Virus record (IMG/VR): IMGVR_UViG_3300024180_000005
Location: 16,219 to 80,218 of that record
Reading direction: 5' to 3' (one strand)
Source: a virus
Length of the DNA stretch: 64,000 nucleotides
In this document: in pieces, positions 1-64,000 of the stretch
How the letters are laid out: every line of letters starts with the position of its first letter
Numbering within the stretch: the first letter of the stretch is position 1
The notes under the pieces: generated by a model
Databases searched by the model: none
Told to the model about the DNA's origin: nothing
The model's input: only the letters and a program-made list of their open reading frames with translations
Program-made: the position numbers and the translations under genes

Positions 1-2
1 TG

Positions 3-707
3 AGAATTAAGGTGGTTCTTAATATAGATGAGATACTAAAAGGTTGTACTAAAAAATTAAAATATAAAAGACAAGTAAAATGTGATCCTTGTAATGGTCA
101 AGGTGGTACTGATATACGAGAGTGTTTAACTTGTAATGGTCGTGGACACAGAATCGTTGTTCAGAATACACCATTTGGTCAAATGAGAACCGAAACAACT
201 TGTCCAGATTGTAATGGTAGTGGTAAACAAATTAAAAATAAGTGTAATCATTGTCATGGTGAAGGAACTCAATTAAAAGAACAAGTTGTTGATGTTGAAA
301 TACCTGTTGGTGTTTCAACGGGTATGCAACTTACTATGCAACAATTTGGTAACTATATCAGAGATGGTATTGCAGGTGATTTACAGATAATAGTTGAAGA
401 GGCACAGGATTTTTCATACAAAAGAGAGAATAATAATATCATAGTTGAGAAAACCATTTCTGTTATTGATGCAATATGTGGATCACACATTAAAGTTTCA
501 ACACCAAATGGTGAAATGTCAGTTTATATAGAACCAGGAACAACACATGGTAAGACTCTAAGAATAGGTGGTAAAGGAATTCCTGATATACATTATGGAT
601 TAGGCGACTTATTTATCAGAATAAATATTAAAATACCAAAAAATATTGATTTAGACGAGAAACATCTTTTAGAGAAACTAAAAGATTCTAAAAACTTCCA
701 AGTCTAA
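3..707 (+). CDS. dnaJ: DnaJ-like co-chaperone, C-terminal part (partial at window start)
   Basis: Zinc-finger and C-terminal substrate-binding part of a DnaJ/Hsp40 protein. Four CxxCxGxG motifs are visible (CDPCNGQG, CLTCNGRG, CPDCNGSG, CNHCHGEG), the signature of the two-zinc cysteine-rich domain, followed by a typical beta-sandwich client-binding region. The frame is open to the left edge and reads IKVVLNIDEILKG just before the fingers, as in full-length DnaJ, so the J domain should lie upstream of the window; the GTG at 12 is probably not the start. It may help fold virion proteins or recruit host DnaK. The family call is firm; the missing J domain is inferred. Confidence 0.85.
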   Translation, partial: RIKVVLNIDEILKGCTKKLKYKRQVKCDPCNGQGGTDIRECLTCNGRGHRIVVQNTPFGQMRTETTCPDCNGSGKQIKNKCNHCHGEGTQLKEQVVDVEIPVGVSTGMQLTMQQFGNYIRDGIAGDLQIIVEEAQDFSYKRENNNIIVEKTISVIDAICGSHIKVSTPNGEMSVYIEPGTTHGKTLRIGGKGIPDIHYGLGDLFIRINIKIPKNIDLDEKHLLEKLKDSKNFQV

Positions 708-743
708 AAATGATATTTTTATATATAAATAAAAAATAATTTT

Positions 744-1178
744 ATGTTAAGTTTAAATAAAATATCAATATCATGTTCAGATTCTAAAGTATTAGATGAA
801 ATATTTAATATTTTAAATACAAAGTCTGTTGATTATGATATGAATAATTATCATCTATATTCTAAAAGCAATGTTAATTTTCTAGAATTATTTTTTGATG
901 GTACAAAACCTTATGATGAATTTGGATTTGAATGGGCATATATAGAATCTTGTGTTAAATCTGAATCTATTTTACTAAATATTTACTCGAATAATGGAAA
1001 TCTTTCGATTTGGGTGGCGGAATTACTCAAGAAATATAAAATGTATAAACCAATAGAATTTGAAATAGACATTTCAATAGAAATAACAAAGTCTGTTAAG
1101 TTTAAAAACTATGATATTAAAAAATATTGGATTGAAAGTGAATTACCAAAAGTAATTCAAAATAAAAAGGGTCTCTAA
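744..1178 (+). CDS. hypothetical protein, 144 aa
   Basis: Not recognised. The gene lies 36 bp after the DnaJ-like gene on the same strand and ends in a strong terminator, so the two probably share a transcript. The protein is mixed in composition, with aromatic residues in the middle (FGFEWAYIES) and a charged C-terminus. No signal peptide, membrane segment or known motif was seen. The start is the first ATG after an A-rich leader without a Shine-Dalgarno sequence, as elsewhere in this genome. Confidence 0.6.
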   Translation: MLSLNKISISCSDSKVLDEIFNILNTKSVDYDMNNYHLYSKSNVNFLELFFDGTKPYDEFGFEWAYIESCVKSESILLNIYSNNGNLSIWVAELLKKYKMYKPIEFEIDISIEITKSVKFKNYDIKKYWIESELPKVIQNKKGL

Positions 1179-1195
1179 TTAGAGACCCTTTTTTT
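1164..1195. terminator. bidirectional intrinsic terminator
   Basis: Perfect hairpin AGGGTCTC-TAATT-GAGACCCT flanked by A-runs on the left and T-runs on the right. It can end both the plus-strand gene at 744-1178 and the small minus-strand gene at 1194-1370. Confidence 0.8.
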
Positions 1196-1370
1196 AATAT
1201 ATTATTTTTTTATGTTTAGGTTTTCTATTATAATCCTTTACAGATTTATGTACCTTATGTTTAGAAACCCAGCCTGTTGAGTTTTCTAACTCTATCTCTC
1301 GAGATGTCTTTTTATAAACATTTAGTATTTCCTTTTGTGTTATTTTCCCTATTTTTATTATACCCTTCAT
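1194..1370 (-). CDS. small basic hypothetical protein, 58 aa
   Basis: A short ORF reading MKGIIKIGKITQKEILNV at its start and ending in a lysine/histidine-rich tail. A TATATTTG box (complement of 1392-1399) lies about 20 bp upstream, matching the Bacteroidota -7 promoter element. The C-terminal half contains SREIELENSTGWVSKHKV, which looks well structured and basic, so nucleic-acid binding is possible but unproven. The promoter, the ATG and the terminator at the 3' end together support a real gene. Family not recognised. Confidence 0.65.
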   Translation of the reverse strand: MKGIIKIGKITQKEILNVYKKTSREIELENSTGWVSKHKVHKSVKDYNRKPKHKKIIY

Positions 1371-1391
1371 AGTTTCTATTCATTAGAAATA

Positions 1392-1399
1392 CAAATATA
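1392..1399 (-). promoter_or_regulatory. host-type promoter -7 box TATATTTG
   Basis: Exact match to the Bacteroidota TAnnTTTG element, about 22 bp upstream of the start codon of the 58-aa gene. Confidence 0.55.
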
Positions 1400-1424
1400 A
1401 TAAAAATTACTTTATTTAAAAAAT

Positions 1425-4400
1425 CTATTCATATAAAATTGATATACTTCTAGTATAAGAATTTGATGGATATGTTTTTAAAATTGATCCAGATCCATAA
1501 TAATTTCCACCATTTGGATAATTAGTATTATTACTATAATATGTTCCACTTGATGTAGTTACAAAGGCTCTGAAAAATATAATATTTGGCACATAATTAG
1601 TTTGTCCCAATGTACCACTTATAGGCCCTGATATGTTACCGGTATTGACTTCAAATGTAGTAGGTCCTATTGATGTAGAATATGTAAAATAATTAGATAT
1701 TGTTGGTGTGGTTGATGATGTTGCCCAACAAACTCCAGTATTTATTATTGTTTCTTCAGTATTTATTATATTTGAAAAAGTAATTGATATAATACCCGGG
1801 AAAAATTCACTAACATTTTGTACAATAGGATCTATATCAATACTTATTGTTGTATTGAATGTCCAATTTTCATCAGACCAAGGATTAGGACCTTGCCAGA
1901 TAGGTGTGTAACCAGTTTCCCACCCATTTTGCCAAGTGTTTATTATATCATAAACTCTTACGTGTCTAAATGCTCTAACTGATGCAGTAGAACTCTTTGA
2001 AACATCATCTTTTATCAAACCAGTTGAACTTAAACTTTTAAATTCATATGCATATGCAGTGTTTGTTCCAGATTCTGTAGATGACCAATATAATGGTTTA
2101 AGTAAATCACTACCTAAAACACTATCAATTACTTGTGATGCATTAAATGCGCTATTTAACTCAGTTATTGAGGGTAGATACCAATTCGTAAACCCACCTC
2201 CAGTATAGTCATCACATAATTTTGCAGCAGATGTTGTATGACCTGGTTGTGACATTATAGTATTACTATTAGATATACCATTGTGTTCAGAGGTGGCATT
2301 TGAAGCACTTGCAGAAACGTTACTAAAAACAGAAGAACTACTTATGTCTTCTAAAGACATAACTAAATAGTTAAATACGTTTGTTGGGTATTTCCACATA
2401 GCAACTATTATACCACCACCATAAAGTTCACCTATATACCTATAATTAGTTGGTTTTGTTAGGAAATAACTTTTATCAACCCATGTACAGAGTCCATTTT
2501 CATCTGACCTAAGTATCTTATTATTACCTTTACCTTCAATATCCAAAACAAGATTTTGTGATATTGAGAATGTTGGATTACCATTAAACTCATGTGAGAA
2601 AAATTTATTAGAGTCATTATATTCATCCTCATAAGAATGTTTAAAAGTATCATAGTTATTTTTAACCTCTTCATATGATAAAGTTTTATAGTAAACTCTA
2701 ACTTGTGCAACATCACCATTAAAGGGGTACCATTGTGTTGGGTATGTATATTGAAATCCTAAAGGCCTATCAGTACCCTGTCCATCTCCAATTGCGAAGT
2801 TAAAGTCATTACCACCAAATTTACTTTGTGTACCTGTATTATAAGATTCTACACTTTTTATACCATTTATGTAAACTTTAGAAAGTGTATTATTTGATAT
2901 GGTTTCGGTTGTAAAAACAACATGATACCATTTATTTAATTCTAAACCAGATGTTGATCTCAAATATGTTTGTTTGTTATTTATATAATTTGAAAATAAA
3001 ATTTTATCATTTTGGAATCCAAAATATGGTAGAACCTGACCCATAAACATATTTACCGATCCTGTTAGATTAGTATTAGGTGAGGAAACAGTGCCTGTAC
3101 ATCTAATCCAAGCTTCCCAACTCATATTTTCAGAAAGTATAATAGGATCATATTCTATTTTTGTGTTAAATCCATTAAATGTGAAGTACTTTCCTGGATA
3201 TGGAGTTTGACTACTAGAATAAGTAGGTGATACATAACCGCTAGTAGTAACTATATTACCATCCGTGTGATTGCCACTGAGTTCTATTATTGTATTACCC
3301 GAACCACTATATGAACTATTTGAATCAAAATTCATTTTTAAATTGTTTTGCATAACACTTGGTAAAATCTCATATCTCTTCTTCTCAATGTTATAATTCT
3401 TCATTATTTCGTCTTTTGTAAGTGACCTATTGTAGATTCTAAATATAGAAACATCCATATTCATAAAATATTTATCAACAGATTTCCAACCACCTATTCT
3501 ACCAAAACCACCATTAAAATTTGTATTACCTAAACTTTGTGTACCAATAACTTGAGATAAAACTTGTTCATTCCCGTTTATATAAATTTTATTATTACTA
3601 TATGATTCACCACTAACCATTTCGAAAACATAATGTGCCCATCTATCGATAATATTTAAATTCTGAACGGTTGTATTCGATATACCATATAAATCAGCAG
3701 CACCCGTATTAAAACCTAATCCACCACCAGATGTATAAACATCATAAATATTCCAACCAAAAATCATACTACCACTATATGGTGTTCCGTTTGGACCCAA
3801 TTTTAACCAGGCCTCAACGGTAATTTTTGTTGAATTTCCAATTGGTGCCTTAAAATCAACATAAGAACCTATATTACTAAAACTGGCAGAAGAAAATCTT
3901 AGAAATCCACTATCATCCGTAAAATAAACTGGCCCAGTTGCTTGATAACCACCATCTGTACCAGAAACAATTACTTCATCTATTGATGGTCCTGTATATA
4001 CCGATGATGATGTATATGATGCATTAGGTGCTGTTATTTTTATAGAAACAGTTTTTCCGTGATAAGAGTATAATGGTATTTTTATATCACTTGTACTCAA
4101 ACCGGTTCCTGTAACTTCTTTTAATAAAGTATATGGTGTTGAATATCCCTCTTTCTGAATTGAAATATAAACATTAATATTTGCACCTGAGGAATTTAAA
4201 ATAGAAGAAACATCAGATGTTTGAAACTGAATACTACTATCTTTATATTCAACTAAAAAGTATTTAGAAATAAAACTAGAAGTACCACCATTATTATACA
4301 TAATAGGAGTTGTAGTTACTGAGTTTGTAATATTAGTTAAATACCACTCATCATATATAAAGTTTCCTAATGCATCACGATAACTATTTCCAGAGTATGT

Positions 4401-5648
4401 TGTACCAGGTCCATTTATATTACTAATAGTAGGTAGTATATCGATTGTTGTACCCTCTGAAGATGTAGGTGGGTAAGATGATAAATTAAATGAATATGAT
4501 GATGTCATTCCTGAACTAACCAAATCTACCCATCTACTAGATGTTCCTAATAATTTATAAGTAGAATCTGAAAAAGACTTATCATTGGTTACATCTAAAT
4601 TTAAACACAAACCATCACCGACATATTTTGATTCTTTTCTTACTGCCCTTATTCTAGGTGGATTACTACCAAAATATGCATCTTCTTTTTTAGAAATCTT
4701 AAACCATCCATTGTCATTTGTATAACAAAATTCGGAAGAATATTCAGTTGATGACCAATATCCACTATAAGAAATTGTATCTATACTCTCTGAATTTAGA
4801 ATTTTATTTACAACACCTGATTGATTGTAAATAGTGTTCAATTCATAATATGATGGTAGATACCAATCATCATATCCACCTGCTCTATAATCCGCACAAA
4901 CTTGTGCGGCACTACCTGTTACTCCGTACTTACTAGACTCTTCCATAATTGATATAGTATTCAACCTACCATTATATAAACTTTGTGCATTTTCTCCAAT
5001 TAGAATTGTACTCATAGTTGAGGTAATAAAAGGATCAAAGGAAGTTCCGTCATAAATCCATTGTGAGTAAATAGATCCATTTTCATCAAAATAACCATCA
5101 GTACTTTTTAAATCCTCTAAAGATACTATCAAAACTTTTTCATCATCACCTTCTAACCAAACATCAATTACTATACCACCACCATAAAATTCACCTATAT
5201 AATGACCAAAATTAAATAATGATTTTATTGGTTTCCAATTAACTATACCCGAAGAATCTGATGTAAGAACTCTTTCTATTCCTTCATTTGCATCTTTGAT
5301 AAAAAGTGGATTTACTATTGTAACTCCATCGTCTGATAATTCATAACCACTATCCGAAACTCTAAATTGAACTGGTGTACTATATACATTTGAACCTAAA
5401 CCATTATCATATGCATAGGCAACCGCATAGTAAGTATTGTTAGGTATATTTTCAAAAGTTGCAGAGAATGTACCAACTTCATTATAAGATATGGATCTAA
5501 TAGTTCCACTTGTTACGGTAGAAAGATCCGTACTATATATAATACCACTATCAAGTATAATTTCACCAGAATTGACTGAAACACTATAAGAAAAGTCAAT
5601 TTTATTTTTTAATCTTCCTGTGGCTGATATTACATTTACAATTACCAT
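1425..5648 (-). CDS. tail fibre/adhesin with Lcl (DUF1566) and LamG domains, 1407 aa
   Basis: Very large Ser/Thr/Asn/Tyr-rich protein, probably a tail fibre or surface adhesin for host recognition. Modules in order: fibronectin-like strand-rich segment (about 1-100); Lcl/DUF1566-type domain (about 148-340, with YIGEFYGGG, DDWYLPSYYEL, YWSSTE, IRAVRKE); LamG/concanavalin-like domain (about 600-760, EAWLKL ... FRIYNRS); a second LamG (about 840-1000, SWEAWIR ... VRVYYKTLS); a second Lcl domain (about 1073-1230, YIGELYGGG, NWYLPSITEL, YWSSTE); and a C-terminal fibronectin-like segment (about 1270-1400). It lies 15 bp downstream of the related 497-aa gene, so the two form an operon. No chaperone or peptidase domain was recognised. 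The domain families are confident; receptor binding is inferred. Confidence 0.8.
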   Translation of the reverse strand: MVIVNVISATGRLKNKIDFSYSVSVNSGEIILDSGIIYSTDLSTVTSGTIRSISYNEVGTFSATFENIPNNTYYAVAYAYDNGLGSNVYSTPVQFRVSDSGYELSDDGVTIVNPLFIKDANEGIERVLTSDSSGIVNWKPIKSLFNFGHYIGEFYGGGIVIDVWLEGDDEKVLIVSLEDLKSTDGYFDENGSIYSQWIYDGTSFDPFITSTMSTILIGENAQSLYNGRLNTISIMEESSKYGVTGSAAQVCADYRAGGYDDWYLPSYYELNTIYNQSGVVNKILNSESIDTISYSGYWSSTEYSSEFCYTNDNGWFKISKKEDAYFGSNPPRIRAVRKESKYVGDGLCLNLDVTNDKSFSDSTYKLLGTSSRWVDLVSSGMTSSYSFNLSSYPPTSSEGTTIDILPTISNINGPGTTYSGNSYRDALGNFIYDEWYLTNITNSVTTTPIMYNNGGTSSFISKYFLVEYKDSSIQFQTSDVSSILNSSGANINVYISIQKEGYSTPYTLLKEVTGTGLSTSDIKIPLYSYHGKTVSIKITAPNASYTSSSVYTGPSIDEVIVSGTDGGYQATGPVYFTDDSGFLRFSSASFSNIGSYVDFKAPIGNSTKITVEAWLKLGPNGTPYSGSMIFGWNIYDVYTSGGGLGFNTGAADLYGISNTTVQNLNIIDRWAHYVFEMVSGESYSNNKIYINGNEQVLSQVIGTQSLGNTNFNGGFGRIGGWKSVDKYFMNMDVSIFRIYNRSLTKDEIMKNYNIEKKRYEILPSVMQNNLKMNFDSNSSYSGSGNTIIELSGNHTDGNIVTTSGYVSPTYSSSQTPYPGKYFTFNGFNTKIEYDPIILSENMSWEAWIRCTGTVSSPNTNLTGSVNMFMGQVLPYFGFQNDKILFSNYINNKQTYLRSTSGLELNKWYHVVFTTETISNNTLSKVYINGIKSVESYNTGTQSKFGGNDFNFAIGDGQGTDRPLGFQYTYPTQWYPFNGDVAQVRVYYKTLSYEEVKNNYDTFKHSYEDEYNDSNKFFSHEFNGNPTFSISQNLVLDIEGKGNNKILRSDENGLCTWVDKSYFLTKPTNYRYIGELYGGGIIVAMWKYPTNVFNYLVMSLEDISSSSVFSNVSASASNATSEHNGISNSNTIMSQPGHTTSAAKLCDDYTGGGFTNWYLPSITELNSAFNASQVIDSVLGSDLLKPLYWSSTESGTNTAYAYEFKSLSSTGLIKDDVSKSSTASVRAFRHVRVYDIINTWQNGWETGYTPIWQGPNPWSDENWTFNTTISIDIDPIVQNVSEFFPGIISITFSNIINTEETIINTGVCWATSSTTPTISNYFTYSTSIGPTTFEVNTGNISGPISGTLGQTNYVPNIIFFRAFVTTSSGTYYSNNTNYPNGGNYYGSGSILKTYPSNSYTRSISILYE

Positions 5649-5663
5649 TTTATTTATTTTATT

Positions 5664-7157
5664 TTAATCAATAGAGAAAAGATATCCAAAATTACCCAGA
5701 ACATTATATTTGAACTTGGCAACTCTCTTACCAGTTCCTGGACCGGATGAATATATAACATCTATTTTTGTACCATAAGAATTTAAAGACATACTTGCAC
5801 CAGCAGTTGGATTTATCCATTGATATTGATTTGATGGATTTTTTATAGGTGTACCACCTTTATATAAATCAACATTCAAAATTACCAAAGGTGTTGAATC
5901 AAGTCTTGTTTGATCACCCATTACGAAATTGGGTACCCAAGATCCAACATACCAATGTGCCTTTGCTTCTATTTCTATTTCAGATTGACCAGGATAATAA
6001 TATTTAAAGGCATTTAAATTTATTAAAACGGTTTCATATCCAAATCCAGTATTATCATCAGCATGCCATAATATCGAATAAGTAGAACTTTGTGGATGTG
6101 TTGGGAAATCGGGCGTCCAACCACTACCAACATAGTAGGCACCATATCCAGATTCAGATGCAGGCTCATCAGGGTAAACCATTGTAGTCCTAGTATCCAA
6201 ATCAACCTCACCCGAAAATTGATAAGTCATAATTATATAATCTGCATCAAAATTAAATGATATTTGAGAGTCATCTGCAATTCTAAAAGGTCTAACCTTT
6301 GCAAAATTGGATTTAAATATAGCGGCTATATCTAAATTTCGAATAGAACTTGTACCGGCTAAAACACCCCATGAAGTTGATGCGCTATTCTCCGTAGAAG
6401 ACCAATAATAATCAGAATCATTTGATGAAACTAATCCCGTGTCTGTGTAACTACCACCAGGACCAGTATCGGTTGTTTCATTTTTCGTGTATTTAGTTTT
6501 ACCAAAGGTTAAAAGATTTATATTACTTGGTAATACTGAATCTGTTGTGTATGTATATTCAGGAAATGTAGGTAGTACCGTAATATTAACAACATCTAAT
6601 TTAGGTTCATTTTTATCATATGAGAAACTATCTAAAACTTTATTGAAAATAGAAGCATTGTTTATTAAATAATTAAGTTCATATATAGATGGTAGAAACC
6701 AATCATCCCATACTCCTGTTCCTAAGTCCGGATTAGAATAGTCTAAACATAATTGTGCTGCCGATGTTGTGGATTGTGTGCTTATTAGTAAACTATTACT
6801 CGCACCAAATGAATTATAACTAGCAGATGCTGATAAATTCTGTATATCAGACCATTCAAAGCCATAAATAAATGAGGTTACTCCACTTGAAACAACAGTA
6901 GTTGATATATTTTCAGTAGCCGCGATAAGACATCTTTCTAAACCATTTTCAGTCCATACTCCAACTACAACACCACCACCAAAAAACTCACCAATATAAT
7001 GATTATTTGGCTTATCGGAAACATAATCAGTTATTGTTTTCCAATTTGAATAACCATTCCCATCTGATATAAGTACTTTATCAGATGATTGTCCACCATC
7101 CTGAATAATTAGATTTTTATTTATAGTAAAGTTTGTTCTATTAATTGAATGTCCCAT
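5664..7157 (-). CDS. adhesin/tail-fibre protein with one Lcl (DUF1566) domain, 497 aa
   Basis: First gene of the fibre operon. The N-terminus carries a short linker repeat (VLISDGNGYSNWK) also seen before each Lcl domain of the downstream gene, then an Lcl domain (about 54-290: YIGEFFGGG, WDDWFLPSIYEL, YYWSSTE, KVRPFRIA) with an insertion of roughly 70 residues before the YWSSTE strand. The C-terminal 200 residues are strand-rich and aromatic (GSGWTPDFP), possibly a separate binding domain. The upstream region reads TTGAATATATAG-ATA-ATG, close to the spaced AT box described elsewhere in this window. A virion surface role is inferred from the domains. Confidence 0.75.
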   Translation of the reverse strand: MGHSINRTNFTINKNLIIQDGGQSSDKVLISDGNGYSNWKTITDYVSDKPNNHYIGEFFGGGVVVGVWTENGLERCLIAATENISTTVVSSGVTSFIYGFEWSDIQNLSASASYNSFGASNSLLISTQSTTSAAQLCLDYSNPDLGTGVWDDWFLPSIYELNYLINNASIFNKVLDSFSYDKNEPKLDVVNITVLPTFPEYTYTTDSVLPSNINLLTFGKTKYTKNETTDTGPGGSYTDTGLVSSNDSDYYWSSTENSASTSWGVLAGTSSIRNLDIAAIFKSNFAKVRPFRIADDSQISFNFDADYIIMTYQFSGEVDLDTRTTMVYPDEPASESGYGAYYVGSGWTPDFPTHPQSSTYSILWHADDNTGFGYETVLINLNAFKYYYPGQSEIEIEAKAHWYVGSWVPNFVMGDQTRLDSTPLVILNVDLYKGGTPIKNPSNQYQWINPTAGASMSLNSYGTKIDVIYSSGPGTGKRVAKFKYNVLGNFGYLFSID

Positions 7158-7180
7158 TATCTATATATTCAAAAACCAAA

Positions 7181-7327
7181 TCAAAAAATAAATATTTTAT
7201 ATTCCCATTTTTTTGAACCACAGTCAAAAACTCTATTAATATAACCATCTTTAACCAACTTGTCTTTTCTATAATTAAATCTATGTACTCTAAAACCAAT
7301 TTAGATAAAATAGAGCTGGAGACTATG
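7181..7327 (-). pseudogene. remnant of a homing endonuclease C-terminus
   Basis: On the minus strand one frame reads IGFRVHRFNYRKDKLV, then KDGYINRVFDCGSKKWEYKI and a stop. This parallels the C-terminal ends of the two intact endonucleases here (LGF...NKQK...LGY...KIYGCGQLKFELLL and KIFDCGQIKFEIIL). An in-frame stop precedes IGF and no start exists, so only a relic remains. It occupies most of the gap between the fibre operon and the next structural gene. Confidence 0.55.
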
Positions 7328-7377
7328 TTTATTTTATGTATTGTAGATTTAATATATATAAGAAACTAATATTTAAT

Positions 7378-8160
7378 ATGAGTGATGAATACATACCATA
7401 TCAAGGAGGTCTTACAATTGAAGAGTTTATTGATAGTGTCAATACTGAACTAACAATAGGTTGTTCTTTACCAAAGACATTACCAGATGCTATGATTAGG
7501 CAAATTGTCGAAAAAAGAGCAATGCCTTGGTTTTATAGAACTTATCAATATGCAGTTCAAAAAATGTATTTCTTGGTTAAGAAAGATGCATTCACTAGTG
7601 AAGAGTTTACAAAATATAATTATGTTAGTGTTCCTTGTGAAATACAATCAGTTACATATTTATATGAAGTAAGAGGAACTAGTCTTTTCCAATTAGGTAT
7701 AAATAGTCCTAACTTATCTGTAAACTTAGGGGTTACAAATCAACCATATTTATCGTCATATGTAACAACAATTGGTGAGTTAGGTACTTATAAAACATTA
7801 TTAGATAATATGTCTGATATGATGAACCAATTAAATAAATATACTCTTAAATATCAATTTAACCAGTTAAATCATAGATTACATATTTTAACAAATGTTG
7901 AATATGATGTGATTATGGAAGCATATGCTAATATACCACCGGAAAACCTTTACAACGATGATTTGTTTTTCAAATATTGTGTAGGATATGCAAAACAAGC
8001 ATTAGGGAATATGGTGGGAAGATATGATTTTTCTCTTCCCGGTGGTGTTAAGATACAAGCAGCAGACTTGGTTTCTCAAGGGAAAGAAGAGGTTAAAGAA
8101 GTTGAAGAGGAAGTGAAAGGTCAAAGTAATTCAAGTTTCTTTTTCATGGTTAAGAAATAA
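7378..8160 (+). CDS. virion structural protein, possibly neck/head-tail connector
   Basis: 260 aa from the preferred start at 7378 (MSDEYIPYQGG); an upstream in-frame ATG at 7336 would add 14 unlikely residues. The C-terminal part (FFKYCVGYAKQALGNMVGRYDFSLPGGVKIQAADL, residues about 200-235) resembles neck or head-completion proteins of T4-like phages, which have a conserved Lys/Arg-rich helix and LPGGV turn before an acidic tail. A Glu/Lys-rich coiled segment follows. This assignment rests on pattern memory, so it is moderate. It sits alone between the fibre operon and the exonuclease. Confidence 0.5.
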   Translation: MSDEYIPYQGGLTIEEFIDSVNTELTIGCSLPKTLPDAMIRQIVEKRAMPWFYRTYQYAVQKMYFLVKKDAFTSEEFTKYNYVSVPCEIQSVTYLYEVRGTSLFQLGINSPNLSVNLGVTNQPYLSSYVTTIGELGTYKTLLDNMSDMMNQLNKYTLKYQFNQLNHRLHILTNVEYDVIMEAYANIPPENLYNDDLFFKYCVGYAKQALGNMVGRYDFSLPGGVKIQAADLVSQGKEEVKEVEEEVKGQSNSSFFFMVKK

Positions 8161-8210
8161 CCAATTGATTATCAATAAGTTATTTTCAATATTAGGAAAT
8201 AGTTATGAAA

Positions 8211-8222
8211 TTTAATATATAA
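8211..8222 (+). promoter_or_regulatory. TTTAATATATAA box, 3 nt before ATG
   Basis: Exact TTTAATATATAA followed by AAA and the ATG at 8226. The same box at the same spacing occurs at several other plus-strand genes. Confidence 0.6.
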
Positions 8223-8225
8223 AAA

Positions 8226-9005
8226 ATGATACTTAGATACGAACAACTTAATGAAAATAAGATGTGGTACAAAACAATACCACAGATATTAGAATGGATA
8301 GATTCAAAATCTGACCTTTATTGGATTTGGATAGACACAGAAACAACTGGCATAGGAGGTCCGAAAAAAGAACAACTTACACAAGTTTCCGCAATAGTTA
8401 CTAACTACAACTTCAATAATAATTCATTCAATGAGGTTGATACTTTTGATAGAAAGATCAAACTAACATCGGATATAAAATCTAGATATGATATACCTGG
8501 TGATAATAGTAGAAGAATTTTAAGTTTTAATCACTATGGATCTGGCGGTTACAAATATGAAGAAGAAAGTGAAGTCGTTTATGATTTCTTCAAATGGATA
8601 GAAGATTATTCACCTTGTTTAGGTATTGCACAAAATGCGAGTTTTGATATGAATATGTTAGCAGGTAGATCCGATAATAAAATAAAATTTGAAGTATTCG
8701 ATACTAAGATGTTGATTCAATTATATTATTTACCACTTTTACAAAAACTGGGAGAAACTGACTCTAAATATTCAGAAATTGTAAGTTCTATAGGAACTTC
8801 AACAAGAGATAATGGATTGATTTCTTCTTCTATGGCGAAGATTGGTCCGGCACTTGGTCTAAGTATGGATAACTATCATGATGCGATTACAGATTGTAGA
8901 ATCACTATTGAGATGTATAGAAAGATTGTTGATTTTTTAAAAGAGAATAAACATATCGATATAAGCAAATATCAAAACGATAGAATCAGAACAATAAGAA
9001 AATGA
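8226..9005 (+). CDS. DEDDh 3'-5' exonuclease (DnaQ-like)
   Basis: 259 aa with all three exonuclease motifs of the DnaQ/RNase T superfamily: Exo I WIDTETTG (Asp37, Glu39), Exo II QNASFDMN, and Exo III HDAITDCR, where the His makes it DEDDh type. It would remove nucleotides 3'-5' from DNA or RNA; proofreading, repair and host nucleic acid turnover are all possible. The N-terminus MILRYEQLNENK weakly resembles the shared tag found on other proteins here. It overlaps by 4 bp (ATGA) the mini-ORF at 9002. Confidence 0.8.
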   Translation: MILRYEQLNENKMWYKTIPQILEWIDSKSDLYWIWIDTETTGIGGPKKEQLTQVSAIVTNYNFNNNSFNEVDTFDRKIKLTSDIKSRYDIPGDNSRRILSFNHYGSGGYKYEEESEVVYDFFKWIEDYSPCLGIAQNASFDMNMLAGRSDNKIKFEVFDTKMLIQLYYLPLLQKLGETDSKYSEIVSSIGTSTRDNGLISSSMAKIGPALGLSMDNYHDAITDCRITIEMYRKIVDFLKENKHIDISKYQNDRIRTIRK

Positions 9006-9064
9006 AATACCTAAGATATAATGATGCTAGAGAAACTTTGATAGACAAGAAGTACAAAACTTAA
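9002..9064 (+). CDS. mini-ORF with the shared N-terminal tag, 20 aa
   Basis: Reads MKYLRYNDARETLIDKKYKT and stops. It starts inside the stop codon of the exonuclease (ATGA overlap) and is followed directly by a strong terminator. The first residues match the tag MKYL(K/R) carried by many larger proteins in this window. It may be a truncated tagged gene or a functional peptide; too short to judge by itself. Confidence 0.4.
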   Translation: MKYLRYNDARETLIDKKYKT

Positions 9065-9070
9065 TATCAT

Positions 9071-9106
9071 AAATAAAGCCGGTCGAGTGACCGGCTTTAT
9101 TTTTTC
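9071..9106 (+). terminator. intrinsic terminator
   Basis: GC-rich hairpin AAAGCCGGTC-GAGT-GACCGGCTTT followed by ATTTTTT, downstream of the exonuclease and the mini-ORF. Confidence 0.85.
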
Positions 9107-9170
9107 GTTTATACTAATCAGAAACCATCTTCAAGAGTCAGTAAATATCTCTTTTCTTTACGTTCATAGT

Positions 9171-9485
9171 TTAGTAAAAAATATATTTTTCATCTTCTTT
9201 GATACAATAGATTGAGATTGGGTAGATTCTCAACTCATCATTACTTTCATCCACTATAAACCTCATAGAACCATCTATGATATCTGTGTTTACAATTTTA
9301 ATTGTTGCGTGATGTAATCCTTTCAGAACTGAATAGGTGATGTCGTCTAATTCTTCAGTAAGAACCATATAGTTATCCTTTCCTTGTATCTTACCGGATA
9401 ATCCATCGATAAAGTAAGCCTTTTCTATAATCTCTCTAAGTGAATCTGTTGCAGAACACTCTACTTTAATTTCATGTTTTACCAT
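9171..9485 (-). CDS. hypothetical protein, 104 aa
   Basis: Not recognised. A soluble, acidic protein with alternating strand-like stretches (ATIKIVNTDIIDGSMRFIVD). It starts at MVKHEIKVECSATDSL after an A-rich leader and is the last of three small minus-strand reading units between 9.1 and 10.2 kb. No cysteine cluster, membrane segment or catalytic motif was seen. Confidence 0.6.
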   Translation of the reverse strand: MVKHEIKVECSATDSLREIIEKAYFIDGLSGKIQGKDNYMVLTEELDDITYSVLKGLHHATIKIVNTDIIDGSMRFIVDESNDELRIYPISIYCIKEDEKYIFY

Positions 9486-9549
9486 TTCTTTTTATTTAGT
9501 TATTAAAAAATTTTATTTGAAATATTTATATTGATAAAATATATAAAGT

Positions 9550-9759
9550 TTAATTATGATAAACAATATTTATAGACGTTATATCTTCAATAGTAAAATT
9601 TACTATCTCTTTGAATAGTTCAAAACCTGTAAGACTCTCATAGTCATTTTGATTTTTGTTTATCTTTTTTATGATTGGGATAAGAGAATTTATCTGTTTG
9701 TGTGTAACCTCAATCTTTTCGCGACTATCTTCTGTATCTATTACTAAAAAACCTCTCAT
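9550..9759 (-). CDS. hypothetical protein, 69 aa
   Basis: Not recognised. Starts MRGFLVIDTEDSREKIEV; the middle is a charged helix-like segment (IIKKINKNQNDYESL) and the end is hydrophobic and strand-like. It is flanked by small minus-strand genes with short AT-rich gaps, consistent with a run of small accessory genes. Could be a regulatory or host-interaction peptide, but nothing in the sequence shows this. Confidence 0.5.
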   Translation of the reverse strand: MRGFLVIDTEDSREKIEVTHKQINSLIPIIKKINKNQNDYESLTGFELFKEIVNFTIEDITSINIVYHN

Positions 9760-9795
9760 ATAAGTTCTTATTTTTTCTTATATATAAGTTTTTTC

Positions 9796-10159
9796 TTACA
9801 CCAATATATTTTTTATTTCTTCAGAACCATCAGGATTCGCTGAATGTATTACGTATTCTGGAAATTTAGTTTTTCTTTCATTACAATAACTTAACAGAAA
9901 CTTAACACAATCTAATCCAGTATAAACTCTTCCTTCATCGATATCAAACCATTCTTCAATAGGCAAACTTTCTTTAAGTTCTGCGACATCTGCCAAGTCA
10001 TAATCGAATGCAACTAAATCAGGAACACCATTTTCTTCTATCCATTTTATGAACTGACCATAAGAACGTACAATGGAATATACGAAAATCCGTTATTTGC
10101 CACATATATGTAGCACAATCTCTGGGAATTCGCCAATCGTCTAAAAATAACCTTTTCAT
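9796..10159 (-). pseudogene. frameshifted cyclic-phosphate-processing receiver-like protein
   Basis: The start at 10159 gives MKRLFLDDWRIPRDCATYMW, matching the LDD-R N-terminus of the 139-aa protein at 42179-42598. The frame then fails near 10080-10100 and the rest continues in another frame: SIVRSYGQFIKWIEENGVP, FDYDLADV, then TGLDCVKFLLSYC and YVIHSANPDGSEEI. These correspond to the IVRTYDDF, FDHDLA, TGKNAVDYVIGYC and YVHSDN segments of the intact paralogue. So the locus is one receiver-like gene broken by a single indel, or a sequencing error. A TATGTTTG promoter box (10164-10171, minus) directly precedes the start. Confidence 0.65.
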
Positions 10160-10163
10160 ATTA

Positions 10164-10171
10164 CAAACATA
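10164..10171 (-). promoter_or_regulatory. host-type promoter -7 box TATGTTTG
   Basis: TAnnTTTG element 4 bp upstream of the start codon of the frameshifted receiver-like gene. It lies back to back with the plus-strand TTTAATATATAT box at 10181. Confidence 0.5.
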
Positions 10172-10180
10172 CGGACAAAT

Positions 10181-10192
10181 TTTAATATATAT
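10181..10192 (+). promoter_or_regulatory. TTTAATATATAT box without an adjacent start codon
   Basis: The same AT box that precedes plus-strand genes, here followed by about 90 nt of unusually GC-rich, structured sequence and a terminator, not by an ORF. Confidence 0.45.
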
Positions 10193-10282
10193 AGTATAAT
10201 CCGACTTAGGACCGGATATAGATTACGCCCCACGGGTACTATATGAAAACCACTGAATTCGCTCCTCGGTGGTTTTCTTTTT
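10193..10282 (+). ncRNA. putative small structured RNA
   Basis: A roughly 90-nt segment between an AT box (10181-10192) and a terminator hairpin with a T-run (10245-10282). It has no convincing ORF and is much richer in G and C than its surroundings. Predicted by eye: hairpin ATCCG...CGGAT (about 10199-10217), a smaller CCC-CAC-GGG stem near 10228-10236, then the terminator stem GAAAACCAC/GTGGTTTTC. It does not fold as a tRNA. The function is unknown, and it could instead be only the 3' region and terminator of flanking transcripts. Confidence 0.4.
10245..10282 (+). terminator. intrinsic terminator
   Basis: Stem GAAAACCAC/GTGGTTTTC with a 15-nt loop, followed by TTTTT on the plus strand; it abuts the stop codon of the minus-strand endonuclease at 10281. 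Confidence 0.7.
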
Positions 10283-12035
10283 AGAGAATAATTTCAAATT
10301 TAATCTGACCACAATCAAATATTTTATAGGCACCAAAATTATCCTCCATTATCTTTGATTCTGAAAGGTTTTTATCATATCCCATTTTTATCAATTTTGA
10401 TTTTTTCCATTTTTGTTTATTTGATCTTTTTTTATCAATTAAGTATGAGTAGTTTGGATAACTAGTACTTTTAACATAAAATCCCAATTTATAATATAAA
10501 TCACCTATTGACCAAGAAACATCAGAGAAGGATATAATCCTTTTTACATCATAATTTTTAATGAAATATTTCATTAGTCTGGATGCACCACCTATAACAT
10601 TAATATTTTTTTTATTACAAAACCTTGATAAGTTCCACTCATCACTCAACATGCTTTTCCTACCCTCGAAATGATCAAATGTCATTAAACTAACCAACTC
10701 ATCATCGTAATATAAACCAATTTTCTTAGAGGCTGATGTATAACCTTGTATATGATTCTCATCTAGAAATTCTCTATACTCACTTATATCTATAACCTCT
10801 TTTATAATACATTTTCTGGCATATATTTTATTTTTAGTTAGACCTAACCAATTTGTGATTTGTGATTTTATAATATCCTTTTTAAGATTCCAATCATCTT
10901 CCCAAATATGAATTATTCTAATTTCTCTTTCTTTAAAGTATTTGGTTTTATCAAGGTGGTAGTTTTTATCTTTAAATAATTCAGAGTGCCAATAAAGACC
11001 ATTAAATTCAAATCCTATTTTCAAATCAGGTAAATAAATATCTATTTCCAAACCATCCCTATAACTCTGAATTATTTCACCATCATATATACCTTTTATA
11101 TAATCTAAAATTTCAATTTCTTTAAATGATGATGTTTTATTGACCGGATAACAAATTGTACATTGTTTATTATCTAGTTTAAGTCTTGAGTGATATAAAT
11201 GTGAATTTGTTTCATAATAATGATCATTTTCTACACACTTAATTAGGTGTTTACCCTTACCTAAGTATTTAAAATAGTTTTTATCACTATTTAAATTTGT
11301 TTTTATACTAGATGATCTATATTTTTCAAAAATGAGTTCTCTATATTTTTCAGATTTAGTGAAATTATCAACACCATATTTTTCTAAATTGGTTTTCTTT
11401 ATTCTTTTGATAAAATCTTCGGTTTTAGTATAACTATCAAAACCGTATTTTTTATTTGAAGTTTCTTTTATTTTATTTTTAATAATTTCTGATTTGAATG
11501 GATTATCGACTCCGTAATTTTCAAATGTTGTTTTCACCTTTTTCTTTTTAACACTTTCAATCTTTGATATATTATCAACACCATATTTTTCAATACATGT
11601 TTCTTTGTATTTTAAATTTATTGATTCATAATCTAAATTTTCTTTTGATTTTGATATCTTATCTTTAACAGTATCTAGAATTGACGTATTTTCAACACCA
11701 TATTTTTCTAAATTATTTTTCTTATAATTATATAATTTTTTATCTTTTAAAATAGGATCATTATTTGAACAAGATTTTGAACAATATTCTCTATAACCTC
11801 TTTTATATGATAAAAATTTAACATCACCATCACAGACTTTACAAGTAGGTTTATTATTTTTAATTAAATATACTTTCTCTGAAATTGAATCACCTGGACA
11901 TTTATCTAAAAAAGAATATAAATTATTTAAGTTTTTAGATACCCATTGCTCTTTAACCGAATTTAATTCTATTTTAGATAAATATATTTCATATTCTTTT
12001 TTAACTATTTCATTCATATTGTATATATAAGCCAT
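10281..12035 (-). CDS. free-standing homing endonuclease, Vsr-like nuclease with YG repeats, 584 aa
   Basis: N-terminal part contains a Cys cluster (CKVCDGDVKF ... YCSKSCSN, a likely zinc-binding fold), then about six tandem repeats of the type NLEKYGVDN-xxx-K (residues about 110-225), probably DNA-contacting. The nuclease core follows: GLEIDIYLPDLKIGFEFNG, YWHSE, IRIIHIWEDDW, the pattern of Vsr-like homing endonucleases (EDxHD family). The C-terminal region (SLMTF, WNLSRFCNK, VIGGASRLMKYF, YYKLGF, DCGQIKFEI) is shared with the protein at 18369-20330. A clear Shine-Dalgarno (AGGAG) precedes the start, unlike most neighbours. Expected to spread by cutting alleles that lack it. Confidence 0.75.
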   Translation of the reverse strand: MAYIYNMNEIVKKEYEIYLSKIELNSVKEQWVSKNLNNLYSFLDKCPGDSISEKVYLIKNNKPTCKVCDGDVKFLSYKRGYREYCSKSCSNNDPILKDKKLYNYKKNNLEKYGVENTSILDTVKDKISKSKENLDYESINLKYKETCIEKYGVDNISKIESVKKKKVKTTFENYGVDNPFKSEIIKNKIKETSNKKYGFDSYTKTEDFIKRIKKTNLEKYGVDNFTKSEKYRELIFEKYRSSSIKTNLNSDKNYFKYLGKGKHLIKCVENDHYYETNSHLYHSRLKLDNKQCTICYPVNKTSSFKEIEILDYIKGIYDGEIIQSYRDGLEIDIYLPDLKIGFEFNGLYWHSELFKDKNYHLDKTKYFKEREIRIIHIWEDDWNLKKDIIKSQITNWLGLTKNKIYARKCIIKEVIDISEYREFLDENHIQGYTSASKKIGLYYDDELVSLMTFDHFEGRKSMLSDEWNLSRFCNKKNINVIGGASRLMKYFIKNYDVKRIISFSDVSWSIGDLYYKLGFYVKSTSYPNYSYLIDKKRSNKQKWKKSKLIKMGYDKNLSESKIMEDNFGAYKIFDCGQIKFEIIL

Positions 12036-12138
12036 AACATCTCTCCTATAAAAGAAAGCCAGTATTGTTTAATATAATTTAACATTAAAATAATAAACAA
12101 ATAAGTTAAAAAAATATATATAACTTAAATAAAAATTT

Positions 12139-13104
12139 ATGGAAAATACAGAGAACATATTAAAAGAAAACCCGGGAAGATTCGTTCTATTCCCTATTGA
12201 ACACAATGACATCTGGGAAATGTATAAAACTGCGGAACATTCATTTTGGACTGCAGAAGAGATTGATTTAGCACAGGACTTAACAGACTGGGATAATAAA
12301 CTTAATGATGATGAAAGACACTACATTAAAAATGTATTGGCATTTTTTGCAGCATCGGATGGAATCGTAAATGAGAATTTGGCAGAAAATTTTGTTAAAG
12401 AGGTTCAATATGCAGAAGCGAAAAGTTTTTATGGTTTCCAAATTGCAATGGAGAATGTTCATTCTGAGACTTACTCTCTTTTAATTGATACCTATATTAA
12501 AGATGAAAAAGAAAAGGATCATTTATTCAATGCAATCGATACTGTTCCTTCTGTTAAGAAGAAAGCTGATTGGGCACTTAAATGGATTGAATCAGAATCA
12601 TTTGCAGAGCGTTTAATCGCTTTCGCAGCGGTAGAAGGTATCTTCTTCTCAGGATCATTCTGTTCTATCTTCTGGTTGAAGAAAAGAGGTTTGATGCCAG
12701 GATTAGCTTTCTCAAATGAGTTGATTTCAAGAGATGAAGGTTTACATTGTGAGTTTGCTTGTTTATTACATAACAAACACATAGTAAATAAAGTTTCTCA
12801 AGAAAGAATTACTCAGATCATTACGGAAGCGGTTGAGATTGAAAAAGAGTTCGTAACAGATTCTTTACCGGTATCACTTATTGGTATGAATGCAAAGTTG
12901 ATGCAACAATACATTGAGTTCGTTGCCGACTATTGGTTAAGTGAGTTAGGTTGTCAAAAGGTTTATAACACCGAAAATCCATTCGATTTTATGGATATGC
13001 TTTCTTTACAAAATAAGAGCAATTTTTTTGAAAAAAGAGTTTCTGAATACCAAAAAACATCAGATAAGAATATCGACTTTGATAATATGGATGATGACTT
13101 TTAA
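12139..13104 (+). CDS. nrdB: class I ribonucleotide reductase small (beta) subunit
   Basis: 321 aa, close to the usual length. It generates the radical used by the alpha subunit to reduce ribonucleotides, feeding phage DNA synthesis. The di-metal ligands are visible: [24 protein letters not shown], the ENVHSETY segment, [10 protein letters not shown] and [13 protein letters not shown]. The nrdA partner is not in this window, so it is elsewhere in the phage or supplied by the host. A terminator follows, then the cytosine methyltransferase gene. Starts at ATG 12139 after an A-rich leader. Confidence 0.95.
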
Positions 13105-13127
13105 AAACTTACCGTTTAAGTCAATTA

Positions 13128-13152
13128 AAACCTACTTTTAGTAGGTTTTTTT
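13128..13152 (+). terminator. intrinsic terminator after nrdB
   Basis: Hairpin AAAACCTAC-TTTTA-GTAGGTTTT followed by T-run, 24 bp after the nrdB stop. Confidence 0.8.
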
Positions 13153-13173
13153 ATATAAAAAAAAATATAAAAT

Positions 13174-14019
13174 ATGAATGTTCTTTCATTATTCGATGGT
13201 ATGTCTTGTGGACATATTGCATTAGACAAACTTGGAATCGAAGTTGATCAATACTTTGCATCTGAAATAGAAGATGCATCTATTAAAGTAACTATGAAAA
13301 ATTATCCAAATACTATACAACTTGGTGATGTTACTAAAGTAGAGGGTAAAGATTTACCAAAAATTGATTTATTGATTGGTGGAAGTCCTTGTCAATCATT
13401 TTCAAATGCAGGAAATGGTTCAGGATTTGATGGTAAGAGTGGATTATTTTATGAATGGGTAAGACTTTTAAAAGAAACTAATCCTAAATACTTTATGTTG
13501 GAAAATGTAAAGATGAAAAAAGAATGGCAAGATGTTATTACTGATATTTTAGGTGTAAAACCAATTCTTATCAATAGTAATATTTTTTCCGCTCAGAATC
13601 GTCAGAGACTTTATTGGACTAATATTCCAATGGATCCTTTACCCGATGATAAAGAGATTTATATCGAAGACATATTAGAGACCAACTTTGATTCAAAGTA
13701 TTGGTTACCTGAAAAGAATGCAGGATTGTTGAGTAAAAAAGTCGATATAACTGGTGCTCCCAATATTTGTTGTATAGATGTCTATAACAAGAGATATAAA
13801 AAAGATAGAAAAAGCCCTACTCTCACACACCCTTGTCATAACTCTCTAAGACTTTTACAAGATGGTAAATTCAGAAAGCTTACACCGATTGAATGTGAAA
13901 GACTTCAGAATGTACCGGATGGTTATACAGAAGGTGTTGCAGATACACATCGATATGCAATGCTTGGAAACGGCTGGACCGTGGATGTCATAGCACATAT
14001 ATTTAAAAACCTCGACTAA
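13174..14019 (+). CDS. dcm: DNA (cytosine-5-)-methyltransferase
   Basis: 281 aa C5-cytosine methyltransferase. Motif I LSLFDGMSCG (AdoMet), motif IV GGSPCQSFSNAG with the catalytic Cys, motif VI MLENV, motif VIII QNRQRLYWTN, motif IX/X ERLQNVPDGYT and MLGNGWTVDVIAHI are all present, so it should be active. The target recognition region is short. No cognate restriction enzyme is adjacent, so a solitary phage methyltransferase protecting phage DNA is the likeliest role. Its stop codon lies inside the terminator hairpin. Confidence 0.93.
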   Translation: MNVLSLFDGMSCGHIALDKLGIEVDQYFASEIEDASIKVTMKNYPNTIQLGDVTKVEGKDLPKIDLLIGGSPCQSFSNAGNGSGFDGKSGLFYEWVRLLKETNPKYFMLENVKMKKEWQDVITDILGVKPILINSNIFSAQNRQRLYWTNIPMDPLPDDKEIYIEDILETNFDSKYWLPEKNAGLLSKKVDITGAPNICCIDVYNKRYKKDRKSPTLTHPCHNSLRLLQDGKFRKLTPIECERLQNVPDGYTEGVADTHRYAMLGNGWTVDVIAHIFKNLD

Positions 14020-14036
14020 ACGAGGTTTTTTTGTTT
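14006..14036 (+). terminator. intrinsic terminator overlapping a stop codon
   Basis: Hairpin AAAACCTCG-ACTAAA-CGAGGTTTT with T-run; the methyltransferase stop codon is in the loop. Confidence 0.8.
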
Positions 14037-14042
14037 TTGAAA

Positions 14043-14054
14043 AATAATATATAA
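14043..14054 (+). promoter_or_regulatory. AT box (AATAATATATAA), 3 nt before ATG
   Basis: Ten of twelve positions match TTTAATATATAA; CTT separates it from the ATG at 14058, the first gene of the tagged cluster. Confidence 0.5.
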
Positions 14055-14057
14055 CTT

Positions 14058-14348
14058 ATGAAGATATTAAGATTTGAAGATTTTGAAATGACGAATGAGG
14101 CATTACCAAGACAACAATCAGTAAATCAGTTAAAAAAAGTTATGAAGATGTCTGCTAAAACAGATATCGGAAATCGTATCTCTGATATGAACAAGCAAGG
14201 TGCTAATATACAATATATTCAAAACCCTATTGATTCGGGTATTGAGTCATATGAAGATTATGAAAAGCATAATAAAAAATTCGTTTCTTCTTGGAATTTA
14301 AAAGGTATGTTGAGTCCATTTAAAGTAAAGAAAGTTAAAGATATATAA
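14058..14348 (+). CDS. tagged small protein, 96 aa
   Basis: First of five consecutive plus-strand genes whose products share a short N-terminal tag; here MKILRFEDFEMTNEA, a variant of MKYLKxFNEA. The rest is basic (about 18 lysines) with predicted helices and no recognised domain. By analogy with the T4 capsid targeting sequence the tag may direct it into the prohead and be removed after the Glu before Ala. The basic body would suit packaging with DNA. Function otherwise unknown. Confidence 0.65.
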   Translation: MKILRFEDFEMTNEALPRQQSVNQLKKVMKMSAKTDIGNRISDMNKQGANIQYIQNPIDSGIESYEDYEKHNKKFVSSWNLKGMLSPFKVKKVKDI

Positions 14349-14362
14349 AAATAAAACGAGAT

Positions 14363-14683
14363 ATGAAATACTTAAAAAGGTTTAATGAGGCGATAAATGA
14401 AGAATATTTTTCACTGACTGATAAATATAATGAGTTGCCTGATGATATGATATTTCCAAGAACCGAAGGACATGATGAGTGGTTGAAGAATACACCAACC
14501 CATATCAAATTACTTTCGATGCTTTGTGGGTTATTAGATGCTGATTTAGTAGAAAGATTTCAACTCGATAATACTTTTTTTGTGGCTTTGAAAAATGAGT
14601 ATGAGTATACTGGATTTGAATTAACAAAAGATGAGGTTATAGAATCTTGTCATAAACTTAAAAAGGAAGGATTTTTAAAATAA
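14363..14683 (+). CDS. tagged hypothetical protein, 106 aa
   Basis: Begins with the clearest form of the tag, MKYLKRFNEAINEE. The body is acidic to neutral and helical, with a hydrophobic patch IKLLSMLCGLLDADLVERF; the C-terminal half (YEYTGFELTKDEVIESCHKLKKEGFL) may be a small winged-helix-like fold, which is only a guess. It lies 14 bp after the previous gene and 3 bp before the next, so it is part of an operon. Confidence 0.65.
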   Translation: MKYLKRFNEAINEEYFSLTDKYNELPDDMIFPRTEGHDEWLKNTPTHIKLLSMLCGLLDADLVERFQLDNTFFVALKNEYEYTGFELTKDEVIESCHKLKKEGFLK

Positions 14684-14686
14684 GAT

Positions 14687-15214
14687 ATGAAGAACATAAA
14701 GACATATGAAGGATTTTTTGACTTCTTTAAAAAGAAGAAGTCTGAAGACGACCAGATTGGAGAAGACTATCTAAAAAGACTTAAGAATTTAAAATCCTTT
14801 TTAGAAAAAGGAGGTGTATCTCCATATGAGATTGTTTCTAAACACGACATTGATGAGGATAGTAAATATCTTAGATATACTTTAACATTTGACGACGGTG
14901 CCATAAGAATTTGTAAGGTAGAGGCCGATAAAAAATATAGACAAGGATGGAATCTACAAACACAGAAAGAATTCATCGAACGAGGGTGTGTAAAGAAGAA
15001 CAATCATGTTCTTTATTTACTTGATATCAAAAGAGTAGAAGAATGTCTTTTAGCAGACTGGACTATATTGGAAGATATTTTCGAAATGGCAGAATGGTGC
15101 TTCAACAAAAACCAGAAAAACATTAGAATAAACAAGATAAAAGGTGATATGAACCCATCAGCGGATCTATTAGATGATGATATTTGGGGTGATACTCCTT
15201 TAGACAGAAGGTAA
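14687..15214 (+). CDS. tagged hypothetical protein, 175 aa
   Basis: N-terminus MKNIKTYEGFFDFFKKKK is a divergent form of the shared tag followed by a lysine run. The remainder is charged, with an aspartate-rich C-terminus (LLDDDIWGDTPLDRR). No known domain was recognised. It is spaced 3 bp from both neighbours in the tagged operon, implying coordinated synthesis with the P-loop protein that follows. Confidence 0.6.
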   Translation: MKNIKTYEGFFDFFKKKKSEDDQIGEDYLKRLKNLKSFLEKGGVSPYEIVSKHDIDEDSKYLRYTLTFDDGAIRICKVEADKKYRQGWNLQTQKEFIERGCVKKNNHVLYLLDIKRVEECLLADWTILEDIFEMAEWCFNKNQKNIRINKIKGDMNPSADLLDDDIWGDTPLDRR

Positions 15215-15217
15215 ACT

Positions 15218-16126
15218 ATGAAATACTTAAAACTATACGAACAATTTAGACTTATCTTGGAAAAATTAGATAGTCAAGGAAAAAAATTATTTTTACTATG
15301 TGGACCAAGTGCTACTGGTAAAACTTATTTAGCTGGTCAAATCGGAATTGAACACTGGACGAAATCAACAGATTTTAAAGGTAATTGTCTAATTACAACT
15401 GATGGTGAAGATGGTGAACAAGAAAAAATTACTGAGTTATTGGAAGCAAAAGGTTGTCCTAAGTTAGCAGAGATATCAAAATCTGATATAAACAATATTG
15501 GTGGAGTTTTTATGATTGCTTATGTAGGTGATGGTGTAGATAAAAAATGGTTTGACCAGTGGAAGAATGAAGCTGATGAAGAAGAAAAGAGTATTCTAAA
15601 TCCATTATTTGAGATTCTTACTAAAGAAAATACTTTTTGTCCACAAACGATTACACAACAAGATAGTAGAGTTTTAAAACTAGCACTAATTTCTTATTTA
15701 TGGGGACCTGGTACAATTTTATTTGATGATGTTAGACCAACAATCACTAAGTTTTATGATGACATAACAGAGTATATTATTTATACACCGATTACTACTT
15801 ATTTAAGTGATAATCTAGTGAAGAGAACTTCTGGTGAACCTGATATGAATATAAAAGGTAAGATTGAAAAGTTTTTTGAATGGTTTCAATTATCAGAAAC
15901 TCCTGATACTTCATTTCCTGATGATAAAAAATACACATTGGACGAGATTGAAGAATCTATGGAAACAATAAAAACAAAAATAACTATTGAAGATTTTATC
16001 ACTATTTCTAAAATAACTGATAAAATGAAAGAAGATGGTTTCTACTTTAAAAAGGGTGGAATTCAAGGAGATAAAGATAAAAGTCCTGTGTTTAATTCAA
16101 GAGGTGGTGATAGTTTATCACTATAA
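15218..16126 (+). CDS. tagged P-loop NTPase, 302 aa
   Basis: The tag MKYLKLYEQFRLILE precedes a Walker A motif LFLLCGPSATGKTYLAGQIG (residues about 24-43). A candidate Walker B is ILFDDVRP in the middle of the protein. The length and the lack of other AAA+ motifs suggest a kinase- or packaging-ATPase-like single P-loop domain; the substrate is unknown. The C-terminal quarter is lysine/aspartate rich. If the tag is a capsid signal, this would be an NTP-binding protein carried in the virion, which is unusual. Confidence 0.65.
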   Translation: MKYLKLYEQFRLILEKLDSQGKKLFLLCGPSATGKTYLAGQIGIEHWTKSTDFKGNCLITTDGEDGEQEKITELLEAKGCPKLAEISKSDINNIGGVFMIAYVGDGVDKKWFDQWKNEADEEEKSILNPLFEILTKENTFCPQTITQQDSRVLKLALISYLWGPGTILFDDVRPTITKFYDDITEYIIYTPITTYLSDNLVKRTSGEPDMNIKGKIEKFFEWFQLSETPDTSFPDDKKYTLDEIEESMETIKTKITIEDFITISKITDKMKEDGFYFKKGGIQGDKDKSPVFNSRGGDSLSL

Positions 16127-16129
16127 AAT

Positions 16130-16141
16130 TTTAATATATAA
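16130..16141 (+). promoter_or_regulatory. TTTAATATATAA box, 3 nt before ATG
   Basis: Exact box, then ACT and the ATG at 16145. Confidence 0.6.
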
Positions 16142-16144
16142 ACT

Positions 16145-16432
16145 ATGAGATATTTAAAAACATTTGAAAACTACAATGATAAGACTTTGGCAAGGGAGAT
16201 TGCAGAAGACTTACTACCAAGATTACAAAAAATCAGAGATGAAAAAGGAATCTTTACTGCAAGTATGTTTGATAACTACATGGAAGAAAGAAAAGGTGAT
16301 CTTAAGTTAACTGATGAAGTTATGGCAGAACTTGTTGATTTGGGATTCCAATTCGATTATGATGATTCGGAAGATGAAGACTTTGACGATGATTTAGATG
16401 CAGATTCAATATTTAATTATAACTTAAATTGA
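16145..16432 (+). CDS. tagged acidic protein, 95 aa
   Basis: Tag MRYLKTFENYNDKT, then a helical body (REIAEDLLPRLQKIRDEKG) and a strongly acidic tail (DDSEDEDFDDDLDADSIF). Small acidic tagged proteins resemble the prohead core components of T4-type phages in composition, but no homology is claimed. It has its own AT box, so it may be expressed separately from the four genes upstream. Confidence 0.65.
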   Translation: MRYLKTFENYNDKTLAREIAEDLLPRLQKIRDEKGIFTASMFDNYMEERKGDLKLTDEVMAELVDLGFQFDYDDSEDEDFDDDLDADSIFNYNLN

Positions 16433-16485
16433 ATATTAAAAAAATAAATAAATAATATGAAATTACCTATATTATTAAACCATAA

Positions 16486-16515
16486 ATGAAATACTTAAAA
16501 AAAGACTCATTTTGA
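16486..16515 (+). CDS. nine-codon ORF consisting only of the tag
   Basis: ATGAAATACTTAAAAAAAG begins an ORF reading MKYLKKDSF then stop, with the last codons inside a terminator hairpin. A second short ORF (MKLPILLNHK, 16457-16489) overlaps its start in ATGA fashion. Probably a decayed tagged gene truncated down to its leader; a functional peptide is less likely. Confidence 0.3.
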   Translation: MKYLKKDSF

Positions 16516-16526
16516 GTCTTTTTTTT
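16497..16526 (+). terminator. intrinsic terminator
   Basis: Stem AAAAAGACTCA/TGAGTCTTTTT with T-run; ends the 14-16.5 kb plus-strand tagged cluster. Confidence 0.8.
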
Positions 16527-16547
16527 ATATAAATTTTTGAACTCATA

Positions 16548-16685
16548 TTATTGTATAATTAGTTTCATAATTGAGTTATCTTCTATCCATGCACATTTAA
16601 CCATATTACCACCCATTTCTTCGTACATCATATCTTCCGGAAGTTCATTGAACTCTTTTTCTGTAAAGTTTTTAACTTTTTCCAT
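16548..16685 (-). CDS. small acidic hypothetical protein, 45 aa
   Basis: Complete short ORF: MEKVKNFTEKEFNELPEDMM at the start and ending WIEDNSIMKLIIQ. Acidic N-terminal half, hydrophobic end. It follows a 56-aa gene on the same strand by 16 bp and probably shares its promoter. Not recognised. Confidence 0.5.
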   Translation of the reverse strand: MEKVKNFTEKEFNELPEDMMYEEMGGNMVKCAWIEDNSIMKLIIQ

Positions 16686-16701
16686 TATTTATCGATTTTT
16701 A

Positions 16702-16872
16702 TTATTTTAATACCATATACTTAACACCATCAACAATCTTAGTAATATACTTACCAGTTTCTTTTTTCTCTACTTTCTTAGTAGCTCTTTTAGTAGCAGT
16801 TTTACCTTTAACACTTTTATCTGTTTCACCATATTTTTGTTTGATAAACTCTTTCATTGAAATTCTTTCCAT
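16702..16872 (-). CDS. small lysine-rich protein, 56 aa
   Basis: Starts MERISMKEFIKQKYGETDKS, then a Lys/Thr-rich linker (VKGKTATKRATKKVEKKE) and an end KYITKIVDGVKYMVLK. The middle resembles histone-like basic tails, so nucleic-acid binding is possible. A TATCTTTG promoter box (complement of 16899-16906) lies about 27 bp upstream. Confidence 0.55.
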   Translation of the reverse strand: MERISMKEFIKQKYGETDKSVKGKTATKRATKKVEKKETGKYITKIVDGVKYMVLK

Positions 16873-16898
16873 AATTATCTTATTTTTTTAGTGTTTAA

Positions 16899-16906
16899 CA
16901 AAGATA
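16899..16906 (-). promoter_or_regulatory. host-type promoter -7 box TATCTTTG
   Basis: Matches TAnnTTTG upstream of the two small minus-strand genes at 16548-16872. Confidence 0.5.
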
Positions 16907-16977
16907 AATAATTTATTCAAATACAAAACATATTTTAAAACCTATTATATAAAACTCATAAATAAAAAATAAATAAA

Positions 16978-17205
16978 ATGGAAAAACACGATTTACATCA
17001 CGAGTTTCCTCAACACGAGGAAAGAATTCATGAATTAAAGATTTCTAATAATCATTTCAAGAAGTTATTTGGCGAGTATCACCAAATAAATAAAGATATA
17101 CATAGACTTGAAGTTAGTGAAAACTTTACTGATGATGAACTAACAAAGATTAAACAAAAAAGACTTCATTTAAAAGATGAATTATTTAGTATTATAAACT
17201 CTTAA
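16978..17205 (+). CDS. YdcH/DUF465-like small coiled-coil protein, 75 aa
   Basis: Sequence pattern MEKHDLHHEFPQHEERIHEL, followed by HFKKLFGEYHQINKDIHRLE and LKDELFSIINS, matches the small bacterial YdcH (DUF465) family of unknown function, commonly host-encoded and helical. Two long amphipathic helices are apparent. Probably acquired from the host. It stands just upstream of the SSB gene on the same strand, but the 104-bp gap with its own leader makes cotranscription uncertain. Confidence 0.7.
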   Translation: MEKHDLHHEFPQHEERIHELKISNNHFKKLFGEYHQINKDIHRLEVSENFTDDELTKIKQKRLHLKDELFSIINS

Positions 17206-17309
17206 ATATAAGAAAAATTATTTAAATAACCTAAACTTTTATACAAAAATTTAATATAAATAATAACTAGACAAGGTGTTTAGTAAATAAAACAAATAAA
17301 AAGCAAATT

Positions 17310-18272
17310 ATGGCAAATGAAATGGATGACTTATTCAATGGAGGATTGGATAGTAAAATGGACTTCTTAAACGAAGCAAAATCGAGTAACAACAATGACG
17401 GAATCTACAGAGTAGATCTTAAATTGACAAAAGATGAGAAAAAGGGATGGAGATCTGTAGTAAGATTTTTACCTAACTTAACACAAGAGGGTAAGATAGG
17501 GCAATCTGCGATCGAGAAGATCTCGCATTACGTAGATATTAAATCTGCAAGAGAGTTAAGTGGATGGTTTGATTCTGCGAAAAACTTTAATGAGAAATGT
17601 CCTTTAACTGATTTATACTACCAGATGCAGAATTCTAAAAATGCAGTTTTGATGGAGAAATCAAAACAGTTAAAGTATTCTAAAAAATACTACTCTTATG
17701 TTTTAGTATTAGAAGATGAACAACAACCAGAATTAGTTGGTAAGATTATGGTTTTCCAGTACGGTAAAACTATTAAAGATAAAATCATGGCTGAGAAAAA
17801 CGGAGAAATATCTGGAGTTCCTTGTAATGTTTTTGACTTATCAGCTGGAAAGGATTTCGTTCTTGTTGTTAAGAAAATTCAAACTGGTGATGAAACATAC
17901 CCTGATTACAAAATGAGTATGTTTAAAGGAGAAACAACATCTTTACCTATTTACAAAAATGGTATTTTCAAAAATGCACCTTTAGAAGATGGTAAAATCG
18001 CACCGAATGCACAAGCGGTTGTTAAAAATTTCTTATTAGAAAGAAGTGTTGACTTGGAAGATTTCTCACCAAAAAGATTGACTGAGGAGCAACAAGTTAA
18101 AATTACTGAGATTTCAAACTTTTTAACTGGTAAAGCAAGTTCTTCATTTAGTGGATCTAAAGAGTCTAAACCATCATCAGAAGATTTTTCTTTTGAGGAA
18201 AACTTTTCTGAGAAAGCAACTGCAACATCTACAACCTCTACAGAAGAGGATGATTTCTTTGCAGACCTTTAA
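17310..18272 (+). CDS. 32: gp32-like single-stranded DNA-binding protein
   Basis: 320 aa, close to T4 gp32 (301 aa). N-terminal helical region, then an OB-fold core with the gp32-like segment SVVRFLPN and aromatic/basic stretches (KYSKKYYSYVLVL), then a Ser/Thr-rich linker and a strongly acidic C-terminus ending EEDDFFADL, typical of SSB tails that recruit replication proteins. T4 gp32 has a His-Cys3 zinc site; here only one Cys (NEKCPL) and a His (ISHYVD) are seen nearby, so the zinc site seems lost. It would coat single-stranded DNA in replication and recombination with the RecA at 56-57 kb. Confidence 0.85.
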   Translation: MANEMDDLFNGGLDSKMDFLNEAKSSNNNDGIYRVDLKLTKDEKKGWRSVVRFLPNLTQEGKIGQSAIEKISHYVDIKSARELSGWFDSAKNFNEKCPLTDLYYQMQNSKNAVLMEKSKQLKYSKKYYSYVLVLEDEQQPELVGKIMVFQYGKTIKDKIMAEKNGEISGVPCNVFDLSAGKDFVLVVKKIQTGDETYPDYKMSMFKGETTSLPIYKNGIFKNAPLEDGKIAPNAQAVVKNFLLERSVDLEDFSPKRLTEEQQVKITEISNFLTGKASSSFSGSKESKPSSEDFSFEENFSEKATATSTTSTEEDDFFADL

Positions 18273-18294
18273 TTTTCATTTGAAACACAAAAAA

Positions 18295-18324
18295 AAACTC
18301 TAATTTTCATTAGAGTTTTTTTTT
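18295..18324 (+). terminator. intrinsic terminator after the SSB gene
   Basis: Hairpin AAAACTCTAA-TTTTCA-TTAGAGTTTT with a long T-run. Confidence 0.85.
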
Positions 18325-18353
18325 GTTTCAAATATATAACAGGGTATACCACT

Positions 18354-18365
18354 TTTAATATATAA
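18354..18365 (+). promoter_or_regulatory. TTTAATATATAA box, 3 nt before ATG
   Basis: Exact box followed by AAT and the ATG at 18369 of the homing endonuclease. Confidence 0.6.
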
Positions 18366-18368
18366 AAT

Positions 18369-20330
18369 ATGATAATTAGTAAACTAGTATTAGTTAAAAG
18401 TTCCAAATATTATAAAAACTTGGGATATGATATAGATGATAAGTATATAAAAGTTGATATATTACATTTACCAAAAGGATCACATGTTATGATTTTATCA
18501 AAGTGTGATTATTGTAATAATGAGAAAGAAGTTTCATATAAAAACTATAATAGGAATATATCAATAAATGGTAAATTTTCGTGTTCTATAAAATGTGGAG
18601 TTTTAAAATCAAAGGAAACAAATTTAGAAAAATATGGTGTTGAATCAACGAATCAATTAGATTCAAAGAAATATAAATCTAAAAAGAGTCTGTTAAAAAA
18701 ATATGGTGTTGATCATGTTTCAAAATTAGAATCTAGTAAAAAATCCAAAAGTATTAAAATGTTATCTAAATCTAATGAAATATCCAATAATATTAAAAAA
18801 TATTGGGAAAGCTTAGAAAGAGATGATATTGAAAGAATAAATAATAAGAGGGAATTAAGTAATATAAAGAAATATGGTTTTAAAAATGTTTCACAAGTTG
18901 AATTATTTAAAGAAAAGGTTAAGAAGACTAACTTAGAGAAATATGGTGGTTATACATATCAATCTAATATTTTGATGAGTAAGGTAATTGATACAAACTT
19001 GGAGAAATATGGTGTAACACATTCATCTAGTAATACTAAAATTAAAGAAAAGGTTAAGAAGACTAACTTAGAGAAATATGGCTTTGAATGTGTCAGTAAA
19101 TCACCTATAATTAAAAAGAAGATAATTGATACAAATTTAGAGAAGTATGGCGTTGAAAACATTATGTTTTTACCAAACATTGTTAAGAATTTGAATGATA
19201 AGTTTTATAAAAAATACAAAGTAAATAGTTATTTTAAAACAGATGAATTTAAAAATAGTATAAAGTATAATCCGGTTGCAAATGAGATTTTCAGAAAAAA
19301 TCTTATAATTAACAATCATGAAAATTATATAAGTTATATTTCTAATAATATCTCTGAATTTAAATGTGATTGTGGTAATTCTCATACTTTTCAAATAAGT
19401 AGTGTTAATTTCCATAATAGAAATAATTCAAATCTACCTTTATGTACAATATGTTTCCCAATTGGTGAAAACTCATCTCTTAAAGAAATTGAATTAAGAA
19501 ATTATATAAATTCAATTTATGAGGGTAAAATAATAAGTTCGTATAGAGATGGTTTAGAAATAGATATTTATTTACCTGATTTGAAAATAGGTTTTGAATT
19601 CAATGGTCTATATTGGCATTCCGAAGAGTATAAAGATAGAAACTATCACATAGATAAAACAAATTATTTTAAAAATAGAGGTATAAGAATAATACACATC
19701 TGGGAAGATGATTGGGACAACAAAAAAGAAATAATTAAAAGTCAAATTATAAATTGGATTGGATCATCAACTAATAAAATATATGCAAGAAAGTGTGAGA
19801 TTAGAGAAGTTGGTCAGTTAGATTATAAACTTTTTTTAGATAATAATCATATACAAGGTTTCATAAGATCAAAAATAAGAATTGGTTTATATTATAAAGA
19901 TGAATTGGTTAGTTTGATGACATTTGATAATTTAGAAGGTAGAAGAGTAATGCAAGAAGGTGGGTGGAATTTATCTAGGTTCTGTAATAAATTAAATATA
20001 AATGTAATCGGAGGGGCTTCTAAGTTATTAAAACATTTCATAAAATATTATAAACCAAATAGGATAATTAGTTATGCAGACTTAAGTTGGAGTAATGGGA
20101 AGCTTTATTATAAATTAGGATTTGAATTATCTAATATATCAAAGCCTGATTATAAGTATATAAACGAGAGTGTTCGTATAAACAAACAAAAATTTACAAA
20201 AAGTAGGTTAAGAAAACTAGGATATAATACTTCCAGAACAGAAGATGAAATAACTAAGGAATTGGGTTTATCAAAAATATATGGTTGTGGTCAATTAAAA
20301 TTTGAACTTTTACTAGATAAATTACTATAA
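18369..20330 (+). CDS. free-standing homing endonuclease, Vsr-like nuclease with YG repeats, 653 aa
   Basis: Paralogue of the protein at 10281-12035. N-terminal Cys motif (CDYCNNEKEVSY ... CSIKCG), seven to eight NLEKYGV-type repeats (about 90-300), a Cys pair (CDCGNSH ... CTICFP), then the nuclease core GLEIDIYLPDLKIGFEFNG, YWHSE, IRIIHIWEDDW and the shared C-terminal region (LMTFDNLEGRR, NLSRFCNK, VIGGASKLLKHF, YYKLGF, GCGQLKFELLL). It sits between the SSB gene and a tRNA-like element, a typical target neighbourhood. It carries the same AT box as structural genes, so it has adopted phage expression signals. Confidence 0.75.
   Translation: MIISKLVLVKSSKYYKNLGYDIDDKYIKVDILHLPKGSHVMILSKCDYCNNEKEVSYKNYNRNISINGKFSCSIKCGVLKSKETNLEKYGVESTNQLDSKKYKSKKSLLKKYGVDHVSKLESSKKSKSIKMLSKSNEISNNIKKYWESLERDDIERINNKRELSNIKKYGFKNVSQVELFKEKVKKTNLEKYGGYTYQSNILMSKVIDTNLEKYGVTHSSSNTKIKEKVKKTNLEKYGFECVSKSPIIKKKIIDTNLEKYGVENIMFLPNIVKNLNDKFYKKYKVNSYFKTDEFKNSIKYNPVANEIFRKNLIINNHENYISYISNNISEFKCDCGNSHTFQISSVNFHNRNNSNLPLCTICFPIGENSSLKEIELRNYINSIYEGKIISSYRDGLEIDIYLPDLKIGFEFNGLYWHSEEYKDRNYHIDKTNYFKNRGIRIIHIWEDDWDNKKEIIKSQIINWIGSSTNKIYARKCEIREVGQLDYKLFLDNNHIQGFIRSKIRIGLYYKDELVSLMTFDNLEGRRVMQEGGWNLSRFCNKLNINVIGGASKLLKHFIKYYKPNRIISYADLSWSNGKLYYKLGFELSNISKPDYKYINESVRINKQKFTKSRLRKLGYNTSRTEDEITKELGLSKIYGCGQLKFELLLDKLL
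18909..19081 (+). repeat. 38-bp exact direct repeat pair inside the endonuclease
   Basis: The same 38-bp sequence starts at 18909 and at 19044 (beginning AAAGAAAAGGTTAAGAAGAC) and encodes the KEKVKKTNLEKYG repeat unit. Identity at DNA level suggests recent internal duplication or gene conversion between repeat units. Confidence 0.8.
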
Positions 20331-20339
20331 TAAATAAAT

Positions 20340-20407
20340 GCAGTGTTAGCATAAGTAATGCGCTATACTACCAGTATAGAGATTCTGTTCAAATCAGAAC
20401 ACTTGCT
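20340..20407 (+). tRNA. degenerate tRNA-like element (apparent anticodon ACC)
   Basis: A tRNA-like fold is visible: anticodon stem CTATA/TATAG with loop CTACCAG (anticodon ACC, which would read the Gly codon GGU), T-arm TTCTG-TTCAAAT-CAGAA with a good T-loop, and a D-stem GCAT/ATGC. Defects: the D-loop has only five bases and lacks GG, and the acceptor GCAGTG pairs with CACTTGC only with a bulge, as if one A were lost. Possibly a decayed tRNA beside the homing endonuclease that ends 9 bp upstream. Confidence 0.5.
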
Positions 20408-20426
20408 CTAAAAAATAAAAATCATT

Positions 20427-21386
20427 ATGAGTCTAAATAATAAGACATTTAAAGACAACAAAACCGGTGAAATTATAAAAGTAATTGATTCGTTTGAAAA
20501 TATAGCAATTCTAGAAAATAAAACTAAAATTGATAAAAGGAGACTTATGGATCCAAATCATTTTACAGAACAAATAGATCCTTCTTCATTTTTCAATACA
20601 CAAAATGCATATGATGATTTATTTGAGAAAATAAAAACCATTCCAACGGATAGATTACCTGATGATAATGGTGAGATTAAACCAGTAGTAAATATCGATA
20701 GTAGGTATACACCACCTGTAGAAGATGATAGTGCGGTGATATATGGTACTATTGATGATGAGAAGGAAGAGTTGGCTAGAAAATATGGAGTTAATAATGT
20801 TAATACTGAATCTACTTCTCGACAAAATGAAGTTTTTGCTAAAATACTTGGGGATAGTGAAGAATTAAATGAGTTACCTTTTGTAGATTCAAAATCTTTT
20901 ACCAATGAGGAACCACATGTTCAAAGTGTTGATGTTGATAGTAATAACGAAAAGGTATATTTACAACCCAAAGAAGATCCCATTTACACAATGTTTAGAG
21001 GTGTTAAAAGATCAGTAAACTTCAACCTTGATTTGAAATTGGAAAATAAAATACCAAGATTAGATTTCATAGAAATGATGGAAGACTCATACGAAAAAAG
21101 TATTATTGACTTTTTGGCCGAGGAATTTATGAATGAATTATTAAAAGACCCAAAGGTTTTAAAAGAAAGTATAAAGGCGAAAATAAGTGAAATGGTTTAT
21201 AAGAAAAAAACTACAAGAAAGTCAGTTGCTAAAAAGCCAGTTGCTAAAAAATCAGTTGCTAAAAAGCCAGTTGCTAAAAAATCAGTTACCAAACCAATTT
21301 CGAGTAAAAGAAATCTTAAAAGAGACTTAACAGACTCGACAAAAGATATAAATATAGTAAAAAAAGAGACTGAGCAAAATGATTGA
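20427..21386 (+). CDS. structural protein with histone-like C-terminal repeats, 319 aa
   Basis: Not recognised by family. N-terminal region contains DPNHFTEQIDPSSFF and long acidic stretches; the middle (SVNFNLDLKLENKIPRLDFIEMM ...) looks folded; the C-terminus has repeats of KKPVAKKSVA (residues about 260-290), like histone H1 or bacterial AlgP tails, then a basic segment. It overlaps the next gene by 8 bp and precedes two virion proteins, so it is probably structural or assembly-related, perhaps contacting DNA through the basic tail. Confidence 0.55.
   Translation: MSLNNKTFKDNKTGEIIKVIDSFENIAILENKTKIDKRRLMDPNHFTEQIDPSSFFNTQNAYDDLFEKIKTIPTDRLPDDNGEIKPVVNIDSRYTPPVEDDSAVIYGTIDDEKEELARKYGVNNVNTESTSRQNEVFAKILGDSEELNELPFVDSKSFTNEEPHVQSVDVDSNNEKVYLQPKEDPIYTMFRGVKRSVNFNLDLKLENKIPRLDFIEMMEDSYEKSIIDFLAEEFMNELLKDPKVLKESIKAKISEMVYKKKTTRKSVAKKPVAKKSVAKKPVAKKSVTKPISSKRNLKRDLTDSTKDINIVKKETEQND
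21225..21285 (+). repeat. tandem 30-bp repeat encoding PVAKKSVAKK
   Basis: A 30-bp unit (with two related 15-bp halves, CAGTTGCTAAAAAGC and CAGTTGCTAAAAAAT) repeats about twice in tandem, encoding the lysine/alanine tail. Length variation between related phages would be expected. Confidence 0.7.
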
Positions 21387-21780
21387 TGAGAGATTTTTAA
21401 CAGCTGCAATAAATATTAGAAGAACCTATTTAAAACTAACTTCTAATTTAGATTTATATAAAAATAAGGCAGAAGTAACTTTATTAAAGTTAGAGAAGGC
21501 ATACGATGATCTTGAGAAATTAAATATAAGGATAAAAGAAGGTAAAAAAAATGGGTCGGATGATGAAGTTAAAGACGACTTGTTAAAAATATTCTCAGAA
21601 ATTGAGGATGAGGGTAATAGAATCGAGAAATTTTTAGAACCTTTAAATAAAGAAATTGAAAAGTTGGCAATTGAAGAACAGCAGTTATATAGCAATATTT
21701 GTAAGGCTCATTCAAATTTATCTGAAGATGATATAGTAGATATTGTCAGAAAAAGATTGACAAAAGAAAACCTCTTGTAG
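21379..21780 (+). CDS. coiled-coil hypothetical protein, 133 aa
   Basis: Almost entirely charged helix with heptad-like spacing (YKNKAEVTLLKLEKAYDDLEKL, IEDEGNRIEKFLEPLNKEIEKL), so probably a coiled coil. It overlaps the preceding structural gene by 8 bp and ends at a terminator, which suggests joint expression. Could be a small assembly chaperone or a core component; the sequence does not decide. Confidence 0.6.
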   Translation: MIDERFLTAAINIRRTYLKLTSNLDLYKNKAEVTLLKLEKAYDDLEKLNIRIKEGKKNGSDDEVKDDLLKIFSEIEDEGNRIEKFLEPLNKEIEKLAIEEQQLYSNICKAHSNLSEDDIVDIVRKRLTKENLL

Positions 21781-21802
21781 TAGCGAGAGGTTTTCTTTTT
21801 TT
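21764..21802 (+). terminator. intrinsic terminator
   Basis: Stem GAAAACCTC/GAGGTTTTC around the stop codon, with a T-run. Confidence 0.8.
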
Positions 21803-21831
21803 ATATATAATAAAAAGATTTCAACTCTCAA

Positions 21832-23769
21832 ATGGCTAAAATTTCAAAATATGTTAAGTTAGATAGAGATATATTATTAGAATATATCTATAATGATGGT
21901 AACATGATTAGTGACCAGTATAAAATACTGGTTGACTCAAGAGATAACAGAAGATCGTATATAGCAGGAGACTTAAGTGGTACAGGTAATACAAATATTA
22001 AAGGTCAAGAGAATCAACTTTTTAAGTTAGATTCTGTTTCTGGAAAATATGGTATCGTAAACCCAGATTATTACTCATATCTTCAGTATAAAGAATTTTC
22101 TTCTAGTATTCCTGTTAGACATGATACTATTAAAGTTCATATACCAATAAATTGGACTTTTGGTGAACACTTAGGTTTCTATATCAGAGTTTATACTTTA
22201 GATGAGACCAATACAAACCCATTTGAGATTTCCAATTTCTATTTTGATATGACAAATGTTTCTCAGCAATATTTGTTAAACTATTCTACACCACCTTTAT
22301 TATTTCAAGAAAAACTTTGGGGAAAAACTATAGAAATAGAGGTTCCGGCTATAAATGAAATCGCAACTCAAAAAGTTGATGGTAGTCCAAAAGAAGATAG
22401 TATAAATTACAACCTTACAAATGGTATCGGTTTGAGTATAACTGCACCAATTTTTATCGACTTTTTCTTCATTGATGGTATACAAAAAGTTAATGGTATA
22501 TCAACATACATACTTGCAGGAAAAGTAACAACTACAATCCCACAAACTCCAGAATTTGAAAGATTAGGTCTTGTTGTAAAACACTCGACGGAAGGGGACT
22601 TTTTTGAAATTCACGGAACCTATAATGATAATATTGCAGAATTCAAAAAGTTCATAGATGATTCATTTACTATGGGACATAGATACTATGTACAATATAA
22701 CATAACAACATATGAACAAAATATTCGTGGGAAAACAACAACTGTAACTGTTCATGATGGTTTTAATGAAACAATAGAATATAGACCAATTATAAAATTT
22801 TCTACTACAACCGCAATAATAGATGTTGAGATGAGACTTATCGATTCTGTTGATGATTCGTATATTCTAAGGAGAGCATCATATGGTATGTTACAAGATG
22901 AAGTTTCTAAATATAGTACAAATATGTTAAAAATAAATTTAACAAATGCCACAAAGCCTAAAATCTATAATGTTAAAAATGCAATTGATGCATCTTTACT
23001 AGGTGTTACTAACGCAATGGGTAGGACTACAACACCAAGAGGTAGAACAAATAATATGGCATCAAGTGGTGCAGGATTCAATGTTGGTATAGCAGTAAAT
23101 AAAGGTGACTTAGGAAGTGGAAATAGTTTTGGTGCAGGTGTTGGTAATAATGGTGGTGTATTTGGTGGTAATTCTAATACTACACAAGTACAAACAATAA
23201 AGGTTCCTTATCCAGTCCTTGTAGATAAATTTAACATAATAGGTAAATCAGAAAATTCTGTTTTTAATAATAATACCTTCTATGGAAATGCAAAAATGCA
23301 AATAAAGATATACCCATTTGATAATATAATTAAATTTATAATTGCATCGGGTGATCCATTGAAGCCAGACTATTTAGATATGACAGGTTTAGGTGAGATA
23401 AAACTTGTTTTTAAAAATGATAACACAACACAGGAGTTTCCATTGATGATAGAATCAAGTGATATAAATCTTAAATTAGGACAAATTGTGTTTAAATTAC
23501 CACAAAGTAAAGTTTTAAGTGTTAAAAAGATATATGAATCAGGTGTAAATATATTTTATATAACATCATTTAATCAGGGAAATACTTCTGTAGTTTATAC
23601 TGGATTATATCAAATATTTGATAATCTTAAAAATGTTTCAGATCTTAATAAAGATTCTGTGGTAGTTGGTAATTCGGCTATAAATCAAGATCCTAAATTA
23701 CCTAGAGAAACCGCAGTGGTTACTAGAAAATTAATAACAAGTGAAACGGCACCTACTAAAAAGGGTTAG
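21832..23769 (+). CDS. large virion structural protein, 645 aa
   Basis: Strand-rich protein with no signal peptide. The N-terminal 350 residues read like stacked beta domains (HIPINWTFGEHLGFYIRVY); a Gly/Asn-rich flexible stretch (about 410-450, GVGNNGGVFGGNSN) separates them from a C-terminal domain. Composition and position, directly before a tail-tube-like gene, suggest a baseplate or tail-associated protein. I do not recognise a named T4 counterpart. The gene starts at ATG 21832 after an A-rich leader. Confidence 0.6.
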   Translation: MAKISKYVKLDRDILLEYIYNDGNMISDQYKILVDSRDNRRSYIAGDLSGTGNTNIKGQENQLFKLDSVSGKYGIVNPDYYSYLQYKEFSSSIPVRHDTIKVHIPINWTFGEHLGFYIRVYTLDETNTNPFEISNFYFDMTNVSQQYLLNYSTPPLLFQEKLWGKTIEIEVPAINEIATQKVDGSPKEDSINYNLTNGIGLSITAPIFIDFFFIDGIQKVNGISTYILAGKVTTTIPQTPEFERLGLVVKHSTEGDFFEIHGTYNDNIAEFKKFIDDSFTMGHRYYVQYNITTYEQNIRGKTTTVTVHDGFNETIEYRPIIKFSTTTAIIDVEMRLIDSVDDSYILRRASYGMLQDEVSKYSTNMLKINLTNATKPKIYNVKNAIDASLLGVTNAMGRTTTPRGRTNNMASSGAGFNVGIAVNKGDLGSGNSFGAGVGNNGGVFGGNSNTTQVQTIKVPYPVLVDKFNIIGKSENSVFNNNTFYGNAKMQIKIYPFDNIIKFIIASGDPLKPDYLDMTGLGEIKLVFKNDNTTQEFPLMIESSDINLKLGQIVFKLPQSKVLSVKKIYESGVNIFYITSFNQGNTSVVYTGLYQIFDNLKNVSDLNKDSVVVGNSAINQDPKLPRETAVVTRKLITSETAPTKKG

Positions 23770-23822
23770 AGGAATCTAAAATTAAATATATATAGAAATT
23801 ACAATTTAATTGTAAATAAAAA

Positions 23823-24437
23823 ATAGTCCCATTAGTTATTCGTCTTTCCAGTCAGTCCTCCCAATTTGTCTTTAATTTACCGCAAGATTTCTTAAAGCCA
23901 GAAACTATAGATACATATCAACCCGTCTTAGAGAAGAATTGGGTACAATATGAGAATGTTATAGATTATCTTAATTCTACTATTAAGTCTGTTAATTTTC
24001 CAGGAATATCATTTGATATGCCAAAGCAAATATTAATGAGAGGTAAAGAAAGACAATTTAAACCTGCACAAAATGTTCAAGATATAACAACAACTCATGA
24101 GTTGACTGTTACATTTAGATCAGTAGATGCCGATTTAAATTATTGGCTTATGTTTGATGTATTGACTAAACATTACCTTGATGTTGAAAACGCATTCTTA
24201 AATCCATTTACTATAACTTGTGTAGATATACATAGGGACGCATTATATGTGATAAGATTTTATGAGATTATATTAAAATCTTTGTCGGATAATACCTTTA
24301 ATTATTCACAACAAAAAGTTGTTGCTAAAGACTTTACAATGACCTTCCACTTTAATTTCTATGATATAGAGTTTATCTTGGATAAGAGTAAGGTTCTGGA
24401 ACTTGGTGCATTACCTCAGATTATTCAACGTCTTTAA
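23823..24437 (+). CDS. tail tube-like protein, start codon non-canonical (ATA?)
   Basis: The frame is open from 23820 (after a TAA at 23817) to 24437 and clearly codes before the first ATG at 24018: SQFVFNLPQDFLKPETIDTY, WVQYENVIDYLNSTIKSVNF. The body (VNFPGISF, DITTTHELTVTFRSVDADLN, FTMTFHFNFYDIEF) resembles tail-tube or tube-initiator proteins of contractile-tailed phages. No ATG, GTG or TTG lies in the first part; ATA at 23823, after AAATAAAAA, is the likeliest start, giving about 204 aa. A point-mutated ATG, a sequencing error or a real rare start are the alternatives. Confidence 0.6.
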   Translation: MVPLVIRLSSQSSQFVFNLPQDFLKPETIDTYQPVLEKNWVQYENVIDYLNSTIKSVNFPGISFDMPKQILMRGKERQFKPAQNVQDITTTHELTVTFRSVDADLNYWLMFDVLTKHYLDVENAFLNPFTITCVDIHRDALYVIRFYEIILKSLSDNTFNYSQQKVVAKDFTMTFHFNFYDIEFILDKSKVLELGALPQIIQRL

Positions 24438-24594
24438 TCTTATTATAAAGTTTATCAATAGAGTTCTTTCTTTTCCAAGATTTTGAAGAAGCCATATTCT
24501 GAATATTTTTTATTATATCAGCATCTATGTTCTTTGCGAGTTCTTCAGAAAGAATCTTCAGAAGTTCATCTTCTACGTTTATGTTATCTTTCAT
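24421..24594 (-). CDS. small helical protein, 57 aa
   Basis: Reads MKDNINVEDELLKILSEELA, then a helical segment and ends SIDKLYNKIKDVE. It overlaps the stop of the acetyltransferase gene by 4 bp (ATGA) and converges on the tail-tube gene with a 17-bp tail-to-tail overlap. It is the last gene of the minus-strand glycan island transcript; its role there is unknown. Confidence 0.55.
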   Translation of the reverse strand: MKDNINVEDELLKILSEELAKNIDADIIKNIQNMASSKSWKRKNSIDKLYNKIKDVE

Positions 24595-25115
24595 ATTAAA
24601 TTAAATCTACTAAATAAATCATCAAAATTAGATGAACATAAAAGAGGTGATATTTCATTAATTATTTGTTCATCCATATACCACCACTTTAGTTTTAATA
24701 AATTACTTATTATTTCATCACCAAAACGATATTTAATAACTTTTGCCGGATTACCACCAACTATTGAATATGAGGGAACATCTTTAACAACATGTGAATT
24801 ATTTGCTATAACTGAACCATCACCAATTTTAACACCACTCATTATAGTTGTGTTGGTTCCTATCCAAACATCATTACCTATTATAACATCACCATTAGTT
24901 TTAGGATGGCCTTGTCCATTAAATCTATCAAATGTTCCTAACTCAACATGACCAAAAGGATATGTAGTTACCCAATCAGTTCTATGGTTACCACCTAAAA
25001 ATACTTTTATATTACCACCAATAGAACAAAATGATCCAATATGTAATTGAGAACCTTCTCCCCAAGAAAATAAATTAATGTTATTATGTCCATATGTATA
25101 TCTACCAACTTTCAT
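24591..25115 (-). CDS. hexapeptide-repeat O-acetyltransferase (CatB/xenobiotic acetyltransferase-like)
   Basis: 174 aa left-handed beta-helix protein: VGRYTYGHNNINLF, HIGSFCSIGGNIKVFLGGNH, TNGDVIIGNDVWIGTNTTIM, VKIGDGSVIANNSHV, YSIVGGNPAKVIKYRF. These are the hallmarks of the CatB-like xenobiotic/sugar acetyltransferases; the catalytic His is in the GGNHRTDW loop. It would move acetyl from acetyl-CoA to a sugar hydroxyl. Within a run of glycosyltransferases it most likely decorates the glycan they build. Confidence 0.85.
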   Translation of the reverse strand: MKVGRYTYGHNNINLFSWGEGSQLHIGSFCSIGGNIKVFLGGNHRTDWVTTYPFGHVELGTFDRFNGQGHPKTNGDVIIGNDVWIGTNTTIMSGVKIGDGSVIANNSHVVKDVPSYSIVGGNPAKVIKYRFGDEIISNLLKLKWWYMDEQIINEISPLLCSSNFDDLFSRFNLI

Positions 25116-25209
25116 TATTTTATTTTTGAGTACTTTGGATTCAGACTATTTAATAGATTAGTTATTGCAACTATTAATAATTAGTGGTATAATTGTGACT
25201 ACTCAAATT

Positions 25210-25791
25210 TTATTTTCTTTTTAATACAGTTAAACCGTTATTATTTTCATATTTTTCATATATTAACCATTTACTACCATTTTCTGTTTCTAAGAAATCT
25301 AAAACCGCATTCCATAATCCGTTTTTATTTGTAGATTTATTCTTAATATCATCACTCGCATGTTCATATATTTCTTCATCAACTAAACCAAATGATGTTG
25401 TATCATGTAAAATTATATATTTTGATGACTTATTTGAGTGCAAATTCAATTCTTGTATTAATTGGTTATAGGTATGTAAAGTATCAATAAATAATAAATC
25501 TGTTTTTTCTATTTCAATATTCAAAACATCAGATTCTATAAAAGTATAATCAATGCCATATTTATTTGCAATTTCAACCACATCATTTATTTTTTGGTTT
25601 TTTACAATATCATAGCTAATCATTTTTTTTGGATTGGACATCAACAAAGGCCAAGTTGATGAAACCCATCTAACTCCCATCTCAGTTATATGATCACATT
25701 CTTTACCATATTTTAATAAAGTAGGTAAATGTTCATTGATATCAGATGAAATATTACACTGTTCTTTATAAATTAATTCTATTTCTTTCAT
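25210..25791 (-). CDS. class I SAM-dependent methyltransferase-like protein, 193 aa
   Basis: Rossmann pattern: HITEMGVRWVSSTWPLL (motif I, Gly-poor), KKMISYDIV (acidic residue for AdoMet ribose), TFIESDVLN, DLLFIDTLHTYNQLIQEL and YIILHDTTSFG. This matches the Methyltransf_24/cephalosporin-hydroxylase-like group, often found in polysaccharide clusters. Likely modifies a sugar or lipid acceptor. It is separated from its neighbours by about 80-95 bp of AT-rich DNA on each side, unlike the tightly packed glycosyltransferases upstream. Confidence 0.7.
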   Translation of the reverse strand: MKEIELIYKEQCNISSDINEHLPTLLKYGKECDHITEMGVRWVSSTWPLLMSNPKKMISYDIVKNQKINDVVEIANKYGIDYTFIESDVLNIEIEKTDLLFIDTLHTYNQLIQELNLHSNKSSKYIILHDTTSFGLVDEEIYEHASDDIKNKSTNKNGLWNAVLDFLETENGSKWLIYEKYENNNGLTVLKRK

Positions 25792-25869
25792 TTTAATATT
25801 ATATTTTTTATTTATTGGTTGTGTTTACTCAATATTTACTATCTTTATAAGATAGTTTAATGGTAAAGT

Positions 25870-26634
25870 TTACGATAATAATTTAAAGTTTTTATACTTT
25901 TCCATTATTTTATTATATAGATTCTCATCTAAACTTATATTTTTTAAATCTGACCATTTTTCTATTATTAAAATAGGGTATTCTTTATAGTAAGAAATAT
26001 TTATACTATTCGTGACGACTGGAATCGATTTAAAGTATATAGACTCCCAAGTCTTATGACAATCTATACCATTACCATTTGGTGATATAACAAAATAACT
26101 TTTAGATATCTCACGTAAGTAGGACTCAAAATCAACTCTTTCTGAATTTTTAATTGGATATATACTATTTAAACATGTTGTTCTTTCATTCATATTAGTA
26201 TTAATATCTATATTACAATATACGTTATTTACTTTTTTATTATTTTCTATCATTACCTTTTTTATAATATCGGTATTACCGTGTGGCCACCTAATATTCG
26301 CAATTCCAATTGGAATAGAAAATAATTTATAATGTAAAAAGTTAATATTCTGACCATACCATTTTAGTAAATAATCATTATTCATTATTGATAAATAACT
26401 ATCATTTATAGAAAGATCACTATTATGTGTATATAATATAAATTTATTTTTAATATTTGGAAGAATAATTGATTTAAAATCATTTAACATATCTGTTTTA
26501 ACAAATATCTTCATCCCATCAAATTGATTAACTTTATTAATATCAAATTGATAAAACTCATCGTATATAAAATCACATTTCTTTCTATATCCCATCCCAG
26601 TTATAAAAGGAAGTGAATCTTTTGTTAAATCCAT
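25870..26634 (-). CDS. exostosin-like glycosyltransferase, 254 aa
   Basis: The C-terminal half shows the exostosin/GT47-like pattern YFVISPNGNGIDCHKTWESI followed by YFKSIPVVTNS, which in this group binds the nucleotide sugar. The N-terminal half has alternating strands (KIFVKTDML, KFILYTHNSDLSI). It overlaps the upstream gene by 10 bp. GT-B-type transfer of a sugar to a growing glycan is inferred from the family; the donor is unknown. Confidence 0.65.
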   Translation of the reverse strand: MDLTKDSLPFITGMGYRKKCDFIYDEFYQFDINKVNQFDGMKIFVKTDMLNDFKSIILPNIKNKFILYTHNSDLSINDSYLSIMNNDYLLKWYGQNINFLHYKLFSIPIGIANIRWPHGNTDIIKKVMIENNKKVNNVYCNIDINTNMNERTTCLNSIYPIKNSERVDFESYLREISKSYFVISPNGNGIDCHKTWESIYFKSIPVVTNSINISYYKEYPILIIEKWSDLKNISLDENLYNKIMEKYKNFKLLS

Positions 26635-27344
26635 AGGTTATTAATCATTTTATCTATTTCCAATTTATATTGTGAATATGGTCTAAGTGAGTGACAATCT
26701 ATATAATATCCCTTTTTTAAGGTATCAATATCATAAACCCAATTAGATCTATCAATCCTATTCATAGCCATACCATATTTCCAACCTCTCTCAGTTAGAT
26801 ATATTTTATCTCTATAATTAAACTCATTAACACATTTACCGAAATAAAGTTCATCAGTATCCCATCCCTGTTCAAACTTTGACAACCTATCACAATATTC
26901 ACCAAATTCACATTTTAAATCCAAAACATCGTTAAATATCTGACCTTTGCCAACATTATAGCATAACGGATATCTAGTTGTGTTATAAGCATCTGAACTT
27001 AATATAGCCAAACTATCATCATTTAGTTCATTAACTATATTATTAAAATAATAATGACTGAGAGGTAGCATATCTATATCGGATGTTATACAAACATCAT
27101 CTAGGTAATATTTTGTTATATACATTCTAACAATTTGTGACTGAAAGGCTGTTGAATAACCATCAACTGATTTTACTTCATGTATTATATGGTCGTCATT
27201 ATCGGTAACTAAATCCTTATCAGATATTAAAACTAATATAGGTTTTATTTTAATTAATTTAATCCAAAGATCCCTAACAATTGGCCAGAAATCCAAATAC
27301 ATAGGATTACTATCAGAAGCTACTATCGCGTAATCAATTTTCAT
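26625..27344 (-). CDS. GT-A-like glycosyltransferase, 239 aa
   Basis: Starts MKIDYAIVASDSNPMYLDFW and contains DVCITSDIDMLPLSHYYFN, a DxD (DID) motif of GT-A glycosyltransferases, which holds the metal and the nucleotide sugar. Later QGWDTDELYFGKCVNEF and an end with HSLRPYSQYKLEID. It resembles uncharacterised phage and giant-virus glycosyltransferases. It lies 9 bp after the preceding gene and overlaps the next, so it is cotranscribed in the island. Confidence 0.65.
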   Translation of the reverse strand: MKIDYAIVASDSNPMYLDFWPIVRDLWIKLIKIKPILVLISDKDLVTDNDDHIIHEVKSVDGYSTAFQSQIVRMYITKYYLDDVCITSDIDMLPLSHYYFNNIVNELNDDSLAILSSDAYNTTRYPLCYNVGKGQIFNDVLDLKCEFGEYCDRLSKFEQGWDTDELYFGKCVNEFNYRDKIYLTERGWKYGMAMNRIDRSNWVYDIDTLKKGYYIDCHSLRPYSQYKLEIDKMINNLWI

Positions 27345-27353
27345 TTATATGTA

Positions 27354-28016
27354 TTAAGTTTTTAATTTTTTTAATTTATTTTCTAATTCATTCATTATTC
27401 TAACATCACCAGTTCTATCACCAATAGTTTTACATCTAAAATGAAAATAATCAAAAATATTATCCGGGACCGGAGTATTTTTTATATCCAACCTTTTAGA
27501 AAAAGTTGGATAAATTCCAATATCTCTTAATAAACAAGCAAGTGCTACATCATCTATAAACTGATGATTCCATTTATTTCTATTTTCTACTACTTTTTCA
27601 ACTAAATCTTTGGATATAAAATATCCACAACCACTAGCGAAATTTATATCACCATGATTACCTATAATACCGTTATAAAACTCATTAAAAGGTTTATCAT
27701 CTAAATAGTCAACTAACTTCTCAATATTAACATAACTGCTACTATTGGTCCTAAAGATATAATCAAAATTATTACCTTTTAATAAAATCTCAAAAGCTCT
27801 AATAGTTTTATACCCTATATTATTATAACCTTCCGGATAGTTTGTTATTATTTTATCTTCATAAATGTACTCATCTTGCCCACCATGGTAAAAAAATACT
27901 TTTACATTATCTAGATTATGATTTGCCCAAGTTTTTTTTATACAATTCTCCAACATAACATAAGGTTCTTGATAATGACTCAATACCAATATTATTACAT
28001 TTTTTCTATTTGACAT
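27354..28016 (-). CDS. glycosyltransferase-like protein, 220 aa
   Basis: MSNRKNVIILVLSHYQEPYV at the start, FDYIFRTNSSSYVNIEKLVDYL as a modified DxD region, GCGYFISKDLVEKVV and FIDDVALACLLRDIGIYPTF later: the layout of galactosyltransferase-like GT-A enzymes (GT31-like), where EDV/DDV is the catalytic acidic motif. It is packed 4 bp from the next gene. The acceptor is unknown. Confidence 0.65.
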   Translation of the reverse strand: MSNRKNVIILVLSHYQEPYVMLENCIKKTWANHNLDNVKVFFYHGGQDEYIYEDKIITNYPEGYNNIGYKTIRAFEILLKGNNFDYIFRTNSSSYVNIEKLVDYLDDKPFNEFYNGIIGNHGDINFASGCGYFISKDLVEKVVENRNKWNHQFIDDVALACLLRDIGIYPTFSKRLDIKNTPVPDNIFDYFHFRCKTIGDRTGDVRIMNELENKLKKLKT

Positions 28017-28020
28017 TATC

Positions 28021-28695
28021 CTAAAAATTTTTTATTATTTTCCAAAAATCAGGATGTCTCTCATTATTTGAATCAAAAACATCACCAACAAATTCATAAT
28101 CTACTCTTTTAGATGGGAATAATCTAGTCTCTCCACCAAAATTCAAACCAAATTCTGAATGCTCCATCGCCGTATTGGTGATAAGTGAATAAACACATTT
28201 TCCTAAAAAGTCTTGATCAATTCCCTTTCTCTGAAACTGATTCCAACCTTCAATTAATTTAATTATTTCAATTTTTCTCATTAATCCATTTCGTGAACCC
28301 CACATACCACCCAAAATAGGAACCGTATGATAAGGGTGATCTCTCATTATGTGAAAATCTTTATCTGATTCTAGCCACTCATTTACGGCATTTACTTCTC
28401 TCTCAGATATTCTAGAGTCACAATCTCTGGATAAAAATATATCAACATCTAAATCCTCAGATGCCCAGAATCGCCAAAACATACCGTGGAATGAGTCCTT
28501 TGAATCCACTAATATAACCTCAACATTATCACCTTTAATTGTTTCTATTAATTCTGTTTTTGAATTTTTATCAATATAAAATCTACAAATCCAACCGGGA
28601 TAATAAATTTTAGACAATTCTATATTTTTTAGTGCACCAACCCAATACATTGGGTCATCACCCCAAAGACTATAAGCTATTATATTTTTAGACAT
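28021..28695 (-). CDS. GT-A-like glycosyltransferase, 224 aa
   Basis: NIIAYSLWGDDPMYWVGAL at the N-terminus, FYIDKNSK, then FHGMFWRFWASEDLDVDIFL and SRDCDSRI, a DxD-type motif (DCD), and HIMRDHPYHTVPILGGMWG. This group of small glycosyltransferase-like proteins is common in large phages. It overlaps the upstream gene by 8 bp. Probably transfers a hexose, but the donor and acceptor cannot be read from sequence. Confidence 0.65.
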   Translation of the reverse strand: MSKNIIAYSLWGDDPMYWVGALKNIELSKIYYPGWICRFYIDKNSKTELIETIKGDNVEVILVDSKDSFHGMFWRFWASEDLDVDIFLSRDCDSRISEREVNAVNEWLESDKDFHIMRDHPYHTVPILGGMWGSRNGLMRKIEIIKLIEGWNQFQRKGIDQDFLGKCVYSLITNTAMEHSEFGLNFGGETRLFPSKRVDYEFVGDVFDSNNERHPDFWKIIKNF

Positions 28696-29428
28696 TTAAT
28701 AAATTTATTTTTTCTATAACACGATCAAACCTAGATTTATTAGGTATTTTATGAATAGGAGAAACTATGCTATCAACAAATCTTTCTCTTTGATGCCACA
28801 TATGTATTATAGTATTATTTAGTAGATTTGTTGTCTGAAATTCCTCACCAAAAACAGGTTCTAAATATTTAAATTTTATTCCATTGTCTTTCAAAACCCA
28901 CATAAAATCATAATAAGGCTCTGTTTCTGGCTTCCAAATCATACCCAAAGGTTTACCAGAAGATCCAAATTCCATATTATACTCATAGTGTGAATGATTT
29001 CTTTTCTCATATGGATAATCCTCTATCCATTCCTTTTTAAATTGTGGAATTTTTTTCCTATTATGCCAAGTGTCTATACATTTTCTATTCATTATCATAA
29101 AAAATGAATTAAGCGCCATGTGATTACCACTCCTATACTCAAAATGACCATCTGGAGGTCCGGCAATATCAATATTATTATCTTCCATTTCTTTAATAAG
29201 ATTTATTATCTCATCATTAGATGTTATAAAACAATCTTCGTCTATATGTACATACCAATCTGATTCAAAATCTTTTGAAAAGTTCAACCAATCATACCAA
29301 ACCATAAACCATCCCTTTCTACCATCGAATTTAATATGATTAGAATCTGGGAAATTTTTTCTTATACATTCATCTTGTGTTTTTTGTATATCTGAAAATG
29401 TACTTGTTGTAAAAAATGTTATTTTCAT
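28688..29428 (-). CDS. GT-A-like glycosyltransferase, 246 aa
   Basis: MKITFFTTSTFSDIQKTQDE at the start; KDFESDWYVHIDEDCFITS carries the acidic DED metal-binding motif; AGPPDGHFEYRSGNHMALNS and NTIIHMWHQRERFVDS follow, with an H-x-W-x-Q segment like the C-terminal His of GT-A enzymes. It overlaps both neighbours by a few bases (4 and 8 bp). A member of the phage glycan island. Confidence 0.65.
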   Translation of the reverse strand: MKITFFTTSTFSDIQKTQDECIRKNFPDSNHIKFDGRKGWFMVWYDWLNFSKDFESDWYVHIDEDCFITSNDEIINLIKEMEDNNIDIAGPPDGHFEYRSGNHMALNSFFMIMNRKCIDTWHNRKKIPQFKKEWIEDYPYEKRNHSHYEYNMEFGSSGKPLGMIWKPETEPYYDFMWVLKDNGIKFKYLEPVFGEEFQTTNLLNNTIIHMWHQRERFVDSIVSPIHKIPNKSRFDRVIEKINLLNV

Positions 29429-30156
29429 ATTTTAATATTTATTTTTGTTGTTTCGATGAATTTTTTTATCTGTGTACAAAATAATCCATCCTTCCCTCTT
29501 AAATAATCATCTGGATTAGAAGTTATAGAATCATCTATTCTCCAAACACCACCTAATTTAATCATATCAGAATAAAAGAAACTTGCAAATTCGGTCCAAC
29601 TGATATAATCATAGTTTGTCTTATGTGTACGGTGGTTTATAATCTCATTTTCTATATGATATATTTTAATCCCTAAACGATTAGCAACCATAGGTAACCA
29701 AAAATCCCACCATGGCATTCCAATTACATAGTTTTTATTGTAAAAAAGTTCAATATTTTTTTTATCAAAAATAAACAAATCATATCCATCGGGAAATGGG
29801 TAAGAAGGGACATCACCCAATTCCCATCTCGTTGCTATAACTAAGGAATCATCAAAGAATTTATTTAGTTTTATTTTTTTATTAAGTATAATATCAGAGT
29901 TAACTATAGCACATTTATCAGTATTAGTCAATTTTATAGCATCTAATATAGCATCTAATCTTACCAAAGTTTTTTTATCAACCTGAAATGTTTTTCTGGT
30001 CTTAACTATGTTAACATCAGGATATAAATCTTTTATAATTTCTATCTCTTCTTCCGTATTTACGGTATAAACATCATATTCCTTACACCAAGAATCGATT
30101 GCCTCTTTTTGTGCATCAAAATTACCATATGGGTTTATTGTTGTAAATACTTTCAT
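29425..30156 (-). CDS. glycosyltransferase-like protein, 243 aa
   Basis: MKVFTTINPYGNFDAQKEAI, KCAIVNSDIILNKKIKL (the position of a DxD-type loop), then IATRWELGDVPSYPFPDGYD and GMPWWDFWLPMVANRLG. The PWWDFW segment is typical of a family of nucleotide-diphospho-sugar transferases in which it lines the acceptor pocket. The start overlaps the stop of the upstream gene by 1 bp. Confidence 0.6.
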   Translation of the reverse strand: MKVFTTINPYGNFDAQKEAIDSWCKEYDVYTVNTEEEIEIIKDLYPDVNIVKTRKTFQVDKKTLVRLDAILDAIKLTNTDKCAIVNSDIILNKKIKLNKFFDDSLVIATRWELGDVPSYPFPDGYDLFIFDKKNIELFYNKNYVIGMPWWDFWLPMVANRLGIKIYHIENEIINHRTHKTNYDYISWTEFASFFYSDMIKLGGVWRIDDSITSNPDDYLRGKDGLFCTQIKKFIETTKINIKI

Positions 30157-30860
30157 TAATTAACTTCCAATCTTTTTTCAACAGACATAGATTGTCTATT
30201 CTTCCAAGTAATATCATCTTCACCCCATTTAGCATTATAAGCTTGGTCTGCTTGGTCTGCTTCTCTTTTACCGGCAGCGTAATGTAAATGTTCAAACATC
30301 GTCTCATCGTTCAACCTATCGTCGTAAAGTAGGTTTAAATCTTTTAAATTATTATATAACTCACAGTCGCTAAACATGTGGTTGTATGCGGGATGGTATA
30401 TAACTCCATTCATTTTTCTTAAACAACCATAAGTCATTATAGGAATAGTAATGGCAGGATGTAACATATTAGATGAGTCTGGTAATTGATAGCCATCTCT
30501 AACCATCAATCCAACATCTCCTTTCCCTTCTAACTTATTAGTTAAGTACGTGTCCCATCCTTGTGGTGCCATAAAGTCATCGCTTGCAAAGATAACAATA
30601 TCACTATCTTCACATTTACCCATCTTAATACCTAAGTTAGAAGATAATTGATAGGATGGATAACAAACACCAATCTTATTTGTATTTAATGTAATTAAAA
30701 AGTTATTTTTTAAATAATCTTTTAATTCTGTAGCCTGTTGTTCCCAATTAACCGCAACGTAGGTTTGTATATTTGATGGATTATCTGCTCGTTTAATCCA
30801 TTCAGTGTGCATTTCTTTAAATTGTTGAGGGCGAATTGTTGCCCATAAAATGTGTATCAT
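30156..30860 (-). CDS. family 2-like glycosyltransferase, 234 aa
   Basis: First gene of the island. MIHILWATIRPQQFKEMHTE, YPSYQLSSNLGIKMGKCEDS, then DIVIFASDDFMAPQGWDTYL: the GT2 pattern, with a DD metal site and the following aromatic/Gly acceptor region. It ends with MFSDCELYNNL and KREADQ. Likely starts sugar transfer in the cluster. The Clp terminator lies just upstream, so it needs its own promoter in the 30.86-30.92 kb gap, which I could not identify. Confidence 0.7.
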   Translation of the reverse strand: MIHILWATIRPQQFKEMHTEWIKRADNPSNIQTYVAVNWEQQATELKDYLKNNFLITLNTNKIGVCYPSYQLSSNLGIKMGKCEDSDIVIFASDDFMAPQGWDTYLTNKLEGKGDVGLMVRDGYQLPDSSNMLHPAITIPIMTYGCLRKMNGVIYHPAYNHMFSDCELYNNLKDLNLLYDDRLNDETMFEHLHYAAGKREADQADQAYNAKWGEDDITWKNRQSMSVEKRLEVN

Positions 30861-30924
30861 AAAATTTATTTTATTTTTCTGGAATTTTAATAGAATAAAG
30901 AGTTTGAATTTAATTACTTATTTA

Positions 30925-30966
30925 TATAAAAAAAGAAAGAGAGAGTTTTAAACTCTCTCTTTTTTA
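30925..30966 (-). terminator. intrinsic terminator of the Clp-like gene
   Basis: Stem AGAGAGAGTTT/AAACTCTCTCT with a T-rich tract in the minus direction; also fairly symmetrical. Confidence 0.8.
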
Positions 30967-33084
30967 TTATTCATCTTTTTTCTTTCTTGGCTTCCTAGTG
31001 GCCTTTTCTATAATAACAAATGATTCATCATCTTCTTTGTTATAATCTAGTAAGAATTTTGTCCCTTCTTTTGGATTATTCTCAATGATATAATCTGTTA
31101 CAATATCATCAACCCATCTTTGAATTGCCCTCTTTAAAGGTCTAGCACCATATTTAGGATCATACCCTACTTCAACTAAGTGATCTTTCAAAGTTTCAGT
31201 TATTTCAGTTGGGTAACCAATATCTGCAGCCCTTTTAACAGTTTTAACTAACTCTAAGTCTACAATTTTAAGAATCTCTTCTTTACCTAAATCTCTGAAG
31301 TAGATAATTTCATCAATTCTGTTGATAAACTCTGGTGCGAATTTGTTTTTCAACTCTTTCTCTAGGATACCTTTGATTTCTTCATCTCTTACATTTTCTT
31401 TATTCTTTGTAGAGAATCCAACTCCTGTACCGAAATCTTTAACTAATCGAGTACCTACATTTGAAGTCATTAAGATAATACAGTTTTTAAAACTTACTTT
31501 TCTTCCGTGTGAATCGGTAACTTGACCATCATCTAACATCTGTAAGAATAGGTTAAATACTTCTGGATGTGCTTTCTCAATCTCATCAAAAAGAATAACT
31601 GAATAAGGCTTTCTTCTAATTCTATCAAGAACATTGGTATCTTCATAGCCAACATATCCTGGTGCAGAACCTTGTATTTTAGATAAAGAGATTTTATCCA
31701 TATATTCTGACATATCTAATCGAATCAAAGAATCTTCAGAATCAAATAAATATTTTGCAATTTGTTTAGCTAACTCGGTTTTACCAACTCCCGAATTACC
31801 AATAAGCATTCCAGAAAAAACCGGCTTGTTAGCATCTTTCATACCAACTCTACCTCTTTGAATTGCTCTTACAACTTTCTTAACGGCATCATCTTGACCA
31901 ATAACCTTTCCACAAATCTCAGAACCCATCTTAGCAAGTCTTGTATTTTCTTTCTCACCAACTTTTTGTAAAGGAATACCAGTCATCATAGAGACTACTT
32001 GTGCAACATTATCCTCGGTAACTATTTGTTTATTTCTAGAAGATTCTTCTTCCCAGTCTTTTCTTGCCTTTTCTAAACTCTCATTTAATTGACGTTCAAC
32101 ATCTCTTAATTTAGCAGCATCTTCATATTTCTGTGATCGAATAACTTCATTTTTCTTCTCTTTTATATCGGCTATTTTATTCTCAATATCTGTAATTTCT
32201 TTAGGAACTACAATATTTGAAATATGTACTCTTGATCCGGCCTCATCTAGTGCATCAATTGCCTTATCTGGTAAAAATCTATCGGTAATATATCGATCTG
32301 TTAAATCAACACAAGCCTTAATTGCTTCTGTTGTATATTCAACATTATGGTGAGACTCATATTTATCTTTAATATTATTTAAGATTTCCATACTTTCTTC
32401 AGAAGAAGCAGCCTCAATTGTAACTTTTTGGAATCTTCTTTCTAAAGCACCATCTTTCTCAATATGTTTTCTATACTCATCAAGTGTAGTTGCACCAATG
32501 ATTTGTATCTCACCTCTTGCCAATGCTGGTTTAAACATATTAGATGCATCCATTGATCCAGAAGCACCACCGGCACCAATCATTGTATGAATTTCGTCGA
32601 TAAATAAAATAACATCCGTATTTTTCTCCATCTCTGTCATAAGAGCTTTAATTCTTTCTTCAAATTGTCCTCTATATTTAGTACCAGCAACCATTGACGC
32701 CAAGTCTAGCATAACAACTCTTTTATTGAAGAGAATTCTACTTACTTTTCTTTGAATAATTCTTAAAGCTAATCCTTCTGCTATAGAAGATTTACCTACA
32801 CCTGGTTCACCAATTAAAATTGGATTATTCTTTTTTCTTCTTGCTAAAATTTGAGAAACTCTTTCGATTTCTTTCTCTCTTCCAACAATTGCATCAAGTT
32901 TACCATCTTCTGCCATTTTAGTCAAATCTCGACTATATGTATCTAGAACCGGAGTTTTAGACTTTGCGTCAGTTTTTTTACCTGAACTATAAGAACTATC
33001 ATCATCATCATCATCAAATGTCGCCTTCATATTTGGCAATCCTTTAAGGTATTCATCCCCTTTTGATTTTTTATTATTTCCCAT
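30967..33084 (-). CDS. clpA: ClpA/ClpC-type AAA+ unfoldase, 705 aa
   Basis: Two AAA+ modules: Walker A1 GEPGVGKS (92-99) with Walker B VILFIDEIHT, and Walker A2 GNSGVGKT (about 430) with VILFDEIEKA. Between them lies the short ClpC-like middle segment including EDAAKLRDVERQLNESLEKA and VSMMTGIPLQKV. The usual Clp N-terminal adaptor domain is missing; in its place are about 45 residues rich in Asp/Ser/Lys. No ClpP is present in the window. It could use host ClpP, or unfold proteins on its own during assembly or takeover. Confidence 0.9.
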   Translation of the reverse strand: MGNNKKSKGDEYLKGLPNMKATFDDDDDDSSYSSGKKTDAKSKTPVLDTYSRDLTKMAEDGKLDAIVGREKEIERVSQILARRKKNNPILIGEPGVGKSSIAEGLALRIIQRKVSRILFNKRVVMLDLASMVAGTKYRGQFEERIKALMTEMEKNTDVILFIDEIHTMIGAGGASGSMDASNMFKPALARGEIQIIGATTLDEYRKHIEKDGALERRFQKVTIEAASSEESMEILNNIKDKYESHHNVEYTTEAIKACVDLTDRYITDRFLPDKAIDALDEAGSRVHISNIVVPKEITDIENKIADIKEKKNEVIRSQKYEDAAKLRDVERQLNESLEKARKDWEEESSRNKQIVTEDNVAQVVSMMTGIPLQKVGEKENTRLAKMGSEICGKVIGQDDAVKKVVRAIQRGRVGMKDANKPVFSGMLIGNSGVGKTELAKQIAKYLFDSEDSLIRLDMSEYMDKISLSKIQGSAPGYVGYEDTNVLDRIRRKPYSVILFDEIEKAHPEVFNLFLQMLDDGQVTDSHGRKVSFKNCIILMTSNVGTRLVKDFGTGVGFSTKNKENVRDEEIKGILEKELKNKFAPEFINRIDEIIYFRDLGKEEILKIVDLELVKTVKRAADIGYPTEITETLKDHLVEVGYDPKYGARPLKRAIQRWVDDIVTDYIIENNPKEGTKFLLDYNKEDDESFVIIEKATRKPRKKKDE

Positions 33085-33114
33085 ATTTTTAGTTTAAAGT
33101 TATTTTTATTATAG

Positions 33115-33462
33115 TTACTTTTTTATAAAAGTTGTTTTATTATTATTTAATATCTCATCGATTAAATTATCTCTTATATCAGATTTACTATGTATATATA
33201 TATTTTCACATCTGATACTTATAGACATATTTCGATTAAATTCTATATCGATTGTCTTTATATATGAATGACTTGATTTAAATTTCATTGTATATATTTC
33301 AAATATTTTTCCTCGATCATATAAACTTATAAATTCATCATAATATTCTGGATGATTCTTAATATCAAATTTTAGATACATAATTGCACAATTCTCAAAT
33401 GAGAGTTGTGTTTCACATTCCAAAACATAGAAATTTTTATCACCAATCTTTATACAATTCAT
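33115..33462 (-). CDS. hypothetical protein, 115 aa
   Basis: Not recognised. Strand-rich soluble protein starting MNCIKIGDKNFYVLECETQL; overlaps the upstream gene by 4 bp (ATGA) so the two are translationally coupled. No motif or membrane segment was seen. It lies 30 bp before the Clp-like gene on the same strand and may share its transcript. Confidence 0.6.
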   Translation of the reverse strand: MNCIKIGDKNFYVLECETQLSFENCAIMYLKFDIKNHPEYYDEFISLYDRGKIFEIYTMKFKSSHSYIKTIDIEFNRNMSISIRCENIYIHSKSDIRDNLIDEILNNNKTTFIKK

Positions 33463-34019
33463 GCTAATTTTACCTTATTTGGATTTAAAAAATCTCTTAG
33501 AAATACATTCTTCTCACCACCAACAAATTTTACCCATTCGGAGTAGATCATCTTTTCTTTGCCAGTTGAATGTAAAAAGTATCCGTCTTTTCTCATTTTT
33601 TCTATCTTACTACTATTCATCATACTATCTTGAAGATATGAAAAGTGGTTTTCCATAACCCAATCTCCAAAATCTAAATAAACTTTTCTATTAAATACTC
33701 TTTCATCTATAATAAAAGTAATTGCAGTCATTTGATCACCCAAATCTGGTTCGTTGAACGAGGAACATATAACACCATTTTCTAATAGAGTATTGTATGT
33801 TTGATTAAGTGTTCCTAATCTCTCAGTATTATTATTAGTAGTACCACCATTAAGTAGAATTACAGTTTTCCAATATTTGGCCCAATCTAAATAATCATTT
33901 GAGTTAAAATTTACCAGACTATATTCAGTTAAAGCATGGGAGAATTGTATTCCCATTTGTATACCAGTTAGTTGGTAGTTGACAAATCCATACATTCTCA
34001 ATTCTAATTTATTTTCCAT
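33459..34019 (-). CDS. hypothetical protein, 186 aa (Pth2-like fold possible)
   Basis: The N-terminal pattern YGFVNYQLTGIQMGIQFSHA, then VILLNGGTTNN and FNEPDLGDQMTAITFIIDER, is reminiscent of small Pth2-like (peptidyl-tRNA hydrolase II) proteins: a conserved Q-x(6)-H-A helix followed by a strand and an EPDL segment. The similarity is by pattern only; a catalytic role is not established. Coupled by a 4-bp overlap to the 115-aa gene downstream. Confidence 0.55.
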   Translation of the reverse strand: MENKLELRMYGFVNYQLTGIQMGIQFSHALTEYSLVNFNSNDYLDWAKYWKTVILLNGGTTNNNTERLGTLNQTYNTLLENGVICSSFNEPDLGDQMTAITFIIDERVFNRKVYLDFGDWVMENHFSYLQDSMMNSSKIEKMRKDGYFLHSTGKEKMIYSEWVKFVGGEKNVFLRDFLNPNKVKLA

Positions 34020-34048
34020 ATAATCTTATATATATGAAGAATAGAAAG

Positions 34049-34060
34049 TTTAATATATAC
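34049..34060 (+). promoter_or_regulatory. TTTAATATATAC box, 23 nt before ATG
   Basis: Same AT box but with a longer distance to the start codon at 34084 than the usual 3 nt; here AGAAAGGAAAAC, a possible weak ribosome site, lies between. Confidence 0.45.
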
Positions 34061-34083
34061 AGAAAGGAAAACAATAAAATACA

Positions 34084-35017
34084 ATGGATATAATAGTTAG
34101 ATTAAAAAACCATAATACTAAACTATCAATTTCTAATTTAGAATTATATAAAAATGATAGTTCTAAACTAAATTTTAGATGTGAGTGTGGTTATGAATGG
34201 TCTGCAGTATACAGAGATATATTGAGATCAAAAAGAAATAATGGTTGTGTAAAATGTCAAAAAAGAAGTAAATCTGAAAGAGTATATACTTTATCAAATG
34301 ATGTTTATTTAAAAAGAGTTAATGAATATTGGGGGGGATAAGATTGAAGTTTTGGAAGAGTATAAAAAGGGAGAAGATAAAATTAAAATTTTATGTAAAG
34401 TTTGTGATAATGTATGGAATCCAACTGCTAGATCATTATTGAGAGGAAACGGATGTCCAAAATGTGGACATGAGAAAACAAAATTATCTCGTATTAAAAG
34501 TAATGAAAAATATTTAGAAGAGTTGAAATATGTTCATGATGATAGAATAACTTTAATCGATAAATATATTAATAGTAATACAAAAGTTAATTTCAAGTGT
34601 TGTTTGTGTGATAATACATGGTTAGCCAATCCTAACATGATATTAAGAGGAAGAGGTTGTCCAAAGTGTAAATTTTCCAAAGGTGAGTTATTAATTTCAA
34701 AATTATTAAAAGATATAGATATAGAATTTAAGGAACAATTTATTATAAAAGGATTAAAAACTAACAAAGGTGGTACACCTAGATTTGATTTCGCAATTTT
34801 TGAAAACAATGTTTTAACAAAAATTATTGAATATGATGGAATTTTACATTTTGAACCTGTTAATAAATTTGGAGGATTAAAAAGACTAAAAGAACAAAAA
34901 GAAGTTGATGATTTTAAAAATAAATATTGTATCAAAAATAATATTAAAATGATAAGGATACCATATTATGACATTTCAAAAATAGACATTGAATATCTAA
35001 AAAATAAAATTATTTGA
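34084..35017 (+). pseudogene. zinc-ribbon homing endonuclease split by a frameshift at a G7 tract
   Basis: Two frames (34084-34341 and 34322-35017) together encode one protein of about 310 aa. Three zinc-ribbon repeats (CECGYEWSA...CVKC; CKVCDNVWNPT...CPKCG; CCLCDNTWLAN...CPKC) lead to a Vsr-like nuclease (FDFAIFEN, IIEYDGILHFEP, NIKMIRIPYYD). The break is at seven G (34331-34337); with six G the frame reads NEYWGDKIEVLEEYK and continues. So it is a one-base insertion in the only long G tract noticed in this AT-rich window: a real inactivating mutation, phase variation or a sequencing error. The end overlaps the CYTH gene by 8 bp. Confidence 0.75.
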
Positions 35018-35489
35018 TACGACTAGAAAGACTTCTATTACTAAATTGCTTCAAACCGCTAACTTCTAATAGACTTTTCTTCTCTATAAATTCGGGTATT
35101 ATAAGATCATAATCTTCAGTAGGTATCTCTACCTCTGCAACTATCATATGACATTTATTCGAAAAAATATCTACTTCCCATTTCAAATCAGAGTCTAAAT
35201 ATATTCTTCTTTCTTTAGTTATATATCTACCGTTAGATTTCTTACACTCTTTAACAAATGAGTCGAATTCGTATTTTGATAAGTCTATTTCTTCTTCAAT
35301 ATTCGATATATCAGAAACTCTTGTCTTTACCGTATGAACCCATTTGATACCAGATATGTTAGACTCCATTGATCTAGCTCGTTCCCAAATACCATCTACT
35401 TTAAGATACCATTGTTTGATTTTTATAACCTCATCTGGTTTTAAATCCGGAACTCCTTTTAATAAAAACTTTCTTTCAATCTCTATCAT
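35010..35489 (-). CDS. CYTH-domain protein (triphosphate tunnel family), 159 aa
   Basis: Starts MIEIERKFLL, the ExExK signature of CYTH proteins (class IV adenylate cyclase, thiamine triphosphatase, inorganic triphosphatase). Other tunnel residues are visible: WERARS, KTRVSDISNIEEEIDL, ITKERRIYL, WEVDIF and VAEVEIP. The enzyme should bind a triphosphate with metal ions; which substrate cannot be told. It overlaps the MgtC-like gene upstream by 14 bp, so the pair is one translational unit. Confidence 0.85.
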   Translation of the reverse strand: MIEIERKFLLKGVPDLKPDEVIKIKQWYLKVDGIWERARSMESNISGIKWVHTVKTRVSDISNIEEEIDLSKYEFDSFVKECKKSNGRYITKERRIYLDSDLKWEVDIFSNKCHMIVAEVEIPTEDYDLIIPEFIEKKSLLEVSGLKQFSNRSLSSRIK

Positions 35490-35934
35490 CTTCGCTAATA
35501 TGTTTTTTTACCCAATCTTCTAACTTTTCAAAGTAATATGAAATTGATATCAAACCAATAGTAAGAACTATTGGTGTTAAAATAAGTCCCATTCCACATA
35601 ATATACCTATTGCAGATATAGTCCAAATAAGGGTTGCGGTAGTCAATCCGGTTATTTTATCTTTATTTTGTATAATTGCACCTGCACCCAAGAAACCAAT
35701 TCCAGTTACTATAGTAGATAACATTCTTGTTGGATCAGCCAAATTATAATACTCTGCTGCAAGGAAAGATGTTATTGTAAAAATGGATGAACCAACACAT
35801 ATAAGTATATTTGTTCTTATTCCTGCTACCTTATTTCGTTTCTCTCTTTCGAGTCCTACTAATGCACCACATATAGTGGCAACACCAACTTTTGGTAATA
35901 CACTCAATAGTGTAATTATTTCATTTATAAACAT
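35476..35934 (-). CDS. mgtC: MgtC/SapB-family membrane protein, 152 aa
   Basis: MgtC family signature VATICGALVGLEREKRNKVAG followed by RTNILICVGSSIF, then three or four hydrophobic segments (ILSTIVTGIGFLGAGAII, TTATLIWTISAIGILCGMGL, LILTPIVLTIGLISI). An inner membrane protein; bacterial MgtC aids survival at low magnesium and inhibits F-ATP synthase in pathogens. In a phage it could adjust host membrane energetics or ion balance during infection (inference). It precedes and overlaps the CYTH gene. Confidence 0.9.
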   Translation of the reverse strand: MFINEIITLLSVLPKVGVATICGALVGLEREKRNKVAGIRTNILICVGSSIFTITSFLAAEYYNLADPTRMLSTIVTGIGFLGAGAIIQNKDKITGLTTATLIWTISAIGILCGMGLILTPIVLTIGLISISYYFEKLEDWVKKHISEDDRD

Positions 35935-35995
35935 AATACTATTTATAAAAAATTATGTTTTGTGTTTTAAAAATAGTAAAATTTAATATTACACA

Positions 35996-36007
35996 TTTAA
36001 TATATAT
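35996..36007 (+). promoter_or_regulatory. TTTAATATATAT box, 3 nt before ATG
   Basis: Eleven of twelve positions match; GAT separates it from the ATG at 36011. Confidence 0.55.
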
Positions 36008-36010
36008 GAT

Positions 36011-36445
36011 ATGAAATATTTAAGATTTTTTGAAGCAAAGGACGATTTGGAAAAAGACCATATACTAACTTCTTTAAAAGCATATATGAAAGAGGTTGAC
36101 AAAAACTGGAACTATATAACTCCACTAGATCTCAAAAAAGATTTGGACAAAGATCCGAATAAATACTTTCTACTTGATATAAGAAAACCAGAAGATTTCA
36201 ATACTGGTCACATTAAAGGTTCAAAGAATATCTTTTGGAAAGAATTGCTTGAAAATTTAGACAAACTTCCTAAAGATAAAAAAATAGTTTTAATATGTTA
36301 TGTTGGACATACATCAAGTCAAATGTTGATTTCTCTTCGCATGTTAGGATATGATGTTATATCATTGAAATTTGGAATGGGAGTTTCCCCAGTAGAAGGA
36401 GTGCCTGTTTCGGGGTGGCTTGATTATGGATTTCCTGTAAAATAA
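36011..36445 (+). CDS. tagged rhodanese-like sulfurtransferase, 144 aa
   Basis: N-terminal tag MKYLRFFEAKDD, then a complete rhodanese domain: YFLLDIRKPEDFNTGHIKGS, VLICYVGHTSSQML with the active-site Cys in the CYVGHTS loop, and GYDVISLKFGM. Rhodaneses carry sulfur on that Cys. With the tag, it may be packaged in the virion. It is a single plus-strand gene with its own AT box among minus-strand genes, so it seems separately regulated. Confidence 0.8.
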   Translation: MKYLRFFEAKDDLEKDHILTSLKAYMKEVDKNWNYITPLDLKKDLDKDPNKYFLLDIRKPEDFNTGHIKGSKNIFWKELLENLDKLPKDKKIVLICYVGHTSSQMLISLRMLGYDVISLKFGMGVSPVEGVPVSGWLDYGFPVK

Positions 36446-36484
36446 AAAATCAGACTATTCATCCGATTCTTTCAGTTTCTTATC

Positions 36485-36805
36485 TCATTTTCTTGTTTCT
36501 CCTACGAAAACTATATTATGGTCTCTTACCAGTCTTTCTAAATGAAGATTGTCTTTTTTATATAGATAGAACTTCCCTTCTTTGTATGTCTCAACGAATA
36601 AATATTCTTCACCGTGTAGCTCGACTCCGTATAACCTATCTTCTTTACCAATACCAATCTCTGTATGGTCATTTCGTTTAAGCCAAGTAAGTATTCCGTT
36701 GCCTTCTTCATTTGTCATTATATCGATATATTTAAAAATATACATATCTTCTAATTCGTCTAATATCCATTTTTTTGAATCAACTTCAAAATATACTTTT
36801 TTCAT
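36485..36805 (-). CDS. hypothetical protein, 106 aa
   Basis: Not recognised. Strand-rich and charged (KVYFEVDSKKWILDELEDMY ... EYLFVETYKEGKFYLYKKD). It overlaps the upstream 82-aa gene by 4 bp (ATGA) and is the last of three coupled small genes on the minus strand (36485-37399), probably expressed early from the TATATTTG box at 37422-37429. Confidence 0.6.
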   Translation of the reverse strand: MKKVYFEVDSKKWILDELEDMYIFKYIDIMTNEEGNGILTWLKRNDHTEIGIGKEDRLYGVELHGEEYLFVETYKEGKFYLYKKDNLHLERLVRDHNIVFVGETRK

Positions 36806-37050
36806 ATTCCTAATTCATTTATTTTAAAATCTCTTGTTTCATCCAGATCCAATGTTCTTAGATGTCTTTCATGTACAACTATGTCGTATTCTTCATCATC
36901 TAAAGAAAAGAAAACTCTTATATAGTTTTTGTTTTCAAAAGTAGCTTTATAGATACAACCAGATTTTAGAGGTTCATAGCAAAATTCTCTGATTTCGTTA
37001 TCATCCGATATTAATTTTACATACATATTACATTCCAATTTTTTTCTCAA
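36802..37050 (-). CDS. hypothetical protein, 82 aa
   Basis: Not recognised. Starts MRKKLECNMYVKLISDDNE; an internal Met at position 9 (MYVKLIS) is an alternative start that would shorten the 23-bp overlap with the upstream gene to nothing, and I think it plausible. Strand-rich, with ACKATFENKNYIRVFF-like alternation but no known motif. Confidence 0.5.
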   Translation of the reverse strand: MRKKLECNMYVKLISDDNEIREFCYEPLKSGCIYKATFENKNYIRVFFSLDDEEYDIVVHERHLRTLDLDETRDFKINELGI

Positions 37051-37399
37051 CTATAGTCTCAAGTAATCTTTCCATCTCAGAAGACATTTCTACTTCAACA
37101 TCATCAATAAGGAATCTGTTGATAGAAACAACTGCTTCGTCTAAACAAAAATCAGATGCAGGTGGAGTCCAATAGTCGCCAGGACATTCGTCAAAATATC
37201 CACATAAATTAAGTGAGTATTCTATAACAACACAAACATCTTCGTTTCCAACTGGATTAAAAGAGATCCACTCTTCATCTAAAGAAACAGAACCTTCATT
37301 TTCCAATATCAAATCAGGGAATTTATCACATTTTTTAAAATCACCATCAGAGAATGTTAAGTTGTTGAAATCAATTGTGTATGTTTGCTCTAGATTCAT
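37028..37399 (-). CDS. acidic hypothetical protein, 123 aa
   Basis: First gene of the three-gene unit. Reads MNLEQTYTIDFNNLTFSDGD; acidic, with a Cys-containing middle (LNLCGYFDECPGDYWTPPASDFCL) that might bind metal or form a turn. Ends in a charged helix. The TATATTTG promoter box (37422-37429, minus) is about 22 bp upstream. Family unknown. Confidence 0.6.
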   Translation of the reverse strand: MNLEQTYTIDFNNLTFSDGDFKKCDKFPDLILENEGSVSLDEEWISFNPVGNEDVCVVIEYSLNLCGYFDECPGDYWTPPASDFCLDEAVVSINRFLIDDVEVEMSSEMERLLETIVEKKIGM

Positions 37400-37421
37400 A
37401 TCTTTTTCGTTTTTGTTTCTA

Positions 37422-37429
37422 CAAATATA
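37422..37429 (-). promoter_or_regulatory. host-type promoter -7 box TATATTTG
   Basis: Upstream of the 36485-37399 small-gene unit. Confidence 0.55.
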
Positions 37430-37435
37430 AACACT

Positions 37436-37467
37436 AAAAGCCGAATAGACAACTATTCGGCATAAAA
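37436..37467 (-). terminator. intrinsic terminator
   Basis: Stem GCCGAATAG-TTGT-CTATTCGGC on the minus strand, followed by TTTT; ends the 172-aa gene at 37469. Confidence 0.75.
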
Positions 37468-37468
37468 A

Positions 37469-37987
37469 TTATAAACTTTTACTTTCTTTTCTAAGGAATG
37501 TTAGGTAATCAAACTTCTTAAACTTATTATTGACTTTATCTTTATATCTCTCTGATAAGTAAACTTCATTATTTAATCCTAGTTGTTCTACCCATTTAAT
37601 GAAAAATTCATTTGCTTCATTAAAGTCAGTTGTTCTTAAACTGGCTTCATTATAAGGTTCTATCCCATTTATAACATTCCTATTAATGTGTTTAGTAACA
37701 GTTACTTGATAGTATTTAGTTGTACCATTTGCATCCAATTCCTCTTGTGTAAAGTTTTTTTTCACATTATGAGTACCACGATATCCAGCCTCATTAAATG
37801 ATTCTGAGAACGAGATATGTATTTTATCTCTTCTAAGCTTATTGAATTTACTAGCTAATGCTATCTCACTTCTATGTCTAAAGATTTCAAATAGTGATTG
37901 TATAACCCATCCACCTTTAATTTTCTTAGCTCTTTCTATTACTGTTCCATCATTTGTCATCCGTAGTGTATTTTTATATTCTAACAA
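37469..37987 (-). CDS. hypothetical protein, 172 aa
   Basis: Not recognised. Basic N-terminal half (KLRRDKIHISFSESFNEAGY) followed by a region with NRNVINGIEPYNEASLRTTD and a lysine-rich C-terminus. The TATATTTG box at 37985-37992 overlaps the start codon region, so if that box is used translation may begin at the internal Met at residue 10 (MTNDGTVIERAKKIKGG). Both starts remain possible. Confidence 0.55.
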   Translation of the reverse strand: MLEYKNTLRMTNDGTVIERAKKIKGGWVIQSLFEIFRHRSEIALASKFNKLRRDKIHISFSESFNEAGYRGTHNVKKNFTQEELDANGTTKYYQVTVTKHINRNVINGIEPYNEASLRTTDFNEANEFFIKWVEQLGLNNEVYLSERYKDKVNNKFKKFDYLTFLRKESKSL

Positions 37988-37992
37988 ATATA
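37985..37992 (-). promoter_or_regulatory. host-type promoter -7 box TATATTTG
   Basis: Directly at the annotated start of the 172-aa gene, favouring the internal start at 37960. Confidence 0.5.
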
Positions 37993-38063
37993 ATCATTTT
38001 ATAAAATTCTCTAAAGAAACGACTTATAAAACCAAATAATTTAATTTTTTTCATACTATCTGG

Positions 38064-38546
38064 TTAAGTTAAAAATATGATTGAATCGTATTTTTCTTCC
38101 TCAGAAGGTGTTTGATATGAATCTATCATAGATTTTATAACAAATGGTGGTATCCATTTATTTTCATTGATATTCCTAATCTCATTTCTTTTATTATATT
38201 CTTCCTCGGATAATATTGGAAATACAACTGCAATACGTGAAAAGTTTTTATCAAAGTTATTCAAAGTTGATAGTCTTCTTTTAATAACCATATTAGTCAT
38301 GTCTATAATAACATTCTCTTTTAAAGAATTTGCTTGTTTTAATCGTAATGATAGTACTCGATCGACTTCTTTGTGATCGACCTCTTTAAATGCTAAATTA
38401 TAGTCTCTAGATCCAAAAACTTCCATTACTATCTCGTCACGAGATATAACTTTAGTATCTGAGTAATTTTGTTTTATGTATGTTGATTTGCCCGAAAGTG
38501 TAGGTCCAATCATGATCATAACAAATGGTTCTTTAATATTTTTCAT
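38064..38546 (-). CDS. polynucleotide kinase-like P-loop kinase, 160 aa
   Basis: Walker A in MIMIGPTLSGKSTYIKQN near the N-terminus, then VISRDEIVMEVFG, NVIIDMTNMVIKRR and a C-terminal lid-like region, the layout of the kinase domain of T4 Pnk and related zeta-toxin-like/AAA_33 kinases. Such an enzyme phosphorylates 5'-OH ends of RNA or DNA; T4 Pnk restores tRNAs cut by host anticodon nucleases. Only the kinase domain is present, without the phosphatase domain. The TATCTTTG box lies 4 bp upstream of the ATG. Confidence 0.75.
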   Translation of the reverse strand: MKNIKEPFVMIMIGPTLSGKSTYIKQNYSDTKVISRDEIVMEVFGSRDYNLAFKEVDHKEVDRVLSLRLKQANSLKENVIIDMTNMVIKRRLSTLNNFDKNFSRIAVVFPILSEEEYNKRNEIRNINENKWIPPFVIKSMIDSYQTPSEEEKYDSIIFLT

Positions 38547-38550
38547 AAAT

Positions 38551-38558
38551 CAAAGATA
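38551..38558 (-). promoter_or_regulatory. host-type promoter -7 box TATCTTTG
   Basis: TAnnTTTG, 4 bp before the start of the kinase gene; implies a very short or absent leader. Confidence 0.5.
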
Positions 38559-38582
38559 AGTAATCTTTTTCGAATGAACAAA

Positions 38583-38594
38583 TTTAATATATAA
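38583..38594 (+). promoter_or_regulatory. TTTAATATATAA box, 3 nt before ATG
   Basis: Exact box followed by AAT and ATG at 38598. Confidence 0.6.
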
Positions 38595-38597
38595 AAT

Positions 38598-39395
38598 ATG
38601 AGTGGAATAGTAAGTAAACAAATTTTAAATAAAAACATTTTATTTTATTTCGATGCTGCAAATAAAAAATCATACGATGGTTTTAGTAATTTAGGATATA
38701 GTCTTGTTTTAGGGACAACCGCATCTTTATTAACCGGAGTTACCTGGAGTTCAAGTAATGTAGGAGTTATGAATTTCAATGGTACTTATTCAATCGGTTT
38801 AACAACATATGCGGTAGATTCATGGATTAGTTGTGGTGATAGAATACCTGTTATTGCACCAAGTTTCCCGATAACATTAGAAGCATGGATAAAACCAAGA
38901 AAACTTAATGGTGGGACAGGTCCTGTTACTCAAGGAATTTTTGCATTAGATTCTATGGAACAGTTTCCCGGAAATTATTATGGTGTTGAAATTGTAATAA
39001 CTCCAAATGATGGTTCTGATACTATGAATTTAGGTGCTGGATATTATAATGGTAGTGGGTATGGTGTTGGTTCAAGAAGATCCGGGACTACTAGTATTAG
39101 ACCTGTTATATGTGGTGTTTGGAATCATGTTGTTGCGGTGATTGCGGGTTTAAATGATATAAGATTATATGTAAATGGTGTTAGTGTTTCAAGTACACTT
39201 TCTGGTTCAGGCACGAGCTTAGTATGGAGTGGTGGTTTAGGTAAAACTGTTATAGGTAAAACTGCTGGCTACTATAAATATATTTTTGATGGTGACATTG
39301 CGATGGTTAGAGCATATAATGAATCATTAAGTATTGATGATGTTAAAAGTCAATATAATCTACATACCATAAGATTTGGATTAAAATCAATATAA
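38598..39395 (+). CDS. LamG/concanavalin-fold virion protein, 265 aa
   Basis: One LamG-like domain: DSWISCGDRIPVI, FPITLEAWIKPRKL, VWNHVVAVIAGLNDIRLYVNGVSV and GDIAMVRAYNESLSIDDVKSQY, the same landmarks as the two LamG domains in the 1407-aa fibre. The N-terminus (SKQILNKNILFYFDAANKKS) also resembles the approach to LamG domains in phage fibres. Probably a glycan-binding fibre or decoration protein on the capsid or tail. It is followed 6 bp later by a tagged gene. Confidence 0.8.
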   Translation: MSGIVSKQILNKNILFYFDAANKKSYDGFSNLGYSLVLGTTASLLTGVTWSSSNVGVMNFNGTYSIGLTTYAVDSWISCGDRIPVIAPSFPITLEAWIKPRKLNGGTGPVTQGIFALDSMEQFPGNYYGVEIVITPNDGSDTMNLGAGYYNGSGYGVGSRRSGTTSIRPVICGVWNHVVAVIAGLNDIRLYVNGVSVSSTLSGSGTSLVWSGGLGKTVIGKTAGYYKYIFDGDIAMVRAYNESLSIDDVKSQYNLHTIRFGLKSI

Positions 39396-39401
39396 ATAAA
39401 G

Positions 39402-41162
39402 ATGATTGAAAAATATAATGAGTTTATTTTAGAAAGGATGATTAAAGAGTCTACTCTTTATGTATCTCCTGATATACTTAAAAGGTTACAAAGTATTAAT
39501 AGTGAAATATCAAATGATTTATTAAACCAGTTAGGACAAAATGTAAAACCAGATGTGACTTTCTTAGATGGAAGTGATAAGGATGGTGAACTCACTTTCA
39601 TCACTATGAGGAATGCCGTTAAAAAACTTTCAAACCTTTATAATGGAAATGATAGTCTTGTTAAAAATATTGAGAATCCGGTTGGTGTAAATGCCACAAA
39701 GTATGCAATGGATGTTTCTAAAATGTTGATGAGTGATGATCCTGGATTCTGGACTCAATCAAGAAACCCTATAAAAATAGGAAAACTTATAAGAAAAATA
39801 TTCCCTGGTAAATATTCAGATGTCGATATTGAAAAGTTTGTAAATGAATTTAAGAGTTCTAGTGAAAAGGATGCTGAAAAATTTATATTAGTAGAAGGAG
39901 AAGATATTGATAAATATTATTGGTACGAAAGTTATCGAGAGGAAAAAGGTGATTTAGGAAGATCTTGTATGTCTAGAAAGAAGAACTTATTCGATATCTA
40001 TGTTAAAAATCCAGATGTTTGTAAACTTTTAGTTCTTTTAGAGAATGATAAAGTAATAGGAAGATCACTTATTTGGAAAATATTTAGTAATAATAAATCT
40101 AATGATATTGAGTATTTTATGGATAGACAATATACTATTGAACAATCAGATGTTGTTAAATTTCAAAAATATGCAAGTAATAAGGGTTGGGCTTACAAAA
40201 CATATAATAACCACTATAGCTTTTCAAAAATAACATTCAATGGTGAAGAGTTTTATTGTGATATTATCGTTAAAGTGGATCCCGAAGATTATGAATATTA
40301 TCCTTATATGGATACTTTCAGAAGATACAATTTTATAACTGGTGAACTTTTCAATGATGACGATATATCTAATAATGGTGGTCAATATCTATTAGATGAT
40401 ACTGAGGGTGATTTTACTGAAATAGAAGATGGTAAATGGTCTGAATTTCTTCAGCGTATGGTTAATAGTGAAAATGCGGTTTGGTCGGAACCATACGGTG
40501 ATTATTTAGATGAGACTAGTTCGGTTTATATAGCAAGTGGAGATTTTGAAGGTTGGTATTATGAGGAGGATGATGATATCATATACTCGGATTGGGAAGA
40601 ACGTTATATTCATATAGACGATTGTTTTTATTCTAATGATATGGATGAATATATTTTAAGTGAAAATGCAGTAGAAGGTGTTTATAAGATATTAGATGAT
40701 CTTACTTTTGAAGTAAGTTTCTATCATGAACGTGATGATGAATTGATGACTGTGGATAAGGAATTAGACTGGTATAAAGTTCTTTGTGAAAAAAATAGTA
40801 ATTGGACTAATGTTGATTTTATAAAAAATGACTTAATGAAAAATAACTATAAAAGTTTTCCTAAAAAATTCCTAGTTCATGTTTATAAAGCTGAGGAAGA
40901 AGAAGTGTATCTAACCGTAAGGGATGCTAAGATATTAGGTTTTAAATTTGATAAAGAAGATAAAAAAGAAATATGTGACTTTGAATATCATAAAAAATTA
41001 GAAGATGCTAAACTATTAAGTATTTTGATTGATAAACTTGTAAATGATCTTATTCCAAATACAGAAAATATTGCAGATGAAGGAGAAGATGATATGAAGA
41101 AAATGTATCAAGATCGTATTGATAGAGTTTGGAATAGAATGCCAAATAGTTATGAGGGATAA
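39402..41162 (+). CDS. tagged large protein with PcfJ-like central region, 586 aa
   Basis: N-terminus MIEKYNEFILERMIKES is a variant of the shared tag, closest in form to T4-style xEFIxE. A central segment (residues about 185-260) LGRSCMSRKK ... VCKLLVLLENDKVIGRSLIWKI resembles phage proteins related to PcfJ, with a conserved SCM and a strand-rich core. The second half is very acidic and Tyr-rich (WYYEEDDDIIYSDWEERYIH). Function unknown. It ends in a hairpin terminator, and its start is 6 bp after the LamG gene. Confidence 0.55.
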   Translation: MIEKYNEFILERMIKESTLYVSPDILKRLQSINSEISNDLLNQLGQNVKPDVTFLDGSDKDGELTFITMRNAVKKLSNLYNGNDSLVKNIENPVGVNATKYAMDVSKMLMSDDPGFWTQSRNPIKIGKLIRKIFPGKYSDVDIEKFVNEFKSSSEKDAEKFILVEGEDIDKYYWYESYREEKGDLGRSCMSRKKNLFDIYVKNPDVCKLLVLLENDKVIGRSLIWKIFSNNKSNDIEYFMDRQYTIEQSDVVKFQKYASNKGWAYKTYNNHYSFSKITFNGEEFYCDIIVKVDPEDYEYYPYMDTFRRYNFITGELFNDDDISNNGGQYLLDDTEGDFTEIEDGKWSEFLQRMVNSENAVWSEPYGDYLDETSSVYIASGDFEGWYYEEDDDIIYSDWEERYIHIDDCFYSNDMDEYILSENAVEGVYKILDDLTFEVSFYHERDDELMTVDKELDWYKVLCEKNSNWTNVDFIKNDLMKNNYKSFPKKFLVHVYKAEEEEVYLTVRDAKILGFKFDKEDKKEICDFEYHKKLEDAKLLSILIDKLVNDLIPNTENIADEGEDDMKKMYQDRIDRVWNRMPNSYEG

Positions 41163-41214
41163 AATGTAAAGGTGATTATTATTTGATTGATAATACTCTC
41201 ACCTTTGCATTTTT
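41162..41214. terminator. long hairpin, probable terminator
   Basis: AAATGTAAAGGTGA and TCACCTTTGCATTTTTT pair around the junction of two converging genes, partly inside the end of the minus-strand gene. Confidence 0.6.
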
Positions 41215-41892
41215 TGTACTGAATATTCTATGATAACCATCGATAATTTTCCATTTATCACCTGACTTCTTTACAACTCCTCTAATACCACTATAGATTT
41301 TATCAGAATAAAAATTCAATTCCTTCTTAGATACTTTATCTAAATGACCTTTCGATCCAAATATTATGTCTGTCTTATCTATTGTAATAGATTCATAGTT
41401 TGCATCAACAATCTCTGGTAGAACTTTACCATACTCTAAATTCAAAAGATATTCTACCTTCTCTTTTAAAGTAGAAAGAGAGAATACTAAAAAAAGTTCT
41501 GACTCGATTTTATCTGCGATATTTTCTTTAATTTTAACATCACCTATTTCATCACCATAATAACCACCTTCAATTTCGATATCCCAGTTTTGGTTTTCCC
41601 ATATTTTATATGATCTTAGTATTCTATCAATCGTATAAATATCTATGTCTTTACCTACTCCATAAAGTACTTCGTTGATTGCGTTATTTCTGTCTGCTAC
41701 TTTACCTTGCTCAAAGAAATCGTCATATATTTTTTTAACAATAAAAGATACGTCTACTGATTCAATACACACATCATAAATACTACCACATCTACATATA
41801 CCTTCATCATCACATCCATAATTTTCACAATCATAGCTGTTACTATAGTCTACATAAACGCCGTTGTATTGAAATGTTATATCTTTGAGCAT
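41179..41892 (-). CDS. hypothetical protein, 237 aa, ParB-like C-terminal motif
   Basis: A Cys-rich N-terminus (DCENYGCDDEGICRCGS) may bind metal. The C-terminal KWKIIDGYHRIFSTKNAKVR resembles the DGxHRxxA box of ParB/Srx-like nuclease or NTPase domains, preceded by SGIRGVVKK. This is motif-level only. It overlaps the upstream gene by 16 bp; together with 41877-42598 it forms a coupled minus-strand unit. Confidence 0.6.
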   Translation of the reverse strand: MLKDITFQYNGVYVDYSNSYDCENYGCDDEGICRCGSIYDVCIESVDVSFIVKKIYDDFFEQGKVADRNNAINEVLYGVGKDIDIYTIDRILRSYKIWENQNWDIEIEGGYYGDEIGDVKIKENIADKIESELFLVFSLSTLKEKVEYLLNLEYGKVLPEIVDANYESITIDKTDIIFGSKGHLDKVSKKELNFYSDKIYSGIRGVVKKSGDKWKIIDGYHRIFSTKNAKVRVLSIK

Positions 41893-42182
41893 CTTCTTCT
41901 TAATTTATATTTTTTACCTTCTATAAGTTTAAAACCATAGAATTTACCATCCTTCATTTTGAAGTATATACTTTTTAAGGCATCTGCCGGTAAATCATGC
42001 CAACCAGAATGTACCAACTCTTCTTCACAAAATGGATACCAAGCATTTAATCTATTTACTTTTCTACCATCTATTAAATTGATTGGCTCATCAAAGTATA
42101 AGAAACGTGAATCCCCTAAAGTTTCGTTTTTCTTATAAATAGTCTTTATTCTACCTACTAAATGTGCTTTTATAAAATTCAT
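41877..42182 (-). CDS. hypothetical protein, 101 aa
   Basis: Not recognised. MNFIKAHLVGRIKTIYKKNE at the start and a basic end (KLRRRCSKI). Overlaps both neighbours (16 and 4 bp), so it is translationally coupled. It contains SRFLYFDEPINL and a Trp-rich middle (NAWYPFCEEELVHSGWHDLP). No catalytic motif recognised. Confidence 0.6.
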   Translation of the reverse strand: MNFIKAHLVGRIKTIYKKNETLGDSRFLYFDEPINLIDGRKVNRLNAWYPFCEEELVHSGWHDLPADALKSIYFKMKDGKFYGFKLIEGKKYKLRRRCSKI

Positions 42183-42598
42183 ACATTTTCCCCCTCTACA
42201 AATCCTTTGTGATAATATCTGAAATCATCATATTTAATACCTTCTACTTTATCTAAGTAATTAGTTATTGCACCAATTATATTTTGACGACCATTAGTAT
42301 TGTCTGAATGAACGTACCAACTTTTAGGAAATGGTTTATCATTATCTAAGCAATATCCGATTACATAATCAACTGCATTCTTTCCGGTCATTTCTTTTCC
42401 TTCTTTATCAAAACAAGCCAAATCGTGGTCGAAAGAGATTAAGTCAATGTCGTCGAATTTAGTGTTTATAACGTCTGTAAAGTCGTCATATGTTCTAACA
42501 ATAGTCCAGTCTGAATCTTTAGAATAAGCGGCTCCTAACCCTTTAGAAGAGTTGTGTGCCATACCTGTGGATCTGATATCATCTAAAAATAATTTCAT
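42179..42598 (-). CDS. cyclic-phosphate-processing receiver-domain protein, 139 aa
   Basis: Small receiver-fold protein of the cyclic-phosphate-processing type: MKLFLDDIRSTG, WTIVRTYDDF, LISFDHDLACFD, TGKNAVDYVIGYC, SWYVHSDNTNG. Conserved Asp and the HSDN motif fit this group, proposed to act on cyclic phosphate or ADP-ribose derived ends in RNA repair. A broken paralogue lies at 9796-10159. First gene of the 41179-42598 unit. Confidence 0.7.
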   Translation of the reverse strand: MKLFLDDIRSTGMAHNSSKGLGAAYSKDSDWTIVRTYDDFTDVINTKFDDIDLISFDHDLACFDKEGKEMTGKNAVDYVIGYCLDNDKPFPKSWYVHSDNTNGRQNIIGAITNYLDKVEGIKYDDFRYYHKGFVEGENV

Positions 42599-42599
42599 C

Positions 42600-42770
42600 T
42601 TAGTCTAAATAAATGTTTAATTTTTCTGTAAAGTAGTAATCTAAAAATACACCCTGGTGTATCAACTGTTCATATTCATAAAGATTTGTACAAGTTGACA
42701 ATCTATCGATAATAAAGTTTGCGTAGATTTGTCCAAAATATTTTGCTATTGATTTTAATTTAGTTTTCAT
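42600..42770 (-). CDS. small hypothetical protein, 56 aa
   Basis: From the preferred start at 42770 (MKTKLKSIAKYFGQIYANFI). A longer form from 42830 would run over the TATCTTTA promoter-like box at 42788-42795, so the shorter form is chosen. Helical with aromatic residues, ends LDYYFTEKLNIYLD. Unknown function. Confidence 0.5.
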   Translation of the reverse strand: MKTKLKSIAKYFGQIYANFIIDRLSTCTNLYEYEQLIHQGVFLDYYFTEKLNIYLD

Positions 42771-42855
42771 ATTATTGTTTTTTTTTATAAAGATACGAAT
42801 TTTATATGACTTGAACAAGTTATTATTCAAAAAACATGTAACATCATGATATACT

Positions 42856-43488
42856 TTATAACTTTAATATTTTGTTTTGTTCCTTACCCAATATTTCGAA
42901 TCTCTTCCAGTATCCAGAGCTTATAGACTCTTTGTCTAGTCCTGTATAATATACGGTACCACCAATATCTACTTTAATTATCTTTGGCACATCAAAGTTT
43001 TTGACGTTTTTGTATTTTTCACAAAGTTTTAAATCCGATAATTGTTCGATATAATTGAAAACATGACGATCAAATGAAGATTTCATTCTTTCCAATCTTC
43101 TAAGTTCTTCACCAAGCTCGAATTTTCTTTTGTTATTTAAGATAAAGTCTATCTTTTCTTCTCTACACTTTACAATATCCTTTGAAAAAGTAACTCTATC
43201 TGTTGAGTAGGACCATCCAAAATTGTCGTCTTTTCTTATAGAGTATTTACAAGTGATTCCATCTCTATCAAAGAAGACATGAATTTCACCGCTTTCCATT
43301 GGTTCAACTTCATTTATTATCTTATTCATAAATTCAGAAAATTCTTGTCTTCTTTTAAGTGATCTTTCTTCAACACGAAGATATAGGTCATGTATATCTT
43401 TTAAAGTCCATTCTTTTGGATCTCTGTTGAATTTTAATTTAAACTCATATTCTTTCAAGAAATTTACTCCAAGATTTTTATTATACAT
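42856..43488 (-). CDS. hypothetical protein, 210 aa
   Basis: Not recognised. Largely charged helices (LKDIHDLYLRVEERSLKRRQ, RRLERMKSSFDRHVF) with two strand-like sections (GEIHVFFDRDGITCKYSI). It follows two small genes on the same strand (gaps of 3 bp and a 4-bp overlap), making a three-gene unit from the TATATTTG box at 44006. Possibly a nucleic-acid-associated protein, but nothing proves it. Confidence 0.6.
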   Translation of the reverse strand: MYNKNLGVNFLKEYEFKLKFNRDPKEWTLKDIHDLYLRVEERSLKRRQEFSEFMNKIINEVEPMESGEIHVFFDRDGITCKYSIRKDDNFGWSYSTDRVTFSKDIVKCREEKIDFILNNKRKFELGEELRRLERMKSSFDRHVFNYIEQLSDLKLCEKYKNVKNFDVPKIIKVDIGGTVYYTGLDKESISSGYWKRFEILGKEQNKILKL

Positions 43489-43491
43489 ATT

Positions 43492-43734
43492 TTATTTTTT
43501 TAAAGTCTCATCAATTCTTATATCTCTTTCAATCACTTCTTTATTTTGTTTGTACCAAATTCTAAAGTCACATCCATAATATATGAGCTCTTTTATAGTT
43601 CTACCATCTTCTTCGTATTCAGCACTACATGTTTGACCAATCATGAATCTATTAAAACTTTCTTTCCAGATATCCGGAATTTCAGATTCTCTAATATCTC
43701 TACATTCTTCGTATATTTCTTTTAAATTTTTCAT
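43492..43734 (-). CDS. hypothetical protein, 80 aa
   Basis: MKNLKEIYEECRDIRESEIP at the start; two Cys in the middle (QTCSAEYEEDGR, YYGCDFRIW) and a charged end. It overlaps the upstream 85-aa gene by 4 bp (ATGA). The MKNLK start resembles the virion tag only superficially; this gene belongs to an early-type unit, so I do not count it as tagged. Confidence 0.55.
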   Translation of the reverse strand: MKNLKEIYEECRDIRESEIPDIWKESFNRFMIGQTCSAEYEEDGRTIKELIYYGCDFRIWYKQNKEVIERDIRIDETLKK

Positions 43735-43988
43735 ATCGTTTCTTCTTCAGATTTTAAATTTTGTGCAACAGATAATGTCCCGGATAAAACCTGTACCATG
43801 TCTTTGTTGTATCTATTATCTTTTATAGAGATTTCAATGTCCTCTATAATCTTTTCGATTGTTTGTCCTTTTTCTTTAAGCATCTCTTTTTGTCCACTAC
43901 AAGGAACCATACAGAATTTTGTTCTTGGCATACCATTCTCTATTTCGTAGAGGCATTGACATTTTGGTTTATTAAGAGTTTTGTCCAT
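43731..43988 (-). CDS. small Cys-rich hypothetical protein, 85 aa
   Basis: N-terminal cysteines KPKCQCLYEIEN and TKFCMVPCSGQKEML suggest a four-Cys metal site; the remainder is a charged helix. First gene of its unit; the TATATTTG box is at 44006-44013, about 18 bp upstream. A short regulatory or host-takeover protein is plausible but unproven. Confidence 0.6.
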   Translation of the reverse strand: MDKTLNKPKCQCLYEIENGMPRTKFCMVPCSGQKEMLKEKGQTIEKIIEDIEISIKDNRYNKDMVQVLSGTLSVAQNLKSEEETI

Positions 43989-44005
43989 TTTATTTTTTTA
44001 GAGTA

Positions 44006-44013
44006 CAAATATA
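44006..44013 (-). promoter_or_regulatory. host-type promoter -7 box TATATTTG
   Basis: Upstream of the 42856-43988 unit. Confidence 0.55.
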
Positions 44014-44031
44014 CGAATATATAACAAACAA

Positions 44032-44053
44032 TAAAAGAGCTTCGGCTCTTTTA
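44032..44053 (-). terminator. intrinsic terminator
   Basis: TAAAAGAGC-TTCG-GCTCTTTTA hairpin; ends the peptidase gene. Confidence 0.8.
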
Positions 44054-44064
44054 TTTAGAATATT

Positions 44065-45267
44065 TTAGTGCCAAATATCATCACTATAATCGTAACTATC
44101 AAAATCATTTTTCAAACCCATATAGTCACCTAAATCATCACCTTCTGAATAATCTAACTCTGGTAAGAATTCTAACAAATCATTTCTATCACATTCTGTT
44201 TTGTGTTCACCTGTTTCATAGTATGCAGTAAGACTTAGTCCATCCCAATCAATACTTTTAAACACAATATCTAATGATAAAAGTAAGTCTTCGATAAGAA
44301 CTTTTTCGTGTTCGATTCTTTCTTCACATAAATCTACTTTTACTACTTTTTTAGAATATTTTTTAATCTCTATACTAGAGACATATCCATATTTATTATC
44401 ATAGAACCAAACTTGTTCAGTTTTTTCTTTTGCTTTACCCCAACTAGGTTTAGTTTTAGTGTAAGAGAAATCATCCTCATCATCATAATATCTTGAATAA
44501 GATCCATAAGACGAGCTATAATAAGATTTATATTCAGTTGTACCTGGTTCACGCTCTACTGGTAATGCATTCCAATCTACTTTTAGACAAGCTTCTGCAA
44601 GCTTTTCTAAGTGTTTTATATCCTGTCTTTCAGAGAATGTATGTTCGCTATAATAACCAACAGAGATGTTTGTACATTCTGCATAGATATCAACAAATTG
44701 AACAGAGTCTGTTAAGACACCAGTATCATCATTTTCATATTTGAAGGTTGGTTCTACATCATTTAATGCTTTTGATAATGCAGTACCGAAAGTATCTGAA
44801 CAACATCTTGCACTACTTTGAAAAGTAATGATTGAATTAGTTCCTCTACGGTCAAATGAAATAACTTTATTTATACCTTCAATCTTTTTAATTTTTTGTG
44901 CTTCCGCAACTTTTCTAGAACCAATACAACCAACTTCTTCACCTAAGAAGAAGTAGTAAAGTCCAGGTATGTTATTCTCAATCATATTTAACATCACAGT
45001 AACACCTGCTTTATCATCTGCACCTAAAATAGATTTACCATCTGTTTTGATTATATCACCTTCAAATACGTGAGTTATATCAGTAAGTGCAGAAGTTGCG
45101 GTATCTAAGTGTGCAGTGAACATAACATCAGATTTACCAATTTTGATGAATAAATTTCCAAATTCATCAGTTTTTAAACCATCCACTAAAAGTGTAAATA
45201 ATTCAGTTTCTGTTCCGTGTGGATATGTTCTTGTTGTTAGCTCTAAAAATTTATCTCTAATATTCAT
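44065..45267 (-). CDS. M20/M42-type metallopeptidase (peptidase T-like), 400 aa
   Basis: Co-catalytic zinc aminopeptidase pattern: FTAHLDTATS (His, Asp ligands), GKSILGADDKAGVTVML (bridging Asp in GADDKAG), YYFFLGEEVGCIGSRK (catalytic Glu-Glu), ISFDRRGTNS and HTFSERQDI near the end. The C-terminal part is extended by about 130 residues with an Asp/Tyr-rich linker (YYDDEDDFSY). The start at 45267 is preferred because the TATATTTG box (45288-45295) overlaps the longer ORF. Could free amino acids for virion synthesis or process a specific protein. Confidence 0.8.
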   Translation of the reverse strand: MNIRDKFLELTTRTYPHGTETELFTLLVDGLKTDEFGNLFIKIGKSDVMFTAHLDTATSALTDITHVFEGDIIKTDGKSILGADDKAGVTVMLNMIENNIPGLYYFFLGEEVGCIGSRKVAEAQKIKKIEGINKVISFDRRGTNSIITFQSSARCCSDTFGTALSKALNDVEPTFKYENDDTGVLTDSVQFVDIYAECTNISVGYYSEHTFSERQDIKHLEKLAEACLKVDWNALPVEREPGTTEYKSYYSSSYGSYSRYYDDEDDFSYTKTKPSWGKAKEKTEQVWFYDNKYGYVSSIEIKKYSKKVVKVDLCEERIEHEKVLIEDLLLSLDIVFKSIDWDGLSLTAYYETGEHKTECDRNDLLEFLPELDYSEGDDLGDYMGLKNDFDSYDYSDDIWH

Positions 45268-45287
45268 AATATATCTTGTTTGTTTTA

Positions 45288-45295
45288 CAAATATA
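45288..45295 (-). promoter_or_regulatory. host-type promoter -7 box TATATTTG
   Basis: About 20 bp upstream of the peptidase start. Confidence 0.55.
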
Positions 45296-45348
45296 AGGAT
45301 AAAATAGTTATTCACAAAATTTAGAAAGATTTTAAATAGATTTTATTT

Positions 45349-45360
45349 TTTAATATATAA
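45349..45360 (+). promoter_or_regulatory. TTTAATATATAA box, 3 nt before ATG
   Basis: Exact box then CTT and the ATG at 45364. Confidence 0.6.
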
Positions 45361-45363
45361 CTT

Positions 45364-47607
45364 ATGAAAAAAAACTCTGATCTTTTAAATGGTACTATAC
45401 AAATTTTTGATAAATTTGATATCACTGCAAGTAATGGTGATACTACAGAAACACCTACTTTCACAACAATTGGAAGTGAATACATATTAAGTTTTACAAG
45501 TTTAGAAAAAGTTTTAAATTTTAAAACTTTTCGGTATGATACATTAGGAATGACTAGTAATAGATACTTAGAAAATTCTTATAGAATTTCGAGGGATGGT
45601 AATAGTTGGACAGAATGGATGCCATTAAATAGAAATATTGACAACTTTCCTTTGATAGACCCTAATGATTTACTCTTCTTAGATGTTAAATGGGTTAGAT
45701 CAGGAAGTTCTGAGATTGGAACAATAAGAATTTTAGAATATTTTTTAGAAGGAGAACTTGATAGAAATGTAGTTGATGATGGTAGTGTAATTCAATTAAA
45801 ACCAGGTAAAGAAGTAATAATGAAGGCACCTTATATATATAAGGTTTTTTCGGTAAGTGATATAGAAGTTATTTCTGGATATGATTTAAGTAATGTGGTA
45901 ATAAAATTTAGATATTCACAAGATAGTGAAAGAACATGGTCTAATTGGGAATTATTTACAAAAGAAAATATAATAACTACTAGGATAAATCCGATTAGAT
46001 TTTTTCAGATAGAATATAGTATAGTAAATAATGGTACAACAAATGTTTCTATACAAGATGTTAATATAATTGGAGATATTCAAAATGTTAGTAATGATTA
46101 TTTTAAAACAAATCTTATGGGTATAAGAGAGTGTTGTAAATCAAACTTAACAGGATATACTGATGAAAATGGAAATTGGGTAGAAGGAACTGGGGCTAAT
46201 ATAGGCTCACTTGGTAATTCATTATCTGGTGATTCTTGCACTACTGATAGTTCTTTACCAGTAATGTCTAGTGATGAAAAGGCAAACCTTTATAATCCAT
46301 ATCAACAAAATACTGCAATGGATCTTTTGAATAAGTTAAGTACTGATGCACAACAAGTTTTTGGACACGAAACTATATACTTTTGTACAGATCCTGATAA
46401 AAAAGGACAGGATCACACTATGCATGAGTATCAATTATTTAATGTTGTTTGTGAAGGTAATATAAAAGTATCTGTTGATGGTAATAATTTCCCGGATAGT
46501 CAAATAGTTATGAATCAATTTGATTTAAATTTATTTGAACAAATGGAAGTTCATATAACTAAAAAGGCATTTAAAGAAATATTTGGACCTCAAAGAAGAC
46601 CTTCAAAAGAAGACTTCTTATATTTCTGTAACCTTAATAGAATGTATCAAGTTGATCATGCACAACAATTTAGAAACTTTAATAATTCTGCGGTTTATTA
46701 TAAATTACATTTGAAAAAATACAGTCAAAAGGCAAATGTACAGGCTGGTACTCCGGATATTGCAGATACTTTAAAACAACTTACTAATAATAGTACACTT
46801 GATTCTCTTATGGGTATCGAAAAAACTCAAGATAAAGCAGCAGTTGCAAATAAGGATCAATTAAAAACATTAAGTAAGGACCCAATAAGACTTGATTATA
46901 AGGTACAAATTGATAAAGAATTGATTGAAAACTCTAGTACAATAATATCAAAATCAAATTATGACATGGCATCAGTTGATTATAGAACTACTGGTGTTAG
47001 TTATAAAAATTTAGATGCACAATTAAGAGTTTCCGATAATATAGGATATTATGTTTGGTTTAACATACATAATTATATACAAGGTGAGTTATATAACTTA
47101 TTTAACTACTATGATGATGCTAATTCATTGGGTTGGAGAGCTGATATAATAGATGATGATATAGTATTTATGGCAAATGATACTGAATATAAATTTCATT
47201 TAAAAGGAAATCCAACTAATGATGTTATTGCATTAGATGAAGATGTTTGGTATTGTTATGTGCTTAATGTTGACCAACGAAGTAGAGAATTATCACAGTG
47301 GATTTATAAAAGAGATATTTATGATGAATCTGCAGGTGGTTCTGCAATAAGTACCATTTTACAAAATGTTTATAAAGATACACAAACTATTACACCTTTT
47401 GAATATCTTATTGAGGGTAATTATTGTAGTATATTAGGATCTGATATGAAAATAACAAATATTAGATTATTCTTAGATATTATACCAGAAAGTTATCATA
47501 ATAAAATATTGAATCAATATATAATAGGTGATGATTCTAAACATATGGTTTTCGCAGATAATGCGACCACTAGAATTTATCTACCGAATTTTCCATATAA
47601 CGAATAA
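45364..47607 (+). CDS. large virion structural protein, 747 aa
   Basis: Beta-rich in the first 250 residues (FRYSQDSERTWSNWELF and SRDGNSWTEWMPL look like two related strand modules), then a Cys-containing segment (GIRECCKSNLTGY), a central domain with FGHETIYFCTDPDKKGQ, and a C-terminal lectin/LamG-like region (YYVWFNIHNYIQGE ... VWYCYVLNVDQ ... MKITNIRLFLDIIP). Probably a baseplate or fibre-attachment protein; no T4 homologue recognised. Single gene with box and terminator. Confidence 0.6.
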   Translation: MKKNSDLLNGTIQIFDKFDITASNGDTTETPTFTTIGSEYILSFTSLEKVLNFKTFRYDTLGMTSNRYLENSYRISRDGNSWTEWMPLNRNIDNFPLIDPNDLLFLDVKWVRSGSSEIGTIRILEYFLEGELDRNVVDDGSVIQLKPGKEVIMKAPYIYKVFSVSDIEVISGYDLSNVVIKFRYSQDSERTWSNWELFTKENIITTRINPIRFFQIEYSIVNNGTTNVSIQDVNIIGDIQNVSNDYFKTNLMGIRECCKSNLTGYTDENGNWVEGTGANIGSLGNSLSGDSCTTDSSLPVMSSDEKANLYNPYQQNTAMDLLNKLSTDAQQVFGHETIYFCTDPDKKGQDHTMHEYQLFNVVCEGNIKVSVDGNNFPDSQIVMNQFDLNLFEQMEVHITKKAFKEIFGPQRRPSKEDFLYFCNLNRMYQVDHAQQFRNFNNSAVYYKLHLKKYSQKANVQAGTPDIADTLKQLTNNSTLDSLMGIEKTQDKAAVANKDQLKTLSKDPIRLDYKVQIDKELIENSSTIISKSNYDMASVDYRTTGVSYKNLDAQLRVSDNIGYYVWFNIHNYIQGELYNLFNYYDDANSLGWRADIIDDDIVFMANDTEYKFHLKGNPTNDVIALDEDVWYCYVLNVDQRSRELSQWIYKRDIYDESAGGSAISTILQNVYKDTQTITPFEYLIEGNYCSILGSDMKITNIRLFLDIIPESYHNKILNQYIIGDDSKHMVFADNATTRIYLPNFPYNE

Positions 47608-47638
47608 AAAAAAGAGATATTTTAATTATCTCTTTTTT
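47605..47638 (+). terminator. intrinsic terminator
   Basis: AAAAAAGAGATA-TTTTAAT-TATCTCTTTTTT; overlaps the 3' end of the converging small gene and may serve both. Confidence 0.8.
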
Positions 47639-47789
47639 GAGTTCTAATTCTCCAAGCTTCTAAGTCTCTTTCCATGAATTTTCTAATTCTTTTGGAAATA
47701 TTTATTGAATTTTCATCACAGAATTTTCTATATTCTTCTAGAAGTTTATCCGGTAATCTTAGTGAGAACATTTTATCTTTTGCTGGCAT
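47622..47789 (-). CDS. ribbon-helix-helix-like regulator, 55 aa
   Basis: MPAKDKMFSLRLPDKLLEEY and then FCDENSINISKRIRKFMERDLEAW: a strand with alternating residues (FSLRLP) and two helices, the layout of Arc/CopG/MetJ-type ribbon-helix-helix DNA-binding proteins. A TAGATTTG promoter box and an AT palindrome lie immediately upstream, so it may repress its own gene. Possible targets elsewhere in the genome are not known. Confidence 0.7.
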   Translation of the reverse strand: MPAKDKMFSLRLPDKLLEEYRKFCDENSINISKRIRKFMERDLEAWRIRTQKRDN

Positions 47790-47791
47790 AA

Positions 47792-47820
47792 TGTATATAC
47801 GATTTTAAAGTATATATACA
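47792..47820. promoter_or_regulatory. candidate operator palindrome
   Basis: TGTATATAC ... GTATATATACA inverted repeat (arms 47792-47800 and 47810-47820) between the promoter box and the start of the ribbon-helix-helix gene. Confidence 0.45.
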
Positions 47821-47826
47821 AATCTA
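47819..47826 (-). promoter_or_regulatory. host-type promoter -7 box TAGATTTG
   Basis: TAnnTTTG about 30 bp upstream of the ribbon-helix-helix gene, overlapping the end of the palindrome. Confidence 0.5.
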
Positions 47827-47832
47827 TACTCC

Positions 47833-48174
47833 CTATTCTATATTTTTTTCAACATAGGTAACAATCTCTCCCGTACTGAATCCCTTTTCTATTAAAAGTG
47901 GCAGAGAGGAATCTTTACACCAAGCATAAACCGTATAACCCTTGTAATTTTCATTTACATATTCCCATCTAGTTTCCCAAAGTTTTCGATAGATTCCTTT
48001 TCTACGATGTCCTTCATCGACCCAGGCATCCATGAATTTTATTTTGTTATTATTTTCGAAGGTCATAAATATATGTCCTATTGCATCTTCTCCACCTTCA
48101 TACGCCATCCACATTTCTAAGTTCTGTGCATTCGTCTTAAGCCTAACTATTTTAAGGCTTGTATTCTCTCCCAT
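47833..48174 (-). CDS. GNAT-family acetyltransferase, 113 aa
   Basis: GNAT core: IGHIFMTFENNNKIKFMDAW, then VDEGHRRKGIYRKLWETRWEY (motif A, R/Q-x-x-G-x-G/Y for CoA) and AWCKDSSLPLLIEKGFSTGE near the end. Would transfer acetyl from acetyl-CoA to an unknown amine. Short for the family but contains motifs A and B. Unlinked functionally to its neighbours as far as can be seen. Confidence 0.8.
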   Translation of the reverse strand: MGENTSLKIVRLKTNAQNLEMWMAYEGGEDAIGHIFMTFENNNKIKFMDAWVDEGHRRKGIYRKLWETRWEYVNENYKGYTVYAWCKDSSLPLLIEKGFSTGEIVTYVEKNIE

Positions 48175-48224
48175 TTATTTTACAGATTATTTATAATAAT
48201 CTATATATTTATTATGAAATAAAA

Positions 48225-48249
48225 AAAAGTAGCCATTTGACTACTTTTA
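48225..48249 (-). terminator. intrinsic terminator
   Basis: AAAAGTAG-CCATTTGA-CTACTTTT hairpin with a T-run in the minus direction, after the 60-aa gene. Confidence 0.75.
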
Positions 48250-48279
48250 TGATTTATTTTTGATGGTTGGTAAATATTT

Positions 48280-48462
48280 TTACTTTTTGTTTACTTGTTC
48301 ACAAAATAGTTGTTCTGTATATTGAATGGGTGTTGATAATGTATTTATACCTTTTGACTTCATCTCTAAATAATCATCCATTGAGAATCCTTCTGGTAAG
48401 TTTTCCAAATCGAAGCCATATTCATTTTGTAATTCGATAACTAAATCTTTAATGCGTCCCAT
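48280..48462 (-). CDS. small hypothetical protein, 60 aa
   Basis: MGRIKDLVIELQNEYGFDLE at the chosen start (48462). The ORF is open to 48489, but that includes the TATATTTG box at 48487-48494, so the inner ATG after AAAAAAATATTT is preferred. The segment GFSMDDYLEMKSKG is helical and acidic. Unknown function. Confidence 0.55.
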   Translation of the reverse strand: MGRIKDLVIELQNEYGFDLENLPEGFSMDDYLEMKSKGINTLSTPIQYTEQLFCEQVNKK

Positions 48463-48486
48463 AAATATTTTTTTAAGTTTGTTGTA

Positions 48487-48494
48487 CAAATATA
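48487..48494 (-). promoter_or_regulatory. host-type promoter -7 box TATATTTG
   Basis: Upstream of the 60-aa gene; decides its start. Confidence 0.55.
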
Positions 48495-48505
48495 AGGATA
48501 ATATT

Positions 48506-49162
48506 CTATTTATACAACATTAAACTAACATCAATTGAAGAAGAAACATCCATTTCACAGTAATCTTTAATTTCTTCTAATCTACCAATGTGATAGTATT
48601 CGTGTACTAAAGATCCATCCATGCTTACTTTAGGACTTGAAACTCCCAACTCATAACACATTTCTTCAAAACTATATGAATATGCGAACTTTTGTTTCCA
48701 ATCGTCTGCCATATCTACAATTCTCATCTCCCATGGTTTCTTTTCATAAGGACGTAGAATATCCGCTGGTGTGATCCCATATTTATGTAGCTTGTGTAGA
48801 ACCCATGGTATGTCAAAATGTAGAATTCGAAACCCTGAAAGACTAAAGTTTTTAGTTTCTATCTTCTTCAATAGATCATTGAAGCTTTCTACAATATATC
48901 TTTCGTCTTCACCATAGAAGCTCTTAATTTGTTTTTGACCGTTATTATCTAGGTATCCGAATGAGATGCAACAGATTCTACCATAAGTAGACATTATACC
49001 TGATTGATCTAGATAAGAATCTTCTAATGAGAATTTTTCATCCCATCTCATTCTTTTCCATTTTCCTTCAAATAGTTTTGCACCACGTTCATCGTGTTCT
49101 TTAAAGTCGGTGAAGTTTTTGTACTCACCGGTCGTTTCAATATCAAAGTGAAATAACTCCAT
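48506..49162 (-). CDS. DEDDy 3'-5' exonuclease (PolB-exonuclease-like), 218 aa
   Basis: Exo I HFDIETTGEY (Asp7, Glu9), Exo II LSGFRILHFDIPWVLHKL, and Exo III YCEMDVSSSIDVSL, with Tyr upstream of the last Asp: DEDDy type, similar to predicted 3'-5' exonucleases related to the PolB proofreading domain. Stand-alone, without a polymerase domain. It may act in repair or RNA/DNA trimming. The gene diverges from the tagged-like gene at 49212. Confidence 0.8.
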   Translation of the reverse strand: MELFHFDIETTGEYKNFTDFKEHDERGAKLFEGKWKRMRWDEKFSLEDSYLDQSGIMSTYGRICCISFGYLDNNGQKQIKSFYGEDERYIVESFNDLLKKIETKNFSLSGFRILHFDIPWVLHKLHKYGITPADILRPYEKKPWEMRIVDMADDWKQKFAYSYSFEEMCYELGVSSPKVSMDGSLVHEYYHIGRLEEIKDYCEMDVSSSIDVSLMLYK

Positions 49163-49196
49163 AGAGTTTATATGATATTTGATAAGAAAAGTCCTT

Positions 49197-49208
49197 TTTG
49201 ATATATAA
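49197..49208 (+). promoter_or_regulatory. AT box (TTTGATATATAA), 3 nt before ATG
   Basis: Eleven of twelve positions match TTTAATATATAA; ATA separates it from the ATG at 49212. Confidence 0.55.
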
Positions 49209-49211
49209 ATA

Positions 49212-49790
49212 ATGAAATTTATAAGAACGTTTAATGATAGACATAATGTTGATTCTGTATCATATGCTGATATTTCGGAATATATTAGAGAAGAGATTCA
49301 ATTGGGTATTGTTAAACCATTTAATATTGAACATAGTTTATATAAATCGGGTGATTATATATGTTCATCATTTAAAATAAATGATAGAGATGTTGTAGTT
49401 TCATCTATTGTTATAGATAATTCTGAAACGCATTGTGTTGGTTGTGGTCAAAATTATAAAACTTTATCGGATTGTATAAATCAATATGGTATAAAATCAA
49501 ATGAGTATTTAGTTATAGGATTTGGTGAATATTTGGAAGGATTTTATAATGATGATAGTACATTTTTTCGAAAAATGGCAACTATAGTCGAAATTATAAA
49601 ATCTATGGTTTTATATCATAATTTGAATTATATAATTTTTAATTCTGTTGAGAATGTTGATTATAAAAGGAGAGATAAATTTTATGAACTTTTTTTATCA
49701 TATAATAATATTGAAAATTATAAGATTAAATCAAAAATAGATATTGGTGGTGAGATATTATCTGATTTTTATTTTTTAAAGGTTTCATAG
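49212..49790 (+). CDS. hypothetical protein, possibly tagged, 192 aa
   Basis: N-terminus MKFIRTFNDRHNVDSVSY looks like a variant of the shared tag (MK-x-[IL]-[KR]-x-F-N-[ED]). The body contains a single CVGCGQNYKTL segment and is strand-rich with an aromatic C-terminal half (KFYELFLSYNNIENYKIK). The family is not recognised. The gene is monocistronic, with the spaced AT box directly upstream, like the rhodanese and LamG genes, which fits virion-protein expression. Confidence 0.55.
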   Translation: MKFIRTFNDRHNVDSVSYADISEYIREEIQLGIVKPFNIEHSLYKSGDYICSSFKINDRDVVVSSIVIDNSETHCVGCGQNYKTLSDCINQYGIKSNEYLVIGFGEYLEGFYNDDSTFFRKMATIVEIIKSMVLYHNLNYIIFNSVENVDYKRRDKFYELFLSYNNIENYKIKSKIDIGGEILSDFYFLKVS

Positions 49791-49941
49791 TCTTTTTGTT
49801 TGTCAGTAGGATGTAAAAAAACCAGGTTGTATCGCTAGTAACTTTGTGTAAAATTAACTACATAATGGTTGTAAGTTTGTGTAGTGATTTAATTTTATTA
49901 TATCTTCTTCTGTTTTTGCTGATGATATAGATTAAATTATG

Positions 49942-50133
49942 TTAATATATTCTTTTAAATAATTCGTGAATATCTAATGTACCTTCTCTATATTTAAATT
50001 CTTTTAGTCGTCTATCTGGAAATTTATCATTTCTCCATTTAGAAGAGACTGATTTATTAACCTCGAAATATTCTTCGAGTTTTTTGGAATATTTTCGTTG
50101 TATATAGAACTCTATGAAAAATATATCTATCAT
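49942..50133 (-). CDS. small HTH-like protein, 63 aa (possible controller)
   Basis: YSKKLEEYFEVNKSVSSKWR then FPDRRLKEFKYREGTLDIHELFKRIY: a helix-turn-helix-like layout with a recognition helix around NKSVSSKW, and an ending typical of small phage or C-protein-like regulators. It overlaps the methyltransferase gene by 4 bp (ATGA) and is the last gene of the nuclease-helicase/methyltransferase operon. A controller role is inferred from context. The 49791-49941 gap downstream holds no ORF or RNA that I can support. Confidence 0.5.
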   Translation of the reverse strand: MIDIFFIEFYIQRKYSKKLEEYFEVNKSVSSKWRNDKFPDRRLKEFKYREGTLDIHELFKRIY

Positions 50134-51770
50134 TTTTGTAAAATTAATTTTTGTTCATCTTCTGTTAAATTAAAATATTCAAATAGAAGATCATCTGTCC
50201 ATTGTCGGTCTAATTCGACCAATGGTATCCACTTGAAAGTATCAGGTTTCATATTTTGTGTATTTTTTCTAAGTGATAAGAAAAAGTTACAAAATTTTGT
50301 ATTCATATATGATATTAGTGATTTAGATTCATTTTCTGAATTTGTTAACAATGTCATATAAGTATTTGAGCAAACTTCATTCGGGTATCCAATTATTTTA
50401 TTACCAAAATTACCAAGATTATTAGATGATCCTGCTGCATATGGTGTAAAGACTTTAAATTTGTCTATTAGATTTCTGGATGAACCAGATAGTTCATCAG
50501 GGTTTATATATTTTTTAAGTCCTTTATTTTTAGAAACATAACATAATATGTTGTTATCGGATTTAATATTATCTAATTTACTATCATTAAAATTCATCCA
50601 AAATGATTTGGATTTTGCTATCGATTTTAATGAATTATTCATATTTTCTAATATTTTATCCAATAAATTATAATATTTTAGATCAACAAAAATATCGTAT
50701 TTATTAAGTTTTGTTATTTTACCATCTATATCGACTAATCCATTATGTTTTTTATCTATCATAAAATATGAAACACCACCTTTGATCTCAACACTATTTC
50801 CAAATATTTTTGTAGCATCATCAAAGTGTCTTATTAATTTTATATCATTTCTAGAAAACATCATATTTCTAAAATTATCTAATCCAAAACCACCTGCCAA
50901 CCATCTACTTGGTGTTATGAATAAAATTTTATCAGAAAATTCTATAGATTTTTCAATAAATTCATTATAAATTGGTCTGGCTCTTTTACTACCTTCTATG
51001 GTTTCTTGATATGGTGGATTACTTAAACATAAACTAAATCTATCTACTCCCCATACTTCTCTCATGTGTATATCAAATCCATTTTCTAAGTATGATCCAC
51101 AATATACATTTAAGTCATATTCGTCATATAAATCTGCGGTACATAACCAATTAAACATTTTTGAATTTTGTAATTCACAAGCATATATCATATTTTCAAT
51201 TATGAATTTGTATCTTTCATCTTCATCGATAAAATGTGTTCTTAGACCATGCATAAATTTATAAACAACACACCATAAAAATATTCCGGAACCATTTGAT
51301 GTTTCTAAAATAGTTTTAATATTACCATTTTCATCATATGGAGAGCACCAGAAATCCTCAGAAATTTGTAAAATCATTTCCTTAACCATAAAGAAAGGAG
51401 TTAACACTTCACCAAAATCTTTTTTTAAGATATCTTTTTTTGTATATTCATCTCTGAAAATAGTTAGTATTTCCTGAACCATTTCCATTTTGCTTGGTTT
51501 TTTTTGTAAAATTAGCGCAATCTTTGAAGAAAAATCTTTCTCTTTGTCGAGAGTTCTCATTATTCTAAGTCTTTTTTCAAATGGATTTAAATCAGAGTTT
51601 AATAGATTTAATAATCTTACTTTTTCTTCTTCTGATAAATTATTATCATCCTCTATAGTTTGAGAAGTTATTATTTCTTCAAATATATTTTTGTTATGAT
51701 TTATATTGTATTCGGTAAGTGCTGTCGAGAAGGTCATTCCAAAACTTATATTACTTTTACTTAGTTGCAT
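50130..51770 (-). CDS. N6-adenine DNA methyltransferase (type I/Eco57I-like), 546 aa
   Basis: Gamma-type N6-adenine methyltransferase: FGEVLTPFFMVKEMIL (segment before the AdoMet site), motif I TSNGSGIFLWCVVYKF (about 157-172), motif IV CLSNPPYQ (NPPY at 251-254). An N-terminal helical part of about 115 residues precedes the core; the C-terminal 200 residues likely form a target recognition domain (YPNEVCSNTYMTLL is like type IIG/Eco57I enzymes). It lies 63 bp after the nuclease-helicase gene and overlaps the HTH gene. Would modify adenines as half of a restriction-modification pair. Confidence 0.8.
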   Translation of the reverse strand: MQLSKSNISFGMTFSTALTEYNINHNKNIFEEIITSQTIEDDNNLSEEEKVRLLNLLNSDLNPFEKRLRIMRTLDKEKDFSSKIALILQKKPSKMEMVQEILTIFRDEYTKKDILKKDFGEVLTPFFMVKEMILQISEDFWCSPYDENGNIKTILETSNGSGIFLWCVVYKFMHGLRTHFIDEDERYKFIIENMIYACELQNSKMFNWLCTADLYDEYDLNVYCGSYLENGFDIHMREVWGVDRFSLCLSNPPYQETIEGSKRARPIYNEFIEKSIEFSDKILFITPSRWLAGGFGLDNFRNMMFSRNDIKLIRHFDDATKIFGNSVEIKGGVSYFMIDKKHNGLVDIDGKITKLNKYDIFVDLKYYNLLDKILENMNNSLKSIAKSKSFWMNFNDSKLDNIKSDNNILCYVSKNKGLKKYINPDELSGSSRNLIDKFKVFTPYAAGSSNNLGNFGNKIIGYPNEVCSNTYMTLLTNSENESKSLISYMNTKFCNFFLSLRKNTQNMKPDTFKWIPLVELDRQWTDDLLFEYFNLTEDEQKLILQK

Positions 51771-51833
51771 ATATTGATTTTATTTTTATGTTAAGTTACA
51801 AACTTTTTTATATTATATATAAAAAAGTTTACT

Positions 51834-54041
51834 TTACTTTTTAAAAAGTAAAAGATAATCATCATCGTCTAATTGTTTGATTATATTTACTTTTTCTTCT
51901 TCTTCCTTATTCTTTATCTGTTCTTCTAAATTTATTTTAATCTGAATCTCTTCTTCCTGTATTTCTACTTTAACCCGTTCAATCATTTTTTTAAATTTAG
52001 CGGAGTCAAAATTGACATTTATATCAATCGTTTTTTCGTAATTTGGTTTTTCATATTTTTTACCACCTTTTCCTTCATCATCGATTACCGAAATATCCCA
52101 TTGTTCTTCCGGAATTCCTTGATCAAGTAAAAATTTAATAATCATCTTAACTCTATTTGAGAAGGTATCTTCATTCACTGCTAAGTAAATGACATTATAA
52201 TATTTTTCCCATCCATCGGGACTATCTAAAGAAATTAGGCCTTTTTCGAATTTTATGGTATCTGAATATAATGCTCTATCAGGTCTTCCTATAGATTGTT
52301 GTAATGAAATTATATTCATCTCTCTACCTATTAAACCACCATGTAAATTTGGTAGATTTATACCTTCTTTTGCAACAGAGTGTTGATGTAATATATTACC
52401 ACCGGACAATTTAATATATTCTATTATTTTTTCTCTATCATCAGTACTGGTCTCTGATGCCATGAAGTGATTTTTAACATCTGGTAAATGTTTAATCATT
52501 TCTTTACTATTTGCTATGTATCTACATCCTTCAACATGATCACCAAAAGTAATCAAATTTGGTTTTTCGTAATACTTACAAAGATCTTTATATGCAACAA
52601 TGGAAGAAACTGCTTCAATTTGTGCCTTATCTATATCTAACTTTATTCTTGTCGCGTCTCTTTTTGTTTCATTTGAATTTGATATAGATTTAATCTTTAA
52701 CAGTTTAAAGATTAATTTTGGTGCTACGAACCCTCTTTCTCTTAAATCATTTCTATTGACTTTTGCCAATAATGAACCAAATAAATCTTCATTAAATGAG
52801 CTTAATATTTCACCAAACTTATTTGATGCACTATAAAATATAGTTCCATCACATCTATCTTCATTATTTTTTAAATAATCTGCAATTTCGAGCTGGGTTT
52901 TTCTATCAGATGATGTAGATATAATATTGTGATATTCGTCTATTAGTTCTATTCCTATTTTTATATTTTTTTCTTTTAACTTTTCAACTATATTAGAATA
53001 TTTAAGACCTTGTGATTTCATAGTTGAAAATATGATAACTTTTCTACCCTGACTTCTTTCATTAATAATAAAATCTATTGCTTTTTGTGTATCTAATGTT
53101 TGTAAAACATTTGCAACTAAATCATTGTATCGTGGATTACTACCTGATCTTATAATTAAACATGATACGTTTGACTTAGTGATTTCACCATTCAATTCTT
53201 TGTGACCAAACATTTTCCATTGATAAAATTCTTTAAATGTTTGACTAATAAGAGATATAGTAGGTAGTATCATTACACAAATATCTTTATTGTACTTTTT
53301 AAATGCTCTGTCAACATTATAAAATTGACATAATGTTTTTCCCGCACCTGTTGTTGCATCAACTCTTCCTTTTGTTAAAGTACCATCTAAAACTCTTTCT
53401 GTTCCTAAATATCCCTTTTCTTTGTGACCATCCATTATCCATAATTGAACCTCTCTTGGTTTATATGGATCTTCAAAGAAATCAACTACTGAGTCTTTTA
53501 TACATTGTCTAAAATCATCCCAAAATTTTGGATCTCTTAGTATATAATCTTCTTGTGTACTTCTACCAATAACTCTTCTCGCATTTCTAGCACCTTTGAA
53601 TTTATAGTCAAATAAGTCTTCATTATCATCAAAGTTAATGAAAAGTATATTATTGTCTTTATCAATACCTAGATTCCTAGCCATCTCACCATTTGATCCT
53701 AAATCACCAATTTTAAATTGGTGATTTGGATTACTTCTCCATTTAGACTGTATTTGACCAGGTAAATCATTAAAATCGGTATATGTGAAATCATATCCAA
53801 CATTAAATGCATCATCACTGGTATCTGTTATTTGTCTTATACCTAATAGTGGATTTTCATTTCTTAGACAAAAGAATTGTGTAAATATTTCAAATGCCAT
53901 ACCGACTCTATCATTATATTCTGATGGATTTGACTCACCATATTTTTTAATAGAGTCATTCATATCTGAATATGAATTAACATTATCAAATACATTATCT
54001 TTTTCAATTTTATAAACCGATAAGTGAGTTATTTTTTTCAT
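51834..54041 (-). CDS. restriction-like nuclease-helicase fusion (Mrr-type PD-(D/E)XK + SF2), 735 aa
   Basis: The N-terminus carries a Mrr-like PD-(D/E)XK pattern: Glu51 in AFEIFTQF, Asp84 in NVGYDFTYTDF, then GQIQSKW with Gln98 and Lys100. An SF2 helicase follows: Walker A DATTGAGKT (about 228-236), Walker B-like ELIDEYHN (367-370), and motif VI QQSIGRPDRALY near residue 590. The layout resembles the nuclease-translocase half of type ISP enzymes, without the methyltransferase, which is a separate downstream gene. A TATATTTG box lies upstream. The C-terminus is Glu/Lys-rich. Alternatively a UvsW-like recombination helicase, but the nuclease motif argues against that. Confidence 0.75.
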   Translation of the reverse strand: MKKITHLSVYKIEKDNVFDNVNSYSDMNDSIKKYGESNPSEYNDRVGMAFEIFTQFFCLRNENPLLGIRQITDTSDDAFNVGYDFTYTDFNDLPGQIQSKWRSNPNHQFKIGDLGSNGEMARNLGIDKDNNILFINFDDNEDLFDYKFKGARNARRVIGRSTQEDYILRDPKFWDDFRQCIKDSVVDFFEDPYKPREVQLWIMDGHKEKGYLGTERVLDGTLTKGRVDATTGAGKTLCQFYNVDRAFKKYNKDICVMILPTISLISQTFKEFYQWKMFGHKELNGEITKSNVSCLIIRSGSNPRYNDLVANVLQTLDTQKAIDFIINERSQGRKVIIFSTMKSQGLKYSNIVEKLKEKNIKIGIELIDEYHNIISTSSDRKTQLEIADYLKNNEDRCDGTIFYSASNKFGEILSSFNEDLFGSLLAKVNRNDLRERGFVAPKLIFKLLKIKSISNSNETKRDATRIKLDIDKAQIEAVSSIVAYKDLCKYYEKPNLITFGDHVEGCRYIANSKEMIKHLPDVKNHFMASETSTDDREKIIEYIKLSGGNILHQHSVAKEGINLPNLHGGLIGREMNIISLQQSIGRPDRALYSDTIKFEKGLISLDSPDGWEKYYNVIYLAVNEDTFSNRVKMIIKFLLDQGIPEEQWDISVIDDEGKGGKKYEKPNYEKTIDINVNFDSAKFKKMIERVKVEIQEEEIQIKINLEEQIKNKEEEEKVNIIKQLDDDDYLLLFKK

Positions 54042-54057
54042 AATTTTTTAATTTTAA

Positions 54058-54065
54058 CAAATATA
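54058..54065 (-). promoter_or_regulatory. host-type promoter -7 box TATATTTG
   Basis: About 17 bp upstream of the nuclease-helicase start; drives the three-gene operon. It lies just inside the 3' end region of the next upstream gene. Confidence 0.55.
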
Positions 54066-54069
54066 GTAA

Positions 54070-54591
54070 TTATTTCAATATACTATTTATTTTTTGCTCT
54101 CTAATATCAATAAAATGTTTATTGAACTCTTTTATAGTCAAATAGACTCGACCACCTCTATCATCGAATATGATAACATCATCCTTACCAAGGAAAGAAT
54201 CGTATATGATTACATAGTTGTATTGTATCGTCTCGTAAAAGTTATATCCACCCTTTGCTCTCTGTTCTTTATTCTTGAATCTCTTTATACAAACACATAT
54301 TCTGGTATCATATGTTTTCCCACCAGTCCTATATTTCTCTGTTTTTAACTTTCTCTTCTTTAAAATCTGTATTTTATTGAAATCAATTATACGATTGTGT
54401 ATAATCTTCCTCGCTTTCTGAAACTCCTTTATAAAAGAATCTTCTAATCCCCTTTCTCTAATAAATTTCTCAGGTGAAAATTTGAAGACTTCCTCTAATA
54501 GAAATTTATTACTCTTACATATCTCTATGGTCTTGAGCATCTCGATCCATTTATTATAGTCTTCTAATGCCATATCTTTAAATATCATCAC
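54070..54591 (-). CDS. hypothetical protein, 173 aa
   Basis: Not recognised. Helical N-terminal half (KFLLEEVFKFSPEKFIRERG) and a basic, strand-rich C-terminal half (TRICVCIKRFKNKEQRAKGG, VIIFDDRGGRVYL). The start may be at 54591, 54588 or 54573 (Met at 1, 2 and 7). It overlaps the 38-aa gene upstream. No cofactor motif was seen. Confidence 0.55.
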   Translation of the reverse strand: MMIFKDMALEDYNKWIEMLKTIEICKSNKFLLEEVFKFSPEKFIRERGLEDSFIKEFQKARKIIHNRIIDFNKIQILKKRKLKTEKYRTGGKTYDTRICVCIKRFKNKEQRAKGGYNFYETIQYNYVIIYDSFLGKDDVIIFDDRGGRVYLTIKEFNKHFIDIREQKINSILK

Positions 54592-54694
54592 CGAAGTGTT
54601 CTTTTAGCATTTCGTGTGAATAACCTTCTCTTTTTAATTTTCTATATTCTAGAAAATTCTCTCTTGTCCATATTTCATTATATAAATTTCCCAT
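54578..54694 (-). CDS. very small protein, 38 aa
   Basis: Complete ORF MGNLYNEIWTRENFLEYRKL ... GYSHEMLKEHFGDDI. Charged and helical; the EYRKLKREGYSHEMLKEHFG segment could form a helix-turn-helix. It is translationally overlapped with the 173-aa gene. The coherent composition supports a real gene, but the size limits confidence. Confidence 0.5.
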   Translation of the reverse strand: MGNLYNEIWTRENFLEYRKLKREGYSHEMLKEHFGDDI

Positions 54695-54707
54695 TAATGT
54701 TTATTCT

Positions 54708-55001
54708 TTATTTTATTAAATTTTGAAAATGAGATATGATTTTATCATCAAAAACCTCATCATATATCTTATCAATATATTCTAACTCTATAAAAAAGTG
54801 ATAATATTTATCCATAACATCTATTATAAGATAACCATCTAACATATTATTATAGAAATCATCATCAGCTTCTTTCTTAAAATTCAATATATATTTTGGG
54901 TTACAAGACTTATAATAGAATTCTTTTAATTCATCTAACTCATTTAAATAATACTTTATATTATCCACTGAGTTAAAATATATATATTTAAAATCTTCCA
55001 T
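54708..55001 (-). CDS. hypothetical acidic protein, 97 aa
   Basis: Not recognised. Asp/Tyr/Phe-rich (FKYIYFNSVDNIKYYLNELD ... YDEVFDDKIISHFQNL), largely helical and soluble. It lies between small genes on the minus strand with AT-rich spacers of 13 and about 90 bp. No motif beyond the acidic and aromatic composition. Confidence 0.55.
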   Translation of the reverse strand: MEDFKYIYFNSVDNIKYYLNELDELKEFYYKSCNPKYILNFKKEADDDFYNNMLDGYLIIDVMDKYYHFFIELEYIDKIYDEVFDDKIISHFQNLIK

Positions 55002-55093
55002 TATTTTATTGTTGTTATTTCGTTATACTTTTCAGTGAAATTTCTATTAATAATTTATTTTTTATCAGTACTATTTAAATCATCTGTTAAATA

Positions 55094-55663
55094 TTAAAGA
55101 AATACCATTATCTTCTTTTTCATTCCAAGTTTCTTTAATCCTTCAGATGGTTTACACTTAACAAAGTTTTTTAAGCCAGTCATTTCACCATTTGTTCCTA
55201 ACTTTTCGGATAAATCCATATCATCAAGTACAACCCATTTATCCGGTTTGTTTTCCTCAATGTATTTCATAATCTCTATAGATCGTTGTTCTTCGATAGT
55301 ATATCCCTTTTTATCAAAATCAGTTGAATATAATTCAGTCATACCTATCGGAACTTTTATAACACCCATTTGTTTATAGAAGTCCTGCATCTCTTCTAAG
55401 GTACAATGTAAACGCCAATCTGAACTAACTACAATATCAGCATCACTTTCAAGTAATATATCATTTAAAACTCGTACTGCATCTACTTTATTAAAATCAT
55501 CAAATCGAACAACAATTGGTACGTGACTTTGGTCTTGATTAGTATAATATACTGCGTTGTCTGGATTTTCTAAATTCCAACGTTTTATCTTAGTGAAACG
55601 AGTGCCTTGTTCGCGTCGCATACACATAACACCATCATGATCCAGAAACAATATTTTTTTCAT
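55094..55663 (-). CDS. HAD-superfamily phosphatase-like protein (Swiss-army-knife RNA repair type), 189 aa
   Basis: HAD motif I FLDHDGVMC (DxDG), motif II DIVVSSDWRL (Ser), later VVLDDMDLS as motif IV. The FLDHDGV...SSDWR combination fits the HAD domain of Swiss-army-knife RNA repair proteins, in which it may act with kinases and ligases on RNA ends. The Pnk-like kinase at 38064 would be a natural partner. A TATATTTA box lies 4 bp upstream. Confidence 0.75.
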   Translation of the reverse strand: MKKILFLDHDGVMCMRREQGTRFTKIKRWNLENPDNAVYYTNQDQSHVPIVVRFDDFNKVDAVRVLNDILLESDADIVVSSDWRLHCTLEEMQDFYKQMGVIKVPIGMTELYSTDFDKKGYTIEEQRSIEIMKYIEENKPDKWVVLDDMDLSEKLGTNGEMTGLKNFVKCKPSEGLKKLGMKKKIMVFL

Positions 55664-55732
55664 AATGTAAATATAATAAATTATTTATTCTTTAACAAAT
55701 TTAATATACCTCATAAAGTATTATTTTTCAAT

Positions 55733-55763
55733 AAACAAAAAACCCTCTCTAAAAGAGAGGGTT
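55733..55763 (-). terminator. intrinsic terminator
   Basis: AACCCTCTC-TTTTA-GAGAGGGTT followed by TTTTTTG in the minus direction; ends the histone-like gene. The 55664-55843 stretch holds a promoter box for the HAD gene and this terminator, nothing else. Confidence 0.8.
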
Positions 55764-55843
55764 CGGGCCAAATTTCTTTCGAAATCTTTTGTTTTTCGGC
55801 TCCACCACCTTGTTTTATGACTACAAGGAAACCATGTTTTATA

Positions 55844-56014
55844 TTACTTTGCAGCTTTTTCAGATTCAACTGATGCTGCTCTGTAAGGAGTAACTAACTT
55901 TTTAATCTCTCCTAATGCTTTTCTAGCATCAGCGTTAGATTTCTTAGTAGTCTTATTATGATTAGCTTCAAATTGCTCCCATAATGTTTTCAAGTTCTCA
56001 TAGATTTCTTGCAT
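55844..56014 (-). CDS. Hc1-like bacterial histone (DNA-binding), 56 aa
   Basis: MQEIYENLKTLWEQFEANHN, then KTTKKSNADARKALGEIKKL and VTPYRAASVESEKAAK. This matches the Bacteroidota Hc1/histone-H1-like family, whose members begin MxEIYExLKxL and carry an ARKALxEIxKLxxxFRxASV core. It would bind DNA, perhaps compacting phage DNA or competing with host nucleoid proteins. It is highly expressed in bacteria of this phylum, so a host origin is likely. Confidence 0.8.
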   Translation of the reverse strand: MQEIYENLKTLWEQFEANHNKTTKKSNADARKALGEIKKLVTPYRAASVESEKAAK

Positions 56015-56093
56015 AATTATTATTTTTATTTTTTAGGGTTAAAGTACCCTTGACTTATTATTATATTTATTTTTATTAAATAAGTTTAACTTT

Positions 56094-57317
56094 TTATTCG
56101 AATAAATCCGATGCATCAGCTGAATCTGTGAATCCATTTGTATCATCTTCTTCTTCATCTCCCATTACTTTGTTGAATTCATTTTCAACCTCTTCAATTT
56201 CATCCAGTGATTTGAATCTAAAGTAATCATTTACGATTGGTGCCATTCTATTTAAAACATCTTCTGTGAAGACCTCTTGTGTGAATAGTTGTTTTTTAGT
56301 AACTGATTTACCTAAATGATTCACATACCATCTATTACCACCTGGGTTGAAAGTCATTTCACCGGTAGCCTTATTTACATCCATTTTACCTTTTGCTATA
56401 CCAATCTGTTCGAAATATTCTGGTCTACAGAAAGCGTCTAATCCACTATACTTATTCAAACCATTTAAGAATGAAATATCAAATCTTATTTTCTTTGGTT
56501 TTGCCAAACGATTTTTTTGTGTTTTGAATAGTACTGAAATACCTGATTGACCTAAATCCATCTCATCCTCATTTCCATCTTTCAATTTCGACTTACTCAA
56601 AAATCCCAAAACCGATGCAGAATAAACCAAGCCCATTCCACCCTTACTAATTTCTTTTGGAAAAAGATCCTGACTTAGATAAGTGTGGTTACAACAAACC
56701 ATTGGTATATCAAGGTATCCAAGGTCAGAACTTATACTTCTGAATAAGGCATTTAATCCCTTTGCTCTTGTCATATCTTGTTTCATTGAACCTTTTAATA
56801 AATCTTCTTTCTCTTTATTGGATGACATCATACCAATAGAGTCTAATACTATTAATATCTTAGGAATTTCGAGTCCTCCTAATTTAGCATCTTTTAGTTC
56901 ATCTAATAATTGAGTCAATGACATATTGATGTCTTCAACTTTATTTGATCTAATCAATCTAAGTTTATCAGGAGTGTTTTCTATTCCAAATTTTGTGATA
57001 CCATCTAAATCAATACTATTTTCAGTATCAATGTATATTACTGAATATCCATCTTTTTGTGCAGATTTACAAATTGAGTATGCAATGAATGATTTCCCTG
57101 CACCTGATTCACCAAGGAGTCCAAATATACGTCCTCCTAAAATACCACCACCTACTAATTTCGCAGATAATGCAGCGTCTAATAAATAACATCCTGTTGA
57201 GACAAATGATTTCTCCTTAACTTCTTTTTCTATTACGATTGGAACACTTTTTGCTATATTGTCTAATATAGATCCAACCTTACTAAATTCAAATTTTTTT
57301 ATTTCCTTTTTTGCCAT
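56094..57317 (-). CDS. uvsX: RecA/UvsX-like recombinase, 407 aa
   Basis: RecA core with Walker A GESGAGKS (69-76), VIYIDTENSID, Walker B ILIVLDSIG, CNHTYLSQDLFP near the L2/strand region, and VLFKTQKNRLAKPKKIRF. UvsX-like proteins pair single strands coated by gp32 with duplex DNA for recombination-dependent replication. The acidic C-terminal tail (DEEEDDTNGFTDS) suits filament regulation. Length matches T4 UvsX (391 aa). It follows the histone gene's leader by 80 bp on the same strand. Confidence 0.92.
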   Translation of the reverse strand: MAKKEIKKFEFSKVGSILDNIAKSVPIVIEKEVKEKSFVSTGCYLLDAALSAKLVGGGILGGRIFGLLGESGAGKSFIAYSICKSAQKDGYSVIYIDTENSIDLDGITKFGIENTPDKLRLIRSNKVEDINMSLTQLLDELKDAKLGGLEIPKILIVLDSIGMMSSNKEKEDLLKGSMKQDMTRAKGLNALFRSISSDLGYLDIPMVCCNHTYLSQDLFPKEISKGGMGLVYSASVLGFLSKSKLKDGNEDEMDLGQSGISVLFKTQKNRLAKPKKIRFDISFLNGLNKYSGLDAFCRPEYFEQIGIAKGKMDVNKATGEMTFNPGGNRWYVNHLGKSVTKKQLFTQEVFTEDVLNRMAPIVNDYFRFKSLDEIEEVENEFNKVMGDEEEDDTNGFTDSADASDLFE

Positions 57318-57425
57318 TTTTAAATTATTTTTTTATACATTATATATTCGGTATAGTACACTCCCTTTTAAAATAAAAATATGTGTCGAAGACAAAGTTA
57401 TAAACTGGGTAGGAAGAAGATATTA

Positions 57426-57437
57426 TTTTATATATAA
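57426..57437 (+). promoter_or_regulatory. AT box (TTTTATATATAA), 3 nt before ATG
   Basis: Eleven of twelve positions match TTTAATATATAA; GAT separates it from the ATG at 57441. Confidence 0.5.
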
Positions 57438-57440
57438 GAT

Positions 57441-58676
57441 ATGAAAAGGATGTCTAATGAATATTTTATAATTAAATCAAAGGAAATATGGGGTGATAAG
57501 TATGACTACTCACTCGTTGAGTATAAAAACATGAAGACTAAAATAAAAATAATCTATAATGATTGGATTTTCTTACAAAAGGCAGAGGATCACTTATTAG
57601 GTAAGATGTGTGAATTGAGATGGAACACTGATCGTTTTATTTTTGAATCCAAAAAAATACATGGTGATAATTATGACTATAGTAAGAGCGTTTTTAAAAA
57701 CATGAATACAAAAGTAATTTTGTTAAAAAATGGGGTTGAGTATTTACAAAGACCAGATAAGCATTTACAGGGTAAAAAGCCAGAAAGAGTTAGAAGACTT
57801 AGAAGTAATAATGATTTTATAGATGAGGCTAGATCAATTTGGGGATATAAATATGATTATTCATTAGTTGATTATAAAGGATCACATAAAGAAGTTTTGA
57901 TTAAACATGATGATATAATTTATAGACAAAAACCTGTTCAACATTTGCTTGGTTATAATTGTGAAAGAGATACTATAAAAAATCAAGAAGACTTTTTGAG
58001 AAAATGTTATGAAAAACATGGTACTAAATATGATTATTCGTTGGTTGAATATACGGGAAGTCAGAATAAAGTCAAAATAATATTTGAGGGGAAAGTATAT
58101 GAACAAAAAGCAGGTGCACACATTCATTCATCCGGATTGGTTGAAAGAGTAATATTAAAAAAGACAACAAAACAATTTATAAAAGAGGCAAATGAAATAC
58201 ATAATTTTAGATATGATTATTCAAAAGTAAAATATTTAAACAATCAGACAAAAGTAATAATATTTTGTAAAATACATGGTGAATTTGAACAGGTATCATC
58301 ATCACATTTGAGTGGAGCAGGTTGTCCACATTGTTCTGAGTCCAAAGGTGAAAAAAAAATCTCTAAGTTTTTAGATCTTAATGAGATTGAATATGATAGA
58401 CAAAAGAAATTTGATGGTTGTATTGGTATAAGATATAAACTACCTTTTGATTTCTATCTACCTAAATATAGAACTGCTATAGAGTTTGATGGTAAGCAAC
58501 ATTATGAGCCTATTGAATATTTCGGTGGCTTAGAAGCATACAATCGATTGAAAGTAAATGACAAGATAAAGTCTGACTATTGTGAGGACAACTATATTGA
58601 TTTGATAAGAATCAGATATGACCAGATTGATAGAGTGTTTGAAATATTGAAAGAGAGTTTAAAGAATAAGATTTAA
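57441..58676 (+). CDS. homing endonuclease with DUF723-type repeats, 411 aa
   Basis: Five tandem repeats of about 65 residues, each with an (I/K)xGDKYDYSLVxY-x-N core and a HLLGKxCE-like end (for example IWGDKYDYSLVEYKN, IHGDNYDYSKSVFKN, IWGYKYDYSLVDYKG, KHGTKYDYSLVEYTG, IHNFRYDYSKVKYLN), and one last zinc knuckle GAGCPHCSESKGEKKI. A Vsr-like nuclease closes the protein: LPFDFYLPKYRTAIEFDGKQ, HYEPIEYFGG, NYIDLIRIRYDQ. It sits next to the RecA gene and has the spaced AT box. Confidence 0.8.
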   Translation: MKRMSNEYFIIKSKEIWGDKYDYSLVEYKNMKTKIKIIYNDWIFLQKAEDHLLGKMCELRWNTDRFIFESKKIHGDNYDYSKSVFKNMNTKVILLKNGVEYLQRPDKHLQGKKPERVRRLRSNNDFIDEARSIWGYKYDYSLVDYKGSHKEVLIKHDDIIYRQKPVQHLLGYNCERDTIKNQEDFLRKCYEKHGTKYDYSLVEYTGSQNKVKIIFEGKVYEQKAGAHIHSSGLVERVILKKTTKQFIKEANEIHNFRYDYSKVKYLNNQTKVIIFCKIHGEFEQVSSSHLSGAGCPHCSESKGEKKISKFLDLNEIEYDRQKKFDGCIGIRYKLPFDFYLPKYRTAIEFDGKQHYEPIEYFGGLEAYNRLKVNDKIKSDYCEDNYIDLIRIRYDQIDRVFEILKESLKNKI

Positions 58677-59329
58677 CTTTCCTTCAAAAGACCTAATTTA
58701 ATTTGATCTATCCTATCTTTCTCCATCCACTGGAGCTCACTATATTTCGGATATATAAAACCAGAATTATTATTATTATAGAGTCTTAAAGGTAAGTCGT
58801 CTGAATCGATAAGATCTAATACTTTTTTGACATCTTCTTTTGATACGGATATTCTTCTGGTTCTGTTTCCTAAATGGAAGACACTCTTTGTGGAACCTGA
58901 TCTCCCTCGCAGACTTTTTCCGATCCAAAGATTTTTTTCTTGTCCGCTTTCTAGGTTTCCGGAAACATAAAATCCTCCGGTAGGATCATTCCAATTGAAG
59001 CTTGTTATTGTACCTAAATAGAATTTATGTTTAACACCATCCATTTCTATATCAATCGAATGTTCTCCTAAAGTAGGCTTTATCTCTACTTCGAAGCTGG
59101 CGTTACCTGTAAGTTCGTTAAAGTATGTTTTTGATCTTAAGACTTTTTGTTCGTCGCTCAATTTCGCCAACATCTCTTCGAACCAGCTAGATATATCAGA
59201 GTGGACGAACTGTCCTTTGTATTTTCCTTTAAGAATAAGTCCTTCTTCTTCGACTTCGAAGCCATTATCAGTGAAGTCGTATGTGTAGTCGCTTGACCAG
59301 TCTTCGTTTATCTTCTTGATTCTTTTCAT
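58673..59329 (-). CDS. tagged hypothetical protein, 218 aa
   Basis: N-terminus MKRIKKINEDWSSDYTYDF is a divergent tag (MKxIKKxNE). The body is strand-rich and charged (GLILKGKYKGQFVHSDI, GASFEVEIKPTLGEHSIDIE), with GRSGSTKSVFHLGNRTRRI as a basic loop. Unknown function. It is the last gene of the minus-strand tagged operon that runs from 63222 down to here and converges on the endonuclease gene with a 4-bp overlap. Confidence 0.6.
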   Translation of the reverse strand: MKRIKKINEDWSSDYTYDFTDNGFEVEEEGLILKGKYKGQFVHSDISSWFEEMLAKLSDEQKVLRSKTYFNELTGNASFEVEIKPTLGEHSIDIEMDGVKHKFYLGTITSFNWNDPTGGFYVSGNLESGQEKNLWIGKSLRGRSGSTKSVFHLGNRTRRISVSKEDVKKVLDLIDSDDLPLRLYNNNNSGFIYPKYSELQWMEKDRIDQIKLGLLKES

Positions 59330-59331
59330 TA

Positions 59332-59769
59332 TTACTTCTTTATTTCGATTACAAAGTAGTCTTTACCTTGTATTTGATCTATTAAAGGTTGATGTAGTGC
59401 AGTTACTACCAAATAATCTGGATATTCATCCTTTAACTTTTCTATATTTGAACCGAGTTCATCTAAAAAATAAGCGAATGTTTTGTTATACTCTACAAAT
59501 TTAGAAAAATCACCTTTGAAACCATAATTTGGTGTATGTTTGATATCCAACTGAGGACAGTTTATGAATATAAATACGTTTGTAACATTTTCTGAAGTGA
59601 CTTCACTATCTTCTATCTGATTCATTGCACCAATATCTGATACTTTATTCCAATATGTTATCTCACCAACTTCTTTATCAGCTTCGATCATGTCAATAAA
59701 GCAGAATTTGATATATTCGATATCCAATCCTTCTTCTATGCTTTCGTTAAACTTCTTCAGATGTTTCAT
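59332..59769 (-). CDS. tagged hypothetical protein, 145 aa
   Basis: The start at 59769 gives MKHLKKFNESIEEGLDIEYI, a full match to the tag; two extra residues are possible from 59775. The body is strand-rich (TNVFIFINCPQLDIKHTP) and has no known motif. It is a tandem paralogue of the next gene upstream (59786-60181), sharing FNESIEExLDIEYI and the following helix. Probably a packaged protein duplicated in place. Confidence 0.65.
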   Translation of the reverse strand: MKHLKKFNESIEEGLDIEYIKFCFIDMIEADKEVGEITYWNKVSDIGAMNQIEDSEVTSENVTNVFIFINCPQLDIKHTPNYGFKGDFSKFVEYNKTFAYFLDELGSNIEKLKDEYPDYLVVTALHQPLIDQIQGKDYFVIEIKK

Positions 59770-59785
59770 TTTCATTTATTTATTT

Positions 59786-60181
59786 TTATATACTTATATC
59801 TAATACTATGCACCTTTGGTAGGTCTTCATGTCTCCTTCTTGTAGCTCACAGTGGAAGGCTATCTTGTAGCTTGGGTATTCGTCTCTCAGCCTGGAAATG
59901 GCAGATCTTAGATTTTTAGAGAACTCGTCGACCTTTTCTATTCCGGCGAAATACTCTTCCTCGCTTTCTATGTCCATGTTGATAACAGGTTCATAGCAAT
60001 AGAAAGTGCACTCTGTCTTTCCTCTGCCATCTATCTCCACCTCTTCAGCTTCATCCCAGACCATAGTGTCTATCTCTCCCGCAGCACTATCGTCTTCTAT
60101 AAGCTCTATGAAGCATTGTCTTATGTACTCGATATCCAATACTTCTTCTATACTTTCGTTAAACTTCTTCAGATGTTTCAT
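59786..60181 (-). CDS. tagged hypothetical protein, 131 aa
   Basis: Start at 60181 (MKHLKKFNESIEEVLDIEYI), chosen because it yields the tag; the ORF extends to 60250 through a lysine-rich stretch that belongs to another frame of the upstream gene. Body acidic (LIEDDSAAGEIDTMVWDEAE) with strands at the end. Paralogous to 59332-59769. The start lies inside the 3' end of the 61-aa tagged gene (23-bp overlap). Confidence 0.6.
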   Translation of the reverse strand: MKHLKKFNESIEEVLDIEYIRQCFIELIEDDSAAGEIDTMVWDEAEEVEIDGRGKTECTFYCYEPVINMDIESEEEYFAGIEKVDEFSKNLRSAISRLRDEYPSYKIAFHCELQEGDMKTYQRCIVLDISI

Positions 60182-60344
60182 CTTCTTCTCCTTCTTCGTT
60201 TTCTTCTTCCCACTCTTTTTGCATTCTTTCCTTCTCCTCCTTTTCATCAAGATAGTTAGGTAGAATTATTTCTACAGGAGTTTCACTATTCCATTTGTTT
60301 GCAAACTTCTTTGGAAAGTTTTTATATGTTTCTAAATATTTCAT
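60159..60344 (-). CDS. tagged small acidic protein, 61 aa
   Basis: Start at 60344 gives MKYLETYKNFPKKFANKW, a tag-like N-terminus; the ORF frame is open upstream to 60416 but that part overlaps the previous gene. The C-terminus is very acidic (EEKERMQKEWEEENEEGEED). The ATG shares one base with the stop codon of the upstream gene (TAATG), so it is translationally coupled. Confidence 0.6.
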   Translation of the reverse strand: MKYLETYKNFPKKFANKWNSETPVEIILPNYLDEKEEKERMQKEWEEENEEGEEDETSEEV

Positions 60345-61066
60345 TATCTTTTTACTAATTTTAGTACTACTTGCTGGTCTCCACCGCTTATATTGAACTT
60401 CAGTCCGTCTTCCCAAGCTTCGTTTCTAATCTCAATCAGAACTCTTCTTCTTTCATTGTCGGTATTGTCTAAGTTCATTGTTCCTCGTCCTACCTTGATT
60501 AGTGTGTCAGATATCCCGTAAGAGTAATCGTTCTTTTTTGCAAATCTTGCATCAAGCCAGTTTCCTTTTAAAGTAACTCTTTTGTGTCCCATAGATTTTA
60601 ACCAATCTTGTACTCTTGTCAGATATCCGTCTATCTTATCCACCATAGATTCTTCTTGTTTAGCGAAACCACCCATTATGATGAAAGTTATGGTAAGGCC
60701 TTTGTAATCCATTCCTATGTTGAAGTTTATATCTTTTTCTTCACTTAGGTCGTAGAATCTTTCTATCTCATTTATAACTTCTTTTATCTTCTCGAAAGAA
60801 GTCAGACATTTTTCCATTCCTATATTTATACCATCTAGCTTTCCTAAAGAAAGGGTAACCATTTTGGCTTTTCTGTATTTACTAACATCTTTCATATAAG
60901 GAGTTACATCCTTAACGTGGTTATCAACTATAACCACATTCTTTATAGTTAAAGAATCTGGATTTTCATCAGTATAGTCAGTAAATAACTGTCTAATATC
61001 TAAATCGGTATGTTCATCAAACTCTCTGACTTCTTGGCTTTCTATGAATCTTCTTAGGTATTTCAT
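60344..61066 (-). CDS. tagged hypothetical protein, 240 aa
   Basis: Start at 61066 (MKYLRRFIESQEVREFDEHT) chosen for the tag; 35 upstream codons are open but are out of frame with the coding of the neighbour. The body alternates strands and helices (SLTIKNVVIVDNHVKDVTPY, GLTITFIIMGGFAKQEESMV) and ends near NISGGDQQVVLKLVKR. No known family recognised. Same operon as its neighbours. Confidence 0.6.
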   Translation of the reverse strand: MKYLRRFIESQEVREFDEHTDLDIRQLFTDYTDENPDSLTIKNVVIVDNHVKDVTPYMKDVSKYRKAKMVTLSLGKLDGINIGMEKCLTSFEKIKEVINEIERFYDLSEEKDINFNIGMDYKGLTITFIIMGGFAKQEESMVDKIDGYLTRVQDWLKSMGHKRVTLKGNWLDARFAKKNDYSYGISDTLIKVGRGTMNLDNTDNERRRVLIEIRNEAWEDGLKFNISGGDQQVVLKLVKR

Positions 61067-61067
61067 C

Positions 61068-61388
61068 TTATCTAAATTTATTTGGATATATAGTCCTCCA
61101 TTCATGTCCCTGTGGAACGTCCGATGCCCTAACTCCAAAAACTTTCTTTTCTGGACTGGTGTCTTTGCCATCCATTAAGAAGTTGTTGTTACTCGCCCAA
61201 ACCTCCATAGTTCTATTGATTGGTTGTCCGTCAGAAAATGGAAATCGGATTCCCGTTTTATTATCTATTTTAGAAATTCTTCTATCTGGAGAAATAGAAA
61301 CGGTTATCACAAGTTTAGGATTTCTCTTACTTGTGAAAACTATTTCATGTTTACCAAATTCTTCGTTGAATTTCTTTAGATGTTTCAT
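61068..61388 (-). CDS. tagged hypothetical protein, 106 aa
   Basis: Start at 61388 gives MKHLKKFNEEFGKHEIVFTS, a tag match; the ORF can extend five codons further. The body is basic and strand-rich (KLVITVSISPDRRISKIDNK, EVWASNNNFLMDGKDTS) with no motif. Gap of 1 bp to both neighbours: tightly packed operon. Function unknown. Confidence 0.6.
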   Translation of the reverse strand: MKHLKKFNEEFGKHEIVFTSKRNPKLVITVSISPDRRISKIDNKTGIRFPFSDGQPINRTMEVWASNNNFLMDGKDTSPEKKVFGVRASDVPQGHEWRTIYPNKFR

Positions 61389-61389
61389 C

Positions 61390-61815
61390 TTATTTGAAGT
61401 CACTGAATTTTCTCAATCCTTCGAATTGAGCTTGATCCATAGATTCATCTTCTAAACCTTCTTCAGATTCTTCAGATTCTAAATCTTCTAAACCTTCTTC
61501 AGAATCTAAATCTTCTAAACCTTCTTCAGAATCTTGTGCATTATGGAAATCAGCCAATACCTCAGTTATTTTAGCTTTAAGTTCTTCTGGATCACAATCT
61601 TCACCACACTCTTCAATAGTCGCAAGAACTCTGTTTACAACTTCTTCAAGTTCTAAACTTTCTTCTTCTTCAGTTTCTTCACCACCAAATGCTTGTGCGT
61701 CTTGTGCGTCTTGTGCGTCTTGATCAGCAAAGATTTCATCATTTTTCATTTGATCTGCTTCTTCATCTGCGAAAAAGTTATCAGCAAAGTATTCGAATTT
61801 TTTAAGATTTTTCAT
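61390..61815 (-). CDS. tagged, highly acidic repeat protein, 141 aa
   Basis: Start at 61815 (MKNLKKFEYFADNFFADEEA) or two codons earlier. It contains a DAQDAQDAQ run, a Glu-rich stretch (GGEETEEEESLELEEVV) and three copies of SEEGLEDL/ES, and ends FEGLRKFSDFK. Extreme acidity and the tag resemble small acidic prohead core proteins in T4-like phages. No fold recognised. It is probably disordered apart from a central helix and a Cys pair (EECGEDCDPEELK). Confidence 0.65.
   Translation of the reverse strand: MKNLKKFEYFADNFFADEEADQMKNDEIFADQDAQDAQDAQAFGGEETEEEESLELEEVVNRVLATIEECGEDCDPEELKAKITEVLADFHNAQDSEEGLEDLDSEEGLEDLESEESEEGLEDESMDQAQFEGLRKFSDFK
61440..61535 (-). repeat. tandem repeats encoding SEEGLEDL
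   Basis: About three near-identical units of roughly 24-30 bp (complement of AAACCTTCTTCAGAATCTAA) within the acidic tagged gene. A second 9-bp repeat (GTCTTGTGC, three times) at about 61694-61724 encodes DAQDAQDAQ. Confidence 0.75.
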
Positions 61816-61849
61816 AATCATAATAAGTTTTTTTTTGTTTTTTATATAG

Positions 61850-61860
61850 TATATATTAAG
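61850..61860 (-). promoter_or_regulatory. AT box CTTAATATATA-like, minus strand
   Basis: Reads CTTAATATATA upstream of the acidic tagged gene, about 35 bp from its ATG; a looser form of the plus-strand box. Confidence 0.35.
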
Positions 61861-61870
61861 TTATAAAACC

Positions 61871-61902
61871 AAAAAAAATGTCACCTTTTGAGTGACATTT
61901 AT
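61871..61902 (-). terminator. intrinsic terminator of the metallopeptidase gene
   Basis: AAATGTCACTC-AAAAG-GTGACATTT with a run of T in the minus direction, 25 bp after the stop. Confidence 0.8.
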
Positions 61903-61926
61903 GATTATTTTTATAATATTCTTTAT

Positions 61927-63222
61927 TTATAAGAATTTCTTATTTGAGATGTTTGGTTTAATACCCATTGAGTCTTGGTATTTTCCCCAATTAAGTATAG
62001 ACTCTGTTTTACTAGCCAATTTATTGGATATTTTTGAATGTAACTTGTTTGTTTTTGTGTCCTTTGCCATACTGAATAGTTTAGATATTTTCTTTAATAA
62101 CTTCTTAGATTCAAATTTAAACATTTTTTCCTTATTAGAGAAATAATAATCACTATTTTTTATATCTTTTTTAAGATTTTTCAAGAAATTTTGAAAAAAA
62201 TCATTTTTTATATCTAAATCTGGATCTTCTTCGGCTTTCTTACCAGTTAAAAGTTCTAAAAATGGATCACTATCATATTTAGGATCTCTTAATAATCCAG
62301 AAAGTGAATCTAATTTTGACCCAATTATATTATTTAAAATTAAATCTTTTAGAGTTTCAATAACTTCTTCATCTGATTGATTATCTACTCGTATATCACT
62401 AGATTCTAATCTATCTCTTATTGAATCAATACTTTCTAAAAGTTTGTCATCAAACTTCTGATAAGTCCATTCCGACATTTCTTTTAAAATTTTCCATGTT
62501 TTATTATTAGTTATAAAATTTAAAAAGTCATCTTTAGTTACACCCTGTACTTCCATTCTAGACGCAATCTCTGCGGATCTAACAATAGATTCTGTTTTTG
62601 ATATGAAGTATAAGTAATAAAAAAATTCATCCACTGCGGGTATTCCAAATCTTAATTTACTTATTGCACTATATTTAGCAACATCTTCGAAATCTTTACC
62701 ACCTTTTATAAAAGATAAATCATAAGAGTGCATTAGTTCGTGTCCTAATGTTGAAACTACTTGTGCCTTATTACTTAATAAAATATCCTTAACCGATTTT
62801 GTCCAAAAATCCTTTTTAGTACTCCTTGACCAAGGGAAATCAAATTTTATACCTAAATTTATTTTACCATCACTAAGATATTCGATATGAAAGTTTTTTC
62901 TATCAATTTTAGTGTTTGGGTTAAAGTATGCACCAATAATCCCAGCATTATTACTATCTTTTCTGTTTACTTCATCGATAAGTATTTTAATATTAAATTC
63001 ATTTATCTCAAAATCATTTATTTTACCGGATAGTGCTAAGTCGAAACTTAACTCTATTTCATTCGCATCAACAGTATATTTATCGCTAACTTCTCTGTTA
63101 AATAAAATGTTTTTCATACCCAATCTTTCTATTATAGAATCATATAGTTTTTGTGCCAAATCGGTTATACCGGTTGGGACACCAACTGCCTCATTTAAAT
63201 CAAATCTTTTTAAATACTTCAT
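61927..63222 (-). CDS. tagged zinc metallopeptidase (HExxH), 431 aa
   Basis: N-terminal tag MKYLKRFDLNEAVGVPTG. A zinc-binding HELMHSYD motif (His161, Glu162, His165) lies in STLGHELMHSYDLSF; a second part, SAEIASRMEVQG, about 50 residues later is a plausible third-ligand Glu helix as in HExxH-x(n)-E gluzincins. The C-terminal 150 residues are lysine/aspartate-rich and helical. Possible roles: a virion-delivered protease acting on host proteins, or a head maturation enzyme. It is separated from the rest of the tagged operon by a terminator, so it has its own transcript. Confidence 0.75.
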   Translation of the reverse strand: MKYLKRFDLNEAVGVPTGITDLAQKLYDSIIERLGMKNILFNREVSDKYTVDANEIELSFDLALSGKINDFEINEFNIKILIDEVNRKDSNNAGIIGAYFNPNTKIDRKNFHIEYLSDGKINLGIKFDFPWSRSTKKDFWTKSVKDILLSNKAQVVSTLGHELMHSYDLSFIKGGKDFEDVAKYSAISKLRFGIPAVDEFFYYLYFISKTESIVRSAEIASRMEVQGVTKDDFLNFITNNKTWKILKEMSEWTYQKFDDKLLESIDSIRDRLESSDIRVDNQSDEEVIETLKDLILNNIIGSKLDSLSGLLRDPKYDSDPFLELLTGKKAEEDPDLDIKNDFFQNFLKNLKKDIKNSDYYFSNKEKMFKFESKKLLKKISKLFSMAKDTKTNKLHSKISNKLASKTESILNWGKYQDSMGIKPNISNKKFL

Positions 63223-63271
63223 ATCTTTTAATTATTTATAGTGTATATATTATTTTTAAATATTTATTTTG

Positions 63272-63279
63272 TATATTTG
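63272..63279 (+). promoter_or_regulatory. host-type promoter -7 box TATATTTG
   Basis: TAnnTTTG about 20 bp upstream of the metallophosphoesterase start; the only clear plus-strand example noticed in the window. Confidence 0.5.
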
Positions 63280-63298
63280 TAAAAAGATTAAAAATTAA

Positions 63299-63907
63299 AT
63301 GAAATACGATAAACAAAACATATTATTTATAAGTGATCAACATGTAGCTCATAAGAAAGTTATTGAATATGATAAAAGACCATTTAAAGATATTGATGAA
63401 ATGCATATGGAATTCATTAAAAGATGGAATTCAGTAGTTGGTGATGATGATATTGTTTACAACTTAGGTGATCTTTCTTTTGGTGGTACTGAAATTACTA
63501 AATGGTTTGTTCATAGTCTTAAAGGTAAGATTATTCATATTATGGGTAACCATGATAAAATGAAAGATATTATAAAGTTAGATAGAATGGATGAAGTACA
63601 TGAGTATGGTACTGAAATTTGGGTAAAGGATGAAGAAACTGATGGTCTTAGAGGATGTCACGGGTATCAACATATTATAATGAGTCACTATCCAATCTTT
63701 TCTTGGAATAGAAGTCACTATGGTAGTTGGCATCTACATGGCCATACACACGGGTCTTTGATGGCTACCCAACAAGAGTATTATAAAAGAAAAGTAATGG
63801 ATGTTGGATGTCCTTGTATTGACTACACTCCAATTTCCTATGCTGAGGTAAGAAAAATAATGAAAAATAAAAAAGTAGGAGTTGTTGATCACCACGGAGA
63901 GAAATAA
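63299..63907 (+). CDS. calcineurin-like metallophosphoesterase, 202 aa
   Basis: All motifs present: ILFISDQHVAHK (D-x-H), VYNLGDLSFGG (GD), IIHIMGNHDKM (GNH), IMSHYPIFSW (H) and WHLHGHTHG (GHxH), giving a di-metal site. Phage relatives act on phosphodiesters or phosphoesters of unknown identity, sometimes in DNA repair or RNA processing. Begins MKYDKQNILFISD; the MKY start is coincidental, since the sequence runs straight into the catalytic domain. Confidence 0.9.
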   Translation: MKYDKQNILFISDQHVAHKKVIEYDKRPFKDIDEMHMEFIKRWNSVVGDDDIVYNLGDLSFGGTEITKWFVHSLKGKIIHIMGNHDKMKDIIKLDRMDEVHEYGTEIWVKDEETDGLRGCHGYQHIIMSHYPIFSWNRSHYGSWHLHGHTHGSLMATQQEYYKRKVMDVGCPCIDYTPISYAEVRKIMKNKKVGVVDHHGEK

Positions 63908-63911
63908 AACT

Positions 63912-64000
63912 ATGATAGAAAGATGGGATTGTATGGTAGTAGTTTGTATCGAACCAATCGAAGGACTTCGTGTTGGTAGTACATATAAAGTAAAAGGCCA
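63912..64000 (+). CDS. partial hypothetical protein at window end
   Basis: The ATG lies 5 bp after the phosphoesterase stop and reads MIERWDCMVVVCIEPIEGLR into GSTYKVKG before the window ends. The start of a small strand-rich protein, probably an operon partner of the phosphoesterase; it continues beyond 64000. Confidence 0.45.
   Translation, partial: MIERWDCMVVVCIEPIEGLRVGSTYKVKG

What the first reader, a model, noticed from the sequence alone, without database searches (positions are those of the whole stretch)
49942..54041. Restriction-modification-like operon in a lytic phage
A host-type promoter, then a nuclease-helicase (Mrr-like Asp84...Gln-x-Lys plus SF2 motor), an N6-adenine methyltransferase of the Eco57I/type I kind, and a small HTH protein coupled by ATGA. 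Together they hold the parts of a type ISP enzyme divided into two polypeptides plus a possible controller. A phage might use it to attack rival phages or host DNA while methylating its own.
Basis: partly seen in the sequence, partly recalled or inferred. Interest (0 to 1): 0.78.

Follow-up and report, generated by a model that had tools for sequence, protein, structure and literature searches.

The report
Split restriction-modification module in a phage
This virus of bacteria carries its own two-gene DNA-cutting and DNA-marking machine, of a kind normally used by bacteria against viruses; relatives of it in other large viruses have exchanged their DNA-recognition parts, so viruses appear to keep and retarget it as a weapon against unmarked DNA.

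Summary
The closest solved relatives of the motor family are the Type ISP enzymes LlaBIII and LlaGI. In every viral contig recovered with the nuclease or helicase as bait, all three activities lie together, fused or as separate genes. Bacteroidota genomes hold the same kind of methyltransferase beside or fused to a GIY-YIG-nuclease/SF2 helicase. Recognition domains differ (14-25% identity) between systems whose nuclease and motor are 53-75% identical, and shared recognition domains occur across unrelated motors: specificity exchange, the mark of working restriction-modification. Related phages lack both genes at the same locus and have no other such helicase, so a replication role is unlikely. 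The small HTH-like gene is not part of the module: it stays at the empty site and is free-standing elsewhere. Verdict: a split, Type ISP-like, phage-borne restriction-modification module; new variant of a known kind. Its target (rival phage or host DNA) is unknown.

The parts
51834..54041 (-). 735-aa nuclease-motor gene (restriction subunit)
   Evidence: ORF; Pfam ResIII/DEAD/Helicase_C; 70% and 63-64% identical fused homologues in L002 and L080
53472..54041 (-). N-terminal PD-(D/E)XK (Mrr-like, QxK) nuclease domain, residues 1-190; E51 53889-53891, D84 53790-53792, Q98 53748-53750, K100 53742-53744
   Evidence: E51, D84, Q98, K100 invariant in 12 sequences; AlphaFold2 pLDDT 82; weak PDB fold hits dominated by PD-(D/E)XK nucleases
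52122..53459 (-). SF2 motor, about residues 195-640 (TTGAGKT, DEYH, SAS, QSIGR)
   Evidence: motifs; family profile best matches LlaBIII 8e-22 and LlaGI 2e-21 in the PDB, ahead of UvsW 2e-17
51834..52121 (-). C-terminal charged helical tail of the motor protein (possible coupler or docking part; function inferred only)
   Evidence: sequence; poorly conserved in alignment A10
50130..51770 (-). 546-aa gamma-class N6-adenine DNA methyltransferase with own recognition domain
   Evidence: Pfam Eco57I; AlphaFold2 pLDDT 78; fold hits CamA 6e-13, BrxX/PglX, HsdM, BsaXI, DrdV
51003..51440 (-). methyltransferase core, residues 111-256 (motif X FGEVLTP, motif I ETSNGSG, motif IV NPPY)
   Evidence: motif positions, alignments
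50133..51002 (-). C-terminal half with target recognition domain, residues 257-546
   Evidence: 14-25% identity between systems whose nuclease and motor are 53-75% identical
54058..54065 (-). TATATTTG, Bacteroidota -7-like box upstream of the module
50134..54069 (.). extent of the accessory insert, from synteny with phages that lack it
   Evidence: UvsX - HAD - 173-aa gene - [module] - 63-aa gene - exonuclease in the window; the same neighbours without the module in L096
49942..50133 (-). 63-aa HTH-like gene overlapping the methyltransferase stop; neighbour of the module, probably not a member
   Evidence: kept at the empty site (78% identical, L096:12708-12899), free-standing in L091-L095, decayed in L002

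Best explanation
A complete ATP-dependent restriction-modification module carried as accessory cargo by a large Bacteroidota phage. The 546-aa protein binds an (unknown, probably asymmetric) site through its C-terminal recognition domain and methylates an adenine in it; this marks the phage's own DNA. When the site is unmethylated, the 735-aa partner docks on the methyltransferase, its SF2 motor moves along the DNA, and its N-terminal PD-(D/E)XK nuclease cuts, probably when two such complexes meet, as in Type ISP enzymes. So it works like a Type ISP enzyme divided into two chains. Shown: the parts, intact catalytic motifs, kinship of the motor to LlaBIII/LlaGI, regular company of the three parts, recognition-domain exchange, absence of the whole module in syntenic relatives. 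Inferred: complex formation, translocation, cleavage, methylation, and the target, which is any DNA in the infected cell without the mark (co-infecting phages or the host chromosome).
For: Nuclease residues G47, F50, E51, G82, D84, Q98, K100 are invariant in 12 divergent sequences. The motor profile hits LlaBIII 8.4e-22 and LlaGI 1.8e-21 before UvsW 2.3e-17. The methyltransferase fold matches CamA, BrxX/PglX, HsdM, BsaXI and DrdV. With the nuclease as bait 5 of 5 loci, and with the helicase as bait 6 of 6, hold all three parts within about 8 kb, although most of these genomes have a single methyltransferase match of this family. In L003 nuclease, helicase and methyltransferase are three overlapping genes; in L081 nuclease and helicase are adjacent overlapping genes 43% and 28% identical to the window's. 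28 of 29 methyltransferase relatives in Bacteroidota genomes lie by or are fused to a GIY-YIG/SF2-helicase protein. Recognition halves are 14-25% identical in pairs whose nuclease and motor are 53-75% identical, and 56-65% identical among L080, L083 and L086, whose motors are only 20-27% identical. Syntenic phages lack both genes.
Against: Nothing was measured: no methylation, no cleavage, no recognition site. The fold comparison of the nuclease gave no PDB hit below E = 1e-3. In some phages (L004, L083, L085, L086, L088) the methyltransferase is separated from nuclease and helicase by other genes. The restriction gene is first in the operon, an unusual order for a self-protecting system. The contig is a fragment.
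Confidence: 0.85

Rival explanations
1. The same enzyme, but aimed at the host: after infection it cuts the unmethylated host chromosome, to feed nucleotides to phage replication and shut the host down, with exclusion of rivals as a side effect.
For: The host chromosome is the largest body of unmarked DNA in the infected cell. Large virulent phages commonly destroy host DNA (general knowledge). The fragment encodes a ribonucleotide reductase small subunit.
Against: Recognition domains are exchanged repeatedly, which fits a moving target such as other phages better than a chromosome. Related phages do without the module.
Confidence: 0.35
2. Marking and exclusion without cleavage, BREX-like: the motor stalls replication of unmarked DNA and the nuclease domain is vestigial or serves another task.
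For: The methyltransferase model also resembles BrxX/PglX.
Against: Catalytic residues of the nuclease are invariant in 12 divergent sequences, and bacterial counterparts have another nuclease fold, GIY-YIG, in the same place. No other BREX gene was recognised by PADLOC.
Confidence: 0.08
3. A UvsW-like recombination or replication helicase beside an orphan methyltransferase, neighbours by chance.
For: The motor matches phrog_16 'DNA helicase' and UvsW 2.3e-17.
Against: LlaBIII and LlaGI are closer. Fused nuclease. Helicase and methyltransferase occur together in about a dozen phages and are absent together in syntenic relatives of 127 and 186 kb, which have no phrog_16 match at all.
Confidence: 0.03
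4. The 63-aa HTH-like protein is the module's controller (C protein), delaying the restriction gene.
For: ATGA overlap with the methyltransferase; HTH-like pattern, my reading.
Against: No Pfam or PDB match. Present at the empty site and alone in L091-L095. Broken in L002, whose two large genes are intact.
Confidence: 0.1

Closest known systems
Type ISP restriction-modification enzymes (LlaGI, LlaBIII)
   Same: Order Mrr-like PD-QXK nuclease, SF2 motor, gamma-methyltransferase, recognition domain (PMC3874165, PMC4666363); the motor family's closest solved relatives.
   Different: Two chains (three in L003, L004 and others) instead of one; nuclease not detectably similar to the PDB chains by sequence; coupler not identified; phage-borne.
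GIY-YIG / SF2-helicase + split gamma-methyltransferase operons of Bacteroidota (L018, L052-L079; gut phages L014, L017)
   Same: Homologous methyltransferase-recognition protein; nuclease-helicase partner next to it or fused to it.
   Different: Nuclease is GIY-YIG (T5orf172/MUG113) instead of PD-(D/E)XK; motif I of the methyltransferase is carried on an additional about 225-aa subunit.
Type I restriction-modification (HsdR/HsdM/HsdS)
   Same: N-terminal nuclease then SF2 motor in the restriction subunit; gamma-class methyltransferase.
   Different: No separate S subunit with two recognition domains; recognition domain is part of the methyltransferase chain.
CglI (R.CglI nuclease + H.CglI helicase, with a methyltransferase)
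   Same: Separate nuclease and DEAD-family ATPase chains that act together (PMC5737866), like the split phage forms.
   Different: Defined 5-bp site 5'-GCCGC-3' with cleavage nearby; no homology to it was tested here.
CamA and BREX BrxX/PglX methyltransferases
   Same: Best fold matches of the 546-aa protein.
   Different: CamA is an orphan methyltransferase (own knowledge); BrxX belongs to a multi-gene system not seen here.

Membership tests
Type ISP | N-terminal Mrr-like nuclease of the PD-QXK kind | tested here: met
   E51, D84, Q98-x-K100 invariant in 12 sequences; fold support moderate only
Type ISP | SF2 translocase directly after the nuclease in the same chain | tested here: met
   closest solved relatives LlaBIII and LlaGI
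Type ISP | gamma-class methyltransferase followed by a C-terminal recognition domain | tested here: met
   order X-I-IV-recognition half; Eco57I, CamA-like fold
Type ISP | all domains in a single polypeptide | tested here: not met
   stop and 63-bp gap between the two genes; likewise two genes in L002 and L080, three in L003
Type ISP | coupler domain between motor and methyltransferase | tested here: inconclusive
   a helical tail of the motor protein and about 110 helical residues at the start of the methyltransferase could be its halves; not shown
Type ISP | ATP-dependent translocation and cleavage between head-to-head sites | not testable with these tools
   needs biochemistry
Type I R-M | separate specificity subunit (HsdS) | tested here: not met
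   no such gene beside the module
Type III R-M | beta-class Mod (DPPY) and nuclease at the C-terminus of Res | tested here: not met
   NPPY gamma-class order; nuclease is N-terminal
BREX | BrxX accompanied by BrxA/B/C/Z | tested here: not met
   PADLOC scan of the module and its neighbours
UvsW-like replication helicase | kept by relatives independently of the methyltransferase | tested here: not met
   no phrog_16 helicase in the syntenic 127- and 186-kb relatives that lack the methyltransferase
C-protein-controlled R-M | controller gene conserved with the module | tested here: not met

The most novel reading that the evidence does not exclude
The module is a driver of inter-phage genetic conflict: it lies in a variable slot where relatives carry an HNH-like endonuclease gene and other small genes, it cuts the unmarked genomes of co-infecting relatives (marker exclusion, as homing endonucleases do), and it spreads and retargets by swapping recognition domains between phages. 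That would make restriction-modification a weapon of virulent phages rather than a host defence.
Probability: 0.3. Interest if true: 0.8.

Novelty: new variant of a known kind. Interest (0 to 1): 0.62.

Why it matters
Restriction-modification is usually treated as a defence of cells against phages. Here large phages carry, shuffle and retarget a whole ATP-dependent system. The natural set gives fused, two-gene and three-gene versions of a Type ISP-like machine with either of two nuclease folds, which helps to show how such enzymes are assembled and evolve, and it makes restriction by a phage directly testable.

Tried and rejected
DNA-level search of phage records found nothing. Sequence search of the nuclease profile against the PDB found no relative, and a single-sequence search with the 735-aa protein found none either; only the 12-member motor profile resolved LlaBIII and LlaGI. 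A search for the nuclease in 395 Bacteroidota genomes gave nothing, but without a positive control, so I do not claim that the PD-(D/E)XK form is confined to viruses. UvsW-like replication role: rejected. HTH as controller: rejected. The 'helix-turn-helix regulator' of Tenacibaculum phage PTm1 near a related methyltransferase is not convincingly a relative of the 63-aa protein. L005 has the methyltransferase without a recognised partner in the part held. Papers: no description of this split phage-borne form was found in the library, which lacks most subscription journals.
Full report
What is there. The window is the last 64 kb of an 80-kb IMG/VR fragment of a large phage with UvsX-like recombinase, single-strand binding protein and ribonucleotide reductase genes. 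On the minus strand lie, in this order, a 735-aa gene (51834-54041), a 546-aa gene (50130-51770) and a 63-aa gene (49942-50133) that overlaps the stop of the second by ATGA.

The 735-aa protein. The motor is plain by sequence (Pfam ResIII 1.4e-10, Helicase_C 8e-7), with TTGAGKT, DEYH, SAS and QSIGR in place. A profile of 12 viral relatives of the motor finds, among all solved structures, LlaBIII (8.4e-22) and LlaGI (1.8e-21) first, then T4 UvsW (2.3e-17). So the closest solved relatives of the motor are the Type ISP enzymes. The first 190 residues carry E51, D84 and Q98-x-K100; G47, F50, E51, G67, G82, D84, Q98 and K100 are invariant in 12 sequences as little as 19% identical to the window's. 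The AlphaFold2 model is good (pLDDT 82, pTM 0.82). Its Foldseek hits are weak (best E 5e-3) but mostly PD-(D/E)XK proteins: EcoO109I, LmuA, SfsA, AF1548, Hjc, EndoMS, R.BspD6I, McrC. One split relative (L003) matches Pfam Mrr_cat_2 at 0.0017, below the curated cut-off. I take the nuclease as very likely, resting more on residue conservation than on the fold search.

The 546-aa protein. Pfam Eco57I 6.5e-13. Motif order X (FGEVLTP), I (ETSNGSG), IV (NPPY), then a C-terminal half, is that of gamma-class N6-adenine methyltransferases. The model (pLDDT 78) matches the adenine methyltransferase CamA (6e-13), BREX BrxX/PglX, HsdM, BsaXI and DrdV.

The parts belong together. L002 has the same pair (70% and 80% identical) and L080 has it as well. 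In L003 the nuclease, the helicase and the methyltransferase are three overlapping genes. In L004, L085, L086, L088 and L089 nuclease and helicase are separate genes close together, with the methyltransferase within about 4 kb. In L083 the three are spread over about 11 kb. In the GC-rich contig L081 and in L082 nuclease and helicase are followed by another methyltransferase whose motif X/I piece is encoded separately downstream. All 5 loci found through the nuclease and all 6 found through the helicase have all three parts within about 8 kb, and most of these genomes have a single methyltransferase match of this family. In a sample of Bacteroidota, 31 of 395 genomes have a relative of the methyltransferase. 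Of 29 such loci read, 22 have it beside, and 6 fused with, a protein similar to GIY-YIG/SF2-helicase proteins; the remaining one ends at the contig edge. Pfam confirms GIY-YIG-type domains and ResIII in several of these proteins, in two gut phage loci (L014, L017) and in part of the fused ones.

Specificity exchange. Between systems whose nuclease and motor are 53-75% identical (window/L080, L004/L085, L004/L086, L004/L088, L004/L089, L085/L086, L086/L088, L088/L089) the methyltransferase core is 40-62% identical but the C-terminal half only 14-25%. Conversely L080, L083 and L086 share C-terminal halves at 56-65% while their motors are 20-27% identical, and L085/L088 share theirs at 57%. Recognition parts are traded independently of the cutting parts. 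This is how restriction-modification systems evolve and is hard to explain for a repair helicase beside an orphan methyltransferase.

Empty site. In the 186-kb contig behind L093/L096 the order UvsX (72% identical), HAD protein (44%), 173-aa gene homologue (32%), 63-aa gene (78%), exonuclease (64%) matches the window. Between the 173-aa and 63-aa genes there are only two small unrelated genes, and between the 63-aa gene and the exonuclease a gene with a weak, sub-threshold HNH match. L092 (127 kb) shows the same. Neither contig has a phrog_16 helicase or a methyltransferase of this family. The module is accessory. L003 and L080 also have it on the same stretch as the exonuclease homologue, which suggests a preferred place.

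The small gene. The 63-aa protein is 60-81% identical to single genes in other phages without the module, has no Pfam or PDB match, and is broken in L002, where related pieces lie on both sides of the intact pair. It is a neighbour, perhaps a marker of a cargo site, not a demonstrated controller.

Comparison with the known. Type ISP enzymes are defined as single chains of, in order, Mrr-like PD-QXK nuclease, translocase, gamma-methyltransferase and recognition domain (PMC3874165; PMC4666363). The window's pair has these parts in this order but in two chains, so I do not file it as Type ISP; it most likely works like one. It is not Type I (no S subunit), Type III (wrong methyltransferase class, nuclease at the wrong end) or BREX (no companion genes). 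CglI is a precedent for separate nuclease and helicase chains acting together (PMC5737866). I found no description of this split, phage-borne form in the library, but most subscription journals are missing, and phages with restriction-modification are known in general (for example Type III of P1; own knowledge). Hence 'new variant of a known kind'.

What remains inferred: activity, site, complex formation and target. The host chromosome and co-infecting phages are both unmarked DNA in the infected cell; recognition-domain turnover and the accessory status lean towards phage rivals, but this is a judgement and not a test.

Noticed in passing
L090:6850-8742, L090:14000-14494, L090:15870-16400 continuing into window 12-707; window 30967-33084: The phage fragment encodes Hsp70/DnaK (Pfam 1e-245), GrpE and a complete DnaJ, plus a ClpA/ClpB-type AAA ATPase: a whole chaperone set.
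   Followed up: partly
L002:3763-4392 (+) and L002:4420-5295 (-): Convergent pair beside the module: a 209-aa protein without any family match but with a nuclease-like GADI...SIKSSK pattern, and an N6/N4 methyltransferase (DPPY); possibly a second, Type II system in the same phage.
   Followed up: partly
L018 and L052-L079: About 8% of sampled Bacteroidota genomes carry a GIY-YIG/SF2-helicase + gamma-methyltransferase system, often with motif I on a separate about 225-aa subunit while the large subunit has a degenerate motif I.
   Followed up: partly
L081:10110-12855, L082:8758-10840: Methyltransferases whose motif X/I piece is a separate small gene downstream of the NPPY/NPPF piece, a permuted split.
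   Followed up: no
L014:12429-15287: Gut phage NatCom_35866: next to the GIY-YIG-helicase system, a 952-aa protein with an EVE domain and a McrB-like AAA domain, a possible modification-dependent restriction partner.
   Followed up: no
L016:5157-8924 (LR756508, 484-kb phage): 1255-aa protein with an Eco57I domain at its C-terminus and a long N-terminal part without a Pfam match; it may be a fused version of the system.
   Followed up: partly
window 13174-14019: A C5-cytosine DNA methyltransferase (Pfam 1.5e-43) without an obvious nuclease partner, so the phage may carry two kinds of DNA methylation.
   Followed up: no
window 24591-30860: A run of genes that look like glycosyltransferases and sugar-modifying enzymes on the minus strand (by reading the translations; not searched).
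   Followed up: no
window 10281-12035, 18369-20330, 34322-35017, 57441-58676: Several endonuclease-like genes (DUF7487, zinc-finger and HNH/homing families) scattered through the phage.
   Followed up: partly
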